Virus record (IMG/VR): IMGVR_UViG_3300023273_000426
Coordinates: 1 to 64,000 of that record
Length of the DNA: 64,000 bases
Reading direction: 5' to 3' (one strand)
From: a virus
A model generated the notes under the pieces. The model was not told the origin of the DNA, did not search any database, and saw nothing but the letters and a program-made list of their open reading frames with translations. Below are positions 1 through 64,000 of the stretch, piece after piece (within the stretch, counting starts at the first letter, position 1; each line of letters opens with the position of its first letter). A program made the position numbers and the translations under genes.

Positions 1-1403
1 GAGGTATTTAACAGCATAGGGCATCCTGTTTCTTCATACCAACGTTCTAACAGTTTTCTAAAGCCCACGCTTTGATTTGCAGAAACTGTCTGTACCCGAG
101 AGGTGCCGTCCCCGTGGACGATTGCAGGTAGTCCAGGATCTGTGCAAGTTGCAGTGTATTGCATAAAGGGGCTGACATATCCGTCGAAATAGGTAGACGC
201 ATGTTCCTCCAATACTGCTGGTGCAAATGGTCTAAACTTCTGTCTTTGCTTAATGGTGTTAACTCTATCTTTGATATCGGTTCCGCGGGGGTCTGCAAGG
301 AGGGAGCGATTACCAAAGGCTCTGGGTCCAAACTCAGCACGGCCGCTGGCAACACCACAAATACCAGTAGTAAGCAACTCATGTAATACTTCTTCAACTG
401 GATATTCTCCTTCTATGTTGTACCCTGTGTACATATGTGGCATAGGCATGTGTTGTTTTTTGTGTGCTAGTACACACCCTATAGCACTGCCTGCATCACC
501 CGGGTTGGGCATTATATACATATCGTTCCAATCGCTCTTGATGCTGCCATTGGCACTACAGTTTAGCGCACACCCTCCCATCAATACTAGGTTACCCGAT
601 GGAGATTTCCACCTAGCCCAGTTGCTGATATACTTGAGTAGGTACGAATAAACCGCTTGGGTAGCAGCAGCTATGTCAAACATATCCTGTTCAGTGGTAA
701 GGTCTGGTCTCCACCAGCTACACCCTCGGTGCAAGTTGTGCTTGAGCTTAATAGTAGGCTTGTTGAAAAACATCTGTTTGAAGCTATCGTGGTCAATAGG
801 GTGAAAAAATTCGTGTAGTATTTCGTTGAAGAACCTTAGGGGGTCTCCATACGCTGCCATACCCATGAGGATGTATTCGTCTTCCTGTGGCTTTAGTCCC
901 AGTCTTTGTGTGAACGCTGAGTACCATAGTCCCACGGAGTGTGGATACGTTTGTCTATAGATACGTTTGAGTCCTGTTTCTTTGTCAGCGTTCCAGATAG
1001 TGAGTGTATCAAACTCTCCAATACTGTCAATACAAACAACAGTGGCTTCTGTAAAAGGACTAGTATAAAACCCGGCAGCAGCATGGGCAAGGTGATGATC
1101 AGTATACCGAATAGGAGCATGTATCCCATAAGATCCAAGGTAACGACTAATATTGTTTTCACCCAACCGAAGTCCTTGACCTGCTCTAAACTGTCTAAGA
1201 GTTTTGAGACCAGGTCTCTCGTACCAAATAACTTCATTAGGCTCTCCCCATTGTCTTGCATAGTTAACTATCTCTTTATTGAGATGTGCATCGTTCTTAA
1301 CACCACTAAAGCGTTCACTGTGACTAGCAAACTCTAACCCGTCATCTGTAAACACTGCTAGTGCTGCGTCATGACTATTAGCACTGATACCCCAAGTAAT
1401 CAT
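1..1403 (-). CDS. NodU/CmcH-family carbamoyltransferase, 3' end beyond the window
   Basis: The reading frame is open from an ATG at 1403 to the window edge, so the C-terminus is missing; about 467 residues are visible. The N-terminal half has the HLAHAA metal-binding motif of the Kae1-like domain, preceded by YTDHH, and later GGCALN and NPGDAGSA. The C-terminal domain shows EFGPRALGNRSLLADPR, KFRPFAPAVLEE and the end motif PMLLNTS, all typical of NodU-type O-carbamoyltransferases. The family transfers carbamoyl from carbamoyl phosphate to a sugar or antibiotic hydroxyl through a carbamoyl-adenylate. The start overlaps the stop of the upstream nucleosidase gene (ATGA), implying coupled translation. 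The substrate is unknown; given the glycan genes in this phage, a sugar is likely (inference). Confidence 0.93.
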   Translation of the reverse strand, partial: MITWGISANSHDAALAVFTDDGLEFASHSERFSGVKNDAHLNKEIVNYARQWGEPNEVIWYERPGLKTLRQFRAGQGLRLGENNISRYLGSYGIHAPIRYTDHHLAHAAAGFYTSPFTEATVVCIDSIGEFDTLTIWNADKETGLKRIYRQTYPHSVGLWYSAFTQRLGLKPQEDEYILMGMAAYGDPLRFFNEILHEFFHPIDHDSFKQMFFNKPTIKLKHNLHRGCSWWRPDLTTEQDMFDIAAATQAVYSYLLKYISNWARWKSPSGNLVLMGGCALNCSANGSIKSDWNDMYIMPNPGDAGSAIGCVLAHKKQHMPMPHMYTGYNIEGEYPVEEVLHELLTTGICGVASGRAEFGPRAFGNRSLLADPRGTDIKDRVNTIKQRQKFRPFAPAVLEEHASTYFDGYVSPFMQYTATCTDPGLPAIVHGDGTSRVQTVSANQSVGFRKLLERWYEETGCPMLLNT

Positions 1404-1966
1404 AGTAGCTGCAATACCTCTTGTACGCCATTGGCTACATTCTTTTGCCAAGTATCTGCTTGGTGTGGTGTGCCTACATAATCAGTTATATATTTATAAC
1501 AAGTAAACTGTACATTCATACGTTTGCATACAAGTGCAATAGCATAGGCTTCCATATCAACTACATCTATTTTATTGTCCAACAACCAACGTCCGAGTTC
1601 ATGTACAAACTGATCTCCTGTTCCTAGTGTTAGACTAGGAGTCATATCGGGCGAAAAATCCAAGTACGGCAAGCCTGCTTCAAACGGAGTAACACCTCTT
1701 GGTGCTTGTGGTTCGGCATTCATATCACGCTGTACAAACTTGGTAATACGGTGTATGCCTTTTAACTCCGCTTGACAGCTTCCAACTGTGCCATAGTTGT
1801 ATACTTCAGGATGAAATCCTAAACTGTGTGCTTCTGCAATAGCTTGTGTGGCTGCAAATGCTGCATTTACTTTGCCTACACCTGTGTACACTACTTTGTA
1901 ATCGTTGGGTGCAAGTTTGTAAGGCAGTTCTGCTTCAAGTGCTACTAATAATATACGATATCTCAT
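1400..1966 (-). CDS. Nucleoside phosphorylase / MTA-SAH nucleosidase-like protein
   Basis: A 188-residue protein of the PNP/UDP phosphorylase superfamily. Near the C-terminus it has VVDMEAYAIALVCKR, the conserved segment that binds the ribose and carries the glutamate of MTA/SAH nucleosidases and purine phosphorylases, followed by YKYITDYVG. The N-terminal strand ILLVALEAELP and the glycine motif TGVGKVNAA also fit. It is shorter than typical bacterial enzymes (about 230 residues), as in reduced phage versions. It sits between a 40-residue protein and the carbamoyltransferase with overlapping ends. A role in purine or S-adenosylmethionine by-product salvage is inferred; the exact substrate cannot be read from sequence. 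Confidence 0.82.
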   Translation of the reverse strand: MRYRILLVALEAELPYKLAPNDYKVVYTGVGKVNAAFAATQAIAEAHSLGFHPEVYNYGTVGSCQAELKGIHRITKFVQRDMNAEPQAPRGVTPFEAGLPYLDFSPDMTPSLTLGTGDQFVHELGRWLLDNKIDVVDMEAYAIALVCKRMNVQFTCYKYITDYVGTPHQADTWQKNVANGVQEVLQLL

Positions 1967-2085
1967 TTGTAAATAAACGGGTCCTTCTTGCGTAGTTCTT
2001 TCAAACGTTTTCTAAAACGTATTTCTTCTTTGATACGTGTGTAAGGCCATATGATAATGTCCCGAATCCTTTTTAGGTAAACCAT
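1963..2085 (-). CDS. Small basic protein, 40 residues
   Basis: A short gene between primase and nucleosidase. It starts at an ATG at 2085, inside the end of the primase gene, and ends with TGA overlapping the nucleosidase ATG. The product is rich in Arg and Lys (segments RIKEEIRFRKRL and ELRKKDPFIYK) with a short hydrophobic stretch before them. The tight overlap on both sides supports translation. I recall similar tiny basic proteins ending in KKDPFIYK in other marine T4-like phages, but cannot check that here. Function unknown; a nucleic-acid or membrane-surface contact is possible. Confidence 0.72.
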   Translation of the reverse strand: MVYLKRIRDIIIWPYTRIKEEIRFRKRLKELRKKDPFIYK

Positions 2086-3053
2086 TTTTTTGCTCTCAAT
2101 CTAATCTTTAATGTGCTGCTTTCGGCAGCACTGGCAATACTGTATAATGTATATAGTCTTCCATAACGTTGTACAGCATCGCCAATGTCGTTTATGTCCA
2201 TATCCCAGTTAGGCAAACTTACTTGCCATCCTAGTTCAATAGCTTGTTCAACTAGTTTGCTGCCTGCTTTATCTCGATCAGGAACTACAATAACATCTTT
2301 ATTTAATCTATTAATCAGCAATGCTTGTGCATCATTGATTTCACTGCCGCCTAATGCACACCCGTCAACGTGTAGTGCATCCACTTGTCCTTCACAAACA
2401 ATAGCAAACACTTTGTTGTAGCCTTGTTCGTCTAATCCATAAACAAATCCAGGCTGTACTTCCATAAGATACTTGGGCTTCTTGTCTGCTGCGATAGTTC
2501 TAGCAGTCCATCCTACAATACGTTTTTCATAGTAGAATGGAATAATAAGTCTATCACGATATGCTAGACTAGGGCTCCAATAGTAATCAGTATCATCTAA
2601 GTTTAGATTACGTGTAGCCATATATTCAAGTATAGCCATACTAAACTTGTTAAACTCTGTAATGTCTGCAATCTTAACTGCGTCTGGCGGCAATGGTACA
2701 GTTTCAAATGTAGGCAGCTCTATCTTACGCTCTGCTACTTCAACGCCTTCGTTTATACGCATCACATCAAACGTTAGCTTCGTTATTGTATCATCACTAC
2801 AACCAAGCCATTGTAGTAGCTTACGTAGCTTGTGCGACACCGGTCTGCCTGGTTGCCAGCTTGCTTTGTATCCACAGTTAAAGCAGTGATAGCTAACAGT
2901 ATCGCCTTCAGAGATAAGTCCGCCACGCCCACGTTTGTCTGCACTATCGCCATTGTGATGACAGCAAGGTGCATTGAAGCTGGTCCAACCACTAGGTGTA
3001 GTTTTACGCTTTCCAGGCAAGTGTGCTGTGATTGTGTCGGATACAATACTCAT
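2073..3053 (-). CDS. 61: DNA primase, T4 gp61 type
   Basis: A 326-residue DnaG-type primase that would make RNA primers for lagging-strand synthesis with the phage helicase. The N-terminus has a CHC2-like zinc finger: PSGWTSFNAPCCHH at about residues 21-34 and YHCFNCGYK at about 55-63. A TOPRIM core follows, with AIVCEGQVDALHV (catalytic Glu) near residue 220 and VIVVPDRDKAGSK (DxD) near 258. Length matches gp61 (about 340). The ATG lies 6 nt downstream of a perfect TATAAT box with no Shine-Dalgarno sequence, so the mRNA may be leaderless. It heads the unit leading to the nucleosidase and carbamoyltransferase. Confidence 0.93.
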   Translation of the reverse strand: MSIVSDTITAHLPGKRKTTPSGWTSFNAPCCHHNGDSADKRGRGGLISEGDTVSYHCFNCGYKASWQPGRPVSHKLRKLLQWLGCSDDTITKLTFDVMRINEGVEVAERKIELPTFETVPLPPDAVKIADITEFNKFSMAILEYMATRNLNLDDTDYYWSPSLAYRDRLIIPFYYEKRIVGWTARTIAADKKPKYLMEVQPGFVYGLDEQGYNKVFAIVCEGQVDALHVDGCALGGSEINDAQALLINRLNKDVIVVPDRDKAGSKLVEQAIELGWQVSLPNWDMDINDIGDAVQRYGRLYTLYSIASAAESSTLKIRLRAKKWFT

Positions 3054-3059
3054 ACTATT

Positions 3060-3087
3060 ATTATAGCATCAGTATCCAGATTGTCAA
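3060..3087 (-). promoter_or_regulatory. Sigma70-type promoter for primase, leaderless
   Basis: Reading the minus strand, a perfect TTGACA (3082-3087) is followed after 16 nt by a perfect TATAAT (3060-3065). Six nt separate the -10 box from the ATG of the primase gene, so the normal start point (+1) falls on the A of the ATG. No ribosome-binding site fits between them. Confidence 0.88.
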
Positions 3088-4077
3088 TCAGTTTCTAACA
3101 AGTATTTTTGATATCTTATCTGTTGGATCTGTTTCGGTATAAAAACGCAAGTGACTAAACACACCGTTGAAGTTTACAGGAGTTGGTTCTGTTTCAGTTC
3201 CGTCTAGTGTTACTGTAGTAATATTTGCCCATGTTGTATTCAATGTTACTTGATTTTCCAATGTACCCTGTACTACAATATCTCCAGCAAACTCATTTGT
3301 GTATAATGCTGCTGTATGCAATGCAATGTTGCCATTAAGTCCTGGCTGTGCATCCAAACTTTCAGTACTCCAATCAGTTGGTGATTTTTGATCGCTTACA
3401 AAACCAGTTATGCTGTAAGTATCTAATGGGCCTGGAAATGCAAACCCATCGATAAACATAGTTCCTTTTGCTTCAAAATGTGCTTCGCTGTATGTTAGTG
3501 TTTTGGCGCCTGTAGTATCTACAAGATAGATTGCATATTTGGTATACTGTTGTTTTAGATTTAATAAATCGTTTTCAGTTACATTTACAGTAAATACGCC
3601 TTTTTGTGTATTTGTTTGAAATGTAATACTAGTACCAGCTGGAACAGCAGCAGAAGAACTTTTGTTTAGTGTTACTGTATTTCCTGCTATTGCACTTACT
3701 AAAGTATTACGTTTGATATACGTTCCTGTAACAGTTTGACCAACTGCAATGCCACTTGTACTACTAAATTCAAGTGTTGTATCTGCTGCACTTTCAGCTG
3801 CGGTTGTAGTTTTAGATACTACATCATCTAATACGGTTCCATCATGTTCAACAACTAGGTTATTATTTTCATCAAACATCATAAACTTGGGGGTGTATCC
3901 TTGTAGGCTAACTGGTTTTTGATCATGATTTTTAACTTCAAAATGTAGTAAGTTGTCTATACCTCGATAAACGTTTAGGGTTTTTTGATACACTGGTCTA
4001 TACTCCGTTATGAATCCTGCCAGATTGGCAACGATGGTAACTTGGTTCTTTGCTAAATATCTATAAGTTTTCTGCAT
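3088..4077 (-). CDS. Probable virion structural protein
   Basis: A 329-residue protein without a recognised enzyme motif. The N-terminal part (FITEYRPVYQKTLNVYRG, then FEVKNHDQKPVSLQGYTPKF) looks like a beta-rich domain found, from memory, in structural proteins of marine T4-like phages. The middle is a Ser/Thr-rich insert (residues about 85-155) with alternating beta-strand patterns, and the C-terminus is again beta-rich. A late-type box lies about 24 nt upstream with a purine-rich leader (AAAAAAGG) before the ATG, which fits late expression. The -35 of the primase promoter abuts its stop codon. Location in the virion is not known. Confidence 0.7.
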   Translation of the reverse strand: MQKTYRYLAKNQVTIVANLAGFITEYRPVYQKTLNVYRGIDNLLHFEVKNHDQKPVSLQGYTPKFMMFDENNNLVVEHDGTVLDDVVSKTTTAAESAADTTLEFSSTSGIAVGQTVTGTYIKRNTLVSAIAGNTVTLNKSSSAAVPAGTSITFQTNTQKGVFTVNVTENDLLNLKQQYTKYAIYLVDTTGAKTLTYSEAHFEAKGTMFIDGFAFPGPLDTYSITGFVSDQKSPTDWSTESLDAQPGLNGNIALHTAALYTNEFAGDIVVQGTLENQVTLNTTWANITTVTLDGTETEPTPVNFNGVFSHLRFYTETDPTDKISKILVRN

Positions 4078-4100
4078 CGGCGGGACCTTTTTTATATAAG

Positions 4101-4108
4101 TATTTATG
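4101..4108 (-). promoter_or_regulatory. T4-like late promoter box (CATAAATA)
   Basis: The minus strand reads CATAAATAC 23 nt before the ATG of the structural gene ending at 3088. It matches the late box seen ahead of the tube, neck and terminase genes. Confidence 0.6.
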
Positions 4109-4110
4109 GT

Positions 4111-4482
4111 ATGTTATTAAAAGATATAGAACAAAAATTTCCTTTTCTAAGTGTAGTAGCATACGGCGGCAATGAATATGTAGGAATCATTGTTAATCAA
4201 GATGTAACAGTAACAACTATGTATCTATACACCAAACTTAAAACGTCTGCACATAAAGAGCTATTAATCGAACTTGGTGAAATATGGTGGTGGGAGTCGA
4301 ATAGGATGATTCCTATTAATATTTTCTTACGTAAAGAAATACAAGATATTAGCTATAGTTTAATGACCATGAATACCAAAGATGTTAAGGTTATTGTTGG
4401 CCCGTGTGTTAATCTAAACAATCTAACTATAAAACGTATTAAACGCAAAAGCGTTCAAGTTATGCGGAAGCCTGCTCGTTAA
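4111..4482 (+). CDS. Conserved phage protein of unknown function
   Basis: A 123-residue protein on the opposite strand to its neighbours. Visible segments include YGGNEYVGIIVNQD, LIELGEIWWWESNRMIPI and MNTKDVKVIVGP, then a basic tail IKRIKRKSVQVMRK. I recall similar proteins (an ELGE-WWWESNR core and a basic end) in marine T4-like phages, with no known function. It overlaps the 3' end of the convergent miniature-DnaE gene by 23 nt. The basic tail could bind nucleic acid (inference). Divergent from the structural gene at 3088-4077, with only 33 nt between the two starts. Confidence 0.72.
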   Translation: MLLKDIEQKFPFLSVVAYGGNEYVGIIVNQDVTVTTMYLYTKLKTSAHKELLIELGEIWWWESNRMIPINIFLRKEIQDISYSLMTMNTKDVKVIVGPCVNLNNLTIKRIKRKSVQVMRKPAR

Positions 4483-5032
4483 GTTGTTCGCATACTAAAT
4501 TCATATGCACAACACACGCCGCAGCATAACTAACAGCATGTGCTTTCTTAAAGAAGTAACTTCCGTCAGTGGGTGCGACCCACACACTTTCTAATATCGT
4601 TGTCCAAGTTTCGTTGACAAGATGGCGTTTGGCAGGCCGAATCATCGCTAACACTGCTGCTAATTGTTCTACGCTTTGTGGCTTTGTTTTGCGTAGGATT
4701 TCCCCATGTCCGGAGATATGAAAGATAAGATTTGTGAAATCGTCGTGTTGTAAAAGACTCCATTCGGGTTCCTTGTTCATTAGTGTTGTTAAATGATCTT
4801 CGTCTTTGATATTGTTGTAAATGTTTACATTCAAAAAGTCAAGTTTGAAATAGCCTCTATCTTCTGCTGTCTTGTAATCAATAGTACTCAAGTTATCAAT
4901 AGGATTATGCGGACACTCGGTTACATACACACCAGTGTTGTGCTTCTTTCCTGTATCAAGTTTTGCCACACGGTGTTGTATCTTAGATAAGATAACACTG
5001 CGATCAGCAAAGTCGATGTCAATATCCGGCAT
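4460..5032 (-). CDS. Miniature DnaE/PolC-like protein (condensed Pol III alpha core)
   Basis: A 190-residue protein that strings together the signature motifs of the bacterial replicative polymerase alpha subunit with the intervening domains removed. It begins MPDIDIDFADR (catalytic Asp pair at residues 3 and 5), then KKHNTGVYVTE (compare the GKHAGGV motif), YFKLDFLNV (third catalytic Asp at 65), ISGHGEILRKTKP leading to LAAVLAMIRPA, and finally FFKKAHAVSYAAA (compare FNKSHSAAYALVSY). DnaE is about 1160 residues. The start overlaps the upstream nucleotidyltransferase stop by one base. Whether it polymerises, or is a regulator or decoy, is unknown. The family resemblance is clear to me; the function is not. 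Confidence 0.78.
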   Translation of the reverse strand: MPDIDIDFADRSVILSKIQHRVAKLDTGKKHNTGVYVTECPHNPIDNLSTIDYKTAEDRGYFKLDFLNVNIYNNIKDEDHLTTLMNKEPEWSLLQHDDFTNLIFHISGHGEILRKTKPQSVEQLAAVLAMIRPAKRHLVNETWTTILESVWVAPTDGSYFFKKAHAVSYAAACVVHMNLVCEQLNEQASA

Positions 5033-5421
5033 TAGAGTTTACCTTCTTCTCTCATTTGTTTTCTTATTTTAGTAGCACTAATATCGTGTATGTCTTTGCC
5101 CAAGTCATGTTCGGTAAATGAATATCCTACACTGCGTCCATAACTAATATCTACAATGTTTGGTACTTTTGCTATTTCGTATTCTTTGTGCAATGTATAT
5201 CCAACTTGTTTTAATCCTGTAATAATATTGTTTCTAACTACATAGTAATCAAATGGATTGTCATCTTGGCCAGGTCCTGCATCCTCACCTTGAACATCTC
5301 TGCACATAATAATAACTTGACCAGTTTTTTCCATTGCACGTTTGAATAGTTCAGTGTGACCATCGTGCCAGGGTTGCCATCGTCCTAGCATTTGTGTGGT
5401 TGGCTTCTTCCAATCAAACAT
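5032..5421 (-). CDS. NMNAT-like nucleotidyltransferase
   Basis: A 129-residue member of the HxGH nucleotidyltransferase superfamily. The N-terminal motif MLGRWQPWHDGH (HDGH at residues 19-22) closely resembles GRFQPFHxGH of archaeal-type NMN adenylyltransferases, and the C-terminal ISATKIRK (114-121) matches the ISxTxIR motif that binds the ATP phosphates. The protein is short (archaeal NMNAT is about 170-180). It overlaps the APS-kinase-like gene upstream by 8 nt. A part in NAD synthesis or in activation of another phosphate compound is possible; cytidylyltransferase chemistry cannot be excluded. Confidence 0.8.
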   Translation of the reverse strand: MFDWKKPTTQMLGRWQPWHDGHTELFKRAMEKTGQVIIMCRDVQGEDAGPGQDDNPFDYYVVRNNIITGLKQVGYTLHKEYEIAKVPNIVDISYGRSVGYSFTEHDLGKDIHDISATKIRKQMREEGKL

Positions 5422-5845
5422 TTTTCTCTCTCCATTGCTGATATCTTTTTACAGCAAGCATTAATGTATTATGAGTATCTGTAAACCATTCACTAACACG
5501 ATAGTCTACAACATCCGGTGTTTCGAATATTGCATTTGTATCTTCGTAACGGCCTTCTTTGATAGTATCCATCCACACAGTAAAGTCTGCATCAAACTTT
5601 TTACGAGTTTCTTCAGTAGGACACACAAAGTCACATACAGCAACCCTTCCAGCAGATACAACGCCATCTGCAATCATACTCATACGAAATGCCTGGCGTT
5701 CTCTACCTTCTTTGCTAAAATCCCAGTCTTTGTATTTTTCTCTAACAACATCTGCATTGATATGTACGCCGCCGATTAGTTCTGCAAATGGTTTTGCCAA
5801 TGTTGATTTACCACTGCCTGGTAATCCAAATATTAATATTTTCAT
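5414..5845 (-). CDS. APS-kinase-like P-loop kinase
   Basis: A 143-residue P-loop kinase. Walker A is FGLPGSGKST (residues 6-15). INADVVRE stands where APS kinases have DGDNVR, and the segment DFSKEGRERQAFRMSMIADG with VSAGRVAVCDFVCPT follows the APS kinase pattern (GFS..DR.EN.RR...A.L....G..V...FISP). The family makes PAPS from adenylylsulfate. It is somewhat short and lacks the canonical DGD, so polynucleotide- or small-molecule-kinase activity is an alternative. It is translationally coupled to the zinc-finger gene upstream and the nucleotidyltransferase downstream. A sulfotransferase gene elsewhere in the window (30166-30726) would consume PAPS. Confidence 0.72.
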   Translation of the reverse strand: MKILIFGLPGSGKSTLAKPFAELIGGVHINADVVREKYKDWDFSKEGRERQAFRMSMIADGVVSAGRVAVCDFVCPTEETRKKFDADFTVWMDTIKEGRYEDTNAIFETPDVVDYRVSEWFTDTHNTLMLAVKRYQQWREKNV

Positions 5846-6522
5846 AACTTAGCTTCTTTCACAACCTGTCTTACTAGATCAACATCATTTGGGTTGCGTT
5901 TAAATCTCATTGCCCAGTGTCCTGGCTCTAGTACTGTACCTAACATAGTTAACTGTTCGTCATTAAAGTTATTTAGTGCAGCTTTGCCTGTTTTACAATT
6001 TAGTACCAGCCATGGAGATATTTTTCCATCTCTAATATCCCAAGTAATTCTATTTGTACTTGCGTGTTCAAAGTAATGATTGTACAAACTACTATTTTCT
6101 TTTGCCCAGTTTACCATAGTATCAATACTACGTTCGAGAGCAGTTTGGACGCCTTCTTTGCGAATAAGTTCGTTGGCGTATTTTTCATACATTTCTTCTC
6201 TACACCAATGATCAAGTTTTACATTACTAGTAACAACATAGTCAATGTACTTGTCAGGATACAGCGGTCTTACGTTGTTAACAAAACTTCCAAACTTAAC
6301 AAATGCATTGTAGAAACTACTTTTAACAAACTCGTCATAGCTTTTTTCTTTTTTATTACCTGCACTTAACTTGTAAAATCTTTGAAATGCGTAAAATCCA
6401 ATAGTTACTCGCTTTTCATCTTTTTGTAGCCAACGTCTTTTAGGCTCACACATATGGGCAATAAGAGTACTTTCTTTTGAATAACTTTTATTACAATATT
6501 CACATGTATATTTAGATGTCAA
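5842..6522 (-). CDS. C2HC zinc-finger protein of unknown function
   Basis: An N-terminal zinc finger CEYCNKSYSKESTLIAHMC is followed by about 200 residues without a known domain; WLQKDEKRVTIGFYAFQRFY and NRITWDIRDGKISPWLVL stand out. I place the start at a TTG at 6522, just before the finger (product 226 residues, 11-nt overlap with the upstream gene). An ATG at 6603 would add 27 residues buried deep in the upstream gene and is less likely. Zinc-finger proteins of this form occur, as I recall, in marine T4-like phages without assigned role. Nucleic-acid binding is a reasonable guess. Overlaps the APS-kinase-like gene by 4 nt. Confidence 0.75.
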   Translation of the reverse strand: MTSKYTCEYCNKSYSKESTLIAHMCEPKRRWLQKDEKRVTIGFYAFQRFYKLSAGNKKEKSYDEFVKSSFYNAFVKFGSFVNNVRPLYPDKYIDYVVTSNVKLDHWCREEMYEKYANELIRKEGVQTALERSIDTMVNWAKENSSLYNHYFEHASTNRITWDIRDGKISPWLVLNCKTGKAALNNFNDEQLTMLGTVLEPGHWAMRFKRNPNDVDLVRQVVKEAKL

Positions 6523-6982
6523 CTTTTTCGTATCCGTGATCGTTTGCAAGTTGCTTGATTTCTTTTTTTGTAGATATTCTAGCAAGTGTTTCAACCTCAT
6601 CAAGTTTCATATTAGGATATATTTGCGATAATAGTTTTACTTCTTTACTACTATCGTCTTTCTTTTTCTTGAGTCCTATCCAAGGATGGAACTGTTGTTT
6701 TCCTGTATTACCTGCTACACACAACAACTGCCATTGCAGTTTGATATGATTGGTGCCACCTAGTACATTCCAGTTTTTGTTGTAGTATTCGTTGACTTTG
6801 AACACTGCTAGTGCAGTTTTTTCATAGTTACCTTTAACACTACTAATATATCGATTGAGATTCCACAGGTCGCCTTTGATATCTTTTCTGCCAACATCAC
6901 TAGCAGCATCGTATAACTCTTTCATGTTGTTATCGATTGCTGGTATTAATACTTTAAACAAGTCCAGTTCTTTATTTGGCAT
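6512..6982 (-). CDS. Conserved phage protein of unknown function
   Basis: A 156-residue protein starting at an ATG at 6982 (MPNKELDLFKVLIPAID); a start at 7033 is possible but would overlap the 56-residue gene by more. It has the pattern FKVNEYYNKNWNVL, then KLQWQLLCVAG and HPWIGLKKKK, which I associate with an uncharacterised family near replication genes in marine T4-like phages. The C-terminal third (LDEVETLARISTKKEIKQLA) is predicted helical. The protein is soluble, basic in the middle and has no signal peptide. It is in an operon between the 56-residue gene and the zinc-finger gene. Confidence 0.7.
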   Translation of the reverse strand: MPNKELDLFKVLIPAIDNNMKELYDAASDVGRKDIKGDLWNLNRYISSVKGNYEKTALAVFKVNEYYNKNWNVLGGTNHIKLQWQLLCVAGNTGKQQFHPWIGLKKKKDDSSKEVKLLSQIYPNMKLDEVETLARISTKKEIKQLANDHGYEKVDI

Positions 6983-7142
6983 CCGCTGGTTTCTTTTCTG
7001 CTGGTTTCTTTTTCTTGCCCCAAGTGTATACAATATCGTCTTGTTCAGTTTTTGCTCCAGGAGGGCATACTTCTACTTTGTTTCCCTTGGATAACCATTC
7101 ATCTATTGCTGCTTGATCGCTTTTAGTTATTTCGTATCTCAT
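6972..7142 (-). CDS. Small conserved protein, 56 residues
   Basis: A short gene starting at an ATG at 7142 within the end of kdsB and ending at TAA 6972, inside the start of the next gene. The product has ITKSDQAAIDEWLSKG, NKVEVCPPGAKT and a Lys/Ala/Pro-rich tail (WGKKKKPAEKKPADAK). I recall short proteins with a KGNKV.VC.PGA core in other marine T4-like phages. Overlaps with both neighbours fit the compact operon. Function unknown. Confidence 0.72.
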   Translation of the reverse strand: MRYEITKSDQAAIDEWLSKGNKVEVCPPGAKTEQDDIVYTWGKKKKPAEKKPADAK

Positions 7143-7803
7143 TTTTAATGTGCCAATCTTTTAGATCTTGGGGTGAATTTATTTCAATGCCATCAAACTC
7201 AACTTCAACAACACCAATCCTAATACTATTTTGTATCCAACGCAGTTGCTCAAGTTGTTCTAATGTTTCTTCTGTATACTTGGTGCTTGCATTGTACATT
7301 GCCTTTACTTCTCTGTTGTATCCGTAAATACCTAAGTGATGATCTCCGTATGGCAAACTAGCTCTTAAGAACCAATGTGCCCTACCTCTATTATGTATCA
7401 TTTTAACACAGTTTGGATCACTTCGCAAGTTAAAATCCATTGTAGTATATGCAGTTGCTACATCGCTGCGTTGTAGTTCTGCTTCAACTGCACGAATGAT
7501 ATCTTCTGTAATATCAGGCATGTCGCCTTGTACATTTATGTAACGATCGTATTCTAATACTTTGTCGATTACTTGCATACAACGTTCGGTGCCGTTTTCC
7601 GCTTCTGTGGTCCAAAGACATTTAGTTGCACCAAGATAATTATATACCGTTTGATCGTCGGTTAGCACATATGTGTCTAATCCTGTAGCAGCACATTTGT
7701 TGTAAATGTGTTCTATCATAGGCACACCGTTTAACGGTGCCATAACCTTGCCAGGAAATCTTGTACTAGCGTATCTAGCAGGTATTAATATTGCTGTGGT
7801 CAT
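7123..7803 (-). CDS. kdsB: CMP-KDO synthetase (3-deoxy-manno-octulosonate cytidylyltransferase)
   Basis: A 226-residue KdsB-like enzyme, which would activate KDO with CTP to CMP-KDO, the donor for lipopolysaccharide inner core or capsule. The N-terminus has the nucleotidyltransferase loop ILIPARYASTRFPGKVM; YVLTDDQTVYNYL, TEAENGTERC and INVQGDMPDI (metal-binding Asp region) follow. I chose the ATG at 7803, which overlaps the kdsA stop in an ATGA, over one four residues earlier. KdsB is usually about 250 residues, so this is slightly compact. Directly downstream of kdsA, forming a two-step KDO module. Confidence 0.93.
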   Translation of the reverse strand: MTTAILIPARYASTRFPGKVMAPLNGVPMIEHIYNKCAATGLDTYVLTDDQTVYNYLGATKCLWTTEAENGTERCMQVIDKVLEYDRYINVQGDMPDITEDIIRAVEAELQRSDVATAYTTMDFNLRSDPNCVKMIHNRGRAHWFLRASLPYGDHHLGIYGYNREVKAMYNASTKYTEETLEQLEQLRWIQNSIRIGVVEVEFDGIEINSPQDLKDWHIKNEIRNN

Positions 7804-8591
7804 AGCCAACTCCATCCTCTAGCAGCATCGCTGATTACTTTAATCTGCTTTACTGTATCTTCAAAGTCTTCTAGTCGTAACATATTAGGACCGTCACTAG
7901 GCGCATTGTCTGGGTCGGCATGTACTTCTAAGAAGAAGTTGCTAATGCCCATAGCAGCGGCAGCACGAGCAAGACCTGGGACGTAATCACGATTACCGCC
8001 AGACGATTCACCGGCCCCTCCAGGTTTTTGTACTGAGTGCGTTGCGTCAAATACGATCGGAACGCTAAAGTTATCAAGCATGTACTGCATACCATTAAAA
8101 TCGACCACAAGATTGTTATATCCAAAGCTAGTTCCTCTTTCTGTTATCCATACTTCTTTAGCACCTTCTGTTTTTGAAAGGATACCTTTTACGTCCCACG
8201 GTGCAAGAAACTGTCCTTTTTTGATATTTACAACTTTGTCTGTAGCACAGGCTGCTTGTATTAGATCAGTTTGTCTACATAAGAATGCAGGAATCTGTAG
8301 TACATCGATTGCATCATCAAACTCGTCTCTAATAGTATGCACTTGGCGCACATCGTGTACATCTGTGAGAGTTTTTACTCCAAGTGTTTTTTTGATTTCA
8401 CGAAAGTCAAACAGTGTTGCGTACAGTCCTTGTCCGCGTTCGCCGTTTGCACTTGTACGGTTAGCTTTGTCGTAACTAGCCTTGAAGATATATTCTATGC
8501 CGTACTTGTCGCATACACGCTTGCATTCTTTAGCAATCTCTGCTGATTGTGCTAGTGTCTCGTGCTGGCATGGTCCTGCGATAATTCTCAT
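7800..8591 (-). CDS. kdsA: KDO-8-phosphate synthase
   Basis: A 263-residue KdsA, condensing arabinose-5-phosphate with phosphoenolpyruvate to KDO-8-phosphate. Signatures: IAGPCQHET at the N-terminus, FKASYDKANRTS, VLQIPAFLCRQTDL, NIKKGQFLAPWD, ERGTSFGYNNLVVDF, FDATHSVQKPGG and the C-terminal FLEVHADPDNAPSDGPNML. Asn in KANRTS and Cys in IAGPCQ are as expected for this family. It has its own sigma70-type promoter inside the upstream gene and an AAGGA ribosome-binding site. No KDO-8-phosphate phosphatase or KDO transferase is visible in the window, so host enzymes would have to complete the route, or they lie elsewhere. Confidence 0.96.
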   Translation of the reverse strand: MRIIAGPCQHETLAQSAEIAKECKRVCDKYGIEYIFKASYDKANRTSANGERGQGLYATLFDFREIKKTLGVKTLTDVHDVRQVHTIRDEFDDAIDVLQIPAFLCRQTDLIQAACATDKVVNIKKGQFLAPWDVKGILSKTEGAKEVWITERGTSFGYNNLVVDFNGMQYMLDNFSVPIVFDATHSVQKPGGAGESSGGNRDYVPGLARAAAAMGISNFFLEVHADPDNAPSDGPNMLRLEDFEDTVKQIKVISDAARGWSWL

Positions 8592-8863
8592 ACTTGATCC
8601 TTATTACTATCCTTAACAGTATAGTACATTACAAGCAATCTGTCAAGTTGTTTCTTTAATGCAGGATTAGAATCAGCTGTAAGATGCATATCTTGCCATT
8701 CACTCCAACTAAACATATCTCCAGTTGCTCTACTAACAGCATCTGGGTCGCCGCCAACTATCCATCTTGCTATTTCATTGAGTGGAGGATCTCTATAGCG
8801 GGCATACAAAACACCGTTTGCCCGCTCATAGATTAACGCTTGTCCCGGAATCAACTTAGCCAA
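8588..8863 (-). CDS. Small conserved protein, 91 residues
   Basis: A soluble 91-residue protein. Visible segments are LIPGQALIYERANGVLYARYRDPP, the tryptophan-containing IARWIVGG and MFSWSEWQDMHLTADS, and a charged C-terminus. I recall related proteins in marine phages, without a known function. The 3' end carries the kdsA promoter and overlaps kdsA by 4 nt. Upstream it follows the membrane-protein gene after 2 nt. Confidence 0.7.
   Translation of the reverse strand: MAKLIPGQALIYERANGVLYARYRDPPLNEIARWIVGGDPDAVSRATGDMFSWSEWQDMHLTADSNPALKKQLDRLLVMYYTVKDSNKDQV
8618..8646 (-). promoter_or_regulatory. Sigma70-type promoter for kdsA-kdsB
   Basis: The minus strand has a perfect TTGACA (8641-8646), a 17-nt spacer and TATACT (8618-8623). 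It lies inside the 3' end of the 91-residue gene. The predicted start leaves a leader of about 20 nt that contains AAGGA before the kdsA ATG. Confidence 0.85.
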
Positions 8864-8865
8864 GA

Positions 8866-9114
8866 TTACTTGTCCATTAACTCTGCTTTGCGCTTCTCGA
8901 TAGCTGCAAGGCGTTGAGCTTCTGCTTCAATGTCAGCAGAATCTTTTTCTGATTTTGCTGTTCCGTCGCGACCCATAACTACCAAAATGATTGCTGTGAT
9001 CAACGGTGAGATGAGTAGTGCAACTACAAACCAAAGCCATCCATTGCGTCCCCAGTTGTTAGCCCAATAGCCTACTAGTGCTGAAAACACTACTGCCATT
9101 AAAATAATATCCAT
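8866..9114 (-). CDS. Small membrane protein with two transmembrane segments
   Basis: An 82-residue protein with one hydrophobic helix at about residues 2-19 (IILMAVVFSALVGYWA) and a second at about 28-50 (LWFVVALLISPLITAIILVV), joined by a short NNWGRNG turn. A charged, Ala/Glu/Lys-rich C-terminal tail follows and is probably helical. The turn and the second helix resemble a common bacterial small membrane family. A role in the host inner membrane (for instance in envelope modification or superinfection exclusion) is only a guess. It is in the operon between the cupin gene and the 91-residue gene. Confidence 0.75.
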   Translation of the reverse strand: MDIILMAVVFSALVGYWANNWGRNGWLWFVVALLISPLITAIILVVMGRDGTAKSEKDSADIEAEAQRLAAIEKRKAELMDK

Positions 9115-9115
9115 T

Positions 9116-9478
9116 TTACTTCTTTCCTTTTACTTCGGTGCCGCTAGTACGACGAACAATGTCATCGTGATTAAATTCAGCCCAGTACAGTTCAAAAGCG
9201 ACACCGTCTTCTAGTCCTTCGAACTGATGAATTTTACCGGGCTTGACTTGTGTAAAGTCGCCTGCGTTTAGAATAGTTTCATCAACTAAGCCTTGATCAT
9301 CTTGCCACACACGAACAATCATCTGTCCTGACTCTACATAAAAGCCATTCCATTTAAATCTATGTTCGTGCTCCGAACATTTGTAACCTTTGTTGAATTC
9401 AATACGATGAAACTCTAGTACACCGTTTGCATGGATCAACTCTGTGTTGCCCCAAATCTTTCCTGCTTTTATTCCCAT
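9116..9478 (-). CDS. Single-domain cupin protein
   Basis: A 120-residue cupin. The first cupin motif is visible as GYKCSEHEHRFKWNGFYVESG, with the histidines of SEHEH as probable metal ligands; the second is GDFTQVKPGKIHQFEGLEDG, with its histidine. The size and the VESGQMIVRV strand resemble mannose-6-phosphate-isomerase-type or sugar-binding cupins. The same fold is fused to the nucleotidyltransferase at 17507-18271. It starts one base into the end of the oxygenase gene. Substrate unknown; a sugar nucleotide or a small metabolite is likely. Confidence 0.8.
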   Translation of the reverse strand: MGIKAGKIWGNTELIHANGVLEFHRIEFNKGYKCSEHEHRFKWNGFYVESGQMIVRVWQDDQGLVDETILNAGDFTQVKPGKIHQFEGLEDGVAFELYWAEFNHDDIVRRTSGTEVKGKK

Positions 9479-10077
9479 TATGCTATATACTCCTTTAATA
9501 TTTCTATTGCCTCGTGCCAGCTAACATATTGTTCTGTTTCAATATCCCAAACTGGTTGAAAGCATACTGTCCATCGTGGCTGGTTTCCTGGATTAAGTGT
9601 ACCATGCAATACACCTGTATTTACAATACTAGGTTTATTTGTATTAGCTCTATGCAATACTGTACAATCTTTTGGTGATGCTGTTAATACTGTAATTTCA
9701 TCATTGTATATTATGCTTTCGTCGCCTTTTGTATTTACACCAGGCTTAACTGTATATTCAAAAGTTTTATCTGCTTTGTACCATATTATTTCGCCATCTT
9801 CAGGTCCCCACGTTTGATTTATCTTTACAAATTCAGTTTCGTAATGATAAAAGTCTGTATGTATTGGTACCTTGCCGCCGTTTGGCGGAGTATAAAAACA
9901 TTCAATCATCAACAACTTCATATCAAACTGTGCTAAGAAATCTACCATATTTTGATCGTAGTGATTGGGCAAATGCTGTTGCATTACAGTTTTTTGATTA
10001 GTATCAAATAGATCTGGTTTTTTAATTTCAAAAGGAAGATCTATATATCTATGATATCTGTTATAAAAGTTTTCCAA
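9478..10077 (-). CDS. Probable 2-oxoglutarate/Fe(II) oxygenase
   Basis: A 199-residue protein starting at a TTG at 10077; there is no ATG near the N-terminus, and the first residues (ENFYNRYHRYIDLPF) look like a real protein start. The iron-binding HxD is seen in VPIHTDFYHYE at about residue 72. A distal histidine and arginine occur in NTGVLHGTLN...NQPRWTVCF near residues 155-170, matching the HxD...H...R pattern of 2OG-dependent dioxygenases. Such enzymes are common in marine T4-like phages. Substrate unknown. It overlaps the gene upstream by 17 nt. Confidence 0.62.
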   Translation of the reverse strand: MENFYNRYHRYIDLPFEIKKPDLFDTNQKTVMQQHLPNHYDQNMVDFLAQFDMKLLMIECFYTPPNGGKVPIHTDFYHYETEFVKINQTWGPEDGEIIWYKADKTFEYTVKPGVNTKGDESIIYNDEITVLTASPKDCTVLHRANTNKPSIVNTGVLHGTLNPGNQPRWTVCFQPVWDIETEQYVSWHEAIEILKEYIA

Positions 10078-10567
10078 AATCTATTATCTCACACTGTCTA
10101 CTTATATCCTTAACAAAAAATGCACATAGAGGATTTTCTCCTTCTGTAATCGGAACACTTAAAAGTTGTCCGTTTTTCATTTTAGGAAAATACCATTTAA
10201 CATCGTTATAGAAATTTACTATCTCAATGCTACCAAATCCTGGCTGAAAACTAGTTAGTGGATTGAACAAAAAAGATTCAAATCCACGTTCATTTAAACT
10301 TGTAATCGGCAATACTTCTAAATCACTGCCGGCTTCACTACATCCAACAGCAATACACCAATCCAATGGCATAGTAACTTGATGTCCATTAATTTCTATA
10401 ACTGCTGCCGGACTATTAAAACTTTCTAAAAAGATTAATGGTACATAAAAGAAATCAGGATCTTGTGGACTACTGTTATCTAACACACTAAATCGCATAG
10501 TGTCGTCTACTTCTTCTGGCAAACTATTTAAGTTAAAACTTTTATTTTCTAATGTAAGTATATTCAT
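10061..10567 (-). CDS. Conserved phage protein next to UvsW
   Basis: A 168-residue protein of unknown function. Recognisable segments are MPLDWCIAVG, VLPITSLNERGFESFLFNPL, IEIVNFYNDVKWYFPKMKNGQLLSVPI and NPLCAFFVKDIS. I recall the same order of motifs (a PL-WC core, then PITSLN-RGF, VKWYFPK) in marine T4-like phage proteins of unknown role. No zinc site, transmembrane helix or signal peptide. It overlaps uvsW by 4 nt. Confidence 0.72.
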   Translation of the reverse strand: MNILTLENKSFNLNSLPEEVDDTMRFSVLDNSSPQDPDFFYVPLIFLESFNSPAAVIEINGHQVTMPLDWCIAVGCSEAGSDLEVLPITSLNERGFESFLFNPLTSFQPGFGSIEIVNFYNDVKWYFPKMKNGQLLSVPITEGENPLCAFFVKDISRQCEIIDFGKLL

Positions 10568-12036
10568 TTATTCCAATCTACTTTCTCAATTGTGAATGGA
10601 TACTCTGCTTCTTTGTAAAACTTTTTACGCTGAGTTAGATGTCGCTTCGCAAACTTACACGTACTTGTAAGATCCCATATTTGTACGAAGTCTTTATCTT
10701 TTGCCTTTCTTACGCCTCTACCAATACTTTGTATAACACGCACGAAAGACTTACCAGGCTCAAGGAGAACAAGATTAAAAATACGTGGAATGTTAAGGCC
10801 GACGGCGGCGACTCCATACGTTGCGATAATGACTTCATTAGTTCCTTCGCGAATCGTGTCATATGTTTCCTTTCTGTCTTTGTTCTTAACAGCGCCGCTT
10901 ATAAATGTGCTGCCTGGTATCAGTTCTGCTAGTGCTTCACCTGCACTAATTCTATCTACTAGTATAAGTGTATTGCCTGAGTCTTTTACTGTATTTAATA
11001 GTTTGCCTATATATTCTAAACGTGCTGTATTTGTTGTTAAATATTTTAATTCTTCTTGGTAGCCTGCATGTGCTACTGTATCTATTAGTTGTACTACATT
11101 AACATGACATTGTGATAATACACCTTTGTCTTGTAATTCTTTTGCACTAATATTGCCAATCACTGGACCAAGACTAGCGTGAATACTTTCGAACTCAAAC
11201 TTCTCTTTAGGCACCGTGCCAGTTAGTCCCCAACGTATGGGTGCATTACGTAGGTTGCGAGTAAGCAAGTTCTTAAGAACTTCTGCTTTGGCTTGGTGTA
11301 CTTCGTCGACAATAATAGTGCTTACACCTTCTAAGAATTCGGCCAGTGATAACACTGCGCTTCCGTCCTTATGCTTCTTGTCTAGAATATTCAAACTCTG
11401 CCAAGTGCATATAGTGTGAGTCTTACCTAAGTTCTTCCTGTCTCCGAAGTACACCCCTACATCGAGACCGCAGTTAATATAGTCCTCTTCTGTTTGTTCT
11501 ACTAAGCTCTTGTTAGGAACAATCACAAGACTTCTACCATACGGCTCAGTTATGTGTGACAGCGTTGCTGTAGTAATAGTTTTACCTGCACCAGTAGCAA
11601 TCTGTTGCAAGCTCTGTGGATTGTTTAAAAAGTTGTTGATTGCCTCAACTTGATAATCTCGAAGAATAATGTCTTCGCCTTCTGCAGGATGACCTTCCGG
11701 CCATTGTACGCCTTGGTCTGCCCAATAACTTTCTGTTACTGGAGTAAAGTTTAACTGTATTGGATGTCGTCTGTCTTCAATGTCTACAATCTGTACACGA
11801 TTTTTAGAGAGCACTTCTTGTACAACATCAAGATGATTAACATAACCAGTGCCGCCAATACCAAAAAAAGCAACCTTGCCGTCCCAACGTCCGAGTTTGT
11901 ATTGTGGCATGTGTTTTGCATATGGTACTTCAAACTTTAGTGCATTAGACAGTTTGCGTCTAACGTCTACATCAAGTCCTTCTATCTTAATGTTTACTTC
12001 ATCTTCGATTATCAGTTTACAACTTGCCACTGGCAT
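10564..12036 (-). CDS. uvsW: UvsW-like DNA/RNA-DNA helicase
   Basis: A superfamily 2 helicase of about 490 residues. Motif I is ATGAGKT (residues about 147-153), motif II DEVH (244-247), motif III GLTGT, and motif VI QSIGRGVRK near residue 445. The N-terminal part with QYKLGRWDGKVAFF matches the UvsW N-terminal domain (YGNWDGRIRL in T4). In T4, UvsW unwinds R-loops and branched DNA and switches origin-dependent to recombination-dependent replication. Starts at an ATG at 12036 or a GTG at 12030 are both possible; GGGAG is placed better for the GTG. An earlier TTG at 12045 is less likely. Confidence 0.93.
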   Translation of the reverse strand: MPVASCKLIIEDEVNIKIEGLDVDVRRKLSNALKFEVPYAKHMPQYKLGRWDGKVAFFGIGGTGYVNHLDVVQEVLSKNRVQIVDIEDRRHPIQLNFTPVTESYWADQGVQWPEGHPAEGEDIILRDYQVEAINNFLNNPQSLQQIATGAGKTITTATLSHITEPYGRSLVIVPNKSLVEQTEEDYINCGLDVGVYFGDRKNLGKTHTICTWQSLNILDKKHKDGSAVLSLAEFLEGVSTIIVDEVHQAKAEVLKNLLTRNLRNAPIRWGLTGTVPKEKFEFESIHASLGPVIGNISAKELQDKGVLSQCHVNVVQLIDTVAHAGYQEELKYLTTNTARLEYIGKLLNTVKDSGNTLILVDRISAGEALAELIPGSTFISGAVKNKDRKETYDTIREGTNEVIIATYGVAAVGLNIPRIFNLVLLEPGKSFVRVIQSIGRGVRKAKDKDFVQIWDLTSTCKFAKRHLTQRKKFYKEAEYPFTIEKVDWNK

Positions 12037-13186
12037 AACTCCCAAAAAGACCTACATGATTATCATTATATATAATGCAGTCGCAGTTTATATCTACATA
12101 ATACTTTACATTACTACGTGAGCGTATGCTAGATTTACTTAAACAACAAATAGGTAAAAAACTAGAACTCAATAAAGTCTTAGGTAGTTTGTTCTTTTTA
12201 ATATATACTATTTTTGTGTTGTTGTCAACCCAATTATTTAACTTTTGATTTTTTACATATGCATTTAACTCTAAGTTTTTTGTATCACTTGAATCTACTC
12301 TAAACATAACCGATTGCAAACTACTATCAACATATGGTAAAAATGCTTGATGAGCTTCAATAAGTTGTTGATGACAATCATCTTCATCAACTGTAACAAT
12401 CAACGGAAACCGATTGAGTACATTAATACTATTTGCAATATCACTCATTGTCCATGTTTGAGGGTCTGCTGGTACAGACGAACTTGTTCTATAAGCAATC
12501 ATTTCAGTTAAGTCTAGAGAATCAATGTTATCATTTGAATAGCCGTATCTTAATGAACGATCAGCTTGTTGTAAAGGTGTTAGACTTTTTATGTATTCGC
12601 GTTCTGTTGTATCCATTCTGTTTAATACATTTTCAAATGACGAACTATACTTTGATTTATCATCTAATATATTTTTAACTTTGTTAACATATTCAACTAT
12701 TATTTCATCAGTTTTAAAACTACGTTCTTCTAATGCGCTGAGTATTTTAAACGCATTAGTTGGTGTTAGTTTATAAAAGTGTTCGTGCGATCCGCGAACA
12801 TGAAAATATTCTCGATTTGGTATATTTAAACTTTGTATTTTTACTATATCTTTTTTATTAAACGGAAATCTCACCTTGATCCATGTAGAATCTTTCGACG
12901 ATGGTTTGAACCGTGGTCGACCAGGAATACTTTCTCCATCAATAATAATAATATATTTTTCTCTATTAACAGATCTCAACGGCATACGTGTTGGTAAATC
13001 TTCTATAGAAATATTATCCAACTCTGATTCAAATGGTTTTAGCTTTTCTAAAACCAATGCATATTGTCTATCAGTTAATGCAACATCTTTTTGTGTTTGT
13101 TGACATATACTTTCTAAAATAGCACGAGCAGGCGTTTCTATGTTAACTTCGTATAATAGTTTATGGAGTACATTTTCTAAGTTCAT
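12017..13186 (-). CDS. Conserved phage protein of unknown function, upstream of uvsW
   Basis: A 389-residue protein. The N-terminal third (NIETPARAILESICQQTQKDV, then YIIIIDGESIPGRPRFKPSS) leads to STWIKVRFPFNKKDIVKI and YFHVRGSHEHFYKLTP. The C-terminal half has INVLNRFPLIVTVDEDD and NTKIVYIKKNKLPKTLL. I recall proteins with this motif order beside uvsW in marine T4-like phages, without a function. No Walker motif is seen; a nucleic-acid-related role is inferred from position. It has its own sigma70-type promoter, whose -10 box is 6 nt before the ATG with no Shine-Dalgarno sequence (leaderless candidate). Confidence 0.75.
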   Translation of the reverse strand: MNLENVLHKLLYEVNIETPARAILESICQQTQKDVALTDRQYALVLEKLKPFESELDNISIEDLPTRMPLRSVNREKYIIIIDGESIPGRPRFKPSSKDSTWIKVRFPFNKKDIVKIQSLNIPNREYFHVRGSHEHFYKLTPTNAFKILSALEERSFKTDEIIVEYVNKVKNILDDKSKYSSSFENVLNRMDTTEREYIKSLTPLQQADRSLRYGYSNDNIDSLDLTEMIAYRTSSSVPADPQTWTMSDIANSINVLNRFPLIVTVDEDDCHQQLIEAHQAFLPYVDSSLQSVMFRVDSSDTKNLELNAYVKNQKLNNWVDNNTKIVYIKKNKLPKTLLSSSFLPICCLSKSSIRSRSNVKYYVDINCDCIIYNDNHVGLFGSYASGKL

Positions 13187-13192
13187 ACAAAC

Positions 13193-13221
13193 AATATAAC
13201 ATATTACAACCTACTAGTCAA
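13193..13221 (-). promoter_or_regulatory. Sigma70-type promoter for the 389-residue gene and uvsW, leaderless
   Basis: The minus strand has TTGACT (13216-13221), a 17-nt spacer and TATATT (13193-13198). Exactly 6 nt lie between the -10 box and the ATG at 13186, so +1 coincides with the start codon. The -35 box overlaps the end of the preceding gene. Confidence 0.82.
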
Positions 13222-14049
13222 GTTTTTCAGTGACAATCCTTGAGATATTTCATCAAGAGTATATTCGGTGTGAGCATAATCATTTAGCCATTGCTTACGG
13301 TTTGGCCTCCTTGGATGTTCTATATTTTTAAAATCAGTGTTTGAAACATCATACGCAAGACTGCTTGGCCCAGAAAATACTGGTATGCCAGCTAGTATAG
13401 CCAATGGCCCGGGATTACTACTCCAACTTACAACAGCGTGAACTTTGTTAAATGATAGATTATAATCATCATACGTATTCAATAGTTTTTGAGGCTGATC
13501 TCTATAAACATTTTTATACTGTCTTTCAATGTCCGGCAACGGGCATCTTGGATGTGGTCGAAAAACTATAGGCATATCAGTATATGTTTGTATTTCATCT
13601 ATAGTATTCATCACCCAGTTACTCATACGTGGCATGCCTTGCCACTGTAGGCTTTTATCATGTTGCCCGCATATTAGTATATACTCGCCGTTGTCTCGCC
13701 ACGGCTTTAGAGATAGACCGAGTAGACAACAGCGATCACTGTTATTACTATTAGGCCCAAAGTAAGCATCTCTATTGATGCCATTTAGTCCCACCTTCCA
13801 TGTTGTTCCTCGATTGATTCCACCCACTTCCAATACGATTGTTGGTTTGCCGGTCTGTTGATTTTCATTCCAAATACGTGCGTTAGGAGCCATCCTACCG
13901 TGAAATAATACACTCCATATAACATCAATGCCATTATTACTAGCATTATCGCTACAAGTGTGCCCAAGTGCATTAGCACCTTGTCTAAAAGCATCGAAAA
14001 CAGGGGTTGAATTTTGTGCGCCATATTGTGTCCATAAATTAAAGTTCAT
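13204..14049 (-). CDS. KpsS-like capsular polysaccharide / glycosyltransferase-type protein
   Basis: A 281-residue protein starting at an ATG at 14049 with AGGA upstream. The C-terminal half has MPIVFRPHPRCPLPD and HAVVSWSSNPGPLAILAGIPVFSGP, the pattern of capsule-synthesis proteins of the KpsS/KpsC type (nucleotide-binding end of a GT-B-like fold). It is paralogous to the products at 14896-15825 and 15812-16624, sharing the order R-x-HP, an Asn/Ser-rich strand, then a gene-specific G-P loop and a WL motif. The family links KDO or sugars to a lipid or chain end. The acceptor here is unknown. It is the last gene of the glycan cassette on this strand. Confidence 0.72.
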   Translation of the reverse strand: MNFNLWTQYGAQNSTPVFDAFRQGANALGHTCSDNASNNGIDVIWSVLFHGRMAPNARIWNENQQTGKPTIVLEVGGINRGTTWKVGLNGINRDAYFGPNSNNSDRCCLLGLSLKPWRDNGEYILICGQHDKSLQWQGMPRMSNWVMNTIDEIQTYTDMPIVFRPHPRCPLPDIERQYKNVYRDQPQKLLNTYDDYNLSFNKVHAVVSWSSNPGPLAILAGIPVFSGPSSLAYDVSNTDFKNIEHPRRPNRKQWLNDYAHTEYTLDEISQGLSLKNLTSRL

Positions 14050-14050
14050 T

Positions 14051-14077
14051 GTTAAATATCCTAGTACACTATTTAAC
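14051..14077. promoter_or_regulatory. Inverted repeat between divergent genes; possible facing late boxes
   Basis: An 8-bp inverted repeat, GTTAAATA (14051-14058) and TATTTAAC (14070-14077), with an 11-nt spacer. Each arm read outward resembles a late box (GTTAAATA, compare GCTAAATA before gp14 and gp18). The plus-strand copy points to the gene at 14090, the minus-strand copy to the gene starting at 14049, so two overlapping face-to-face promoters, or an operator, are possible. Confidence 0.45.
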
Positions 14078-14089
14078 AAGGATTAGCCC

Positions 14090-14908
14090 GTGACAACAAT
14101 TTCTTTTGTATCAACTTTCCACAAGCCTGTATTAGATTTATACGGGCAACGCTTTGTTGACAGTTTTAGTAAAAACATTGATCAACAAATAAAACTTTAT
14201 CTGTATGCAGAAGACTGTGTTCCTGTTACAGATGATCCACGTATACACATTATGGATCATCATGCAACACTTCCAAAACTAGTTGCATTTAAAAACAAAT
14301 GGAAAGATGTGCCTAAAGCAAATGGAAAATGTCCATGGCCTGAAAGGCGTCCAAGAGATCATCATAAAGAGTTTAAATGGAATGCAATACGATTTGCCAA
14401 CAAAGTATATGCAGTATTTGATGCTGCACAACGTTGCGATACAGATTGGCTTGTTTGGCTAGATGCTGATACGTATGTACACTCGCCTGCATTATTAATG
14501 GACTTGCAAAAGTTTACACCCAAACGTGCTTGGATGAGTTATTTAGGCAGAGGAAAGAAGTGGCCCGAGTGCGGGTTTTACGGGCTAAATCTTAAAACAG
14601 ATGCAGCACAAGAGTTTTTAGCAGAGTTTGAACGTGTGTACCAAGATGCTGAAAATGGAATATTCCAAATGGAAGAATGGCATGATAGTTATGTATTTGA
14701 AGAAGTAAGAAAAAAGATACAACACAAACATAGCCGAGTGCCGTTTTTTAACATAAGCGGTGATTTAATAAACGGCGAAGGACACCCAATGATTAACAGT
14801 GATTTAGGAAAATATTTTGATCACTTGAAAGGCGACAGAAAAGAAGTTGGGAAAAGCAACAAACCAAAAGACTTGAAAGTTAAACGCACTGAAAGTTATT
14901 GGCAGTAG
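14090..14908 (+). CDS. Glycosyltransferase, GT-A type
   Basis: A 272-residue protein on the opposite strand to the rest of the cassette, starting at a GTG with AAGGA 7 nt upstream. The metal/nucleotide-sugar site is WLVWLDADTYVHSP (DAD at 125-127). It shares this and MSYLGRGKKWPECGFYGLNL with the product at 20506-21258 (SYLGRDGKY.E.GW..FNL), so the two are paralogues. A conserved E-W-HDSYVF segment precedes the basic C-terminus (KDLKVKRTESYWQ). It would add a sugar to a glycan; donor and acceptor unknown. Its 3' end overlaps the convergent gene by 13 nt. Confidence 0.85.
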   Translation: MTTISFVSTFHKPVLDLYGQRFVDSFSKNIDQQIKLYLYAEDCVPVTDDPRIHIMDHHATLPKLVAFKNKWKDVPKANGKCPWPERRPRDHHKEFKWNAIRFANKVYAVFDAAQRCDTDWLVWLDADTYVHSPALLMDLQKFTPKRAWMSYLGRGKKWPECGFYGLNLKTDAAQEFLAEFERVYQDAENGIFQMEEWHDSYVFEEVRKKIQHKHSRVPFFNISGDLINGEGHPMINSDLGKYFDHLKGDRKEVGKSNKPKDLKVKRTESYWQ

Positions 14909-15825
14909 TTGCGCATATGCCGCCAACAAGTTCCATTGCGCAGTTCATCAAATTTCCAGTGGAACATACTAATACGTTGTAGCCATGCTTCTCTGTCAAA
15001 CTCTTTTGGGCTTTCTAATCTGTGGAAATCATCATGCGAAACATCACTACACTGACTGTTTGTACTATCGGTTATAAATGAGTGATACCCTTGTATAATA
15101 GGACCTACTACGCTACTACTGTTATGGTTAACCACTGCCCATGCTTTGTGCATGTCTTGTTCCAGCGGTGTGCCAAACTCACTTATTCGTACGCCTCTTA
15201 TTTTTGCCAGTCGAGAAGTACGATGATTTAAATATTGATGTGCCGCTTTGTCGCCTGGGTGTGCTCTAACAACAATGGGCCTGTCGCTGTGTTTTCGAAT
15301 ACGATTAATAGTTTGTATTGCCCATTCTTGCACATCTAGCCCTTTCATGCTCCAACCACCGTTGCGTTGCATCATTAGAACAATAAACTTTCCTTTTTTA
15401 ATAGTAGGTTGTAACTGTATGCCAGTGTCTCTACTAATAATATTCCATCTATTAGGATCAACGTGTGCATCGCAATATTCGCCAGTTGTAGGGAATATTC
15501 CATTAAAACTATATCGTAGATAGCCATGCGGATTAAGTTTATTAGCATATAAAAAAAGATTAGCATCGGCGCAGCAAACATGTTTATTTGTTTTAGCTTG
15601 ATGATTAATAATGTCGTCTCTTAACTTTAAATGAGGAGTAGTTTTTTTATCATATACCCATCCTTGTATAACTCCAACATCAGAGTTTACTAAGTGTTCT
15701 CCATCATGTAGTATACCGGTATCGCCTGCTGCATTAACACCTTGTACAAAATGTTTTAATAACAATGTCTTTTGTTCATTGCTGTTTGCTCTTGGAACAC
15801 TTTTAAGATAACTAACTACTTTCAT
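14896..15825 (-). CDS. KpsS-like polysaccharide synthesis protein, paralogue
   Basis: A 309-residue protein. The conserved end is seen as RPIVVRAHPGDKAAHQYL, AWAVVNHNSSSVVGPIIQGY, FITDSTNSQCSDVSHDDF and FDREAWLQRISMFHWKFDEL, aligning with the paralogues on both sides. Relative to 13204-14049 it has a different N-terminal part (GVIQGWVYDKKTTPHLKL and WSMKGLDVQEWAIQTI). Length and motifs fit a transferase or capsule-export type fold rather than a classical GT4. It overlaps its upstream neighbour by 14 nt. Function inferred only from family resemblance. Confidence 0.7.
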   Translation of the reverse strand: MKVVSYLKSVPRANSNEQKTLLLKHFVQGVNAAGDTGILHDGEHLVNSDVGVIQGWVYDKKTTPHLKLRDDIINHQAKTNKHVCCADANLFLYANKLNPHGYLRYSFNGIFPTTGEYCDAHVDPNRWNIISRDTGIQLQPTIKKGKFIVLMMQRNGGWSMKGLDVQEWAIQTINRIRKHSDRPIVVRAHPGDKAAHQYLNHRTSRLAKIRGVRISEFGTPLEQDMHKAWAVVNHNSSSVVGPIIQGYHSFITDSTNSQCSDVSHDDFHRLESPKEFDREAWLQRISMFHWKFDELRNGTCWRHMRNYCQ

Positions 15826-16624
15826 TTAGTATTTCCCAGGCAATGCCTGTACGCATTTCTTTGGCTGTAAACTGACAATAACTTAGATGTGCAGCAAATG
15901 CAGTCATGTCGACAGGGTTAGGTATATACAAATCATTTATCTGAGATATTTCAGTATTACAAAACATTGTTGCTGAATTTTGTGCTAATGCTATTGCAGG
16001 AACACCGTAAAGTAATGCTTCAGTGGCCGCAATGCTATTATAAGTAACTACGCAATATGCATCCTCCATAGCCTGCTGAATAGTATTTGTACTAGTTCGA
16101 TCGGTACGTGAAGGTTTTAGTCTAACTTCAATATCCATTGATGTATATTTTTTAATCTCTGCTATAGTTTCTTGCATCCATGTATCCAAGTTATATCCAT
16201 TAAATACCATAACTTTTTCACTTGGTGGAACTATTAATATTTTTGATCCAGGGCGATGATTTCTATATCTCCATTTTAATAGACCGAGTCTATCGTGGTC
16301 TCTAGGAATACAAGGTCCAAGATTTTGCATAGCGTTTTTTGTAATTCGATGATAATCTTTTTTGACACCAGCTTGTATATATCCAGTATCAATAGTATAA
16401 AAATCAATATTATGTTGCTGACAGTACCTAATAGCTTTACGACTAGTGCCGCCTATGCCTCTACAAACTAATGGATTGGTAGTGCCTTTCTTAGCGTCCC
16501 ATTCGCCAAGTTTGCCACCGCATCCAATAATAAATGATTCAAGATAAGGATCGTATTCAACACCTTTTTTTGATAAATCAAAATCTTCTGTATCTGGTGC
16601 TATTGCTTGTACTTTTCTGCCCAT
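15812..16624 (-). CDS. KpsS-like polysaccharide synthesis protein, paralogue, possible upstream extension
   Basis: A 270-residue protein from an ATG at 16624 with a good AAGGA 7 nt upstream. Segments DMEVRL-type (SMDIEVRLKPSRTDRTSTN), AYCVVTYNSIAATEALLYGVPAIAL and ICYQF-type C-terminus correspond to those of the two paralogues downstream. The same frame stays open upstream for about 50 codons with coding-like sequence but has no ATG, GTG or TTG; a -1 frameshift in the glycosyltransferase gene before it would join the two (see the entry at 16625-16790). Function as for the paralogues: surface-glycan assembly, substrate unknown. Confidence 0.7.
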   Translation of the reverse strand: MGRKVQAIAPDTEDFDLSKKGVEYDPYLESFIIGCGGKLGEWDAKKGTTNPLVCRGIGGTSRKAIRYCQQHNIDFYTIDTGYIQAGVKKDYHRITKNAMQNLGPCIPRDHDRLGLLKWRYRNHRPGSKILIVPPSEKVMVFNGYNLDTWMQETIAEIKKYTSMDIEVRLKPSRTDRTSTNTIQQAMEDAYCVVTYNSIAATEALLYGVPAIALAQNSATMFCNTEISQINDLYIPNPVDMTAFAAHLSYCQFTAKEMRTGIAWEILNESS

Positions 16625-16790
16625 ATTATTTTCCTTAACTTCTTTTAATATTTTATCCGGCTGGTATACTACTCTGTCAGGATCAACTATATCCTGTACT
16701 GTTGCATTAAAATAATCAATAAGATATTTTGGATAATCTAAGTCGTCTATTTTTCTATCTCTAAATCTTAAATCACCGATCTTTTTTTTT
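16625..16790 (-). other. Possible -1 frameshift site (nine-A run) and open in-frame extension
   Basis: The glycosyltransferase gene ending at 16768 contains a run of nine A (16782-16790) read CAA AAA AAA AGA in frame, followed after four codons by its stop. Slipping back one base gives AAG ATC GGT GAT and an open frame that continues into the next gene without a stop: residues such as DYPKYLIDYFNATVQDIV and PDRVVYQPDKILKEV. That frame has no ATG, GTG or TTG before the ATG at 16624, and a TGA closes it about ten codons before the run. Confidence 0.5.
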
Positions 16791-17523
16791 GACTTTCGAT
16801 TATTTCTTCATGCATACGACTTTTTGCATTATACCATTCACTTGCATATTCGCAAGATTCATATTGTTTAAACCAAGGGCCACCTTCTGTGTAGTGTAAA
16901 AACTTTGGAGATCCATCCTCTGGTTCTTTGTACCATCCTACTAACCAGTTCCATTCGTGACTTAGTTCTCCAATTTCTGTATCGTCTAGCCAACTAAATC
17001 TATGAAAGTATGCTCCAGTTTTATGTACATTGTTTACTTGTTCGGCTGTTATACTTGCATTGCTAGGATGCCCACAGTTAATAAGCATCATACTACTCCA
17101 GTTTTTACGTGGATATATATGCTGAACTTGTCCGTCCATTTTTACAGTTTCTTTTGGAGTGTAATCATGTTGAGCGCACATCACAGCATATTTGTCATCA
17201 ACTTGGTCAAACAATAGTTTAACATCTTCGAGAGCAACAAAGTCACAGTCAATAAACAATGCCCAACCTTTATACTCGGTTAAATGCGGAATAAGAAATC
17301 TTGTAAATGTAAATTCTGTACTTGCTAACGCATCTACTGGTCTAGTATATACTTTATGCTTACGAAGTTCTTTTTGCTTCAATGGTATAACTTCAACAGG
17401 AACACTAGCAAGTTGTTCAATACTGCTTTTACACACTTGGTATGCAATATCTTCTCTGCTATCCCAACCTACAAATATTTTTAATGGTTCAATAGGTTGA
17501 TCTATTTTAATCTCTTCGCTCAA
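16768..17523 (-). CDS. Glycosyltransferase, GT8-like
   Basis: A 251-residue protein. The N-terminus IFVGWDSREDIAYQV and the metal motif ALFIDCDFVALEDV (DCD at 92-94) are followed by DKYAVMCAQHDYTP, WSSMMLINCGH and near the C-terminus PKFLHYTEGGPWF, a set seen in retaining GT8-type enzymes and in phage homologues. The product would transfer a sugar from a nucleotide sugar to a glycan. The last codons include the nine-A run discussed at 16625-16790. It overlaps the HldE-like/cupin gene by 17 nt. Confidence 0.85.
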   Translation of the reverse strand: MSEEIKIDQPIEPLKIFVGWDSREDIAYQVCKSSIEQLASVPVEVIPLKQKELRKHKVYTRPVDALASTEFTFTRFLIPHLTEYKGWALFIDCDFVALEDVKLLFDQVDDKYAVMCAQHDYTPKETVKMDGQVQHIYPRKNWSSMMLINCGHPSNASITAEQVNNVHKTGAYFHRFSWLDDTEIGELSHEWNWLVGWYKEPEDGSPKFLHYTEGGPWFKQYESCEYASEWYNAKSRMHEEIIESQKKRSVI

Positions 17524-18271
17524 TATCTTTCTCCGTTAATTCGTTACCTAACCATACTTCTATTACACGAACTGTCTTTTCGTCATTGTTAACTGCTTTA
17601 TGCCAGCAAAGTGCAGGTATATCTAAACTGTGACCTTGGCCAACAACATATGTGTGCTTTTCTTCGCCGTCATACTGTAGTGTAATCTCTACATTACCTT
17701 CAACTACATGCCAATGTTCCGAACGTGTAAAATGCCGTTGGTCGCTTAATGCTTTACCTGCATCAAACTCTAGTTGTTTTACTTGCCAGCCATCGCCCTT
17801 GTCTAGCACAGTGTATCTGCCCCAAGCACGTTCTGTAGTAGGTTGGCTCCATTCTTTTAGTATCCAACTGCTACTGTTTTTCTTGTCCTCACCGCCAACA
17901 CCAAATACAAATTCTACATCAGGATGATTGCCGTATGTTGCTTGTTCTGGTATGCTACCATCAACTCTATCGCCTCCGTTGGCGACAATCAACTTGCCTC
18001 TGTGTGTGGCAAGCAAATAACCAATAGCTTGTGTTGTGCCGCCTGTGTCGTCGTCTTTAACAAGTATAACTTCATCAACACAAGCAAGTTCTTTTACTAT
18101 TGCAGCACGTTCGTGAAAAGGCATAAACGGCCTGCCTTTTTTATTCACAAGCCATGTATCGCTGTTTAATCCTACAACTAGTTTATCGCCCAACTGTTTT
18201 GCTGCTTTAAAATATTCAATATGACCGCTGTGAAGTGGGTCGAACCCGCCTGTAACTAATACTGTTTTCAT
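17507..18271 (-). CDS. HldE/RfaE2-like nucleotidyltransferase fused to a cupin
   Basis: A 254-residue two-domain protein. Residues 1-140 form an HxGH nucleotidyltransferase (GGFDPLHSGH with HSGH at 14-17, then GLNSDTWLVNKKGRPFMP and ERAAIVKEL), the pattern of the adenylyltransferase half of HldE and of glycerol-3-phosphate cytidylyltransferase. Residues about 160-240 form a cupin (HFTRSEHWHVVEGN, with H180, H186 and H188; later IPALCWHKAVNN), resembling the cupin half of mannose-1-phosphate guanylyltransferase/isomerase. Such a fusion suggests that it makes or edits an activated sugar for the cassette. It overlaps the glycosyltransferase after it; the gap to the FkbM gene upstream is 8 nt. 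Confidence 0.83.
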   Translation of the reverse strand: MKTVLVTGGFDPLHSGHIEYFKAAKQLGDKLVVGLNSDTWLVNKKGRPFMPFHERAAIVKELACVDEVILVKDDDTGGTTQAIGYLLATHRGKLIVANGGDRVDGSIPEQATYGNHPDVEFVFGVGGEDKKNSSSWILKEWSQPTTERAWGRYTVLDKGDGWQVKQLEFDAGKALSDQRHFTRSEHWHVVEGNVEITLQYDGEEKHTYVVGQGHSLDIPALCWHKAVNNDEKTVRVIEVWLGNELTEKDIERRD

Positions 18272-18279
18272 AATAGTAC

Positions 18280-18855
18280 TTATATGATAGTTTTATTCTG
18301 TTCTAAAAAAGTGGCATATGTTATTTGTTCGTAGTTAATATTTTTATTTACAAACCACGTTTCGTATATTTTTTCAGGTTCGTCATTTATGAATACTTGA
18401 TCAACTGCAACTTTGTATCCATTGCTAACCATAAACTCTTTTGCAAGTAGATTATATTTGCTGCCTTCTTGATACTCATCGTGTTCAAATGTTATACAGT
18501 CAAATGTAACGCCTTGACTTATTACTCGTTGTAATGCTCGAAATGTATTTGCAGCAGGTTCGATATCACAGCTCAAATATCCTACATGCATATTCATATT
18601 ATTTTCTTGTATTGCTTTTTGATAATCAAAAGTTAGTGCATTTTCAAAATAACATTTATTGTTTCTAGATTCTGCTTGCCAATCTGGTAAGTGTTTTTGT
18701 GAAAGCTCAATACTAAAACCTTGAAAGTTGTTGTTTTCTAACTCGTATGTGTTGTTAAACTTTACAGGTTTTTTGGCGCCGATTTCGATATAAGATTTTG
18801 TAGTGCATATGTTTAATGCAAATAAATCTTGACATGATTGAGAATAGGATTTCAT
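18280..18855 (-). CDS. FkbM-family methyltransferase-like protein
   Basis: A 191-residue protein with the N-terminal pattern SQDLFALNICTTKSYIEIGAKKPVKFNNTYEL and GFSIEL, as in FkbM-type methyltransferases (SQ..QD.F, then the SAM-binding IG motif and NNTY). LSCDIEPAANTF and DCITFEHDEYQEGSKYN correspond to the later motifs. The usual GAND of the SAM loop reads GAKK here, so activity is less certain. In the family the product O-methylates sugars. It shares one base with the dehydrogenase gene upstream. Confidence 0.72.
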   Translation of the reverse strand: MKSYSQSCQDLFALNICTTKSYIEIGAKKPVKFNNTYELENNNFQGFSIELSQKHLPDWQAESRNNKCYFENALTFDYQKAIQENNMNMHVGYLSCDIEPAANTFRALQRVISQGVTFDCITFEHDEYQEGSKYNLLAKEFMVSNGYKVAVDQVFINDEPEKIYETWFVNKNINYEQITYATFLEQNKTII

Positions 18856-19649
18856 TAACTTCTCATTCCATTGAATACTGTTTTCTTAAACTTTTCATTA
18901 TCAGTATGCACACTGTTAATCAGTTCAAAGTCTAAGTTTAGTTGCTTTAATAAAGATGCTATTGCTTGTGTATCTTTAGGCAAGCACATACCACCATACC
19001 CTCTAAGATTGGGATTTACATCTAAATACATATCAGTAGCTTTGCCCGTTTTGATATAGGCATTTTTAATCGTAGTATAATCGCAATCTAACTTTTCACA
19101 AATTTCGTACATAACATTTGCAAATGTGACACGCAAAGCAGCGTACACATTGTTATAATATTTTAAAACTTCTGCTTCATTAGGCGTTAGGTGTTCTGTG
19201 TGTTCTGGTAACTCGCCGTGTGCTTTTACAAGTTTACGATACACCCAAATATCATGTGTGCCAATTGCAAGCAACTTATGATTGTTAATAAAATCTTCTG
19301 CTGCACAACGTTCACGTAAAAACTCTGGCACAAAACATATAGTAAGATTTCTATATGTATCTATCATGCGTTGTGTAAATCCTGGAACAACTGTACTACG
19401 TATTGCAATAATACCTTTGTAAGAATAAAGATTGAGTTCTTTTATTACTGATTCTAATATACTTGTATCACAACTTCCATCAGCAGCTTGAGGAGTAGGC
19501 ACACATAGAAATGCTATTTCGGCATCCAAGACTTCGTTGATTGTTGTGTCAAGTTTTGTATCATGTGTAACTAGGTCATGTCCTAGCATACTAAACCCTG
19601 AATAATTGGCACTGCCTACCGCGCCCATACCTATAATACCTATCTTCAT
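18855..19649 (-). CDS. UDP-glucose/GDP-mannose dehydrogenase-like, C-terminal domain absent
   Basis: A 264-residue protein. The Rossmann motif GIIGMGAVGSAN, FLCVPTP, RSTVVPGFTQ, PEFLRERCAAEDF, the NEAEVLKYYNNVYAALRV helix and the catalytic cysteine in RGYGGMCLPKDTQA are all present, in the order known for UDP-glucose and GDP-mannose dehydrogenases. Members usually have 390-450 residues. The C-terminal UDP-binding domain (about 120 residues) is missing: the stop is at residue 264 and the next gene begins at once. Since the catalytic Cys is present, this may be a compact oxidoreductase rather than a broken gene. It overlaps the epimerase gene by 4 nt. Confidence 0.85.
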   Translation of the reverse strand: MKIGIIGMGAVGSANYSGFSMLGHDLVTHDTKLDTTINEVLDAEIAFLCVPTPQAADGSCDTSILESVIKELNLYSYKGIIAIRSTVVPGFTQRMIDTYRNLTICFVPEFLRERCAAEDFINNHKLLAIGTHDIWVYRKLVKAHGELPEHTEHLTPNEAEVLKYYNNVYAALRVTFANVMYEICEKLDCDYTTIKNAYIKTGKATDMYLDVNPNLRGYGGMCLPKDTQAIASLLKQLNLDFELINSVHTDNEKFKKTVFNGMRS

Positions 19650-20509
19650 AATAAACTTTCCACTGTCTTTCTCAAACCGTCTTGCAAAGGTGTATAATCA
19701 TCAAACTCTGTTAGCGTTCTAACAAGTGTTGTATCTGGGCAACGGCGTTTTGCACTACCAACAGGTCCAGGGCGTACTTCAAGTTTATCTGGATTGATAC
19801 CCATTATGCCCATTATTAGTTTGGCTACTAGCTTTATTTTAACTTCGTATTGACTGCCAACGTTTACAGTTTTGTTGCTGTGATTGCGCACAAGTATATC
19901 TGTCATTTTTACAGCATCGTCTACATAACAGAAGCTACGGGTATCATCGCCTTTGATATAATATTCTCCTGCTTTACAACGTTCTACAAACTCGTTGATA
20001 AAATGATCTATCTGTCCTGGTCCATACACGTTAAAGTAGCGTATGATAAGATATTCCAATCCACTGTTTGCTACTAGGTTTTCGCCAAGAGCTTTCGGAA
20101 TACTATAACTCCATCTTGGATTCGTAATGTCGTTAAACACAACTGGTACTTGCTCATCAGTTGGCACAGGGTAATAACCTTCATCTATTGCTCCGTTAAA
20201 TATTTCACATGTACTTGCAAACACAAACTTGGTGTTTGTATCTCTATAACGTTCGATTAAGTTTATTGTAGGCAATGTATTATTAATCAATACATCAGTA
20301 GGCTGTTCATAAAATAGTCGAGTACCATTAGTTGCTGCAAGATGTACTACAACATCACAATCAGGCATTGAACTAGTTACACCAGAATACCTTAGGTTTT
20401 TAATATTTCCGTCTTTTTGATCATATGGAAATACTTCGCCAGTATCTTTTACATAGTTATAATAATGACTACCAATAAATCCTTTATGTCCTGTTAATAC
20501 TATTTTCAT
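19646..20509 (-). CDS. NAD-dependent sugar epimerase/dehydratase (SDR)
   Basis: A 287-residue extended short-chain dehydrogenase. The N-terminal cofactor motif is TGHKGFIGS, followed by VVHLAATNG, FVFASTCEIFNG and the catalytic WSYSIPKALGE (Y..K), then YFNVYGPGQIDHF and FCYVDDAVK. These are typical of UDP-sugar 4-epimerases, 4,6-dehydratases and GDP-fucose/rhamnose type enzymes; the exact reaction cannot be assigned. It would supply a nucleotide sugar to the transferases beside it. Overlaps the following gene by 4 nt. Confidence 0.9.
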   Translation of the reverse strand: MKIVLTGHKGFIGSHYYNYVKDTGEVFPYDQKDGNIKNLRYSGVTSSMPDCDVVVHLAATNGTRLFYEQPTDVLINNTLPTINLIERYRDTNTKFVFASTCEIFNGAIDEGYYPVPTDEQVPVVFNDITNPRWSYSIPKALGENLVANSGLEYLIIRYFNVYGPGQIDHFINEFVERCKAGEYYIKGDDTRSFCYVDDAVKMTDILVRNHSNKTVNVGSQYEVKIKLVAKLIMGIMGINPDKLEVRPGPVGSAKRRCPDTTLVRTLTEFDDYTPLQDGLRKTVESLL

Positions 20510-21258
20510 TTCTTTTTCTTTGTTGCTTTAATAAAATAAACATCGCGTTGTTCTTTTCGTGTGCCTTTGTAATGACACATGTGATTTTTAAATGCTGAAT
20601 CAAAGTGTCCTTTGCTAATACCTTTTGGACTAATACTCTGACCAACAATCTTGTTTTCTTTTTCTAGCTTTTCTAAGCAAGCATCAAATACATGACAATC
20701 TAACTGTGCAGGTAGATTGTATATTTCATCTGTATCATAATACCATTCCCATAAGTCAAAAAACTCAGCACTATTAGAACAGTCTAAGTTAAAACTTAAC
20801 CAACCTGTTTCTGTGTATTTTCCGTCGCGGCCAAGATAGCTTACAAACTTATCATTGTCTAAGAAGCTACGCAAGTACTCTTCGTTAATAGGTGCAAGTA
20901 TTTCGGTGTCAGCATCGAGCCAAATAAGTCTGTCAGTTTTAACTTTTCGACTAGCATCAATAATACAATAACTTTTGTAACTAAATCTTACAGCATCAGT
21001 ATAAAACCCTTTGGTACCTTCTTTAACAGGTCTTCCACTATTGCGCTTTTTAAAACGTTTAAGTCCTTTAGATTCCTTTGAAAGAATATAGTTTTTCCAT
21101 TTCTCAGTATCGTCAAATAAAGGTGTGTCAGTGTATACTAACACATTAACATTTTCATCTAAATATTTTTCCAAACTATTCATAAAATACTTGGCATATA
21201 TTTCATAATGCTGATCGCCAAATGTTGTAACGATTGTTGTTTTTACATTACCATCCAA
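20506..21258 (-). CDS. Glycosyltransferase, GT-A type, TTG start
   Basis: A 250-residue paralogue of the plus-strand transferase at 14090-14908. The active-site strand is LIWLDADTEI (DAD at 115-117), followed by VSYLGRDGKYTETGWLSFNL and QLDCHVFDA. The first codon must be TTG (21258), since no ATG or GTG occurs before the conserved IVTTFGDQHYEIYAKYF; it lies 11 nt inside the end of the FkbM gene, the same arrangement as the zinc-finger gene. The C-terminus is Lys-rich. Donor and acceptor unknown. Confidence 0.85.
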   Translation of the reverse strand: MDGNVKTTIVTTFGDQHYEIYAKYFMNSLEKYLDENVNVLVYTDTPLFDDTEKWKNYILSKESKGLKRFKKRNSGRPVKEGTKGFYTDAVRFSYKSYCIIDASRKVKTDRLIWLDADTEILAPINEEYLRSFLDNDKFVSYLGRDGKYTETGWLSFNLDCSNSAEFFDLWEWYYDTDEIYNLPAQLDCHVFDACLEKLEKENKIVGQSISPKGISKGHFDSAFKNHMCHYKGTRKEQRDVYFIKATKKKK

Positions 21259-21868
21259 AAATATAATCCTTTCTTACATTTGTTATTTCACGAGCACCAA
21301 ACGATTTTAAAAATAGACCAGCACATTCGTCAGTATCAGCTTGTTGTTCGCATACAATAATAGGTTTGTATTTTAGTATTGTATCCATTGCACCCTTGAG
21401 TACTTCAAGTTCGTGTCGCTCGCAGTCTATCTTTAATAGGCCAAACTTAGGAAGATTCAAATCGTCTAGTCGTTTGATATTAATACTACCTTGTCCTATA
21501 TTGCTTACAAAACTTCCGCCAGTGTTTTCAGGATCGTATACCATTTCAACTAAATCGTTTACGTTTCCTAATGCATGTTTATGTATGTCTACGTTTAATC
21601 CTGCTACATTACTTTCTAAACAACTATACACTTGTTCAAGTGGCTCAAATGCTATTACACGTTTAAATCTTTCAGTAAGAGGTTTTGCCCATAATCCGAC
21701 ATTGGCTCCGATATCAATAGCAATATCAAAGTCTCTTACATATTTGTATGCTTCATCTCTTACATCATCTTGATATTGTGCAGGGCCGCCATTGTTAATA
21801 CGTTTGGTAATCAATCTTTCAAAATGATTATCAGTATCAGGCATCCAATAGTTGTATACTTGTTTCAT
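21248..21868 (-). CDS. FkbM-family methyltransferase
   Basis: A 206-residue SAM-dependent methyltransferase. Motif I is DIAIDIGANVGLWAKPL, then RVIAFEPLEQVYSCLESN, LKIDCERHELEVLKGA and KPIIVCEQQ, matching the FkbM set (DIGAN, FEP, KIDxEG-like, E). In this family it methylates sugar or polyketide hydroxyls, commonly in surface-glycan clusters. The stop is shared with the TTG start of the glycosyltransferase gene. It begins with an ATGA overlap at the end of the 151-residue gene. Confidence 0.9.
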   Translation of the reverse strand: MKQVYNYWMPDTDNHFERLITKRINNGGPAQYQDDVRDEAYKYVRDFDIAIDIGANVGLWAKPLTERFKRVIAFEPLEQVYSCLESNVAGLNVDIHKHALGNVNDLVEMVYDPENTGGSFVSNIGQGSINIKRLDDLNLPKFGLLKIDCERHELEVLKGAMDTILKYKPIIVCEQQADTDECAGLFLKSFGAREITNVRKDYIFGW

Positions 21869-22320
21869 AATGTTGCATCTTCCATGCCTGCTACTCGTAA
21901 CTTAACTACATTTGTAATCTGCCATTGCTTTTGATCAAGTGCTTTAAGTACACCTAACCACTTGTTACGTAGCAATGCAAACTCGTTAATAATCTTTTCG
22001 TAGTCGCATACATCTGTTTCGCCATCGACATATTTTTCTACATCACGACTACTTAATGCACGTTGATAGTTTTCTAGATACTTCTTAAAAAACGAGCTAC
22101 GCAACTTGCGTAACTCGATATTTAAATATTCAAGAATAGCTTCAATCTCTTGAAGTTGATTGAACCGGTGTTCAACAATACCTGGCATCTCGGCAGCAGC
22201 ACGTTCTACATTGCCTTTAAGTTTCACTTCAGAACGAGCTGTTACCAACTCGTTCTCAAAGTGTTGTATTGCGTTAGGTATTTCCGATATGTCTCGACTA
22301 ACTTGACTATACCATCCCAT
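21865..22320 (-). CDS. Conserved phage protein downstream of uvsX, possibly UvsY-like
   Basis: A 151-residue, mostly helical protein. After a Trp-rich start (MGWYSQVSRDISEIPNAIQ), it has RFNQLQEIEAILEYLNIELRK, a basic stretch FFKKYLENYQRALSSRDVEKY and KQWQITNVVKLRVAGM at the end. The position just after uvsX, the size and the central basic helices resemble T4 UvsY (137 residues), the recombination mediator that loads UvsX on gp32-coated DNA, but the identity is too low for me to be sure. I recall similar proteins near uvsX in marine phages. Confidence 0.6.
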   Translation of the reverse strand: MGWYSQVSRDISEIPNAIQHFENELVTARSEVKLKGNVERAAAEMPGIVEHRFNQLQEIEAILEYLNIELRKLRSSFFKKYLENYQRALSSRDVEKYVDGETDVCDYEKIINEFALLRNKWLGVLKALDQKQWQITNVVKLRVAGMEDATL

Positions 22321-22547
22321 TATTCATCCCATTCATCTTCATCATCTTCGCTCTGATCTAGTTCTAAATAATATTGAATAGCAGTATCAAGTCTTTTACT
22401 ATTACCCATCATATCCTGTAACTGAACTTCGGACATTCCATAGTCAGCCAACATATCGACATAGCGTTCTGCTGCCATTTCAACATGTTTTTTATCTAGA
22501 TATTCTTTAAACAAGTTCCACAAATCGGCTGCTATTTCTTCGTTCAT
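22320..22547 (-). CDS. Small acidic protein downstream of uvsX
   Basis: A 75-residue protein: helical N-terminus DLWNLFKEYLDKKHVEMAAE, then LADYGMSEVQLQDMMG and a strongly acidic end (DQSEDDEDEWDE). It overlaps the 151-residue gene by one base and lies 6 nt after uvsX. I recall small relatives with KEYLDKK and YVDMLADYG in marine T4-like phages. Function unknown; the acidic tail could bind a basic partner such as a recombination protein (inference). Confidence 0.7.
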   Translation of the reverse strand: MNEEIAADLWNLFKEYLDKKHVEMAAERYVDMLADYGMSEVQLQDMMGNSKRLDTAIQYYLELDQSEDDEDEWDE

Positions 22548-22553
22548 ATTACA

Positions 22554-23678
22554 TTATTCCTCAACTAAGTTATCTTCGGTATTTACCAATTCAGCATCTT
22601 GAGCAGCCAGTTCTGCTTCTTCTGCTGCTCTAGCTGCGTCAGCTGCTAGTTTTGCAACTTGTGCTTCTTTAGCTGGTAAGTCTGCCATAACTTTGTCAAG
22701 TAGATCTCCTGTCCAACGTTTGCGGAATTCTAGAATAGGTTCACCAGTACTCATAACATATTCGTACCGATTGCCTTTCTTTTCTAGCAATCCTTTTGCG
22801 TCCATCAAGTCAAACATGCCCGAATACGGATCCATGCCTGTTTCATATGGAATCTCAACTTGTACACTTTCAAACGGTTTGTTGTAACGTGTTTTCATTA
22901 CTTTACACGCTGCACGAATACCATGTACTTGTGATGTTTTGTTGCCGTCTGCGTCTACTTTAAGTTTAAGTTTCTTCATAGCAACAACCATAGAGCTTGC
23001 ATACACAAAGCCCGAACCACCTGAGATCTTGTCATCTGGATCAAACATATCCTGTGATGCATAAGTGTGGTTAGTAACAACCATACCTACATTATATGAA
23101 CCAAACATATTCACACAGTTAGTTACAAGTGCCTTTAGTGCCTTTGCCTTACGACCAAAGTCACCTTTCATATCACCCTTTTGGAACTGGTCCATTTCAG
23201 TTGGTGACATAAGCATACCAAGTGAGTCAACTACAAACAATACTTTAGGACGATCTTCTTCCGCCATTGCTTTGTAGTCTTCCATAAACGTACTAACTGT
23301 TTTAGCAACATCATCAATCATTGCCATGTTAAGTTTAAGAAGCTTGCTTTCGTCTGTGTCTACTTTTAGTGCTTGTAGCCATGTTTCGTCAAGTGCGTTT
23401 TCACTGTCAATCAGTACAACAAAAATGCCTTGCTGCTGTGCGTACTTAACAATGTTACCACTTACAATGTACGACTTGCCTGCGCCAGATTCGCCTGCGA
23501 ACACTGACACTTTACCTAGAGGAATACCTTTTTGAAAGTCTCCACTTAGTAAGTAGTTGAGTGCAAAGTTGCCTGTACTAATCCAATCAGTTGGATCGTT
23601 AAAGCCTGCACTCATACCCGTAATAGATTTTGTCAACGAATTACGAAACTTCGTTGGATCGAATGACTTATTTGCCAT
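22554..23678 (-). CDS. uvsX: UvsX recombinase (RecA-like)
   Basis: A 374-residue RecA-family strand-exchange protein. Walker A is AGESGAGKSYIV (residues 61-72), Walker B VLFVVDSLGM (147-156), followed by VTNHTYASQDMFDP and FVYASSMVVAM. The C-terminus is rich in Ala and Glu. UvsX drives recombination-dependent replication and repair with gp32 and UvsY in T4. The start codon has AGGAG upstream. It is separated from gp32 by a terminator-like hairpin, yet can still be read through from the promoter upstream of gp32. Confidence 0.95.
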   Translation of the reverse strand: MANKSFDPTKFRNSLTKSITGMSAGFNDPTDWISTGNFALNYLLSGDFQKGIPLGKVSVFAGESGAGKSYIVSGNIVKYAQQQGIFVVLIDSENALDETWLQALKVDTDESKLLKLNMAMIDDVAKTVSTFMEDYKAMAEEDRPKVLFVVDSLGMLMSPTEMDQFQKGDMKGDFGRKAKALKALVTNCVNMFGSYNVGMVVTNHTYASQDMFDPDDKISGGSGFVYASSMVVAMKKLKLKVDADGNKTSQVHGIRAACKVMKTRYNKPFESVQVEIPYETGMDPYSGMFDLMDAKGLLEKKGNRYEYVMSTGEPILEFRKRWTGDLLDKVMADLPAKEAQVAKLAADAARAAEEAELAAQDAELVNTEDNLVEE

Positions 23679-23705
23679 GTATATCTCCTATTAAATGAAT
23701 GAAGT

Positions 23706-23738
23706 AAAAGGGTTGCTGTGTAATAAAGCAACCCTTTT
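23706..23738 (-). terminator. Terminator-like hairpin between gp32 and uvsX
   Basis: A perfect 12-bp stem (AAAAGGGTTGCT / AGCAACCCTTTT) with a 9-nt loop, flanked by A on one side and T on the other, so it could act in both directions. It lies between the gp32 stop and the uvsX start and may lower uvsX expression compared with gp32. Confidence 0.85.
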
Positions 23739-23747
23739 TAGTTGCTA

Positions 23748-24752
23748 TTAACCTTGACGTGAACGGATCATTGCAAGGATGTCTTGCGCTCCGCCAGCTG
23801 CTGGTTCTGCTGCTGGTTCTGCTGCTGGTGTAGCAGGTTCTTGCCATCCAGTATCGGTTGTAGTTTCAGCTACTGGTGCAGGTGCAGGTGCTGGTGCTGC
23901 TGGAGCACTTTGACTTGTAGCAGTTGCTTGTGGGCTTGCTGCTTTTTGCGGATCGCCTGTACGTGCAGCCATACCACTTGGACGGAAGTAGTTACTCCAA
24001 CGTTCTGCATCATATGCTTCGCCGTCTACTGACGCTTCAAACATTTCTGTTAGAATCTTAACACCAGCTTCATCTGGTTTTTTAGGAAGGAAGTCGTTGA
24101 GATTAAACAGTCCATGTGTATTTACTGCTCCCATCTCTGCATCACCTAGCGGGCGATCTCGACGTGCCCAGTTACTTGCACCATAATCAGCATAGCCACC
24201 TTTGGAACCTTTTGAAAGACGGAAGTCTACACCAGCAGTATAATCTGTTGGAAGTTCTTCCATATCTGGGTCCATCAGTGCTGCTTTAATAAGTTGGAAG
24301 ATTTGTGGACCAATAATAAAGCGTCGAATAGGATTCTCTGGCAAATCTTCCTTTAGTGGATCTTCAGTTACAAACCCTTGGAAGATATAACTACGTTTTT
24401 TCCAATACTTACGACCCATGTCTTCAAGACTTGCGTCTTTAAACCAACCACGTACTTCTTGTAGGATTGGACATGACTCTCCGTACATTTCCATACACGG
24501 AACTTGTACCTGTACGGGGCGTGAATCTGTTTCGCCCTTAACTCCTGCAAAAGGAAGTTTGATCATCAAACGTTCTTTCCAAAAGAAAGTATTGTCTTGA
24601 TCGCCATCTGGCAAAAAACGAATAGTTGCCTGTTCGCCTTCTTTCATGTTCCAAAATGGGTAAATCGCATTGTCACCGCCTGATGTACGGTTGCCGCTTG
24701 CGCCAGCTTCTTGTTCTTTGAGCTTTGCTCGAATTTCTGCTAATGATGCCAT
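23748..24752 (-). CDS. 32: Single-stranded DNA-binding protein gp32
   Basis: A 334-residue homologue of T4 gp32. The N-terminus (LAEIRAKLKEQEAG) resembles the cooperative-binding arm. The OB-fold core includes AIYPFWNMKEGEQATIRFLPDG, QVPCMEMYGESCPIL (cysteines of the usual zinc region, not obviously a complete set) and YIFQGFV. An Ala/Pro-rich acidic tail follows, as in gp32, ending QDILAMIRSRQG. gp32 coats single-stranded DNA in replication, recombination and repair and represses its own translation in T4. Upstream are a strong promoter overlapped by an inverted repeat and a leader with direct repeats. Confidence 0.92.
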   Translation of the reverse strand: MASLAEIRAKLKEQEAGASGNRTSGGDNAIYPFWNMKEGEQATIRFLPDGDQDNTFFWKERLMIKLPFAGVKGETDSRPVQVQVPCMEMYGESCPILQEVRGWFKDASLEDMGRKYWKKRSYIFQGFVTEDPLKEDLPENPIRRFIIGPQIFQLIKAALMDPDMEELPTDYTAGVDFRLSKGSKGGYADYGASNWARRDRPLGDAEMGAVNTHGLFNLNDFLPKKPDEAGVKILTEMFEASVDGEAYDAERWSNYFRPSGMAARTGDPQKAASPQATATSQSAPAAPAPAPAPVAETTTDTGWQEPATPAAEPAAEPAAGGAQDILAMIRSRQG

Positions 24753-24764
24753 AGTGCCTTTTCT

Positions 24765-24800
24765 CCTATATGTTATGCCTATGTTAGAACAACCTATGTT
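24765..24800 (-). repeat. Three direct repeats in the gp32 leader
   Basis: On the minus strand the leader has AACATAGG (24793-24800), AACATAGG (24778-24785) and AACATATAGG (24765-24774, part of which is the ribosome-binding region before GAG). Their spacing to the gp32 ATG suggests binding by gp32 or another protein to control translation. Confidence 0.55.
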
Positions 24801-24814
24801 GCTCTTGTGCCTTT

Positions 24815-24845
24815 AACGTGTAGCACAGTTTATATACTACACGTT
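24815..24845 (-). promoter_or_regulatory. Inverted repeat overlapping the gp32 promoter
   Basis: A perfect 9-bp inverted repeat, AACGTGTAG and CTACACGTT, with a 13-nt spacer. It covers the -10 box and the predicted start point, the place expected for an operator; as RNA it could also form a hairpin at the 5' end. Confidence 0.6.
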
Positions 24846-24862
24846 TAGTTATGACTTGTCAA
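24834..24862 (-). promoter_or_regulatory. Sigma70-type promoter for gp32-uvsX and the glycan cassette
   Basis: The minus strand has a perfect TTGACA (24857-24862), a 17-nt spacer and TAGTAT (24834-24839). The predicted leader is about 75 nt before the gp32 ATG. Confidence 0.8.
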
Positions 24863-24884
24863 CTAAAAAATGCCAAGTCTTTAA

Positions 24885-24918
24885 AGAGTTAGCTGATTAT
24901 TTTAAACCAGCTAACTCT
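24885..24918 (-). terminator. Hairpin across the stop codon of the 577-residue gene
   Basis: A perfect 11-bp stem (AGAGTTAGCTG / CAGCTAACTCT) with a 12-nt loop. Its left arm lies in the last codons and the loop holds the stop codon. It separates the late structural unit from the gp32 promoter. The T-run is weak, so it may be an inefficient terminator. Confidence 0.65.
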
Positions 24919-26630
24919 TGTATTCTTGTAAAATCTGCCATCTTGCGAGCCTGATATTTTTCATATACTTGACCTAGACGTTCTATGAACTGACTTGCTG
25001 GCTTGATATATCTATCACCATATGATTTTTCAACCATTGTTAACACAGCAGTTTCGCCTTTTGGAAATACGCCTTGTTGCCTATCGTAGTAACTTAGTAT
25101 AAACTCGCCCAATGGTGTTTTTTGCTCTTTTTCTAGTTTTATCTTTTCGCCATCTGGTCCGTCGATTTCGTCGCCTTTGGTGTTGCCATTCATTTTAGCT
25201 TGACGTACAGCATTTGCGTATGCATTGCCTTCGTCTGTTTCTTGTTCGCCTTCTACTTGCGCACTAAAGTTATCTGCAAACTGTCCTAACAATTTATCAA
25301 ATGCTGCATCAATTTGAGATTCATATGCTGCACCACCAATGCCACGTGTGCCGCCACTTGGACTTGCACCAATATCTACTGTGGGTGCTAACTTGTAAAT
25401 AAATCCACCTTGCACAGGGCGTATTGTATAGTCTTCACCTTTTTCAAACTGTTTTTTAACCTGTCCAGGTTGTGCGGCTAGGGTTTCTTCAGCGGCTTGA
25501 ATTGCTTGTGCTGGCGTATCGTAAACTTGTGGTCTTGCTTGCGGACGTATACTAGTTTTTGGAGCGGCCGGTTTTGCTTGCGGACGCATATTTGATGGAT
25601 CCATTTCCATGTCGCCACGTGGCGGATACACATCTGCTTCTGCAATCAAATCATCAAAGTCCATTTCGTTTGCTTGTGTTGCTTCACCAACTAGTTTATA
25701 AATGTATGGAAATACATCCTTCAAATCTTCATTAAACTGTTTGATAGTAAGTTGATCAATCCAGTTACTAGCAACATCAGCAGGAACTTCAGATTCTTCT
25801 ATAACTACAAATTCTTCAAGTGCTTCTTTGTACATTGTAGGTTTTTGTAATGTTTGTATTCTTTTCTTAACTGTAGTAATACGTTCGTTTACTGTACCCA
25901 TGTGCTCTGCTAGGCTTTCTGCCATTACACTACTGCGACCCATATAAGTTTTGAACTTGCGGAGATTTGAAAGTTCTTCACTTAGGCTTGTAATGTGTTT
26001 ACCAAAGTCATCATATGGATGTCCGCCTTCACTAACGTGAATAGCCATTGCTCTTGCACCACTAAGATGTTTAAACGGATATTTAAATCTTTCACCTTGT
26101 GCATTTTCAATAAAAAGAGATCCTATCTTTTTATTTCTACTTTCGCCTTCATTAATATCACCTGTATGTTTTATTGAAAGTTTAGCACTTCCAAACTTTT
26201 GAAAGCTGGTTTTGTGAGTGCCATACATTTTTGACTCTGCCATTTGTGTTTCTCCGCGATTTACTGCCATGCTTGCATAATCTCTTTTTGTAAAGTTAGT
26301 TCTGTTAATGTCTCTAACTTCAAAATTTAATAAACGTTTTTTTGAAAACATTCTCATTTGTTTTAAAAAGTTATACCACTCTTTGGTTTCTTCAGCACCA
26401 ACTTCTTCTGTAAAGTCTTTGTTATACATTATAGTTACACCAGACTTTTCATCTAGTGAAACACTTACTTTACCTACATTAGTGTCTCTGCTTTTAAAAT
26501 CAAACTCATAAAATCTTGCAAGACTAGGAGCACTTGTTACATTTCCTTCTGCATCACCGGTGGTAACGCTGGAATAACGTCCTCTAATCTCATTAAAAAG
26601 TTGTTCTGCTATTGTATCTAAATTTCTCAT
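24897..26630 (-). CDS. Large conserved phage protein, probably structural
   Basis: A 577-residue protein. The N-terminal part (LAEQLFNEIRGRY-like start, ARFYEFDFKSRDTNVGKVSV, KEWYNFLKQMRMF) may be a folded domain. A Pro/Gln/Arg-rich linker (MRPQAKPAAPKTS, IRPQARPQVY) at about 345-370 leads to a C-terminal domain with DKLLGQFADNFSAQ and TPLGEFILSYYDRQQG. No enzyme motif was found. The late box lies on the terminase stop codon, 7 nt before the ATG, so expression is late and the leader only about 2 nt. Position next to gp17 suggests a head or packaging-associated protein (inference). Confidence 0.68.
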   Translation of the reverse strand: MRNLDTIAEQLFNEIRGRYSSVTTGDAEGNVTSAPSLARFYEFDFKSRDTNVGKVSVSLDEKSGVTIMYNKDFTEEVGAEETKEWYNFLKQMRMFSKKRLLNFEVRDINRTNFTKRDYASMAVNRGETQMAESKMYGTHKTSFQKFGSAKLSIKHTGDINEGESRNKKIGSLFIENAQGERFKYPFKHLSGARAMAIHVSEGGHPYDDFGKHITSLSEELSNLRKFKTYMGRSSVMAESLAEHMGTVNERITTVKKRIQTLQKPTMYKEALEEFVVIEESEVPADVASNWIDQLTIKQFNEDLKDVFPYIYKLVGEATQANEMDFDDLIAEADVYPPRGDMEMDPSNMRPQAKPAAPKTSIRPQARPQVYDTPAQAIQAAEETLAAQPGQVKKQFEKGEDYTIRPVQGGFIYKLAPTVDIGASPSGGTRGIGGAAYESQIDAAFDKLLGQFADNFSAQVEGEQETDEGNAYANAVRQAKMNGNTKGDEIDGPDGEKIKLEKEQKTPLGEFILSYYDRQQGVFPKGETAVLTMVEKSYGDRYIKPASQFIERLGQVYEKYQARKMADFTRIQELAGLK

Positions 26631-26637
26631 TGCATAC

Positions 26638-26645
26638 TATTTATC
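26638..26645 (-). promoter_or_regulatory. T4-like late promoter box (GATAAATA) on the terminase stop codon
   Basis: The minus strand reads TGATAAATAG: the TGA is the stop of the terminase gene and GATAAATA the late box. Only 7 nt separate the box from the following ATG. Confidence 0.75.
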
Positions 26646-28224
26646 AATAACTGCTACTAACAAAGATCGGCATTGGCATTTCATAATCCTCATCTGCTTC
26701 AATCTGATTAAATGTTTCGTACACTGTCGGATCCCAATCTTTCATCACACTCATAATTCTTAATGTTAATAATAAACTACTGACTAGATCGTCGTGGTGT
26801 CCGGGCTTTGCCTGAAAACTACTACCGGATGCAATAAATGCTTTTAGTTCACTAATCAAGGCTTTACTGTTTACAGTGAGTTTGTCATTCTCGACCATTG
26901 TTTTAAGTCTAGCACATGCTGTTGTTTTGCTGCTGTGTGTAGTGTTAAATCCTTTACGAAACTTTCTTACGTGTCCTTTTTTCATAGGCTCACTTATAAA
27001 CAACCCCGGTATGTTTTCTTCGCCAAAGTCATTAATAACAAGCAAACATGCTTCACCTATGCCGTTATTTTCTACACTCCAATATATGTTGTTAGTAGCT
27101 CTTGTTTCGCTCTCGATATATTTGCATACATCAGCAAGTACTCTAACTTGTCCTGGTATAGCAGTAAGATTGTGTTGCCACTCTCCAACTTGTTCATATC
27201 CAGGAAGTTCAATGATTTGTATTGCAGCATAATCTCCACCGGTGCCCATGCTAGGATCAAGTGCTACTACATAAGATTTTTTTGGACTAGGTTTTTTATA
27301 CCAACGCACTTGCCCCATATTAATGATAGGATTACACCCTGTCATTGTTGCTAGTTTAATGCTATGAATAAGAGTTTCATCAAAGATTAAAAACTCACAA
27401 CCGTATTCACGTCTAAACTTTTCCTCGCCGATCCGTCCTATTTCTTCTTTTTTCCACTTTTCGTCTCTGTCTGGATGTTCGTGCCACTCGGCAATAAAAC
27501 TGTGAAATCCGTTTATTCCTACATCTTGTTCGTTGCCATATTCGTCAAACTTTTGTTCTGCTTGTTTCCAAATAGTAGCAAACGTATCTTCGTCACTGTT
27601 AGGAGTGCTAGTAATAATAGCTCTACCACCTGTTGCCAGTGTAGGTGATATCGAAGTCCAAAACTCTTCAGCAATGTTAGGTTGTACGAATGCAAACTCG
27701 TCACAGTATAGCAGCGAGATACTCATACCACGTCCTGTATTACCTGTAGTTGTTTGACTTACAATACGACTTCCGTTTTCAAACTCTATACTACCTTTGT
27801 TGTAACTTGTAACACCTGCTCTAATATGATCTGGACAAGTTTCATACACAAAGCGTATGCGTGACATAATCTCTTGCGCACCTGTATACTTGTGAGCAGC
27901 AACAAGAATAGTTTGATCTGGATTAAACATAGCATACCATGCTAAGTAAATAGCAGCACATGTTGTCTTACCAGTTTGTCTTGGCATCATATTAATATTA
28001 AATCGATAGTTATGATAACTGTGCATTAATCCTAATTGATATTCATAAGGATCAAAGATTAATTTACCCAGTTTTGGATGCTGAATATACGCAAACTTGC
28101 GGGCAAAATGTAAATATCCTGTATCCGGATCCATGCAAGCTAGTAAGTCTGCAATTTGCTCTTCAGTAAATGTTTCTTTTCTATTCGCCTTTTTGATTAA
28201 GACGCCGTCTAATGATGCTGCCAT
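26644..28224 (-). CDS. 17: Terminase large subunit gp17
   Basis: A 526-residue DNA-packaging motor. ATPase: Walker A PRQTGKTT (81-88), Walker B LLYCDEF (171-177) with the adjacent catalytic Glu, and motif ITSTPNSDEDT. Nuclease: VVALDPSMGTGGDYAAIQI with Asp near 323, VENNGIGEACL and the C-terminal HHDDLVSSLLL. I chose the ATG at 28224 (MAASLDGVLIKK); a TTG five codons upstream is inside the late box. T4 gp17 is 610 residues. The motor translocates DNA into proheads and cuts concatemers. The late box is 4 nt upstream with no Shine-Dalgarno sequence. Confidence 0.96.
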   Translation of the reverse strand: MAASLDGVLIKKANRKETFTEEQIADLLACMDPDTGYLHFARKFAYIQHPKLGKLIFDPYEYQLGLMHSYHNYRFNINMMPRQTGKTTCAAIYLAWYAMFNPDQTILVAAHKYTGAQEIMSRIRFVYETCPDHIRAGVTSYNKGSIEFENGSRIVSQTTTGNTGRGMSISLLYCDEFAFVQPNIAEEFWTSISPTLATGGRAIITSTPNSDEDTFATIWKQAEQKFDEYGNEQDVGINGFHSFIAEWHEHPDRDEKWKKEEIGRIGEEKFRREYGCEFLIFDETLIHSIKLATMTGCNPIINMGQVRWYKKPSPKKSYVVALDPSMGTGGDYAAIQIIELPGYEQVGEWQHNLTAIPGQVRVLADVCKYIESETRATNNIYWSVENNGIGEACLLVINDFGEENIPGLFISEPMKKGHVRKFRKGFNTTHSSKTTACARLKTMVENDKLTVNSKALISELKAFIASGSSFQAKPGHHDDLVSSLLLTLRIMSVMKDWDPTVYETFNQIEADEDYEMPMPIFVSSSY

Positions 28225-28228
28225 ATAA

Positions 28229-28236
28229 TATTTATT
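28229..28236 (-). promoter_or_regulatory. T4-like late promoter box (AATAAATA) for terminase
   Basis: AATAAATA on the minus strand ends 4 nt before the ATG of gene 17. The terminator just upstream isolates the two transcription units. A leader of essentially zero length would result. Confidence 0.7.
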
Positions 28237-28237
28237 C

Positions 28238-28264
28238 AAAAAAATAGCGCCCGAAGGCGCTATT
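28238..28264 (-). terminator. Strong intrinsic terminator
   Basis: On the minus strand, AATAGCGCC, a TTCG tetraloop and GGCGCTATT form a perfect 9-bp stem followed by a run of T, between the 285-residue gene and gene 17. This is the clearest terminator of the window. Confidence 0.93.
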
Positions 28265-28283
28265 GAGTTGGGGGAATATTTTG

Positions 28284-29141
28284 TTAATCTTCAGCTTTTG
28301 CTTTTTTCATTAGCATTTGTACAATCTCTTTATTCAACGCTGACTTCTTGATAACGTCTGCCATGTTGTTAGCAGCAAACCCACTGCCGCCAAACTCAGC
28401 TAATACTTCGCCAAGTCTTGAAAGTGCATTTGACATCATTAAACTAGTATCATCAGTTCCTTTCATGTTTGAACTCATGTCCATCATTTTGCGTCCAAGA
28501 TTGTTGATGTCTTTGTGCTTGTTTTCAAAGTTGCTAGGCACATCATATTCTGCTACTTCTTCATCTTCATCTTCGCCGTCACGTTGTGCAATAGCTTGAC
28601 TCATTGGTTCTGTTTTGTTGCCGTCTTTGTCTAAATCAGGAAAGTCTGGTTTTGTACCTTTTGATGCTTGTTTTTCAGCAAGTGCTTTTGTAAGCATTGC
28701 ATGAATACTTTCTCTGGTATTCATTGGATTATCACCGCCTGCTGTTGCTGGATATGATCCTTTTTCTTTGTGTAAATCGTCGCCGCTTGGAATCATGTCA
28801 CTTACATCGCCTGCATTTGATCTCATATATTCATCATCAGGTTCTGTAGTAGCATCGCCAAAGTCGCCATCATAATCTTCTTCTTCACTTGAAATCATTT
28901 TGATAGTATCTGACATAGATGGTTCTTCAGGTCCTTTCGATCCGCATCCGCCCATTGGCTGACTTGGTCCGTGCATTTTACCACATATCGGACATACGCC
29001 GTCATCTTGGTTAATATCGGTATCGTCGACTACTTTAGCATCTGCTCCTGCTAGTTGCATAATACGCATTAGTTCAGAAACTTCTGCTGCACTTTCGCCA
29101 TTTACACTAATATTCATATTAGCTTCGTTTACTTTTTTCAT
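28284..29141 (-). CDS. Acidic structural-type protein with a Cys pair
   Basis: A 285-residue, highly acidic protein. It has a CPICGKMHGPS segment (zinc-knuckle-like CxxC) with GGCG further on, long Asp/Glu-rich regions, and KPDFPDLDKDGNKTEPM, a motif that I associate with proteins of the head-packaging region of marine T4-like phages. The C-terminus is helical (ANNMADVIKKSALNKEIVQM). No enzyme domain is seen. GGAG precedes the start and the gene is 1 nt after the 160-residue one, so they share a transcript that ends at the terminator at 28238. A scaffold or chaperone-like role is possible. Confidence 0.68.
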   Translation of the reverse strand: MKKVNEANMNISVNGESAAEVSELMRIMQLAGADAKVVDDTDINQDDGVCPICGKMHGPSQPMGGCGSKGPEEPSMSDTIKMISSEEEDYDGDFGDATTEPDDEYMRSNAGDVSDMIPSGDDLHKEKGSYPATAGGDNPMNTRESIHAMLTKALAEKQASKGTKPDFPDLDKDGNKTEPMSQAIAQRDGEDEDEEVAEYDVPSNFENKHKDINNLGRKMMDMSSNMKGTDDTSLMMSNALSRLGEVLAEFGGSGFAANNMADVIKKSALNKEIVQMLMKKAKAED

Positions 29142-29142
29142 A

Positions 29143-29625
29143 TTAGTCTCCTGACTGTTCTTTACGAGCTGTCTCTAATTCTTTTAGTAGGTTCATTACT
29201 CTATCTTCACCAACTGATTCTTGTGCGCTTTCGCCTCCTAGTTCTTCAACTGTTAGCTTTGCAACGTATACGTCAGATGAAGTTTCTTCTTGATATAACT
29301 CTTGCGGCTCATTTGGATTACGTACAATAATATGACTTTGTTTAACACCGCAACATTGTCCAATGTACTCTTGAAGCACTTGTACTGTTGTTGGGTATGT
29401 ACAACTTATTTCAAAGTATGTAGCTTCGCAATTTTCTAACTGTGGAAAATCTAATGGGCGCTCTTGTATCGGTGTTTTCTTACCAGCTGCAATCTGAGAG
29501 CATCCGTATTTTTGTAAACTGGTTTCAAGCATATCTTCAAAGTTTTCAGGTAGCTCACCAGCTACACCAATCTTAAATTCATATGTTTTTTTACTTTCAG
29601 TTAAATAATCAGCAAAGTTTTTCAT
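29143..29625 (-). CDS. Conserved structural-region protein
   Basis: A 160-residue protein. The N-terminus reads MKNFADYLTESKKTYEFKIGVAGELP; the middle has CEATYFEISCTYPTTVQVLQEYIG, and the end is helical and acidic. I recall proteins with an N-terminal KTY.F...VAG.LP segment in the same region of marine T4-like phages, which are reported as virion-associated hypothetical proteins. The late box overlaps the stop of the preceding gp16 gene, with AGGA before the ATG. Function unknown. Confidence 0.7.
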   Translation of the reverse strand: MKNFADYLTESKKTYEFKIGVAGELPENFEDMLETSLQKYGCSQIAAGKKTPIQERPLDFPQLENCEATYFEISCTYPTTVQVLQEYIGQCCGVKQSHIIVRNPNEPQELYQEETSSDVYVAKLTVEELGGESAQESVGEDRVMNLLKELETARKEQSGD

Positions 29626-29647
29626 TATTGTATCCTACATTATGTTA

Positions 29648-30133
29648 CTATTTATCATTCTTCATGTCTTTTAACTTCTCTAAAAGACTATTACGATCTG
29701 AAACAACATAACCTTCACCGTTGACTATGCCGCCTTCGCCTCCTGGATTAGTGTCTCTGTCCATTTTTTCTTTTTTAAGTTGCAAGTCGATCATTTTTAG
29801 TTTCTTATCCATTTTTGCGACTTTAGCATCTAAACTTGTTTTCAACATTCCGCCAGCAACTTCAAATACTCTACTTGCATAACGACTTTCGACATTCATA
29901 CCTAAGTCCATTAAATCATCATATGCTTCTAATGCACGTGATGCAATGTCTTCAAGTTCGTCATCTGCTTTTTGTCCAAGACCTTTTACAGCTGGTAATG
30001 CACTTGCAATCTTGTCAAACTCTGCTATATCGCGAAAAGTATCCTCTTGCTGAACAACAGCTTGCTTTTGTGCTTCTTGTTTGATATCTTCGTTGTCTGG
30101 AAGATTCAACATTTCCTCAAGTTTTTTTGTCAT
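29648..30133 (-). CDS. 16: Terminase small subunit gp16
   Basis: A 161-residue protein with EFDKIASALPAVKGLGQKADDELEDIA, the helical DLMDLGMNVESRYASRVFEVAG, and a Lys-rich MDKKLKMIDLQLKKEKMD coiled-coil, which is the pattern of the gp16 family of marine T4-like phages. gp16 regulates the gp17 ATPase and recognises DNA ends in T4. Its late box overlaps the stop codon of the sulfotransferase gene. In T4, 16 and 17 are neighbours; here two genes separate them. Confidence 0.83.
   Translation of the reverse strand: MTKKLEEMLNLPDNEDIKQEAQKQAVVQQEDTFRDIAEFDKIASALPAVKGLGQKADDELEDIASRALEAYDDLMDLGMNVESRYASRVFEVAGGMLKTSLDAKVAKMDKKLKMIDLQLKKEKMDRDTNPGGEGGIVNGEGYVVSDRNSLLEKLKDMKNDK
29649..29656 (-). promoter_or_regulatory. 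T4-like late promoter box (GATAAATA) in the gp16 stop
   Basis: The box lies in the last codons of gene 16 (AAT GAT AAA TAG), 23 nt upstream of the ATG of the 160-residue gene. A ribosome-binding site (AGGA) lies in between. Confidence 0.72.
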
Positions 30134-30159
30134 AATAGTTTTCCATTATATGCTACTAT

Positions 30160-30167
30160 TATTTATC
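30160..30167 (-). promoter_or_regulatory. T4-like late promoter box (GATAAATA) on the sulfotransferase stop
   Basis: TGATAAATA on the minus strand begins with the stop TGA of the sulfotransferase gene and lies 26 nt before the ATG of gene 16. Confidence 0.72.
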
Positions 30168-30726
30168 AAACAGTCGGTTGATAATTAAAATATTCTATTT
30201 CGTCGGCAAATCTATTAGATACTAGTTTAATAAACTCAGCAGTCATAAAGTCTTTTTTATTATATATTCCTACATGCACATTTCTTTCTAAAGGAATATA
30301 ACAGTTAGACCATTTTTGTATTTTTTTAAAATCAGTGGATAATGTTTCATTTGAAAAAATATGTTCTACATCTTTTATATATTTTAATTGAGAGGTAACT
30401 CCGTTCATATTATTATCTAGACTATATTCAAGATAATATATTATTCCTTTGTTCCAAACTTCGAGCATTTTATTATAGTAATCAACTTTATAATTTTTTC
30501 TCAAACGTTGATCGCATTTAACTTTTTGAAAAACATACAAACTTATCAATCGATTAAACGTATTTCTTGTTATTGTAAAACTAGTGTCATACTGTTCTTG
30601 AATACTATCTAAAAACAAATGATCATTTCGAATAAATTGAAAACTAGAGTCTTTTAAATTTTTATACCACCATCTATAAACACTTGCTCCGCCAGTTTTA
30701 GGAATATGTACAAAAGCTACTTTCAT
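30166..30726 (-). CDS. PAPS-dependent sulfotransferase
   Basis: A 186-residue protein of the Sulfotransfer_2 type. The N-terminal AFVHIPKTGGASVYRWW is the 5'-phosphosulfate loop, and FTITRNTFNRLISLYVFQ is the 3'-phosphate-binding motif (R-N-x-x-x-R-L-x-S-x-Y). It is short relative to the family (250-300 residues). It would transfer sulfate from PAPS to a sugar or protein hydroxyl. An APS-kinase-like gene is present at 5414-5845. It lies inside the head-gene block between gp16 and gp4, with an ATGA overlap, so it is probably expressed late. Codon use is more AT-rich than its neighbours, which suggests recent acquisition. Confidence 0.82.
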   Translation of the reverse strand: MKVAFVHIPKTGGASVYRWWYKNLKDSSFQFIRNDHLFLDSIQEQYDTSFTITRNTFNRLISLYVFQKVKCDQRLRKNYKVDYYNKMLEVWNKGIIYYLEYSLDNNMNGVTSQLKYIKDVEHIFSNETLSTDFKKIQKWSNCYIPLERNVHVGIYNKKDFMTAEFIKLVSNRFADEIEYFNYQPTV

Positions 30727-31160
30727 TTTCTCTTACCTTGATGGAAAATATCTCCTTCGTTGACAACTCTAAATATCATTCCTTTTTGTTTACAATACGC
30801 TTTAGCGGCGCCCCACTTGGCTTGATTGACTACATAATGCAACTTGTTTACTTTACTATTTCCTAGTTGCTCTTTGAATGTATGATTTGCTGGTTTAACT
30901 TCAATAATTTCAACATGTTGTTTGCCTGTACGATCATTGTATACTAAAAAGAAGTCTGGAACATATATAGTATATTTTCCACTCAGTGGATTTCTATAAG
31001 GAATACGAACTGCTTCACTTGCCCACTTTGTTATATTTTCATTTGTATCACACATACGCATAAAAGCAAACTCCCAACTACTTCTATAAGTAGGAGTTCT
31101 ACCGCCTATGTATTTTTCAGGGTTTTTTAATGTATACTTGCCTTGTGCAAAACGTGACAT
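30723..31160 (-). CDS. 4: Head completion protein gp4
   Basis: A 145-residue protein. GKYTLKNPEKYIGGRTPTYRSSWEFAFMRMCDTNENITKWASEAVRIPYRNP and YVPDFFLVY and IIEVKPANHTF together form the T4 gp4-type head completion family (a TnsA-like nuclease fold with Y.PDF and E.K). In T4, gp4/50 is needed to finish DNA-filled heads so that tails can attach. Motifs are split across the whole length. It shares its start with the end of the 124-residue gene. Confidence 0.88.
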   Translation of the reverse strand: MSRFAQGKYTLKNPEKYIGGRTPTYRSSWEFAFMRMCDTNENITKWASEAVRIPYRNPLSGKYTIYVPDFFLVYNDRTGKQHVEIIEVKPANHTFKEQLGNSKVNKLHYVVNQAKWGAAKAYCKQKGMIFRVVNEGDIFHQGKRK

Positions 31161-31534
31161 TATAATATAACATTTCTATTTTCGTATGTTACAACTTGAT
31201 AATCACTTGTGTAGCCGAGAGCACTTACTTTGCTTCTATTGTTATTTAAAATAGCAGCTACTAGCTGACTGAGTTTTACTTCGTCTAATCCTTTTAAACT
31301 ATCCAACAATTCAAATATATTTTTATTTTCAGATTTGGCTTGTTGTAACAGTACTGTAGTTATAGCAATAGCTGCACTTTCTTCAAACTTTCTTTTTTTA
31401 AAAAATCCCAACACACTATCAACTTCATTACTTGTGATCGATATTGATTTTGAAAAGTATCTATCAAAAAATGATTTTACTTCTGTTGCACTGTCCGTTG
31501 ATTTATTAATACTTTTATCAGTTATACTACTCAT
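31160..31534 (-). CDS. Conserved structural-region protein
   Basis: A 124-residue protein: VKSFFDRYFSKSISI, NEVDSVLGFFKKRKFEESAA and LDSLKGLDEVKLSQLVAAILNNNRSKVSALGY, then YENRNVIL. I recall a very similar order (FFD.YF, VLGFF..RGF, GL..V.LS..V) in marine T4-like phage proteins next to gp4, of unknown function. It is helical, with no enzyme motif. Its ATG follows the stop of the 427-residue gene directly (TAA ATG). Confidence 0.7.
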   Translation of the reverse strand: MSSITDKSINKSTDSATEVKSFFDRYFSKSISITSNEVDSVLGFFKKRKFEESAAIAITTVLLQQAKSENKNIFELLDSLKGLDEVKLSQLVAAILNNNRSKVSALGYTSDYQVVTYENRNVIL

Positions 31535-32818
31535 TTAACCACCTATAATATCTTCAAGAATACTAGTAAATGCTGCACCTTGTAATGTTGGATCTACTCT
31601 GTAGTTATCAACAACTGCTTGTTGCAGTTGAGATTGCTGAACTGTGTTTAAGTTATCAAACAACTGTCCATTATCATTAAAAGAGTTTGCCGATCCTTGT
31701 GCTATTGCATAGTTTCGAAGTGCATTTCTAGCCAAGTCTCTTTGTTTAATAGTGCTAGTTCTCAACTCTCTCTCAGATATTTTTGGTTCTAACGCTGCAT
31801 CAAGAAATGCTGTAGTTATAGCTGTTTGAGTTGAGTTTGTTGGAAAAAATGCATTGTTGTTGAACGGAACTCTATTATTTGTTGTAACTGGAGTAGTTGA
31901 AAATGTTGATCTTAGATTGCGTTGTTGTTCGCTATTAAAATCAGTTATTCCTATTGCTTCTAAAAATATATCAGTGAATACTTTTTTCCAACCTTCGTCT
32001 ACTCCGGTTGTTTTGTTATCCGTTGACTCTGTACTAGTACTACTATATGGACTAGGTGATCTATCATAGTGTGCATTGTCTGCAAACCCTGCTGGCTCAT
32101 CTAATCCTGTATATCCTCTATCATACAGTACAGTTTCATAATCAACACGCATGGTGTTTTTCATTACGCCTGACCCATCTGATTGATCTACTCTATCATG
32201 TTGCCATTCTCCTATGAGAGGATTCACAAGTGTAAAACTAGTAAAATGACTATCAGTGTTTTGATGATGAAGTTGGTGTATAGTTATGCTGTTAAAAAAT
32301 GGATATGTTTTGCCTGCTCTGTTAAAACCATGTCTATAAGTATTTTGAGGCTCACTATCGTATAAGCCAGTTTGATATGCACGTGGACGAGTTCCTTGAT
32401 CGGCATAGTTGCCGTCTTCATAATAATATCTATAATAGGCTTCCCATAGCAGTGTTGTTAGACCTGCTGCATCGTCATGAAATTCAATATTAACAGGATT
32501 GTAGTTTATTCTTGTTTGAACTACTTTTTTTCTATTGTATTGATTCATAGTTTCTGTATTAATAGTATATGTTGGCAAGTCAGCAGCTGATGCTAGTATA
32601 TTAAACTCACGTTTGTTTAATAAGTTGCTAACATTGTTACCAAGTGATTGTAACGCTATTGGGTTTACATCTATTACAACATGATATAGGAATTTAACTT
32701 TAGGCGATAATCTAAAGTTATTGCGTCGATACAAGTTTGCAGCATGAGTAAAATCACCCATTATACCTTTGTTGGTATCAAAATTGCTAAAGTTATCAAA
32801 GTTTCTATTTAACGGCAT
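31535..32818 (-). CDS. Tail-tube/baseplate-type structural protein
   Basis: A 427-residue protein. The N-terminal half contains KVKFLYHVVIDVNP, AADLPTYTINTETMNQYNRKKVVQTR, FHDDAAGLTTLLWEAYYRYYYED and SITIHQLHHQ, resembling the tail-tube fold seen in gp19, gp48 and gp54. The C-terminal half is Asn/Ser-rich with helical segments (ALRNYAIAQGSANS). A late box ends 4 nt before the ATG and there is no Shine-Dalgarno sequence, so the mRNA may be leaderless. A role as tube-related, baseplate-tube-initiator or neck protein is inferred from fold and position. Confidence 0.65.
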   Translation of the reverse strand: MPLNRNFDNFSNFDTNKGIMGDFTHAANLYRRNNFRLSPKVKFLYHVVIDVNPIALQSLGNNVSNLLNKREFNILASAADLPTYTINTETMNQYNRKKVVQTRINYNPVNIEFHDDAAGLTTLLWEAYYRYYYEDGNYADQGTRPRAYQTGLYDSEPQNTYRHGFNRAGKTYPFFNSITIHQLHHQNTDSHFTSFTLVNPLIGEWQHDRVDQSDGSGVMKNTMRVDYETVLYDRGYTGLDEPAGFADNAHYDRSPSPYSSTSTESTDNKTTGVDEGWKKVFTDIFLEAIGITDFNSEQQRNLRSTFSTTPVTTNNRVPFNNNAFFPTNSTQTAITTAFLDAALEPKISERELRTSTIKQRDLARNALRNYAIAQGSANSFNDNGQLFDNLNTVQQSQLQQAVVDNYRVDPTLQGAAFTSILEDIIGG

Positions 32819-32822
32819 AAAG

Positions 32823-32830
32823 TATTTATC
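32823..32830 (-). promoter_or_regulatory. T4-like late promoter box (GATAAATA)
   Basis: GATAAATA on the minus strand, 4 nt before the ATG of the 427-residue gene, and directly after the terminator of the tail-tube gene. Confidence 0.75.
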
Positions 32831-32857
32831 TTATATTTAAACAGCGCACATAACAAA

Positions 32858-32880
32858 TAAGGAGCCCAATGGGCTCCTTA
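32858..32880 (-). terminator. Terminator after the tail-tube gene
   Basis: A 10-bp stem TAAGGAGCCC / GGGCTCCTTA with a 3-nt loop, followed on the minus strand by ATTTGTT. It ends the gene 19 transcript and isolates the late box of the next gene. Confidence 0.85.
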
Positions 32881-32906
32881 GAAGTCAAGCAATCTCTTAA
32901 ATGTTA

Positions 32907-33545
32907 TTAAAGAGCGGCAGCGCCTGTGGCACCTGTGCCTGTTTCAGTATTTCGATCTTGGAAGTTGTTAGGCGTTCCAACACCTACATTAAGTTGTACA
33001 GCGTTGTCGTATTGAATATTAAGAGCTACTGTCATTGCATCATTTGCTGAGTAACTCATTGATCCGTAGTCAACACTTGTTAAATAGCAACCATACAGTT
33101 CCCAAGTTTCAAGTACAGCTGGAGTATTGGCGCCGTTGCCGCCGTCTAGTACTTCAATGCGTTGTGTAAACTTGTAGTCTTGTCCTGTAGCAGCACTAGA
33201 CTGTTCAAAGAAATCAAACTGTTTCTGTAGTTGCTCGCCTACTGAACGTTGTACGTTTCCGTTAACATCGTCACGTAAATTCATTGTAACTGCTTGCCAT
33301 TCGTGCTTGCCAGCCATATAAATTTTACTATTGTACACATCAATCGGTATTTGTTGGAATGATATGTTTGGACGGGTTGCATCAATAACCTGTTTTGTTA
33401 ATTCAGTTGTGTTGCCGGTAATACCGAAGTTTTCCAATGTTACACGGAAACGGTATTGTAGTTTCGGCATTAGCAGACCCTGACTGCTTGCACTAGTATC
33501 GTTTGCTAACGGTACTGTTAAATTTAATAGAGTTGAGATTGCCAT
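32907..33545 (-). CDS. 19: Tail tube protein gp19
   Basis: A 212-residue tube protein. LMPKLQYRFRVTLENFG, VIDATRPNISFQQIPIDVYNSKIYMAGKHEW, TMNLRDDVNG and LTSVDYGSMSYSANDAMTVALNIQYDNA match the conserved strands of T4 gp19 (163 residues). The C-terminus has a short Gly/Thr extension (TETGTGATGAAAL). Six-subunit rings of this protein form the tube through which DNA passes. It follows the sheath gene, as in T4 (18-19), with its own late box and an AAGGAG site. Confidence 0.94.
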   Translation of the reverse strand: MAISTLLNLTVPLANDTSASSQGLLMPKLQYRFRVTLENFGITGNTTELTKQVIDATRPNISFQQIPIDVYNSKIYMAGKHEWQAVTMNLRDDVNGNVQRSVGEQLQKQFDFFEQSSAATGQDYKFTQRIEVLDGGNGANTPAVLETWELYGCYLTSVDYGSMSYSANDAMTVALNIQYDNAVQLNVGVGTPNNFQDRNTETGTGATGAAAL

Positions 33546-33567
33546 CTATGTTTCTCCTTATCACATG

Positions 33568-33575
33568 TATTTATC
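33568..33575 (-). promoter_or_regulatory. T4-like late promoter box (GATAAATA) for the tail tube
   Basis: GATAAATAC on the minus strand, 22 nt before the gene 19 ATG, with AAGGAG at the right distance. Confidence 0.78.
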
Positions 33576-33579
33576 ATTT

Positions 33580-33605
33580 GTAGGGGGATTTTATTTTCCC
33601 CCTAC
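33580..33605 (-). terminator. Perfect hairpin between sheath and tube genes
   Basis: A 9-bp stem GTAGGGGGA / TCCCCCTAC with an 8-nt loop lies between the stop of gene 18 and the late box of gene 19. No T-run follows on the minus strand, so it may be a processing or stability element rather than a terminator. Confidence 0.5.
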
Positions 33606-33614
33606 TTTAATGAC

Positions 33615-36600
33615 TTATAACCCTGCGATTTCTCCTGTGTTTTTGATACGCAACGGTATGTAGATAAACTCTACTGCTTTGACTGGTTCAATAGCAATAT
33701 CTACGTACAACTCGTTTCTATCAATTCTCGCTGGTGTGTTGTTTGATTCGTCACACACAACTAAGAAGTCATATAGAGCTCTTAGTCCCACTAGTTCAAC
33801 CATTAAACTTTCTACCTGTGCTTTGATTTCATCACGTGTGATTTTATCATTTGGTTCAAATAGATATGGTTTTGTTAACTGATTCAACTGACTACGTAAG
33901 TACACTACAAGTCTTGCAACGTTGACTCTATCAAGAGCACTTGCATTTCTTGCACGAGTTTTTTGTCCAAATACAACTAGCCCAGCACCTGTTAAGAATG
34001 TGATAGGGTTGACGTTGTTTTGATACAATGTATCTCGTTGTCCTTCGTTTAGTGCTGATGCAACAAACTCGCCTTCGCCGTTGATGTAACCTGTTGAAGT
34101 TGCATTTGTAACTCCACCACGTCTTGTACCTGCTGGTGCAAACCATGGATACGCAACTTGGTCATTTAGTGCGAAAGTACGTAGTACCATATGACTTGAC
34201 GGAACAACTACATTGTTGCCTGCATTATCACTAGTAAATCCACTTGGGTAATAAACACCCATGTACTCATCTCTACTTACAAGTCCGTTATCATTATCTT
34301 CAACAACTGTATTAACGTTGGTTGCCCATTCGTTAAGAGAAGTTGCATCTGGTGTTAAACGGAAAGGTGAATCACCGATAACAAATGCTGTTAGGCCTCT
34401 GTCATAGTTTAGTGTAATCATTTCTCCGATTAGCTCTGGATAACCTGGTGTTGCCATTAAGTTAAAGATGCGTGATTCGTTGTCGCGAATGTCCTGGTTT
34501 TCGTTTAGCATTGCTTGTAGTTTTTGTACTACAACTTTACGCTGTGCCTTACGTCCAAAACTACCTGAGCCATCTGCTTCATTAGCTGATTCAGTAACCC
34601 AACGATGCGGATAATATGCTGACATTGACTCGTCACCAAAACGTTCATTGTCTGCTGCTAAGTCTACATAGTTACGCTCAAAACGCTTAACATTAAAGCC
34701 ACTTCTACGTAGATTCCAAAGTATCATGCCTTTTGGATATAGTGCTGGATCTGGACAATCTACATCTACAAAGTTACTAGTAATCAGATTAGCAATAGTA
34801 CCTGCTGTACTACTGTTTGCACCTGCTGTGTTGTAACGTGCATCTGCAAATAGTACACCATTTTCAGTTGTTTGATCTGTTGTATCTAGTTCAACCCAAC
34901 TGTTTAGTGTATTGTTCCAACGATAGATTCTTGGAAAGTTTTCAAGATCTGCTGTACTAATCCAAATATCGCCTGTTACAAGATTGCCACCGTCTGAACG
35001 ATCTCCGTCTACTGGTTCACTTGCAGCAACAATCGGACCTTCTGGGTCTGGAGCATTTGCAGGTGTAGCATCGTAATATGGTGAATCGCTGTTTAAGTAT
35101 CCAACCCATTTATCGCCATCATGTACCATGATATCAACTTCGTCAACTACACTGTTATACCATAATGCGCCGTCTGCTGCAAGAGCAGTTGGAGCATCAT
35201 TACTTGCTGTATAAGTTAGTTCTTTCCAAAGTGTCGCAATGTATGCGTTTGACAATCCAGTTGGCGAATCGTAAAAGTTTGCAGTTCCTGATTTTGTTGA
35301 GTAGTTCCAAGCAGTAAATGCATCTGTTAATGGAGTATTTGCACCATCTACAAATCTAATGTCGCCGCCGATTGCATGTGTTATTACAACTCTGTTGCTT
35401 GAATCGACACTAGCAGTAACATTAACTAATCCTGCCGCGTTAATAGCTGCTGCCATTAAATCTGCATCTGATGTTGCACCTGTTGCAGTGAATGCAATAT
35501 TTACTACTGTACTTAATGTTGCACTTCCTTTTACAGTCTCTTGAATAGTAAAATCGTTGCCGCCTGATGTAAATGTAGTACTATCAACTACACTACTAGT
35601 AATAGTTGTTGCACCTGTAGCATTACGCTTGTAAAGAGTGAAGTTGGCTAGATTTGTTGCACTTTCTGTAACATTTGCCATTGCATAAACATTAAGCGAT
35701 GTTAGATTTGCACCACCACCTGTTTTATCTAATCCAACTAGTGCTGCCGAGTTTGAAGTATATATTGGTGTGCTTACTGCATCCCATAGTTCAGTTGAAC
35801 CATTCCATACTTTTGTTTTCCAATCTGCGCCACTGTTTGGTGTAGTTGTTTTAACCCATACACTTCCTGTTGGACGAGATACAGAGTCTGCTGTTTTCCA
35901 TTCTGGAACGCTTGTGTGAGCTGTTGCTTGATGTGCTGGAGGATAATATGTTCCAGCAGCAATACCTGCATCAGTTAGTGGTGTTCCTGTACCGTTACCA
36001 AGAACAATGTTTGAATGTGTTGCGCCAGTATTTTTAAATACTAATCTATTATCTACTGCCTCTGCTGTGATTCCAACTGCACCCAGTGCTATATTAATAT
36101 CACTTACAGCTGAAGCAAGGCTAGTTCCTGTTAACGTAACTGTTACACTAAGACCTTCTGCAGATCCAATAGTGATAGTATCATTTACTGTAAATGTTGG
36201 AGTACCTGCTGTACCGGTTACTGAAGGCCAACTGCCTTTCCAATCTGCACTACCAACCTGTACCCAAGTACCTGAAGTATTTTTATACCATGTGCGGATA
36301 ATAGTTGAAACTGCTACAACTGCGTAGTCGCCAATTGCGCCAACTGCACCTTTTGGAGCAAACGGAGATGATCCTGTAGTTTGTGTTGTATCAGTAATAA
36401 CAGTTGGTGTTTTGTTAGTAAATGTTTGACCAACTTTGTTAGTTGCTGATTCAGCACTGCCGTTCCATTCAAAAACACCAAACTTTGTTACTTGAGTATC
36501 TAACCAGTAAGTTCCATTTGCCGGGTTTGCAGTTGTTGGCGTTGAACTAGCTGATATTGCTGTAAGGTCAATATCTGCTCTTACTACATACGCTCTGTTG

Positions 36601-36911
36601 CTTACGCCTAAATATGAATATGCTGCCTGTAACCCGTATTCATTTTGTTCTCCGCCATGAATAGGATTGTTGTTAGCATCTGTATAAAATGTAGGATCAC
36701 CAAACGTATCTACTAGATCTCGCTGCGATGTTAGTAGGTATGGTTTACCTGCATTGGCTTTTTGAGTTCCTGGTGCAACACCAGTTCCTGCGCCGTTTAG
36801 TTTATTTTCGCCTGTTGCGACAAATATTATAGGTACTGTGCCCGGTTCTGCTGGAGTGTAAAAACTCTCATCAATAACGCTGACCTCTACACCTGGTGAA
36901 GTTAATGCCAT
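33615..36911 (-). CDS. 18: Tail sheath protein gp18 with a large insertion
   Basis: A 1098-residue sheath protein (T4 gp18 is 659). The N-terminus (MALTSPGVEVSVIDESFY, AAYSYLGVSNRAYVVRADID) and the C-terminal third (FVIGDSPFRLTPDATSLNEW, VPSSHMVLRTFALNDQVAYPWFAP, NVARLVVYLRSQLNQLTKPYLFEPND, YDFLVVCDESNN) are those of contractile sheaths. An insertion of several hundred residues (about 130-690) has Ser/Thr-rich, tryptophan-spaced modules and two related domains (VTVTLTGTSLASAVSDIN... and VVNIAFTATGATSDADLM..., each followed by NTPLTDA or GTPLTDA), which suggests domain duplication. The insert probably faces outward. The transcript starts at a CTAAATA box. Confidence 0.93.
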   Translation of the reverse strand: MALTSPGVEVSVIDESFYTPAEPGTVPIIFVATGENKLNGAGTGVAPGTQKANAGKPYLLTSQRDLVDTFGDPTFYTDANNNPIHGGEQNEYGLQAAYSYLGVSNRAYVVRADIDLTAISASSTPTTANPANGTYWLDTQVTKFGVFEWNGSAESATNKVGQTFTNKTPTVITDTTQTTGSSPFAPKGAVGAIGDYAVVAVSTIIRTWYKNTSGTWVQVGSADWKGSWPSVTGTAGTPTFTVNDTITIGSAEGLSVTVTLTGTSLASAVSDINIALGAVGITAEAVDNRLVFKNTGATHSNIVLGNGTGTPLTDAGIAAGTYYPPAHQATAHTSVPEWKTADSVSRPTGSVWVKTTTPNSGADWKTKVWNGSTELWDAVSTPIYTSNSAALVGLDKTGGGANLTSLNVYAMANVTESATNLANFTLYKRNATGATTITSSVVDSTTFTSGGNDFTIQETVKGSATLSTVVNIAFTATGATSDADLMAAAINAAGLVNVTASVDSSNRVVITHAIGGDIRFVDGANTPLTDAFTAWNYSTKSGTANFYDSPTGLSNAYIATLWKELTYTASNDAPTALAADGALWYNSVVDEVDIMVHDGDKWVGYLNSDSPYYDATPANAPDPEGPIVAASEPVDGDRSDGGNLVTGDIWISTADLENFPRIYRWNNTLNSWVELDTTDQTTENGVLFADARYNTAGANSSTAGTIANLITSNFVDVDCPDPALYPKGMILWNLRRSGFNVKRFERNYVDLAADNERFGDESMSAYYPHRWVTESANEADGSGSFGRKAQRKVVVQKLQAMLNENQDIRDNESRIFNLMATPGYPELIGEMITLNYDRGLTAFVIGDSPFRLTPDATSLNEWATNVNTVVEDNDNGLVSRDEYMGVYYPSGFTSDNAGNNVVVPSSHMVLRTFALNDQVAYPWFAPAGTRRGGVTNATSTGYINGEGEFVASALNEGQRDTLYQNNVNPITFLTGAGLVVFGQKTRARNASALDRVNVARLVVYLRSQLNQLTKPYLFEPNDKITRDEIKAQVESLMVELVGLRALYDFLVVCDESNNTPARIDRNELYVDIAIEPVKAVEFIYIPLRIKNTGEIAGL

Positions 36912-36946
36912 TTTAAATTTCTCCTGTAAAGTGTTTCACTTACAAC

Positions 36947-36954
36947 TATTTAGC
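36947..36954 (-). promoter_or_regulatory. T4-like late promoter box (GCTAAATA) for the sheath gene
   Basis: GCTAAATAG on the minus strand, 35 nt before the sheath ATG; AGGAG follows before the ATG. Confidence 0.7.
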
Positions 36955-36986
36955 AGATCGCCGGAGAAAAAGGCGGTTTTTAGGGG

Positions 36987-37487
36987 TTAAGTACGTATAT
37001 AACTCATAAGTTCACCTACATTAAAATATAAATCGTCAAGACTTCCGTTGTTGTCAATAGTAAAATCAGCCATCCATTGTTCAAGGCTCATACTATTTCT
37101 ACGTTCAGGAGGTAAGTAATCACTACGATCAACCCATATACAATAGTCGAACACACCTGTGTTTTTCATAGCGTGAAATTCTTTTTTATTTCGAAGCCCA
37201 CAATAGATATCATAGGCTGCAAACATCTCTCTACCTAGAGTCGCTGCATCAGGAACATTATAATCGCAGATAGCATCATACCATTCTGCTCGGTGATTAT
37301 GCCTGTCAGCGTAACACTGTTCTTCATTATCATATCCATACTTGTCCTTTAACTGATCGTAAATAAACAACTTGGAGCAAAACTGACTACTGCTCTCAAA
37401 ACTATAACCATACGTATCTCTTAATATTTCGCACACAGTATCTTTACCGTGTCGGCCGTGGCCAATAACTAGTAACTTTTTCTTCAT
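36987..37487 (-). CDS. Deoxynucleoside monophosphate kinase-like P-loop protein
   Basis: A 166-residue P-loop kinase with VIGHGRHGKDTV at residues 7-18, which resembles the phosphate loop of T4 gp1-type dNMP kinase. DAATLGREMFAAYDIYCGLRNKKEF and FDYCIWVDRSDYLPPE follow, near the expected lid and base sites. It is shorter than gp1 (241). It would phosphorylate deoxynucleotides for DNA synthesis. It lies alone between two late genes and has its own sigma70-type promoter with no leader, indicating early expression inside the late block. Confidence 0.75.
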   Translation of the reverse strand: MKKKLLVIGHGRHGKDTVCEILRDTYGYSFESSSQFCSKLFIYDQLKDKYGYDNEEQCYADRHNHRAEWYDAICDYNVPDAATLGREMFAAYDIYCGLRNKKEFHAMKNTGVFDYCIWVDRSDYLPPERRNSMSLEQWMADFTIDNNGSLDDLYFNVGELMSYIRT

Positions 37488-37493
37488 AAGTTT

Positions 37494-37522
37494 AATATAG
37501 CATATTATTTAGACTTTGTCAA
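37494..37522 (-). promoter_or_regulatory. Sigma70-type promoter for the dNMP-kinase-like gene, leaderless
   Basis: A perfect TTGACA (37517-37522), a 17-nt spacer and TATATT (37494-37499) on the minus strand. Exactly 6 nt separate the -10 box from the ATG at 37487, as at 3060 and 13193. Confidence 0.88.
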
Positions 37523-38332
37523 TATCCATTTTGAAAAAAGATCTGCCCAATCAATGTGTGCTTGTTCGAGAGGATGGTCTGATTCTTTTCCACGTTTGTA
37601 TTTGTTTTTTGTTGCCCAGTTATGAAATCCAAGGCCATCTTCTTTGTGTACATTATTAGGAAGATCCAATCTTGCGATCATGTCTTGTAAAAACACATTG
37701 TCTTGATTTAATAACTCTGGTTCTATATCTTTAAATGCCGACGTAAAAAAATATTTAATATTATGATTCTCAAGCCAGTTTGTTAAATATTCAAGTTGCT
37801 GTAGTGGATAATATACATGGTTATCGTGCGTGTCACGTCTAGCATAAAACTCTACGTGTGTTCGTGTTAAATGTTCTGACGCCCACATTTGTCTTCTACT
37901 GTACAACATTTCATTTGAATAACCTCTAGTCTTACCGTCTCCGTCTGAAGGCAATGAAGTTAAAAATCTATCTTCGTGAGTTTTTATTTTTCTACCTGCA
38001 GGATATATACTAGGATATTCTCTGCGTAAAATACTTGTCCACATTACAACTACAACAATGTCTTCTGGTTTGTGTATTTTTAAATGGCGGCGAGTTTGAT
38101 ATATTACACGTCTAACTATACTGCCGTAATCTGCACCTGGCACAGCAGTATTATCAACTGTTGCATTGGGAAACATTTTTTCTTGAAGCAAGTTTGGCCA
38201 TGCAGTATAGCTTATCTCGTAGCATATTCCTTTATGAATACGATCCCAACTTTCGTCTGCAAGTTCAGAGCCTGCTGTAAAACTACAACCTCCTGCTATT
38301 ACTTTTTTGATATTAGTAAATCTGTTATCCAA
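37505..38332 (-). CDS. SGNH/GDSL-type hydrolase-like protein
   Basis: A 275-residue protein. The N-terminal IAGGCSFTAGSEL has the GxS of block I in SGNH hydrolases. TAVPGADYGSIVRRV gives the block II glycine, IVVVVMWTSILRREY resembles block III, and the C-terminal ESDHPLEQAHIDWADLF has the D-x-x-H pair of block V. The family includes esterases and acetyl-hydrolases that remove acetyl or acyl groups from glycans, which would fit envelope interaction. The late neck gene before it overlaps by 8 nt. Not a known T4 gene; probably an accessory gene. Confidence 0.75.
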   Translation of the reverse strand: MDNRFTNIKKVIAGGCSFTAGSELADESWDRIHKGICYEISYTAWPNLLQEKMFPNATVDNTAVPGADYGSIVRRVIYQTRRHLKIHKPEDIVVVVMWTSILRREYPSIYPAGRKIKTHEDRFLTSLPSDGDGKTRGYSNEMLYSRRQMWASEHLTRTHVEFYARRDTHDNHVYYPLQQLEYLTNWLENHNIKYFFTSAFKDIEPELLNQDNVFLQDMIARLDLPNNVHKEDGLGFHNWATKNKYKRGKESDHPLEQAHIDWADLFSKWILTKSK

Positions 38333-39083
38333 TTAAAAATCCGTAGCCAACACCACCTGCAACAGACATAGCTAAGTCGTTGTCAAGTTTTTCCATTTCT
38401 TGTTGAGCTTCGGCTTTAAGTGAATCACCGTTAAGTGTAGTGCCGCCACCAGGGCCAGCAATAGTAGCAAACTTACTACGTGCTTCACCTAACATATATT
38501 TACAGTTAGCAAGAGTATATTCCTTAATCCATTGAAATGCTTTGTAGTCTTTGTACAACTCAAAGTCAGGTCTATGATTATAACAATACAGCAATACTTC
38601 TTCCTCAGCTCTTGGTCTTGTTAATATAGTTAGTTTTTTTGTACTAGTGTTCCAAACAAATTCGATAAAACTACCGAACATTCTTCCTACTAGTTCTTGT
38701 TGTTGAGCAAAGAAATCGTATGTAGCAAGTCCGCCTATGCCGCTACCTGCCAACAAGTATGTGTTTGTATAAGCAAGGTTAAACGGTTCAAATGTTGTTC
38801 CGCCACTGTTGCCACCAAGTCTACTTCCTACACTACGTCTATGAACTTTACGTACCTCGATTATTTCATTAGGTAGTGTATATGCATTTACATCTTCGGT
38901 TAGTGCAAGAGTAATATAACTTTCTTCAACGCTGTTTTCGCTGCGTTGTCTATATCGTGCAGTTGCTTTTCCTAGTGCAGTTTCGTAGTGTATAGGATCT
39001 AGTTCTACATCTACCATTCCGCCACCTAGAAAGGCATTTACGTAATCAAATATTTCTTGTTTCTGTGTTGTAAGTTCGGCCAT
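38325..39083 (-). CDS. 13: Neck protein gp13
   Basis: A 252-residue homologue of the neck/head-completion protein gp13. Signatures are DYVNAFLGGGMVDVELDPIHYETAL, TARYRQRSENSVEESYI, YTLPNEIIEVRKVHRRSVGS, FEPFNLAYTNTYLL and YTLANCKYMLGEARSKFATIAGPGGG. In T4, gp13 and gp14 seal the head and join it to the tail. It is divergent from the gp14 gene; the two starts are 36 nt apart. GGAG lies upstream of the ATG. Confidence 0.9.
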   Translation of the reverse strand: MAELTTQKQEIFDYVNAFLGGGMVDVELDPIHYETALGKATARYRQRSENSVEESYITLALTEDVNAYTLPNEIIEVRKVHRRSVGSRLGGNSGGTTFEPFNLAYTNTYLLAGSGIGGLATYDFFAQQQELVGRMFGSFIEFVWNTSTKKLTILTRPRAEEEVLLYCYNHRPDFELYKDYKAFQWIKEYTLANCKYMLGEARSKFATIAGPGGGTTLNGDSLKAEAQQEMEKLDNDLAMSVAGGVGYGFLIG

Positions 39084-39099
39084 AGTTTGTCTCCACTAG

Positions 39100-39114
39100 T
39101 ATTTATGCTAAATA
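39100..39114. promoter_or_regulatory. Back-to-back late promoter boxes for gp13 and gp14
   Basis: TATTTA TGC TAAATA is a perfect 6-bp inverted repeat. The minus strand reads CATAAATA (39100-39107) toward gp13, and the plus strand GCTAAATA (39107-39114) toward gp14. For gp14 the box ends 5 nt before the ATG, so +1 falls on the start codon. Confidence 0.72.
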
Positions 39115-39119
39115 TACAT

Positions 39120-40274
39120 ATGCCAAGACTTAGTTTATACAGACCCGAGAAAACAAAAGATTATTCCTTCCTAGATGGTATTGTCTACGAACAGTTTACC
39201 GTTGGAGGGACTGATTTTAATATTCACAAGTATCTTGGTCCAAAGACCACATTGGCAGATGATGCAACAGTTGAACAGCCTGTATATGATGTTGTAAAAG
39301 AAACAAACATACAAGATTTATTATTTCTTGAAAACAGAGACAGAAAGTATGATGCTGATATATACACAATCAGAGGTCATTACAACTTGCAAGATCAAGA
39401 CTTTGATTTGAGTCAGTTTGGATTGTTTTTACAAAACGATACATTGTTTATGACTATACATATTAATAGTAGTGTAAAAACACTAGGTAGAAAAATAATG
39501 CCAGGTGATGTAATAGAACTGCCGCACATGAAAGATGAATATGCTGCAAATGATTACAACATTGCACTAAAACGATTTTATGTAATAGACGAAGTTACTA
39601 GAGCAGCAGAAGGATTTAGTCAAACTTGGTATCCGCACTTGTATAGATTACGTGCAAAACAAATACTAGATTCACAAGAATACAAAGACATACTAGATCT
39701 TCCAGCAGAAGAAGGTAGTGCAAATACGCTTAGAGATGTACTTAGTACTTACGAAAAAGAAATGCAAATAAATGAAGCTATTATAGCGCAAGCAGAAGTT
39801 GATGTTCCTCTTAGTGGATATTCTACTATACAGTTCTACACACTACAACTGTCTGATTCAGGCGAAATTGAAATTGTAAGTACTGACTATGACAGTTTAT
39901 TAGCTGATGATCAGATAACAGCTGACACTGTTTTTGTTACACCTGATGGAAATGGATATCAAGGATATTTAGTTGGCGATGGTATTCCTCCAAATGGAGC
40001 ACCATACGGACAAGGTATTGGGTTTCCGGGTGCACCTGAAAATGGAGACTATTTTTTAAGAATTGATTTATCTCCTAATAGATTGTTTAGATATGACGGA
40101 AATAGCTGGCGCAAAATAGAAGATGCAGTAAGAACCACACTCACACAAACAAGTGGTCGCGATACTCTAAAAGGCACGTTTATAAACAACACAACAGTAA
40201 ATAGTATTAGCGGAGAAGAGGTTGTTGAAAGACAGGCTCTAAGTAAAGCTCTTAGAGCAAAGGCAGGTGACTAA
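39120..40274 (+). CDS. 14: Neck protein gp14
   Basis: A 384-residue protein starting at the ATG at 39120 (MPRLSLYRPEKTKDYSF), since the earlier start lies in the divergent gp13 gene. The motifs YEQFTVGGTDFNIHKYLGPK, IQDLLFLENRDRKYDADIY, FDLSQFGLFLQNDTLF and MPGDVIELPH match gp14 of marine T4-like phages; it is longer than T4 gp14 (256). The later part is probably a variable surface domain, with SPNRLFRYDGNSWRKIED near the end. It forms the head-tail neck with gp13. No ribosome-binding site is visible; the late box is 5 nt upstream. Confidence 0.88.
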   Translation: MPRLSLYRPEKTKDYSFLDGIVYEQFTVGGTDFNIHKYLGPKTTLADDATVEQPVYDVVKETNIQDLLFLENRDRKYDADIYTIRGHYNLQDQDFDLSQFGLFLQNDTLFMTIHINSSVKTLGRKIMPGDVIELPHMKDEYAANDYNIALKRFYVIDEVTRAAEGFSQTWYPHLYRLRAKQILDSQEYKDILDLPAEEGSANTLRDVLSTYEKEMQINEAIIAQAEVDVPLSGYSTIQFYTLQLSDSGEIEIVSTDYDSLLADDQITADTVFVTPDGNGYQGYLVGDGIPPNGAPYGQGIGFPGAPENGDYFLRIDLSPNRLFRYDGNSWRKIEDAVRTTLTQTSGRDTLKGTFINNTTVNSISGEEVVERQALSKALRAKAGD

Positions 40275-41977
40275 TGCAATACTTTTATGATGGACAAATA
40301 CGTAGATACATTACACAGATTGTAAGAGCATTTAGTAACTTTAGCTATCGTGACGGCGACGGTGATATCAAAGTAGTTCCGGTATTGTACGGAGATATTA
40401 CAAGACAAGTTGGCAGTATTATTAGAGAAAACAGTGATAACAAACTACCAAGTGCTCCTCGAATGGGTGTGTATATTACTAGTTTGCAAATGGACAGATC
40501 GCGATTGAGTGATAGTAGTTATGTTAGTAAAATCAATCTTAGAGAAAAACAGTTTGATGAAAACACTAGTAGTTATATAGCACAACAAGCCAAGGGATAT
40601 ACAGTCGAACGATTGCATCCAACTCCTTACACACTGAGTGTTAATGTTGACGTATGGTCAACTAGTACTGATCAAAAACTACAAATACTTGAACAAATTT
40701 TTATGTTATTTAATCCAGACTTAGAGTTTCAAACATCTGACAACTATGTAGATTGGACTAGTTTAAGTGCATTGTATTTAGAAGATATTAACTTTAGTAG
40801 TAGAACTATTCCTGTAGGAACGCAAGATGACATTGATGTTGCTACACTAGGATTTACAGCACCAATATACATTTCGCCACCTAGTAAAGTTAAAAAACTA
40901 GGCATTATAACAGATATTATCACAGGTGTTTACAGTCAAGATGCTGGCACTATTAGTTTAGAAGGGTTTAATCCTCCTACTACATCGGATCAGGGTGTTG
41001 CAAGTGGTGTTACTGTATTACCAGATGGTACTGTTGTTAATGCAGGAAATGTTGGTATTACATCTACCTCAAGTGTAAGTAACACAGGATTAGATTTAAG
41101 CAATCCACTAGTTGTAAGTTATAGAGATTTTGATATTATAATTAATGACGACGAAGCCAAACTAGCTAAAAATAAAAAACTTCGATTAGGCGATATTAGT
41201 TGGTTAAATATTTTAGAAGCAGAGCTGCCGTCAAAATATCAACCCAACATAAGTCAAATAAGATTGCGCAGAGCAGAACTTAGTGGTGAAATAATTGGAA
41301 CGTTTAATATCCCAAGCAATGATACTCATACAATGATTATCGATTGGGACGAGGACACATTGCCGGCTAACACTATTATAACAGGACCGTCTAAGACGGA
41401 TGGAACTATTGATTATATTATTAATCCTATAACTTATAATCCTCAGACAGTAAAAACACCTGGTGTTAGATTATTATTATTAGGACCAATAGGTTATAAA
41501 GTTGAACGTAGTTTTAAAGCTACTACCAGTAGTAATAGAATAGATACTGATATAGACTTTACTATTACTACTAGCGAGTTGGCCGATAGAGCAGGAGATG
41601 AACGTGTTACAAGTTTTGAAGTATTTGTAAACGGAACACCAGTAGCAGCAACAAAGTCAAACATTGATGATAAGTTTATTATAAATCTAACTACAGCATA
41701 CAGCATCGACGACAATATCTCGTATGTGCTCAATCTAAACGAAAAAGGTCCTGATGCTTGGAAAAATGCAGATAATACAGACTTTTCAGCTGATGCAAAT
41801 GATATAGTTGAATGGGATGGATCTAAATGGGTTACTATTTGGAACTCTAGCAATGACAATGAAACTACATACGTTACTAATGTAACTACTGGGCAGCAGT
41901 TTTATTGGAACGGATATTATTGGCAAAGTGCAGTTGATGGTTATTATCCACGAGGAACTTGGACTATTACACTTTAA
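40274..41977 (+). CDS. 15: Proximal tail sheath stabiliser gp15, extended
   Basis: A 567-residue protein with the T4 gp15 core in residues about 1-210: MQYFYDGQIRRYITQIVRAFSNF, VPVLYGDITRQVGSI, KLPSAPRMGVYITSLQMDRS, VERLHPTPYTLSVNVDVW and FMLFNPDLEFQ, then APIYISPPSKVKKLG. T4 gp15 is 272 residues. The extra 350 residues have beta-rich repeats and a tryptophan-rich end (VEWDGSKWVTIW, FYWNGYYWQSA), like those in the sheath insert. gp15 caps the tail and stops sheath growth. It overlaps gp14 by one base (TAATG). Confidence 0.85.
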   Translation: MQYFYDGQIRRYITQIVRAFSNFSYRDGDGDIKVVPVLYGDITRQVGSIIRENSDNKLPSAPRMGVYITSLQMDRSRLSDSSYVSKINLREKQFDENTSSYIAQQAKGYTVERLHPTPYTLSVNVDVWSTSTDQKLQILEQIFMLFNPDLEFQTSDNYVDWTSLSALYLEDINFSSRTIPVGTQDDIDVATLGFTAPIYISPPSKVKKLGIITDIITGVYSQDAGTISLEGFNPPTTSDQGVASGVTVLPDGTVVNAGNVGITSTSSVSNTGLDLSNPLVVSYRDFDIIINDDEAKLAKNKKLRLGDISWLNILEAELPSKYQPNISQIRLRRAELSGEIIGTFNIPSNDTHTMIIDWDEDTLPANTIITGPSKTDGTIDYIINPITYNPQTVKTPGVRLLLLGPIGYKVERSFKATTSSNRIDTDIDFTITTSELADRAGDERVTSFEVFVNGTPVAATKSNIDDKFIINLTTAYSIDDNISYVLNLNEKGPDAWKNADNTDFSADANDIVEWDGSKWVTIWNSSNDNETTYVTNVTTGQQFYWNGYYWQSAVDGYYPRGTWTITL

Positions 41978-41990
41978 AATAAGTAGTTGT

Positions 41991-42437
41991 ATGAACAAGA
42001 TAATTTGCAGTGGTGCTTTATTTTATAGCCTTAAAACAAAACGATTTCTTTTTTTACATCGCACCAAAGGAAAAACAAAAAACCTTTGGGGATTAGTTGG
42101 TGGAACAAACGAAGGCATTGAAACACCTTGGGAAGGATTGCAAAGAGAAATAACTGAAGAAATAGGCAATCTTCCAAATATTAAAAAAACAATACCTTTA
42201 GAAACATTTATAAGCAGCGATAATCATTTTAGTTTTCACACATATCTTTGTGTAGTTGATAATGAATTTATTCCAGAATTAAATAATGAGCATGATGGCT
42301 ACGCTTGGGTAACATTTGGAAAATGGCCAAAACCTTTACATCACGGGTTGAGTAATACACTACGAAGTAAAACCAATCAAAAGAAACTAGATACAGTTAT
42401 ACGGTTGGTAGATATAATATCTCAAACTGATTCTTAA
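41991..42437 (+). CDS. Nudix hydrolase
   Basis: A 148-residue Nudix protein starting at ATG 41991 (MNKIICSGALFY), 14 nt after the gp15 stop. The Nudix box GGTNEGIETPWEGLQREITEEIG fits G-x5-E-x7-R-E-U-x-E-E-x-G exactly. Such enzymes cleave nucleoside diphosphates linked to another group; phage versions have been linked to nucleotide-sugar, ADP-ribose or nucleotide clean-up. The substrate cannot be told. Its 3' end overlaps the convergent repeat-protein gene by 41 nt. Confidence 0.92.
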   Translation: MNKIICSGALFYSLKTKRFLFLHRTKGKTKNLWGLVGGTNEGIETPWEGLQREITEEIGNLPNIKKTIPLETFISSDNHFSFHTYLCVVDNEFIPELNNEHDGYAWVTFGKWPKPLHHGLSNTLRSKTNQKKLDTVIRLVDIISQTDS

Positions 42438-45027
42438 GCCATTCAAAATCATTAATTTTTACTAGTTCATCTGGATTGTCTGCATTCATTTCGCCAAATG
42501 CTTTACCTGCTTTTGCTCCAGCAATAGCTGCTTTTCCAAAAGGTTTATCATCTCCTCTTGAGCACCATGCATCTAATCTAAAATCAGTTTCGTCATCTTT
42601 TTGTCTAGCAATAGTACGACTAGCAAGTTTACAACATTCTCTAAATCCACTACGCCATGCACTAAATGCATCTGTATTAAATGCTGTTGTATTACTCATT
42701 TTATCTACACCTTTAAACTTATCACTAATACTAGTAGTCATATCAGTTGTAGTTTCGTCAAGGTTTCTTGTTAATCGAGTGGGCAGAAGTTTGACGCCAC
42801 CATACCCATACACTAGCCCGTTTACTGGATTATGACTTCTCCACACATGCACAGTATCTTTGCCGTCGATATCGTATGCAGGCACATAGTAATCAAACTC
42901 AAAGTCGTCTATTATTTCAGCATCGCCGTCAACAACCCAAAACATTTCTGTTTCAACTAACTCAGCAGCACGTTTATGAGCTGCATGAATTCCTTTGATA
43001 TCCATTACTCGTTTTGCTCTTGGATACTTTTCTTTTAGTTCATAGTAGTTGTCGTCGGCATTTGGTTCGCCATTACTAATAAACACAATATCATACGGCT
43101 TTGGCATACTACCAACTTCGTCGTATTCTTTTTTGTTAACAAAAAATCTATAATCAATTTCTCGTTGACTAATATTCAACTGTTTACTAACTAATGCAAT
43201 ACCGTCATAAAACTCGCTATTTTTCCAAACATGATTTATTCTACGTTCATATTGATTATGATGACTGATATAAAAATTCCAGTTAAAATCTTCATTAGGT
43301 AAAAACGAATCGTTTACAATCCAAAACATGTCTGTGTTACAGTTTTCTTTTGCTTCTAAATAATCTTGATAATCGTTTACTGTATATGTTGGATATTGTT
43401 TTGGTGTACTTGCTACAACATCATATTCTTTCTTTTTTATAAGAAAGCGGTGTTCAATTTCTTTTTCACTTACTAATACATTTTTACTGTATAATACAAT
43501 ACCATCGTAGTTGTCGCCATTTAAAAATACGTGATTGATATTTCTATCAAATGTATTTTGATGACTAAAGTATAAACTAAAATCAAAATCTTTGTTTACA
43601 TCAACGTCAGTAGGCACACCCCAAAACATTTCAGTGTCGGAGTTGTACAATGCATTTGTATAATCGTCATAGTTGTCAACTGTAAACTTTTTATATTTTT
43701 TTGGTTTACTTGCTACAACTACATGTTCTTTTTTATTAACATAAAATCTATGATCAAATTCTTTTTCAGATATAAGATCTATAGTATTTAATAATGCAAT
43801 GCCATCATAATCAACACCATTTAAAAACACATGATTTGTTGATCGGTCAAAAGAATCTTGATTGTGGAAATAGTTGTCCCATTCAAAATCACTCAACGGA
43901 TCTACGTCAAATGGGATTAGCCACATCATATCACTGCCGCAACTATGAAATGCACTCTTGTATTGCTCATAGTTTTCAACTATAAACTTTTCATAATCTT
44001 TTGGACCACTTGCTATAATGTCATGGTCAATTTTATGTTTTAGTTCTTTGTGTTCTATTTCTTCTTTGCTTACCAATGCTTGCTTACTAAACAAAAATAC
44101 ACCATCGTACTTGTTTCCGTTTAGCCAAGCATGATTAGATTTTTTTTCACTACTATGATGACTAATATAATAATCAAACTCAAACTTTTCGTCAATAACA
44201 ATGTTGTCTGAATATCCCCAGAACATATCAGTTGTCGAAACTTCATTTGCGTACTTGTAATCTTCATAGTTGTTAATAACAAACTTATCATAGCATCGTG
44301 GATTACTTGCTAAAATTCTTACTTCTTTTTTATTAATAAAAAATCTATGTTTTATTTCTTTGTCTGTTAGCTCGCAGGATTTTGGACAAAGTACAATGCC
44401 ATCTAGTGTGTCTATATCGCCATTGCCAAACACATGTGGAATATTAAAACTCCACTCGTCTGGCTTGTAGCTAAACTTAAATGTATCTCTTACTTCAGTA
44501 TCATCGTACACTATCCAAAACATATCAGTAAAACTATTTTGTTTAGCTGTGTTTATGGAGTCAACTACCTGTACATCAAACCCTCTAGTTTCAAGATTCT
44601 TTAAAACTTTTGTATCTTCGCCAATGTAAAAAATATCAAACTTGTCTTTTCCTTTGTAAGGATCATAGTGTCCGCAAATATAAGCATGTTGATTTACAGT
44701 ATATTCACCTTTTTTAGTCGGAACTAATCTAACTCTATTCCAGTCTTTGACTTTTCGGCTATTTTCAAATACATAAGGAAACGCATGTATACGAACTTCA
44801 TCCTCAGCTTTTGGTTTAAAGAACCAAGGAAATGAACTATATGTTTCAATACTTTCGTCAACAACCCACACATAATCAGAATCGCAATCTAACTTCCAAA
44901 CTTGTTCCAAATCTTCATAGTCGCTGGTTTTTACAACTGGATATTTTTCAAAAATATGATTCTTTAAAAAATCCTGTCCATTATGCACTGGTGTTCCAAA
45001 TCTTTCAAATCTATCAATAGCTCTCAT
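42397..45027 (-). CDS. Repetitive glycosyltransferase-like protein
   Basis: An 876-residue protein starting at ATG 45027, overlapping the stop of the upstream transferase (ATGA). It is built of about seven related segments of roughly 100 residues, each with a pattern like DNYDDYTNALYNSDTEMFWG, then F-D-Y-Y-SHH, NHVFLNGDNYDGIVL and EIEHRF...KKEYDVVAS.PK. The last carries EMFWVVDGDAEI, a DxD-like site as in GT-A folds; in the others the equivalent residues are changed. The C-terminal 150 residues (TDAFSAWRSGFRECCKLA and GKAAIAGAKAGKAFGEMN) form a separate tail. Possibly a modular sugar-binding or glycosyltransferase protein on the virion. Confidence 0.75.
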   Translation of the reverse strand: MRAIDRFERFGTPVHNGQDFLKNHIFEKYPVVKTSDYEDLEQVWKLDCDSDYVWVVDESIETYSSFPWFFKPKAEDEVRIHAFPYVFENSRKVKDWNRVRLVPTKKGEYTVNQHAYICGHYDPYKGKDKFDIFYIGEDTKVLKNLETRGFDVQVVDSINTAKQNSFTDMFWIVYDDTEVRDTFKFSYKPDEWSFNIPHVFGNGDIDTLDGIVLCPKSCELTDKEIKHRFFINKKEVRILASNPRCYDKFVINNYEDYKYANEVSTTDMFWGYSDNIVIDEKFEFDYYISHHSSEKKSNHAWLNGNKYDGVFLFSKQALVSKEEIEHKELKHKIDHDIIASGPKDYEKFIVENYEQYKSAFHSCGSDMMWLIPFDVDPLSDFEWDNYFHNQDSFDRSTNHVFLNGVDYDGIALLNTIDLISEKEFDHRFYVNKKEHVVVASKPKKYKKFTVDNYDDYTNALYNSDTEMFWGVPTDVDVNKDFDFSLYFSHQNTFDRNINHVFLNGDNYDGIVLYSKNVLVSEKEIEHRFLIKKKEYDVVASTPKQYPTYTVNDYQDYLEAKENCNTDMFWIVNDSFLPNEDFNWNFYISHHNQYERRINHVWKNSEFYDGIALVSKQLNISQREIDYRFFVNKKEYDEVGSMPKPYDIVFISNGEPNADDNYYELKEKYPRAKRVMDIKGIHAAHKRAAELVETEMFWVVDGDAEIIDDFEFDYYVPAYDIDGKDTVHVWRSHNPVNGLVYGYGGVKLLPTRLTRNLDETTTDMTTSISDKFKGVDKMSNTTAFNTDAFSAWRSGFRECCKLASRTIARQKDDETDFRLDAWCSRGDDKPFGKAAIAGAKAGKAFGEMNADNPDELVKINDFEWLKNQFEILYLPTV

Positions 45028-45608
45028 AGTATATTTGCCTTTATTCCAAAATGTGCAAGTTTGATACTTGCATCTATCCATACTTCATAACCGTGATGCA
45101 TTGCTTGATTACAAAAGTATATATCCTCTCCGCTGAAAGTATCTAGTCGTTTGTTGTATTCGTGATCAAACCATGGCTTGGGTAGATCATTGTACACACT
45201 TGTTTTTGTAAGCATACATCCCATACCAACTGCCCATACTTTGTGCAATCCAAAACTAGCATCTAATCTAGTGTCAGTATTTTCACAATCAAGAAATGCT
45301 ACTGTACGATACGGTGCATACCTAGTACTGTATTGACCTGCTACAATGTCTTTGTTGTGTGACAACAGAGTTTCAAAAACAGATGGCGGAAAATGCATAT
45401 CGCTATCAAGCCATAAAATATGTGTAGCATTATTTTCTAATGCTTCTTTTACTAGTGCAGTTCGACTTTCAACAATCACACTACCACAAACAATATGCAG
45501 ATCAAAATCAACATTTTGTTTTGTTAATCTATTTGTTAAATGACAAAGACTGCGAGCAAACACTGTATTTACTTGATCACGTGCAGGAACACAAATACTT
45601 AGTTTCAT
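45024..45608 (-). CDS. Glycosyltransferase, GT2-like
   Basis: A 194-residue transferase. The N-terminal LSICVPARDQVNTVFARSL, the acceptor/metal strand THILWLDSDMHFPP (DSD at 68-70), IVAGQYSTRYAPY and WAVGMGCMLTKTSVY, then FSGEDIYFCNQAMHHGYEVW are GT2-type signatures. It is translationally coupled to the large repeat protein. Together they suggest sugar transfer to a virion or host surface structure. No signal or transmembrane helix. Confidence 0.86.
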   Translation of the reverse strand: MKLSICVPARDQVNTVFARSLCHLTNRLTKQNVDFDLHIVCGSVIVESRTALVKEALENNATHILWLDSDMHFPPSVFETLLSHNKDIVAGQYSTRYAPYRTVAFLDCENTDTRLDASFGLHKVWAVGMGCMLTKTSVYNDLPKPWFDHEYNKRLDTFSGEDIYFCNQAMHHGYEVWIDASIKLAHFGIKANIL

Positions 45609-45609
45609 A

Positions 45610-45987
45610 TTACAACATAGTTGATGGCATAGTTTCTTCGTTTAAATCTTTTTCGGCTGATACAGTGTATTCGTTCCATGTTCTTGCAGCACTTGTTGCA
45701 ATCTTAACAGCTTCTTTAAAATCTTCTTTTGACAAACTAGCCATAGCCAGCATACTTTCAGGCTGTACTTTACCTAGTGTAAGTAAATCTGCACCTGCGG
45801 CTCTTCCTAACTTTTGAATCCAATGCAATCTATCATCATCATTTGGAATAACCATATCATCGATTGCAGCAAAAACTTTTTCGTGCAAATCTCCGTCAAG
45901 GTTAAGTGCTGTTGCTGCTTCTTTTTTACGTTCTTTGGTATATTCTTGTGCTAAGTCTACATTTAATACTTCGTATAATGTTTTCAT
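45610..45987 (-). CDS. Small structural-region protein of unknown function
   Basis: A 125-residue, helical, acidic protein. Segments are YTKERKKEAATALNLDGDLHEKV and IQKLGRAAGADLLTLGKVQPESMLAMASL, then EAVKIATSAARTWNEY. AAGGA precedes the ATG. No known motif. It lies between the small 58-residue gene and the transferase gene, in a unit driven by the promoter at 46199. Confidence 0.65.
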   Translation of the reverse strand: MKTLYEVLNVDLAQEYTKERKKEAATALNLDGDLHEKVFAAIDDMVIPNDDDRLHWIQKLGRAAGADLLTLGKVQPESMLAMASLSKEDFKEAVKIATSAARTWNEYTVSAEKDLNEETMPSTML

Positions 45988-45998
45988 TTTTTTTCCTT

Positions 45999-46175
45999 TT
46001 AACCTGGTATTGGGAAATAGTAGCCACCAAAACTAGAACTCATGCTAATAGTACTGCCTTGACTAATACCAATATAAACACCTAGTGTACCAATAGCAAT
46101 AGTACTGTTGCCCGCACTAAAGTAGTTGCGGATTTGAGACATTGTTATTGTCGAGCCTGTTGCTGGTAATGCCAT
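45999..46175 (-). CDS. Small conserved phage protein, 58 residues
   Basis: A short gene with an ATG at 46175 and GGAAG 6 nt upstream. The product starts MALPATGSTITMSQIRNYF and ends GYYFPIPG, with Ser/Thr/Gly-rich strands between. Small proteins beginning MALP..G.ITMSQI occur, from memory, in many marine phage structural regions. A strong sigma70-type promoter precedes it. Function unknown, probably a structural accessory. Confidence 0.78.
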   Translation of the reverse strand: MALPATGSTITMSQIRNYFSAGNSTIAIGTLGVYIGISQGSTISMSSSFGGYYFPIPG

Positions 46176-46198
46176 ATTACTTCCTATTTCTCTCTATT

Positions 46199-46227
46199 AA
46201 TATAACACATTATTTAAGCAGTGTCAA
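46199..46227 (-). promoter_or_regulatory. Sigma70-type promoter for the 46-42 kb unit
   Basis: A perfect TTGACA (46222-46227), a 17-nt spacer and TATATT (46199-46204) on the minus strand. Here about 17 nt of leader with a ribosome-binding site precede the ATG, unlike the three leaderless promoters. Confidence 0.85.
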
Positions 46228-46232
46228 GTAAA

Positions 46233-46254
46233 GATAGCCACGCTTGTGGCTATC
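46233..46254 (-). terminator. Terminator after the giant fibre gene
   Basis: A perfect 9-bp stem GATAGCCAC / GTGGCTATC with a 4-nt loop, followed on the minus strand by TTTACTT, 8 nt after the stop of the fibre gene and directly before the -35 box of the next promoter. Confidence 0.87.
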
Positions 46255-46261
46255 CTTTATA

Positions 46262-49200
46262 TTATTTATCTAGTAGTTTTTCTACCATTGCACGGAGTTC
46301 TGCAATCTCTGCTGCTTGAGTATCAATCTGTGCTTGTTGCTCTTTGATTGCTTCGATTAACACAGGAGCAATACGTTCATACTTAACAGTTAAGTAATCT
46401 TCACCGCTTTTACTGTTGCCTTCGTCGTCTAAGTCAAATGGTGCAGGAGCAACTGCTTCTGGCAACACTGCTTGAACTTCTTGTGCAAGTAAACCAACTT
46501 CGCGCTTTTCTGTATCAACGTCAAGTCCCCATTTGTGACCTTCGTCTGTCCAGTTATAAAGCACACCATTCAATTCTTTGACTTTGTTAAGTGCATTTGG
46601 AATGTTTTCAATGTTGGTTTTAAGTCTAGCATCTGATGAGTACGCTGTAACTTCGCCTGGGAATAGTGTATTACCACTACCGTTTAAAATAGTTGCAGTT
46701 CTAGTTAGTGAAGTAAACACACCCGTATACTGTCTATGATAGTGTGGTTCTGTACCATCGTCTCCTGTTGCTATTTCTAAATAACCTGCGTTTGATCCAG
46801 TAGCAGCACCACCAAATCTCCACTGGTCGTTGTCACCCATTGTACCTTGTGTACCACGGAATGCTGTACCACTGTTTGAGAATACCTGTGTTGCAGTTGA
46901 TTGATGAGCACCATTTGTTCTTAAGAACCCTGTGCTATCAATACCATCTAGTGTGTTGGCATTGTCAGCACTAATACCAGTTAGGCCCGCACCATTACCT
47001 GTGAATGCATTAGCAGTAATGTTGCCTGTGATGTTAATAGTACCTGCGCCACTTAGTGTGCCACTGAAGCTATCGTTTGCATTGCTACGTATAAAGGCAC
47101 CGCTTGTTAGGCCATCAAGTAGATCAGCATCAAGTCCACTACCAGCACCGTCGTTGCCACTGTGCCAGACAGTATAGTCGGTTGATCCATTTTGGAATAT
47201 TAATCCACTTGTGCCGCCATCTATTTCGAGTGCAGTATTAGCACCTTCGTTTTTGATGTATATACTATCGTCACTGTCTCTATACTGCATGTAAGCACGT
47301 CTAGTGGTCGATTGATACCAACTAATATAAGGATTACCAGTAGCAGAGGTATCTTGCAAGCGAATCATTTCATCACCAGCGTGTGACATTGTTAGCAAGC
47401 CACCCATTGTATCAGCAACATTACTACGTAAGAAGTTTGCACTATCGATACCGTCTAGCGTATCAGCATTAACATTTGTTAAGCCACTACCATTACCAGT
47501 AAATGTACTTGTACCAATGTTGATGTTGCCAAATGTTGTTGTTATTTCACCTGCACCAAGTGCGCCAGTACCAGTCAAGTTACTGTATGTACCAGTAACT
47601 CTTGCGTTTGGAACAGTTCCTGTAGCTAAGTTACTTGCACTCAAGTTTTGAATGCCGCCACCGCTTGCTGTATTAAGTGATCCAGCATATATTGCTCCAA
47701 CAACACCTAGGCCGCCGCCGACTCTAACTGCACCAGTTGTTGTGTTTGTTGCGCCGCTAGTATTAGTAAATGTCTTAACACCAGCCATACTTTGATTGCC
47801 GCCGAGTCTGCTACCACTTACAGTACCACTACTCAAGTTACTTGCATTTAGTGTTGTTAATCCACTACCATTACCAGTAAATGTGCTTGTACCAATATTA
47901 ATATTACCAAAACCACTAGTAATACTACCACTGTTTAGAGCGCCTGTTCCTGTGATTTGTGCTTGGTGTTGTGTAATGCTCGAAGCAGCAATACGTGCAT
48001 CTGCTACAGTACCACTACTCAAGTTACTTGCATTTAGTGTTGTTAAACCGCTACCATTACCTGAGAATATGCCGCCGATATTAATATTTCCAAATCCATT
48101 AGTAATACTACCTGCATTTAGAATACCAACACCAGTAATACTCAACTGGTGCTGTGTTACGCCAGATACTGCAATACGTGCATCCGGTATAGTACCACTA
48201 GTTAGGAAAGCAGCACTCATATCACCAATAAAGTTATCTGCACGTATATCTTTGTTTACATACAACCCGCCTGTGATTTTAACTGCTGCACTGCCACCTG
48301 CAAATGTTGCACCGGTTGCATTTGTACCATCAGTAAATGTTACTAGATTGTTTGAAGCTAGTGTAGTAAATGCACCACTACTTGGAGTTATGTTACCAAT
48401 CGGAGTATTGTTAATAGCACTAACAAACAAATCACCATCAATATACATATCAGTATTTGTACGTAAATCCATACGTACAACCATTTCGCCTAAAGCACCT
48501 GCTAAATCTGCTGCTGCTTTAGTTTCACCAACTACAATCTCAGTTGCTGCTTGAGCAAATGCTAGTGTTGTAGCATTATCTTTGAGTAAGTTAAATGTAC
48601 CTGTTTCATCTGTATCAAGCGTTGTACCATTTACAAACAAGTTGCCTGATAAGTTAACATTTGTATTTCTAATGTTAAAGTTGCCTGATGTAGCACCTGC
48701 TGTAACTGTTGTTGCTGCTCCACCTACATTAAGTGTAGTTGCAGTTGCGTTGATTAGGTTAAAAGTTGCTGCGTTTGTAGTTATATCTCCACCATCAACA
48801 TTAACATCTAGGTCTACATCTAAGTTGTTGTGTATAGTTGTAGTACCTGTTGCTGCGCCTATCTCAACACTAGTAGCGTCACCGCCCATGTTTATTGATG
48901 TTGCAGTTGTGTCAAACAGTGCCATTGTAGCACTTGCAGCATTAATACCAGTAGTAAAACTTGGCGATGTAGCAAATGTTGCTGCGCCAGATCCTGTTTC
49001 GTCACTTAGTACACCACGCAGTTGCGCACTTGTAGTTGCTGCAAACTGACTTAATGGATTTCCTGTAATAGCAAGTGTACCGCTTGTTGGCAATGTTACA
49101 CTGGTGTTTCCAGTTGTTGTTAATCCTAATGTATGAGCACCAGTATGTGTAAAGTTGCCGCCAATAGTAATAGTACTGCCGCCGTTGTTTACACCAGTGC

Positions 49201-52200
49201 CGCCGTAAGTACTGTTGATAACACTACCTTGCCATACACCTGTTCCTATAGTTCCTAATGTTTGTAAACTACTGTTGACAACTGCGCTGCCGAGTGTTGT
49301 ACTGTTAAGAACACTTGCATCGTTGATGTAATATGCTTTACCACTTGCTAGGTTAAAGTCTTCACTCGAATCCCAACTTGTATTTGCATTATCCCAAGTT
49401 AGTGTTGCGTTAGCACCATCAACTGTAATACCAGCACCGTTTGCTGCTGCACCACTTGCTGCACCACTTGCTACAACAATGTTAAGATCGTCTACAGTTA
49501 GTGTTGTACTGTTAATAGTTGTAGTATCGCCATTAACTGTTAGATCACCTGTAACAACAAGATCGTGTCCAATAGTAGTTGTTCCGCCACCGTCACCACC
49601 TGTACCAATATTAACTGTTGTTGCTGCTGCGCCTACATTCAATGTTGTTGGTGTTGCAAATGCATTAAATGTTGTTTCAGTAGAATCTAAGTCTCCACCA
49701 TTAATATCAACATCGTGTGCAAAGGTGGTTTTACCTGTAGCTGCACCTACATTGATTGCTGTTGCATCGCCGCCCATGTTAATAGTTGTAGCAGTATCAT
49801 TTAGTAGAGCAACAGTTGTTTCACTTGTGCTTAATGTAGCGTCAACTTCAACTTCACCAGTGAATGTTGCTTTACCACTTGTATCAATAGTTAAACGAGT
49901 TTGAACTGTGTGTTCAATGTCACTTGATGTTGAAACTTCACCAGTTTTAATGATTACATCGCCGCCGGTTGCATTACCTGTTCCGGAACCGCCTTCAATA
50001 GTAATGGCTCCGCCTGCAACATTGTTTCCAATACCGCTTGTACCTTTGATTGTAGAACTAGTTGGTGTTTCACTTGCTTCGGCATTGCCAAATACAACAG
50101 TACTATTTCTAATAATCATGTTATTACCAATGTTTATTGTACCTTGTACAACGTCCAATGGATCAGATGTAACATTTAAATCTGTTCTAATAGTAAACGA
50201 AGTTGCGTTTTCAGTTGCACCAATAACTGGCCAACTACCATCTAAGTTTGTTACTGCACTACTTGCAATATTAATAGTATCGCCAACTAGTACACCTAAT
50301 GTTTTAGGAGTATAAGTAAATGATAGTGTAGTTGAGTTTGTAATAGTACCTGTTGTTTCTGTACTTAAATATATGTACTCATCAGTAACACCACTAACTG
50401 TTGTGTTTGATGGAATACTGCCACTACCAGTAACCAACATACCTGCTAAGATAGTTGATGTATCACTCATCGGAACTTCTTTTTCGCCGTTGGCTGTAAC
50501 TCCATTTGTATTTACAGTAACACTTCCAAGGTTAACTACTACATCCTGTGAAATAGTTGCTTCATAACCGTCAACAAATGTTAACAAGTTACGTGTTGAA
50601 GTTGCATTACCTATTTTAATATTAGTAGCAGCGCCGCCTATTTCTAAGCTAGTAACGTTTGCATTGTAAACACTACCACTACCAATACTCGATGAGTTAA
50701 GCGAAGCGTTACCAACGTCAAGTCCTTCTGATAGATCAAGTGCTGTACCCCATTCCGGTGTTACACCATTTGATTTTAAGAAACTGTTGTTTCTACCAAT
50801 GTTGAGCGTGTTTAAACTACCTGTGGTTTGTGCATATATCATGTCGCCAATTGCGTATGTGCTAATGTTTGTACCACCTCTTGCAACTGGAACAAGACTT
50901 GTTAAGTTAGCAGGATTTAGGAAATATGCACTATCAAGTCCATCTAGCGTACCTGCATCAACTACACCGTCTTTGATAAACACCTGTCCGCTGCCATCAC
51001 TAGGAACGTCAAACTGCGTTTGTAAAAATCTACTAACACCTAATGTAGAAAAGGTACCCAGAGGATCAAGGTCTACGTTAGCAATACCAATCTGTACCGG
51101 ATCGCCGTAGAACTCGCCGCCGACGCTACTACCTGTTAGTGTAATAGGGTTATCTGTTGTGTTTTGTTTTTTAAGTGTTTGTACAACATTTTTATAAGAA
51201 CTATCACCAAACAATGCTGTTTCACTGTTTGGCACACCACTTGCGCCAAGTCTACTTGGACTAATAGTACCTGAAATAATATTTTCAGCATCAATGTTTG
51301 TAACAGCAAGTGTGTTCCAGTTAGCAAGTAATCTACTAGAAGTATTAATAACTGCATTAACTTGTACGTTGTTTTTAATAACGTTTGCACTACCTACACC
51401 AATACCGTCGATAAGTTTTGGGTTAGTTACTAGATCGTTGATACTACTCAATGCGTCACTACGTAATGCATGAAGTGTAAAGCTGTTGAGTGTTACAGAT
51501 CCTATAAAGAATCTACTTCCTGATGTTACTGCTTCTGCATTAACACTAAACAGTTCATTCGACGAACTACCATCTGATAGTGATTCAAATCTAACAGCAT
51601 TACCAGTTGAAAACCCGTGTGCTTGTACTATAATACTATTATCAATTATATTAACTGTTCTTCTTGTGAGTGTGTGGGCATTGTTAGCAGGAGTGCTTGT
51701 AAAATCAATTTGATTTATTAATGCAAATCCTGAATATAATTCAAATGTATCTGCGTCAATCTTTTTAGCGTAATAAACCAATCCGTTTACTAGGCCTCCA
51801 ATTGCAACATTACCATTGGTATTATAGGTTACAGGGTCGCCGTTTTCAAATCCATGATTTGTTACAATAATACGAGAATCGGTATAGTTGACAGATCCGC
51901 CACTACCGCTAACACCAGCTAGGAAGTTGTTTTCAATAAAGTCGTCTAAGTTGATTATTTTACCGTTTTGTGTTGCAGTGTTGTCTTCAACAAAGTCAAT
52001 ACTCGATGAACTAGCAACGTAAAGCTCGCCACCTAATATATTAACATATGCACGTTTTTCAAAACTTGTAACTTCAATTTCAAAACCACTACCTGTTCCG
52101 CCAATGCTTGATGCAGCAACACTAAGTAGATCGCCGGTATCATAACCAGTACCGCCAGTTTTAATATCAACGTCAGTAACCTGTCCTGCTGTTACAGTAA

Positions 52201-55200
52201 TGTCTGCTGTTGCGCCTGAGCCCGATCCTGAGTTGTTTGTAAATGCTACGTCTGAATATACTTTTGTTCCGTTGGTTGGAGTATACAAACTGCCGCCTGT
52301 AATAGAACCGTTATCTACACCTGTTAGTATACCATAGCGTACTTCTGTTACAGCACCCTGAGCGTTTCCGTCAGCTGATGTAACAATAGTACGTGCAGTA
52401 CCTGCTATTGTTTTTGAAGCTTCATTATCGCCAGTGTTGGCAATAGTAAATGATGTTGCTGTTGGTGTGCTTAACACAAGTGTATTTTCATCGTATGTTG
52501 TATCATCTGGAACTAAAACTTGTACATTGTTATCAACTTGTAAGTTGTGAGCACCGCTTGTTGTGATTGTAGCAATGTTGCTTGTACGTTCAACATCTGT
52601 AATAACTGCACTAGTAAATGTATAGTCGACGTCTGGATCAAGAACCAAATACTGACTGCTGTTTGAACTACGTAAGAAGAAGTTGTCAACAATCTCTGAC
52701 ACTGCACCTTTTGCAGTTGGGCGTACTCCAGAATCAACTCCATTAACAAACAAGTTTGGTGCTGTTCCACTTACATCCCAAGGATCGCCTGTACTATCAT
52801 CTTCAGTGTTCCACGCTCCTGGAACACTAGCAATAAGTATGTTTCCGCTCGATGCATAAGAACCTTTTGCATATGCAATAGCGTCGGCAATGCCGGGTTG
52901 TGTAATCACATCACCGTTAGTAACATTTGTAATATTTCCACTAAGTGTAAGTTCAACTTGCTCGTAGTTTTCTGTAGCAATGTCACCAGCTTTTAGATCT
53001 ATTGCCGGAATATCATCAACTTGTTCTAGTCTTGATAGGTAGCCTTGTGTGTTTGTGTTGGTAAACTGACGTGTTGCCGGAATCAAATCTCCGTTTAACT
53101 GACCGTTGGTATTAAGCTGAACAATAGCACCCGGAACGGCAGCTGTACTAACTGATTTGTCAACAAATCCGCCTAGTCTGTTGTTAATAAACGAACGTAC
53201 TGCTAACTGTGTGACCATACGTGCATCACTTGGTCCGCCAAGTTCGTCGTCGCCTAAGTTAACACTGGTTGAGATTTCTTCAATAGCAACGTCACTCAAA
53301 CTCAAACGCAAAGCATCGAGCTCGTCCACCTGAACTTTGTTTCTAAATGTAATGTTACCTGTTCTGTTGAACGCTGTAATAAAGTCACCAACTTTAAAGT
53401 CACCAAGTTCGTTTGTACCTGATGAGTAAACACGTCCTGGAAGTTCTTCAAACTGTTCAAACTCACTTCTTGTGTTACCACCGTTTTGTGGAAGTGCGTT
53501 GTAGTCAACACCCGAACCTGCGTATTCCCAAGTATGAGAAGAACTGTTAACAATCGACGGTCTGTGGAACCAAAGTTGTTTCTCAGGCAAGTTAACAGTG
53601 TTTGTTAAACTACTGCTACCGTCAGTAGCAGTAATCGAGAATGTTGCAGTACCTAAACCTAACTTTGTAGCTGCTTCGTTAACACCAATGGTTGAGTTTG
53701 GCGAACTAGCATGGTCTTCTGCAATAATACTTGTTTCGTCGAACTGTACTCTAAGCACACTAGAACCAACTGCAACTTGTTCAATACTTACAACTAGTCT
53801 ACGCTCTCTTGGTTCCCATTTTGTAACAATAGCACTGTTATTATTAACACCAGTTGTACCTGTAATAGTTCTACCAGGCACAAACTCATAACTTTCAGCT
53901 CCTGATTCTAGTATTAGTGTTTGATATGTTGTATGAGAACTTATAATTTCTTCAACAAAGAATTCAATAACGTTTGAGAAGAACTTGTGAGTGTTTGAAC
54001 CTGCTTCAATAAGATTAACATCAAAATCTCCTGATTCGTCAAATGTTAAACTAAATTCGTCATCATTAATGATTTTAATATAATAAGTCTGTTCTGCATC
54101 AAGTCCTTTAATAGGAGGATTGCCATCTGGATCATATATAACTTTTTGACCATTTGAGAATCCGTGATCTACAATTGTAATAACATCTGCTAAAACATTA
54201 ACGGCTGTAGCAGCATCAAATGTAGTTTCAGTTGGTGTAAGTTTGAAGTCGTTTGTAATATCGCCTTCACTGCTCACTTCAGTTGGATCTGGAAGGTCGT
54301 CTGGATCATTAATAATAGTTTTTACAACATCAAACTTTGCACTTGCAAAATCTTGTACGGCTGCACTAACTCCAGTAAGATATGCTAATGTTTCTGTCTT
54401 TGCTTGCTCAATAGCAGCAATAGTTTGTAGTTCTTGACCACTAATACTAATACGCGAACTATCTTGTAAGTTTTGTGTATAATAAGCCAAGCCAGCACTA
54501 CGTGAATATCTGTTGCCTGTATCCCAAACATCGTTGGCTACTGCTTCGACAATAAGTTGTGTGTCTCTATTACATTTTGATTGATTATAATCAAAGTTAT
54601 ACCAAATATTTGCTTGTATTTGTTCGTTAATAAACTGAGTAACATTCTGTGCAATATTGATTTGACCTGTGATTCCTAGTTCATTGAAGTCTGCTTGTAG
54701 TGCTGCACCAGTCCAAGTTATATCTGGCTCAACTCTAGTTGGCTCTGTAGCACCATTACTAGTTAAATAAGCAATGATTTCGTCTAGTCTAGCTGCTGCA
54801 TAATCAGCTGCCGCTTCACTACCTGCTGTACCTGATACATCTTGTGTTTCTGTATTTCCTGCGGTTACAACAACTGTTTGTTCTTGTATAACTTGTTTTA
54901 TTATTTCTTTTAGTCTACCATAAGCAGCAATAGTTTCCTCTTGCTGTCCAGCACCGTATTGTGCTACACCGTCGATAAAATATGCTAATGCTGCAACTAA
55001 TGTTTGTAAGTTTCCGCCATATGTTAAATCATAAGATAACGCATCAACAATAAGTCCGGTATCTCTTTCACATTTTGATTCATTATATGCAAACCCTGGT
55101 ACAAACGGTGAGTTTCCTGCGGCTATTTCTGCATTTAACCAAGCAGTAAGTTCGCTTTGTAAAAATGTTTTGTTTGCATTTATTTGTAATACTGCATTTT

Positions 55201-57100
55201 CAAAACCTGCATCACTAGCGTTATCTGTGCCGCCTGTTGGCAATGGACGAGAATATGCGGCTGCAACACTATCGCCGGGCACAGTATTTGCATCGCCGTT
55301 GGTTACAATATCAATAATCTCGTCCCAAAGTACATTAGCTCTACTTGTTGCTGTAGCATCAGTAAGTGCATTTGCAGTAAGTGCTTTAGCTTGTGCAAAT
55401 GCTGCAATGTGTTGATCTTTTTGGGCAGCAAATACATTGCCTGCAAACGATCCGCTAAAATATCTTAGTGCAGCACTAACACTTCTGTGATTACTATTAA
55501 ACAAGAAATCATAACGTACAGCATCAATCAATCTCTGAACATCGCGTCTGCATTTGTCTTCGTTATATGTAAATCCTGCCCATATGCTCGGCGAAGCTGC
55601 TGCAACTTGTGCATTAATCCAAGTTACCACATCATTAGCAATAATATCTTTGTTGAGTTTTAGTAAGTCGTGTGCTGTTTTATAATCTGGATCTCTAAAA
55701 CGTAATACAAATTCTTCAACTGGTGTATCACGATTGATACCAGCAATCGTAATAGTTTGCTTTCCTTCACTTTGACCTGTTGATGTTACAAACGCTCTAT
55801 CAAATTGGAACGCTTTAGGCGAATACCCACTACTTCTCAACGCATACAAACCAAAGTTTGTAGCGGAGTTGGTAATAGAACAGTAGCCGCCACTTTGTGT
55901 ATAAACACCATTTAGTAGGAAGATTTCAAAACAAGACACGATCTGTGCATAAGCATCATTGGTTAGACGCCAAGCAGTACCACCAAACGAGAGAATAGTA
56001 AATGCGTTGGCAACCATCGATTTACCTTGCTCAGGTATTGCACCAACTACTGGATTCTCAGCTTCGATTTGATTAACCGGAACGTTTGGAGATTCAACTT
56101 TTGAACCGTCAATTTTAGCACCGTTCATTCCTAAGAATGAAATAATCGAGGCGTTCTGAATATACGGTGAAGTTGTAATAGTTGGTTTTGTGTTTGGCAA
56201 GTTTGGATAACTTGCACGATCAGGAACATCAGTTGCTGTTGGATCATCAAAGGCAACAGCATAGTCAGCTGTAATAAGTGGAACAAAGTTTGAGTCAACA
56301 CCGTCACGGAATGTAAATTCACCAAAATAACAAGCGTTACGAACACGTAGCATGTCCAAGTTAGCATTCTTAGGACGAATAATACAACCACGCAAACCGT
56401 CACCTTTGATAACTGTGTTGTCTGGAACAATAATAGGATTGTCTTCTGTATAGTCGCCAACAGCAACTTTGATGTTAATACGTTTAAAGTTAACAGTGCC
56501 ATCAGCGTTGTATACTTGTGCGGAGGCTAGTTGACAAGCACGTTTAACTGTTTTAACTGGAGCACTTTGACCGTCATTTGCATCATCGCCTTGTTCTTGA
56601 GATACGTAAATGACATTTCCGCCGAAGATATCAGCGTCATTAAAGAATAAGTTACCAGAAGCATCAACTGACATTAGCTGACCAATAGTACCCGAAGTTG
56701 GAGGCAGGGTTAGTTGATAGCCAGCGTCTAATGTATTTGGTGCTTTAATACTAACACCATCTTCACCAGAAGCAGTAAGTTCTCTAAATGTTAAAACACC
56801 TGCATCTTCAATATCAACATTATCTTTAATATTAAATCCAGCATTTGTAATGGTCATCTTGTCAACATCATTAACTGTCATTGTGATTGCTGCTTCTGTA
56901 CTGTCAGCTAAATCGTCAATTTTAATTTCTGAGTTGCCTTCAAAAATACGTTTAGTAATATCTTGAACTGTATTATCGTCACGTAGTAAATATACTTTAC
57001 CGTCTGCTGTGTTTAATGCTAGTTCGCCGCTTTGAAGTTGTGCTATAGTTGGTTTCTTACCAGCGACCGCACTTCGTTTGTGTCTAATTGTTGTTGCCAT
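46262..57100 (-). CDS. Giant tail-fibre protein with a C-terminal S74 chaperone domain
   Basis: A 3612-residue protein. I chose the ATG at 57100 (MATTIRHKRSAVAGKKP) with AGGAGG upstream, over one 16 codons earlier. The N-terminal domain (LQSGELALNTADGKVYL) is that of many marine phage fibres. Next come a pectate-lyase-like region (IYVSQEQGDDANDGQSAPV, VIKGDGLRGCIIR), three Cys-containing KCxRD repeats, many Ser/Thr/Gly-rich beta repeats (GNGSGLTTLNASNLSSGTV type), and in the last 124 residues the peptidase S74 intramolecular chaperone (SDARLKTNIENIPNAL, VGLLAQEVQAVLPEAV), which trimerises the fibre and cuts itself off. Expected to bind the host surface. Confidence 0.92.
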   Translation of the reverse strand: MATTIRHKRSAVAGKKPTIAQLQSGELALNTADGKVYLLRDDNTVQDITKRIFEGNSEIKIDDLADSTEAAITMTVNDVDKMTITNAGFNIKDNVDIEDAGVLTFRELTASGEDGVSIKAPNTLDAGYQLTLPPTSGTIGQLMSVDASGNLFFNDADIFGGNVIYVSQEQGDDANDGQSAPVKTVKRACQLASAQVYNADGTVNFKRINIKVAVGDYTEDNPIIVPDNTVIKGDGLRGCIIRPKNANLDMLRVRNACYFGEFTFRDGVDSNFVPLITADYAVAFDDPTATDVPDRASYPNLPNTKPTITTSPYIQNASIISFLGMNGAKIDGSKVESPNVPVNQIEAENPVVGAIPEQGKSMVANAFTILSFGGTAWRLTNDAYAQIVSCFEIFLLNGVYTQSGGYCSITNSATNFGLYALRSSGYSPKAFQFDRAFVTSTGQSEGKQTITIAGINRDTPVEEFVLRFRDPDYKTAHDLLKLNKDIIANDVVTWINAQVAAASPSIWAGFTYNEDKCRRDVQRLIDAVRYDFLFNSNHRSVSAALRYFSGSFAGNVFAAQKDQHIAAFAQAKALTANALTDATATSRANVLWDEIIDIVTNGDANTVPGDSVAAAYSRPLPTGGTDNASDAGFENAVLQINANKTFLQSELTAWLNAEIAAGNSPFVPGFAYNESKCERDTGLIVDALSYDLTYGGNLQTLVAALAYFIDGVAQYGAGQQEETIAAYGRLKEIIKQVIQEQTVVVTAGNTETQDVSGTAGSEAAADYAAARLDEIIAYLTSNGATEPTRVEPDITWTGAALQADFNELGITGQINIAQNVTQFINEQIQANIWYNFDYNQSKCNRDTQLIVEAVANDVWDTGNRYSRSAGLAYYTQNLQDSSRISISGQELQTIAAIEQAKTETLAYLTGVSAAVQDFASAKFDVVKTIINDPDDLPDPTEVSSEGDITNDFKLTPTETTFDAATAVNVLADVITIVDHGFSNGQKVIYDPDGNPPIKGLDAEQTYYIKIINDDEFSLTFDESGDFDVNLIEAGSNTHKFFSNVIEFFVEEIISSHTTYQTLILESGAESYEFVPGRTITGTTGVNNNSAIVTKWEPRERRLVVSIEQVAVGSSVLRVQFDETSIIAEDHASSPNSTIGVNEAATKLGLGTATFSITATDGSSSLTNTVNLPEKQLWFHRPSIVNSSSHTWEYAGSGVDYNALPQNGGNTRSEFEQFEELPGRVYSSGTNELGDFKVGDFITAFNRTGNITFRNKVQVDELDALRLSLSDVAIEEISTSVNLGDDELGGPSDARMVTQLAVRSFINNRLGGFVDKSVSTAAVPGAIVQLNTNGQLNGDLIPATRQFTNTNTQGYLSRLEQVDDIPAIDLKAGDIATENYEQVELTLSGNITNVTNGDVITQPGIADAIAYAKGSYASSGNILIASVPGAWNTEDDSTGDPWDVSGTAPNLFVNGVDSGVRPTAKGAVSEIVDNFFLRSSNSSQYLVLDPDVDYTFTSAVITDVERTSNIATITTSGAHNLQVDNNVQVLVPDDTTYDENTLVLSTPTATSFTIANTGDNEASKTIAGTARTIVTSADGNAQGAVTEVRYGILTGVDNGSITGGSLYTPTNGTKVYSDVAFTNNSGSGSGATADITVTAGQVTDVDIKTGGTGYDTGDLLSVAASSIGGTGSGFEIEVTSFEKRAYVNILGGELYVASSSSIDFVEDNTATQNGKIINLDDFIENNFLAGVSGSGGSVNYTDSRIIVTNHGFENGDPVTYNTNGNVAIGGLVNGLVYYAKKIDADTFELYSGFALINQIDFTSTPANNAHTLTRRTVNIIDNSIIVQAHGFSTGNAVRFESLSDGSSSNELFSVNAEAVTSGSRFFIGSVTLNSFTLHALRSDALSSINDLVTNPKLIDGIGVGSANVIKNNVQVNAVINTSSRLLANWNTLAVTNIDAENIISGTISPSRLGASGVPNSETALFGDSSYKNVVQTLKKQNTTDNPITLTGSSVGGEFYGDPVQIGIANVDLDPLGTFSTLGVSRFLQTQFDVPSDGSGQVFIKDGVVDAGTLDGLDSAYFLNPANLTSLVPVARGGTNISTYAIGDMIYAQTTGSLNTLNIGRNNSFLKSNGVTPEWGTALDLSEGLDVGNASLNSSSIGSGSVYNANVTSLEIGGAATNIKIGNATSTRNLLTFVDGYEATISQDVVVNLGSVTVNTNGVTANGEKEVPMSDTSTILAGMLVTGSGSIPSNTTVSGVTDEYIYLSTETTGTITNSTTLSFTYTPKTLGVLVGDTINIASSAVTNLDGSWPVIGATENATSFTIRTDLNVTSDPLDVVQGTINIGNNMIIRNSTVVFGNAEASETPTSSTIKGTSGIGNNVAGGAITIEGGSGTGNATGGDVIIKTGEVSTSSDIEHTVQTRLTIDTSGKATFTGEVEVDATLSTSETTVALLNDTATTINMGGDATAINVGAATGKTTFAHDVDINGGDLDSTETTFNAFATPTTLNVGAAATTVNIGTGGDGGGTTTIGHDLVVTGDLTVNGDTTTINSTTLTVDDLNIVVASGAASGAAANGAGITVDGANATLTWDNANTSWDSSEDFNLASGKAYYINDASVLNSTTLGSAVVNSSLQTLGTIGTGVWQGSVINSTYGGTGVNNGGSTITIGGNFTHTGAHTLGLTTTGNTSVTLPTSGTLAITGNPLSQFAATTSAQLRGVLSDETGSGAATFATSPSFTTGINAASATMALFDTTATSINMGGDATSVEIGAATGTTTIHNNLDVDLDVNVDGGDITTNAATFNLINATATTLNVGGAATTVTAGATSGNFNIRNTNVNLSGNLFVNGTTLDTDETGTFNLLKDNATTLAFAQAATEIVVGETKAAADLAGALGEMVVRMDLRTNTDMYIDGDLFVSAINNTPIGNITPSSGAFTTLASNNLVTFTDGTNATGATFAGGSAAVKITGGLYVNKDIRADNFIGDMSAAFLTSGTIPDARIAVSGVTQHQLSITGVGILNAGSITNGFGNINIGGIFSGNGSGLTTLNASNLSSGTVADARIAASSITQHQAQITGTGALNSGSITSGFGNINIGTSTFTGNGSGLTTLNASNLSSGTVSGSRLGGNQSMAGVKTFTNTSGATNTTTGAVRVGGGLGVVGAIYAGSLNTASGGGIQNLSASNLATGTVPNARVTGTYSNLTGTGALGAGEITTTFGNINIGTSTFTGNGSGLTNVNADTLDGIDSANFLRSNVADTMGGLLTMSHAGDEMIRLQDTSATGNPYISWYQSTTRRAYMQYRDSDDSIYIKNEGANTALEIDGGTSGLIFQNGSTDYTVWHSGNDGAGSGLDADLLDGLTSGAFIRSNANDSFSGTLSGAGTINITGNITANAFTGNGAGLTGISADNANTLDGIDSTGFLRTNGAHQSTATQVFSNSGTAFRGTQGTMGDNDQWRFGGAATGSNAGYLEIATGDDGTEPHYHRQYTGVFTSLTRTATILNGSGNTLFPGEVTAYSSDARLKTNIENIPNALNKVKELNGVLYNWTDEGHKWGLDVDTEKREVGLLAQEVQAVLPEAVAPAPFDLDDEGNSKSGEDYLTVKYERIAPVLIEAIKEQQAQIDTQAAEIAELRAMVEKLLDK
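54540..55600 (-). repeat. Three KCxRD repeats in the first giant fibre
   Basis: Three copies of a segment with the pattern YNE.KC.RD followed by DA..YD and a G/N loop: KCRRDVQRLIDAVRYD near 55555, KCERDTGLIVDALSYD near 55080 and KCNRDTQLIVEAVAND near 54585. Spacing is about 475-500 nt. They are homologous to nine copies in the next gene. Confidence 0.85.
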
Positions 57101-57176
57101 TTGCAACTGCCTCCTATTTAGGTACGGGTCAGGTCCAAAGACGCCCATTGTAAAACGATAGAAATCGCTACTAACT

Positions 57177-57184
57177 TATTTATC
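57177..57184 (-). promoter_or_regulatory. T4-like late promoter box (GATAAATA) for the giant fibre
   Basis: GATAAATAAG on the minus strand after the terminator of the upstream fibre gene, about 76 nt before the ATG at 57100. A second look-alike (CCTAAATA, 57115-57122) overlaps the ribosome-binding site and is less likely. Confidence 0.65.
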
Positions 57185-57212
57185 AAGTTTAAAAAATGGT
57201 TACTGTATTCGT

Positions 57213-57238
57213 AAAAAAAGGGCCATTTAAGGCCCTTT
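57213..57238 (-). terminator. Terminator after the second giant fibre gene
   Basis: An 8-bp stem AAAGGGCC / GGCCCTTT with a 6-nt loop and seven T in a row on the minus strand, about 30 nt after the stop of the gene ending at 57268. Confidence 0.92.
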
Positions 57239-57267
57239 AGTTTTAGTTTTTATTGTTTTCAGTAAAC

Positions 57268-60200
57268 TTAGAATGCGCCACCATCTATAGTATCTGTCCA
57301 AACTGGTGTATTATCGCCGCTGCCGACTACTGTTAGTACTTGGAACGATTCGCTAGTATCACTTGTGCCTGCTGCATCAGTTACTTGAACATCTGTATCT
57401 GCATTACCATAAAGTATACCATCTGTGGTAAATGTGCTTACACCTGTACCACCATGTGCAACTGCTAGATCATTAGTTAAACTTACTGTTCCAGTTACAT
57501 GGAAGTCATGATTTACAGTTAATGTACCTGTAGCATCACCAATACTAATAGTTGTTGCTGCGCCACCAAAGTTGATAGTTGTAGCAGTATCATTTAACAA
57601 GTTAAATGTTGTTTGATTTGTGCTCAACACATCGTTGTTGATTGCTAAGTCTGTTGTAAAGGTTGATATATCTTCACTTAAACGTAGTTTCTCAACACCA
57701 GATGTTCCACCGATCATAGTGCTAAACACCATATCAAAGTCTTCTTGCAGTCCGGTGATATCTTGTGCTATAACATCAATCTGACCTGATGTTTCAAAAT
57801 TATCATTTGCTGTTTCAAGTTCAAACTTAATACCTGTACCACTTCCTGCTACCGGAGTACCACTTATACTATGATGTGCAAAAGTCATAGGATACACAAT
57901 ATCATCTGCTGCACTATCTGGTGCATTAGTTATAAGTTTTAATCCATCTTGTGCAAGTAATGTGTTTGCTCTAATATCAACAGTATCTGTTGCTAAGTTA
58001 GTAAGTTGTAATACACCACTGTTGTTGCCACCGATGTACTTTTGTACATGTAGTTCTTCACCTATACCAACACCACCTGCAACAACAACTGCACCACTTT
58101 GATAAGTCTGACTTGGCGTTGTGTTGTTGAACGTTGTTATTACACTACTATCAATGTTAAAGTATGAGTTTCCAATAATAGCACGTTGTGATCCATTTGT
58201 AAAGAACTCAAGTTCATCGTTGTTAGCACCTGGTGATGTTTCGGGACGTATAAATGTATTTTGATCTACATCTTTAACACCGCCTAGTGAGCCCCAAGCA
58301 ACGCCGTCGTATCCTTCAAATACTAACGTATCAGTGTTGAATCGTACTTGTCCTGTTGCTTCTACTGGACGAGCTGCTGTATCACCAACTGGTAGCTGTA
58401 AACTTGTAACACTGTCAATAATAACTATTTCATTATTGATAGTAAGTGTTCCAGATATTGCACCTATGTTAATATTTGTAGCTGCACCAAATGCATCAAT
58501 GCGTGTAGCATTAGTGTTGAGTACATTAAAAGTACCAGTTTCGTCTGTAATAATGTTAGTACCATTAACTTGTATGTCTCTATCTGCTATAATATCTCTA
58601 TCAGCAGTAATATCAACACCAGCGTGTATGTTTCTCTGTGCGCTTAGGCCGCCTGTGATTTGTACTGCGCCAGTAACATTATCTGTAGCATCATCGTTGT
58701 TTAGTATAATGATATTTGGAGTTGTTCCAAACTCAACTACTTCCGATCCGTCAGTTGTATCTATTACAATATAGTCACTAACATTTTCGTGTATTCTCAA
58801 TACATTGGTATTGTTGTCTGGTAAGTCAATATCAGTTGCGCCGTTGATGTCAATAGTATCAACTGCTCTATCACTACCTAATACAACACTGCCGTCTGCT
58901 GTAAAATCAATGCCAACATTTAAACTTTTAGCAATGCCGACGCCGCCGTCAATAACAACCGAGCCTGTAGTTGTGCTAGTTGATTCTGTTGTATTTTCAA
59001 CAAGCAATCCTGGGCGTATACCAAATGTAATAAGTTCTTCGTCTGTACGTGTGTTAATACTAATAAAGTCTAACGAACCTTCTGTACTAATACTATATGC
59101 TTGTAAACTTTCATCTGGAATATTTAAACTAACATCACCTGTGAATACAATATCACCGTTAACTGTTAAACTACCTTGCACAAGCAAGTCAGGATTAACT
59201 GTAAATGTACCTTCTGCTGCACCCATAATAATCGAAGTAGCATCACCAAATGCATTAATAGTTGTAGCACTTGTGTTCAACAAGTTAAATGCACCTGCTG
59301 TATCTGTGCTAATCACATCACCGTTAACATCAAAGTCACCGTTGAGTGTAATATCTCCTTCTACAGTTCCGCCTGTTAGTTTGTTTAAATATCTGTTTTC
59401 AACGTATGTACTAACAGCTTTCTGTGTAGGTGCAGTATTAAAGTCTTGTGTACCAATACTTGAAATTAAGTTTGCATTGTCACTAACTTCTTTAAGTTCT
59501 ACACCAACCGGAATGCCGTCTCTAATAAACGGTCCAACACTAGTTAGACCTTTTAGATCAATTTCGTTAGCATTAAGTGTAATACTACCTGTAAGTGCGT
59601 TAACACCAAAGAAGTTACCAACTCTAAAGTTACCAATTTGGTCAACTGTACCACCTGCAAATACTTTACCATTGCTTGTTTCGATAATCTCTTGTTCAGG
59701 AACTGCTGTGCCGCCAAAGAACGGAAGTGCATTATATGTAACACCGGCGCCAACATATTCAAACGCATGTCCTGAAGTACTAATAGTTGAAACATTATAC
59801 AAGTATGCTTGCTGTGTTGTTTCGACACTTATGATACCCGGGAATACTTTAATAGATGCACTACCACCGTATGTTGCATTTAGATCGTTGATTGCAGTTT
59901 CAACAATAGTTTCTGTTGCTCCAACAATAACATTTCTTTCGGTATTGTATATACTACTACCAAGTTCGTGATTATGTCCTACTTCGTGCCAGCCTGTGGT
60001 ATAACCTTGTATTATAGATAAGGCAACTCTATCAACTAATAGTTCAATGCTTTGTCCTATTGTAGTATCGGCATCTGGAATAGTTGTAATCTGTGTTGCT
60101 GCGTTTCCAAAACTTTTAGTAACAACTTCGTTGTTTGCAACTTGACGCATTAGATCGCCTAGTTTATAATAACTATATGCACTAACTAGTGTTTGATCAA

Positions 60201-63200
60201 CATTGCCTACTTTAGCTGCACCTAATATAGTGCCACTGTAGTATGCTTCGGCTGCTCTACGAGATTGTTTGTTACCACCGTACATTGTATCATATAATAC
60301 AGCGTCAATAATATATCCAGTATCTCTTTCACAAACTTCAATGCCATATTCAAAACCTATTATATTGTCTTGAATATATGTAATAACGCCGTTTTGTATA
60401 TTTGTTTTTTGTGCAAGCAATGCATTAGCTGCCGATCTTGTTGTTTGAGGAAGCCAACTAAAGTCTGGATTAACTTCTCCTGGAACACCAACTAATGTAT
60501 TGTTTTCAATAGCACCTTTGATAATACCTATTAGGCCAACTGCTGTTGAACTTTCAATACTTGTACCATAAGCACCACCTAAAACTTGTGATTCTGGATT
60601 TCCAACAGTTGGAGTTACACCAATACCTTCTATACATTTTAAAGCAACATCTTGTAAGTGTGTATATGCTGCAACTGTGTTTGCTCGTTGACTTTCAGGA
60701 ATATATGCTACTGCTCCTAAGAAGTATGCATTAGTAGCAATGATTGTTTGTATATTACCTGTGTATAGCAAATCGTATGCTACTGCATCAATAATAAGAC
60801 CTGTGTCATTTCTACAACTTGTTTGGTTGTATGAGAACGCATCATAGTTGTCTTGAAGTTCAGTTATTGTGTTAGCAACAATAGTATCTTTTGCTGCTTC
60901 TAAACTTGCAATAGCAGTTTGTGCGCCAGCAGTTGCCCAAGTAGTATCTGGGTAAACTACAGTTGGAAGATTATCAACACCATCAGTGATAACATTTTGG
61001 AATATTGTTAATAGTTCATCTGCTCTAGTTACTTCAGTTGCTGTTGCAGCGCCCGCAGTTGTATCTTGTACTACACCTGTTTGTTCAGGATCATCGTATA
61101 ATGTATCAAGTAATATACTTCCAAGTAACGTGTTTACCCATCCTAATGCTGCTGCTGTTTCTGGCTGTTGTCCTACAACTTGACTTACATATCCAACATA
61201 GTATGCTTGTGCTGCTTGGTAAGTAGCACTATTACCGCCATATAGAATGTCATATGTAAGAGCATCAACAATATAACCTGTATCTCTTTCACACTTTGCA
61301 CTATTAAATGTAAAGCTTCTTGTAAATGTTTTATTAATAAAGTTAATAACATCTGTTTTATAAAACTCTACTTTTGTAACACTGTTTAGGTCTGCAAAGT
61401 CTGTTTGCAGCTCTGCGGCTGTCCAAGTAATGTCTGTAAGAATATCTGCTGGAATAGAATCTATATTGTTGTTGTTAACAACATCTTCAACTATTTGCAA
61501 CAAGTCTTGTGCTTCGCCAGCTGTACCAGCATCAGCTCCTGGATTTGATGTATTTTGTGTTACGCCTACTTGTTCTGTAGATCCGTGTGTAATATTTTGT
61601 ATAACATCAGATGCTACATTTGCCAGTTCGTTAAATGCTGCAACTGTAGCTGCTTGTTGTCCTGCTCCAAGTTGAGAAGCTGCGCCAACAAAATAACTTT
61701 CTGCTGCATTTTTAGATGCCAGGTTGCCGCGATATATGATATCATAACAAATAGCATCAATGATGTATTTGGTGTCTCTTTCACATTTTGCTGCATCAAA
61801 TACTAGAAGTGGAAAGTTATTAGTAACATATGCGCTAGTTTCTTTTGCTAAGAAGTCTCTGTTTGCTTGTAGCTGAGTTACTGCCAACGGATAGTTAGCA
61901 TTTAATCCACTATCTGGGAATGTTAACGTATCTGCCGAAGCGTCAGTACTTACAACACCATTGTTAATAATATCAAGTATTTCATTAAATCCTGCAAGTA
62001 CACGACTTCTAAATGTTCCTGACAACTGTGTTTCGTTGGTATTAATAGTGTCTCTTAGATATTCAATAGATTTTACTGTTTGTAAAAGTTGTGATCCAAC
62101 AGCTACCGCAGCATTTGCTCTTTGATATGCAAGTCCTGCTGTTACTTGATTGAAGTTAGTTCCTATTGCTGCGTCATAACACACAGCTTCAATCATAATA
62201 CCTACATCTCTAGCACACTTTGCTTCATCATATGTAAAGTTCTGGAAGTTATTTGCAATCCAAATAATAACAGATTCTTTTACATCATCTTTATTACCTT
62301 TGATAGTGCTATATGCTTGTTGTAAAACACTAGTTGACCAAGTAACTGATGGTAGTTGTACCGATGGTAGTCCAGCAATGTTTCCTGCTGTAATAACATC
62401 TTCGATGATCTGTACCAGTCCTGATAGATCATCAACTTCTGTTGAACTTGCTGGAGTTCCGCTAGTATCTTGTACTAAAACGTTGCCTGGGCTATTTTCA
62501 ACAACTGCTTCGATAACAATATCGCCAACAACTTGTCCAAGTCTGTTGTATGCTGCTGCTGTTGCTTCTGCTTCGCCTGCACCTAACTGACTTGCTACTC
62601 CAACAAAATATGATTGTGCTGCTAGTTGCGTTGCACTGTTGCCGCCATATAAAATATCGTGACATAATGCATCAACAATATATCCAACATCTCTTCTACA
62701 TTTAGTTGCATCATAGCTTAGTAATGGATAGTTAGCAGTAATCCATCTAATGATTTCTTCTTGGATATATGCTTTGTTGGCAATCAACTGATCTTTTGCT
62801 TCAACAGCGTTTGTTGATGGTAGCGTTCCAGGTGTTGGAAATACTAATGCATCTGCTGCATCGTCTGTACTGATATTTCCGTTTTCTAAAATATCAATAA
62901 TCTCATCCATTGCAGATTCAGCTCTTGGTTCTGCTGTGTCGCTTAATCCAAGTTTTACTATTTCTTTTTTAAGCTCTCTTAGTGCTCCTGATGTTTGTAT
63001 TAGCTGATCATCTTGTAAATCTGCGCTACTTGCTCTTTGATATGCAAGACCAGCTGTTACACTGTTATAGTTTGTTCCTAGTGCAACATCAAGTGCAACA
63101 GCATCCATTATTAACCCAATATCTCTTTCACACTTTTCTTGATTGTATGTAAAGTCTTTGTAGTTATTTGTAATAAATGTTGCTGCTTCTTTTTGTAAGA

Positions 63201-64000
63201 ATGCTCGGTTTGCTACCATTTGATCTTTTGCATTGATCTGCCCAGTAGTTGCACCAGTTGGGTTGGTCCATGTTAATGTATCTGCAAATCCAATGCCGTT
63301 TGTAACAATATCAACTACTTCGTCAAATGCTGCGCCTACGGCTGTTTGTGTTGTTGCATCACTAGCTGTTGCTGTACTTGCTTCGCCTTTGGCAAAGTTA
63401 ATAGCTGCTAGTGTTTCTGTTAGCTGATCCGATAATACTGCTCCGGCATTTACTCTTAGATATGCTAGTCCGTTGGTTACACTGTTGTAGTTCGTTCCAA
63501 GCAATGCATCGTATCCGGCACCTGAAATAATCAGTCCTGTGTCTCTTTCGCATTTAGCTTGATCATATACAAAGTTGTTAGCATTAATGTATGCAATAAC
63601 TTCTTCTGTTAAAAAGGCTTTGTTTGCAACAAACTGCGAATGTGCGTCAATAAGTGCATCAGCTGCTGGACCTGGTTCTGGATATTCTCTGCCTTCACTC
63701 GGTAGTTGGTTAAACTCAATAATATCAAATATATTATCAAATAAGTCAGATACCTTATTCTGGAATGCTGCTTCACCGTTTGCTGCTGCTACAGTCAAAC
63801 GCTTTGCTTCTCTTAGTGCAATAATGGTTGCAGGCTTTTGTTCGCCATTTAAGTAAGCAACATTTGCACGATTGTAAGCTAGTCCTGCTGTAATACTGTT
63901 TTGGTTTGTTCCAAGTTGTGCGTCTCTATATACTGCATCAACCATATATCCAACATCTCTTTTACATTTTTCTTCGTTGTAGGTTAGTGTTGGATTGTTG
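57268..64000 (-). CDS. Second giant fibre-type protein, 5' end beyond the window
   Basis: Open frame from the window edge to a TAA at 57268; at least 2243 residues, with the N-terminus missing. The upstream two-thirds are nine copies of a roughly 140-160-residue domain with KCxRD, a hydrophobic helix and either a GTNYNSVTAGLAY or a YGGN..T..AA..YF ending. The downstream third has shared modules: AFEYVGAGVTYNALPFFGG (compare the other fibre) and NLLN..ATTIN..G.AT repeats. It ends at VWTDTIDGGAF, without an S74 domain. Likely a fibre or baseplate-attached protein with the other giant, which could supply the chaperone function (inference). Confidence 0.88.
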   Translation of the reverse strand, partial: NNPTLTYNEEKCKRDVGYMVDAVYRDAQLGTNQNSITAGLAYNRANVAYLNGEQKPATIIALREAKRLTVAAANGEAAFQNKVSDLFDNIFDIIEFNQLPSEGREYPEPGPAADALIDAHSQFVANKAFLTEEVIAYINANNFVYDQAKCERDTGLIISGAGYDALLGTNYNSVTNGLAYLRVNAGAVLSDQLTETLAAINFAKGEASTATASDATTQTAVGAAFDEVVDIVTNGIGFADTLTWTNPTGATTGQINAKDQMVANRAFLQKEAATFITNNYKDFTYNQEKCERDIGLIMDAVALDVALGTNYNSVTAGLAYQRASSADLQDDQLIQTSGALRELKKEIVKLGLSDTAEPRAESAMDEIIDILENGNISTDDAADALVFPTPGTLPSTNAVEAKDQLIANKAYIQEEIIRWITANYPLLSYDATKCRRDVGYIVDALCHDILYGGNSATQLAAQSYFVGVASQLGAGEAEATAAAYNRLGQVVGDIVIEAVVENSPGNVLVQDTSGTPASSTEVDDLSGLVQIIEDVITAGNIAGLPSVQLPSVTWSTSVLQQAYSTIKGNKDDVKESVIIWIANNFQNFTYDEAKCARDVGIMIEAVCYDAAIGTNFNQVTAGLAYQRANAAVAVGSQLLQTVKSIEYLRDTINTNETQLSGTFRSRVLAGFNEILDIINNGVVSTDASADTLTFPDSGLNANYPLAVTQLQANRDFLAKETSAYVTNNFPLLVFDAAKCERDTKYIIDAICYDIIYRGNLASKNAAESYFVGAASQLGAGQQAATVAAFNELANVASDVIQNITHGSTEQVGVTQNTSNPGADAGTAGEAQDLLQIVEDVVNNNNIDSIPADILTDITWTAAELQTDFADLNSVTKVEFYKTDVINFINKTFTRSFTFNSAKCERDTGYIVDALTYDILYGGNSATYQAAQAYYVGYVSQVVGQQPETAAALGWVNTLLGSILLDTLYDDPEQTGVVQDTTAGAATATEVTRADELLTIFQNVITDGVDNLPTVVYPDTTWATAGAQTAIASLEAAKDTIVANTITELQDNYDAFSYNQTSCRNDTGLIIDAVAYDLLYTGNIQTIIATNAYFLGAVAYIPESQRANTVAAYTHLQDVALKCIEGIGVTPTVGNPESQVLGGAYGTSIESSTAVGLIGIIKGAIENNTLVGVPGEVNPDFSWLPQTTRSAANALLAQKTNIQNGVITYIQDNIIGFEYGIEVCERDTGYIIDAVLYDTMYGGNKQSRRAAEAYYSGTILGAAKVGNVDQTLVSAYSYYKLGDLMRQVANNEVVTKSFGNAATQITTIPDADTTIGQSIELLVDRVALSIIQGYTTGWHEVGHNHELGSSIYNTERNVIVGATETIVETAINDLNATYGGSASIKVFPGIISVETTQQAYLYNVSTISTSGHAFEYVGAGVTYNALPFFGGTAVPEQEIIETSNGKVFAGGTVDQIGNFRVGNFFGVNALTGSITLNANEIDLKGLTSVGPFIRDGIPVGVELKEVSDNANLISSIGTQDFNTAPTQKAVSTYVENRYLNKLTGGTVEGDITLNGDFDVNGDVISTDTAGAFNLLNTSATTINAFGDATSIIMGAAEGTFTVNPDLLVQGSLTVNGDIVFTGDVSLNIPDESLQAYSISTEGSLDFISINTRTDEELITFGIRPGLLVENTTESTSTTTGSVVIDGGVGIAKSLNVGIDFTADGSVVLGSDRAVDTIDINGATDIDLPDNNTNVLRIHENVSDYIVIDTTDGSEVVEFGTTPNIIILNNDDATDNVTGAVQITGGLSAQRNIHAGVDITADRDIIADRDIQVNGTNIITDETGTFNVLNTNATRIDAFGAATNINIGAISGTLTINNEIVIIDSVTSLQLPVGDTAARPVEATGQVRFNTDTLVFEGYDGVAWGSLGGVKDVDQNTFIRPETSPGANNDELEFFTNGSQRAIIGNSYFNIDSSVITTFNNTTPSQTYQSGAVVVAGGVGIGEELHVQKYIGGNNSGVLQLTNLATDTVDIRANTLLAQDGLKLITNAPDSAADDIVYPMTFAHHSISGTPVAGSGTGIKFELETANDNFETSGQIDVIAQDITGLQEDFDMVFSTMIGGTSGVEKLRLSEDISTFTTDLAINNDVLSTNQTTFNLLNDTATTINFGGAATTISIGDATGTLTVNHDFHVTGTVSLTNDLAVAHGGTGVSTFTTDGILYGNADTDVQVTDAAGTSDTSESFQVLTVVGSGDNTPVWTDTIDGGAF
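60300..64000 (-). repeat. Nine KCxRD repeats in the second giant fibre
   Basis: Nine copies with Cys-containing cores near 63965, 63550, 63133, 62700, 62218, 61785, 61295, 60815 (Cys kept, Lys replaced: TSCRND) and 60335 (VCERD). Spacing is about 415-485 nt. Two subtypes, GTN..S.T.GLAY and GGN..T..AA..Y, are interspersed. Confidence 0.88.

What the first reader, a model, noticed from the sequence alone, without database searches (positions are those of the whole stretch)
4460..5032. A 190-residue protein that keeps every core motif of bacterial Pol III alpha (DnaE)
Seen: the order PDIDIDF, KKHNTGV, KLDF, LRKTKPQSVEQL..LAMIRPA and FKKAHAVSYA follows DnaE exactly, including three catalytic Asp (3, 5, 65) and the Lys before the third. 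Known: DnaE is about 1160 residues, and the palm and thumb between these motifs are absent here. Inference: the phage has kept or evolved a condensed polymerase-like core, perhaps acting as a regulator, a decoy for the host clamp, or an unusual nucleotidyl enzyme. It lies in a cluster with an NMNAT-like and an APS-kinase-like gene.
Basis: partly seen in the sequence, partly recalled or inferred. Interest (0 to 1): 0.85.

Follow-up and report, generated by a model that had tools for sequence, protein, structure and literature searches.

The report
Half of a split mini-polymerase
This small phage protein is most likely one half of a stripped-down DNA polymerase of the bacterial replication type whose other half is made from a distant gene; such a split enzyme was already predicted in large phages in 2021, and the work here tests and sharpens that prediction.

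Summary
ORF 4460-5032 (-) encodes 190 residues with the DnaE motif order, D3, D5, D65 and K63; it is PHROG 11778, E 1.3e-58. In relatives the GRGSxxxS nucleotide-binding half lies in a separate gene of about 170-190 residues, 15-224 kb away. Models of the two chains tile DnaE almost end to end: E. coli 278-393 and 400-784. Metal ligands, Lys, His and the GS motif are invariant in 166-167 and 122 distinct sequences. 59 of 60 listed C-chain phage records also list the N chain, and the C chain sits by primase and replicative helicase genes. A decaying fragment or clamp decoy is unlikely. Iyer et al. 2021 (PMC7824862) already described this split minimal Pol III alpha, so this is a new member of a known, untested kind. 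Not met in my paper searches: an unsplit mini-DnaE of about 550 residues near the C chain in close relatives. The N chain is not on this 73-kb record; binding and activity are inferred.

The parts
4460..5032 (-). C-terminal chain of a split minimal Pol III alpha (190 aa): DxDxD metal ligands (D3, D5), KH motif (H31), K63-x-D65, RP (132-133), FKKAH (161-165)
4111..4482 (+). convergent 123-aa ORF (phrog_11637) overlapping the 3' end of the C chain; found on the opposite strand at 154 of 155 loci with enough flank; function unknown
2073..3053 (-). DNA primase (phrog_47; T4 gp61-like by context); downstream of the C chain at 70 of 70 loci with enough flank
3088..4077 (-). virion structural-like protein (phrog_14467; weak BppU_N) between the C chain and the primase; 130 of 141 loci with enough flank
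5842..6603 (-). C2H2-type zinc-finger protein (phrog_11058) upstream of the C chain; 155 of 157 loci with enough flank
5032..5421 (-). NMNAT/cytidylyltransferase-like ORF whose stop overlaps the C-chain start (TAATG); variable cargo, 24 of 162 loci with enough flank
5414..5845 (-). APS-kinase/AAA_33-like P-loop kinase; variable cargo, 25 of 161 loci with enough flank
10564..12045 (-). DNA helicase (phrog_16, E 1.5e-77), at the place of genes annotated UvsW in relatives; 32 of 60 loci with enough flank

Best explanation
The 190-residue protein is the C-terminal chain of a two-chain, minimal C-family (DnaE/Pol III alpha) polymerase core. It supplies the two palm strands with the three metal-binding Asp, the Lys, and a trimmed finger region. 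In relatives a separate phage protein of about 170-190 residues supplies the other half of the palm with the GRGSxxxS nucleotide-binding motif; the two would fold together without covalent joining. Together they make a core of about 375 residues without the PHP domain, the DnaE thumb, most of the fingers, or the C-terminal clamp- and tau-binding parts. Shown by computation: homology, fold, complementarity of the two chains, invariance of the active site, co-occurrence, and a location in the primase-helicase block of phages that mostly also carry a family B polymerase. Inferred: that the chains bind each other, that the complex makes DNA, its role, and that this particular phage has the partner gene. 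My best guess for the role, at about one in three, is short synthesis on primers or gaps before hand-off to the family B replicase, as Bacillus DnaE does before PolC (recalled).
For: AF2 C chain: pLDDT 93.4, pTM 0.82. VIA-align: the 15 best entries are Pol III/PolC or titled 'DNA polymerase' with matching ranges, Z 6.3-9.8, next entry 3.3; E. coli 400-784, 2hpi 461-841, PolC 3f2b 971-1358. N chain: pLDDT 88.0, pTM 0.69; 15 best entries of the same kind, Z 7.9-12.5, next 3.0; E. coli 278-393, 2hpi 293-455, PolC 824-965. Gap between the chains 5-6 residues in each. hhalign to the DnaE set: C 97.3% E 1.9e-11, N 97.05% E 7.7e-11, control 0.4%. D3, D5, D7, H31 in 166 of 166 and K63, D65, R132, P133, H165 in 167 of 167 distinct C chains; G153, R154, G155, S156, S160 in 122 of 122 distinct N chains. 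N chains match PF07733 in 58 of 58. 59 of 60 listed C-chain phage records also list the N chain; the exception is a 109-kb record. N chain and family B polymerase are present in the same 11 of 19 records and both missing in the other 8, which are fragments. An unsplit 574-aa homologue in LR756508.1 matches the N and C profiles in order in one frame. Synteny: primase 70 of 70, gp41-type helicase 57 of 61. G001, whose C chain is 80% identical and which falls in the window's own small clade of C chains (6 tips, support 0.855), has both chains and PolB.
Against: Single-sequence support is weak: Pfam finger E 0.018, no phmmer PDB hit at E<=10, family profile against PDB best E 0.037, hhalign to E. 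coli DnaE alone 9.9%. Foldseek TM-scores by query length are only 0.39-0.48, with large rmsd, and 7 of the 15 VIA entries lie below Z 8. DnaE-invariant residues are missing or replaced: finger R709 and K714 lie in the deleted segment, Q610 aligns with His (160 of 167), and R390 with an invariant Glu in the N chain. The thumb is gone, so it is unclear how the core grips DNA. 3 of 19 large split-family records lack the N chain (G002, G016, G018); two of them carry PolB. In G016 neither the N chain nor its GroES-like neighbour was found in the 40 kb where it was expected. The closest relatives of the window (87%, 86%, 82% C-chain identity: G039, G009, G007) carry an unsplit mini-DnaE and show no separate N chain, though their contigs are only 30-98 kb. 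No complex was modelled and I know of no activity data.
Confidence: 0.82

Rival explanations
1. Catalytically dead Pol III mimic: the C chain, alone or with the N chain, is a regulatory or scaffold subunit of the phage replisome and makes no DNA. This overlaps with the best explanation as to what the protein is and differs on activity.
For: Thumb and most of the fingers are missing (ranges); DnaE finger residues R709/K714 are absent by alignment; the phages mostly have a family B polymerase already.
Against: All metal ligands, K63, H31 and the GS motif are invariant over 166-167 and 122 distinct sequences, some C chains only 32-36% identical to the window. Dead mimics usually lose them.
Confidence: 0.22
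2. In the window's own lineage the C chain works with, or is kept beside, the unsplit mini-DnaE rather than a separate N chain.
For: 16 of 16 mini-DnaE records tested carry an intact-looking C chain and none shows a separate N chain: their N-profile hits all lie in the 550-605-residue mini-DnaE frames. 0 of 15 records with both N and C chains have mini-DnaE.
Against: The mini-DnaE contigs are 17-101 kb, while N and C chains of G001 lie about 122 kb apart, so the N chain would be off them anyway. Mini-DnaE has its own complete set of motifs. N-chain and mini-DnaE carriers are mixed on the C-chain tree, also in the window's own small clade.
Confidence: 0.12
3. Decoy or inhibitor of the host replisome, for example one that occupies the host beta clamp.
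For: Homology to host-type DnaE.
Against: The match to DnaE ends at E. coli residue 784, before the clamp-binding region (position recalled). No QxxLF-type clamp motif in the 190 residues by a simple pattern. Primase downstream at 70 of 70 loci with enough flank.
Confidence: 0.04
4. Remnant of a full-length polymerase gene that is decaying.
For: Only 190 of about 1160 residues remain.
Against: 166 of 167 distinct C chains are 185-232 residues from stop to stop, with an invariant active site; relatives in at least 552 IMG/VR stretches and 63 phage records.
Confidence: 0.01
5. Stand-alone or template-independent nucleotidyltransferase acting without any N half, for instance on RNA or nucleotides.
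For: A palm half with the metal site is present; in 24-25 of about 162 loci it neighbours nucleotide-metabolism genes; 3 of 19 large records show no N chain.
Against: It lacks the GS motif that binds the incoming nucleotide in this family (recalled function). The N chain co-occurs in 59 of 60 listed phage records and 16 of 19 large uncultivated records. The kinase and NMNAT-like neighbours are variable.
Confidence: 0.05

Closest known systems
Split minimal DNA polymerase III alpha of group 2.2 jumbo phages (Iyer et al. 2021, PMC7824862; section 3.4.1 read, plus passages)
   Same: Phage-specific minimal Pol III alpha split into an N-terminal NTP-binding and a C-terminal Mg2+- and DNA-template-binding protein, encoded by distant genes, beside a family B polymerase. 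Their group 2.2 includes Atu_ph07, which carries both chains here.
   Different: Not in the parts I read: the tiling against solved structures, the invariance counts, the primase-helicase synteny, and the unsplit mini-DnaE in relatives. The window is an uncultivated relative. I link it to their C-terminal unit by description, not by accession.
PHROG 11778 (C chain) and PHROG 11127 (N chain), both labelled 'DNA polymerase'
   Same: Window protein: phrog_11778 E 1.3e-58. Three N chains: phrog_11127 E 6e-37 to 1e-86.
   Different: The labels do not say that the two families are halves of one enzyme.
Bacterial DnaE / PolC (C-family DNA polymerase)
   Same: Palm strands with the three Asp, Lys, KH motif, start of the fingers, FxKxH helix.
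   Different: No PHP domain, thumb, most of the fingers or C-terminal regions; split in two chains; 190 aa against 1160 in E. coli.
Cyanobacterial split DnaE (dnaE-n/dnaE-c with split intein; recalled, titles seen in the listing)
   Same: DnaE encoded in two genes.
   Different: No intein-like extra sequence: N chains end in ...EFLR/K (in some one more residue) and most C chains start at MPDIDID, so assembly would be non-covalent.
Unsplit phage mini-DnaE (about 540-575 aa)
   Same: Same catalytic core in one frame, matched in order by both profiles in LR756508.1; lies about 5-10 kb downstream of the C chain in relatives.
   Different: One chain that keeps more of the fingers (YRRAFAKK); a separate gene that coexists with the C chain in 16 of 16 records tested.

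Membership tests
Split minimal Pol III alpha of group 2.2 jumbo phages | C-terminal unit with the Mg2+-binding Asp and a template-binding part | tested here: met
   D3, D5, D65 and K63 invariant; fold match to palm and start of fingers
Split minimal Pol III alpha of group 2.2 jumbo phages | separate N-terminal NTP-binding unit encoded far away in the same genome | tested here: inconclusive
   Met in relatives (59 of 60 listed phage records; G001 with 80% identical C chain). Not found on the window's own 73-kb fragment nor on 16 mini-DnaE contigs.
Split minimal Pol III alpha of group 2.2 jumbo phages | accompanied by a family B DNA polymerase | tested here: inconclusive
   Present in 17 of 19 large split-family records; not on the window's own fragment
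C-family DNA polymerase (DnaE/PolC) | three catalytic Asp and the adjacent Lys in palm strands | tested here: met
   (distances between the Asp not measured)
C-family DNA polymerase (DnaE/PolC) | GS nucleotide-binding motif in the same protein | tested here: not met
   Absent from the 190 aa; found in the N chain, 122 of 122 distinct sequences
C-family DNA polymerase (DnaE/PolC) | PHP, thumb, full fingers, clamp- and tau-binding regions | tested here: not met
   Match covers E. coli 400-784 with 183 aligned residues only (2hnh); between anchor residues 26 against 108 residues at the thumb and 29 against 117 in the fingers (anchors)
C-family DNA polymerase (DnaE/PolC) | template-directed DNA synthesis | not testable with these tools
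   needs biochemistry
PHROG 11778 | profile match over the whole protein | tested here: met
   E 1.3e-58, residues 3-183 of 190

The most novel reading that the evidence does not exclude
The window's phage lineage carries three DNA polymerases: a T4-type family B replicase; a non-covalent two-chain C-family polymerase of about 375 residues that works without thumb and most of the fingers, smaller than any C-family polymerase I know of and dedicated to the primase-helicase machinery; and a separate unsplit mini-DnaE of about 550 residues beside the replicative helicase. The last shows an unsplit small form living beside the split one, or taking over the N half's part.
Probability: 0.3. Interest if true: 0.75.

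Novelty: new member of a known kind. Interest (0 to 1): 0.48.

Why it matters
If the two chains form an active enzyme, it would be a polymerase of the bacterial replicative family stripped to about a third of its size and split through its active site. That is a natural test of which parts of Pol III alpha are needed, and a second polymerase in T4-type replisomes. [quoted passage not shown] IMG/VR holds at least 552 C-chain and 488 N-chain stretches, and coliphages that grow on laboratory E. coli carry both, so the prediction can be tested now.

Tried and rejected
Single-sequence Pfam and PDB searches gave only weak signals, as did hhalign to E. coli DnaE alone, so profiles and structure models were used. 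The window's record G000 was searched for a family B polymerase, PF07733, the N chain and mini-DnaE: no match on the 73-kb record. The decaying-fragment and clamp-decoy ideas were rejected on conservation and on the region matched. An intein-type trans-splicing idea was dropped because neither chain has long extra sequence at the junction.

I asked whether the unsplit mini-DnaE replaces the N chain: unresolved. 16 of 16 mini-DnaE records have the C chain, none a separate N chain, but the contigs are 17-101 kb. Of 15 records with both N and C chains (9) none has mini-DnaE; weak mini-DnaE hits in W01, W06, G015 and G026 lie on their N chains. On a C-chain tree the two kinds of carriers are mixed (some supports are low, and two mini-DnaE loci had dropped out as identical rows).

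VIA-align rows of Z 3.3 and below (glyoxalase/FosA folds, Wzc and others) were taken as unrelated. The N-chain part before about residue 70 matched nothing in VIA; it was not folded alone.

Papers: PMC7824862 (section 3.4.1 whole, other passages), PMC6102473, PMC5259590, PMC11646218, PMC9123017 (passages), PMC13282480 (searched for polymerase terms, none found). Searches for the split or minimal Pol III and for DnaE-like proteins in jumbo phages returned no experimental study that I could recognise from the listed titles and abstracts; the lists were cut, and the library lacks most subscription papers.

Full report
What is there. Its start overlaps the stop of the upstream NMNAT-like gene (TAATG), and its 3' end overlaps a convergent 123-aa ORF (4111-4482). 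It is a member of PHROG 11778 (E 1.3e-58). The record is a 73,460-base uncultivated virus fragment. T4-type genes in the window include a primase, UvsX-like recombinase, ssDNA-binding protein, terminase and tail sheath, a gp15-like sheath stabiliser and a helicase.

Is it DnaE-like? Alone, the sequence gives weak database signals. As a family the case is firm. hhalign of 79 C chains against 13 DnaE-type proteins gives 97.3%, E 1.9e-11, aligned to E. coli 509-642. Against E. coli DnaE alone it is only 9.9%, E 0.0032. Comparing the C- and N-chain profiles gives 0.4% as the one control. The 7 PDB sequences hit by the profile at E<=10 (best 0.037) are all Pol III alpha, with blocks in DnaE order. 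AlphaFold2 gives pLDDT 93.4 and pTM 0.82. Foldseek's first 15 chains are Pol III or titled 'DNA polymerase', with E from 5.4e-4 to 0.15 and TM-scores by query length of 0.39-0.48. VIA-align puts 15 such entries first at Z 6.3-9.8 (8 of them at 8 or more), then falls to 3.3. In 2hpi (Taq, recalled) and PolC, model residue 1 aligns with 461 and 971, which would place D3 on the catalytic Asp 463 and 973 (numbers recalled). E. coli D401, D403, K553 and D555 were read from the sequence, and hhalign pairs K63 and D65 with K553 and D555. I could not measure Asp-Asp distances.

The protein does not keep every core motif: the GRGSxxxS nucleotide-binding motif is absent. A PF07733 search of relatives found it in a second gene of about 170-190 residues (lengths). 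That N chain ends in ...EFLR/K, where E. coli DnaE runs on FLN-PERVSM-PDFD, and most C chains begin at MPDIDID. VIA-align of the N-chain model (pLDDT 88.0, pTM 0.69) gives E. coli 278-393, M. tuberculosis 7pu7 305-413, 2hpi 293-455 and PolC 824-965. The C chain gives 400-784, 419-808, 461-841 and 971-1358. The two chains tile the family's catalytic core with a gap of 5-6 residues in each case. The N chain's first 70 or so residues match nothing listed.

Do the two belong together? Of 63 C-chain phage records 60 were listed; of 150 records hit by the N query (which include full DnaEs) 60 were listed. 59 accessions are in both lists. PP728206 (109 kb) is in the C list only and OR228459 in the N list only; either may be among the unlisted rows of the other. 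In the 15 of these 59 for which I compared positions, the genes lie 14.6-224 kb apart. In 19 large uncultivated split-family records the C chain is in 19, the N chain in 16 and family B polymerase in 17. 9 of the 19 were picked through C-chain hits and 10 through N-chain hits, and the three without N were all C-picked. These are linear fragments, but G016 and G018 do carry PolB. In G018 the place expected from the PolB-N spacing of relatives runs off the contig. In G016 the 40 kb looked at lacks both the N chain and its GroES-like neighbour. In an earlier set of 19 records, N chain and PolB were present in the same 11 and missing in the same 8, the window's own record among these.

Is the site kept? 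After removal of identical rows (189 loci to 167 C chains, 178 to 122 N chains), D3, D5, D7 and H31 are invariant in 166 of 166. K63, D65, R132, P133 and H165 are invariant in 167 of 167; one 140-aa row lacks the N-terminus. In the N chain G153, R154, G155, S156 and S160 are invariant in 122 of 122. Mean column identity in the 79-row C-chain alignment is 53%. Against this, finger residues R709 and K714, invariant and nearly invariant in the 13-sequence DnaE set, fall in the deleted segment, and some DnaE invariants are replaced (Q610 by His in 160 of 167; R390 by an invariant Glu; pairing). The core is therefore a family of its own and may not work exactly like DnaE.

Where it sits. At 166 loci, counting only those with enough flank and a match anywhere in the locus, the C chain has a C2H2-type protein (155 of 157), the convergent ORF (154 of 155, opposite strand), a structural-like protein (130 of 141), primase (70 of 70), gp41-type replicative helicase (57 of 61) and a UvsW-like helicase (32 of 60). 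In PBECO4 a gene annotated 'DNA polymerase exonuclease subunit' lies in the same block, and in CBB a DnaQ-domain gene is next to uvsW (PMC5259590 passage). That paper's truncated, 172-aa Pol III alpha is CBB_328, near the gp44 gene CBB_332 by number; in the CBB record the gene annotated 'DNA polymerase III alpha' is the N chain, while the C chain is annotated 'putative membrane protein'.

Unsplit relatives. G007, G009 and G013 also encode a mini-DnaE of 540-551 residues in one frame; in G007 and G009 the gene before it is a DnaB-like helicase. 308 IMG/VR stretches encode relatives. All 16 mini-DnaE records that I tested carry the C chain and none shows a separate N chain; they include the closest relatives of the window (C chains 87%, 86% and 82% identical: G039, G009, G007). 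Their contigs are 17-101 kb, shorter than the 122 kb between the two chains in G001. None of 15 records with both chains has mini-DnaE. On a C-chain tree the window's clade of 6 (support 0.855) holds one mini-DnaE carrier and G001, which has N chain and PolB but no mini-DnaE. The 484-kb LR756508.1 has a 574-aa unsplit form that both profiles match in order, plus family B polymerase. The window record starts too early to show this region.

Mechanism and novelty. Iyer et al. 2021 (PMC7824862, section 3.4.1 read) already reported this split minimal Pol III alpha in group 2.2 jumbo phages and suggested that it might help to make one of the strands or in repair. The window is therefore a new member of a known, so far untested kind. 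I favour a two-chain active polymerase working with the primase-helicase machinery: activity about 0.65, and the primer-extension or gap-filling role about one in three. Shown by computation: homology, fold, complementarity, conservation, co-occurrence and synteny. Inferred: binding, catalysis, role, and the presence of the partner in this particular phage.

Noticed in passing
L094:1474-3129, L093:538-2184 (minus), L177-L256: Unsplit mini-DnaE of about 540-551 aa, in G007 and G009 next to a DnaB-like helicase, in aquatic T4-type phages that also carry the C chain (16 of 16 tested); whether the N chain and PolB are also there is open because the contigs are short.
   Followed up: partly
window 7123-8591: KdsB-like (CTP_transf_3, E 8e-25) and KdsA/DAHP-synthase-like (E 1.5e-56) genes side by side, suggesting phage-encoded KDO/CMP-KDO synthesis.
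   Followed up: no
window 16768-21868: Run of glycan genes: glycosyltransferase-8-like, cytidylyltransferase/mannose-P-isomerase, a shortened UDP-glucose-dehydrogenase-like protein, NAD epimerase, FkbM methyltransferase.
   Followed up: no
window 17507-18271: 254-aa protein joining a cytidylyltransferase-like domain to a cupin/mannose-6-phosphate isomerase C-terminal domain.
   Followed up: no
window 33615-36911: Very long tail sheath protein (1098 aa; phrog_10581 E 1.5e-233), with a separate gp15-like sheath stabiliser on the other strand at 40274-41977.
   Followed up: no
window 46262-57148 and 57268-63945: Two giant ORFs of 3628 and 2225 aa, not searched.
   Followed up: no
PHROGs 7513 (461 positions) and 13169 (463 positions): N-chain and mini-DnaE matches end at about 438-452 and 408-411 of these profiles, near their C-termini; they may be other N-terminal-only DnaE halves, i.e. 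separate splits in other phages.
   Followed up: no
L089, L090, L096 (downstream of the N chain): In three distant phages the N chain is followed by a 113-127 aa protein and then a GroES-like protein (phrog_3188 E 5e-6 to 1e-5; phrog_931 'head morphogenesis' scores better).
   Followed up: partly
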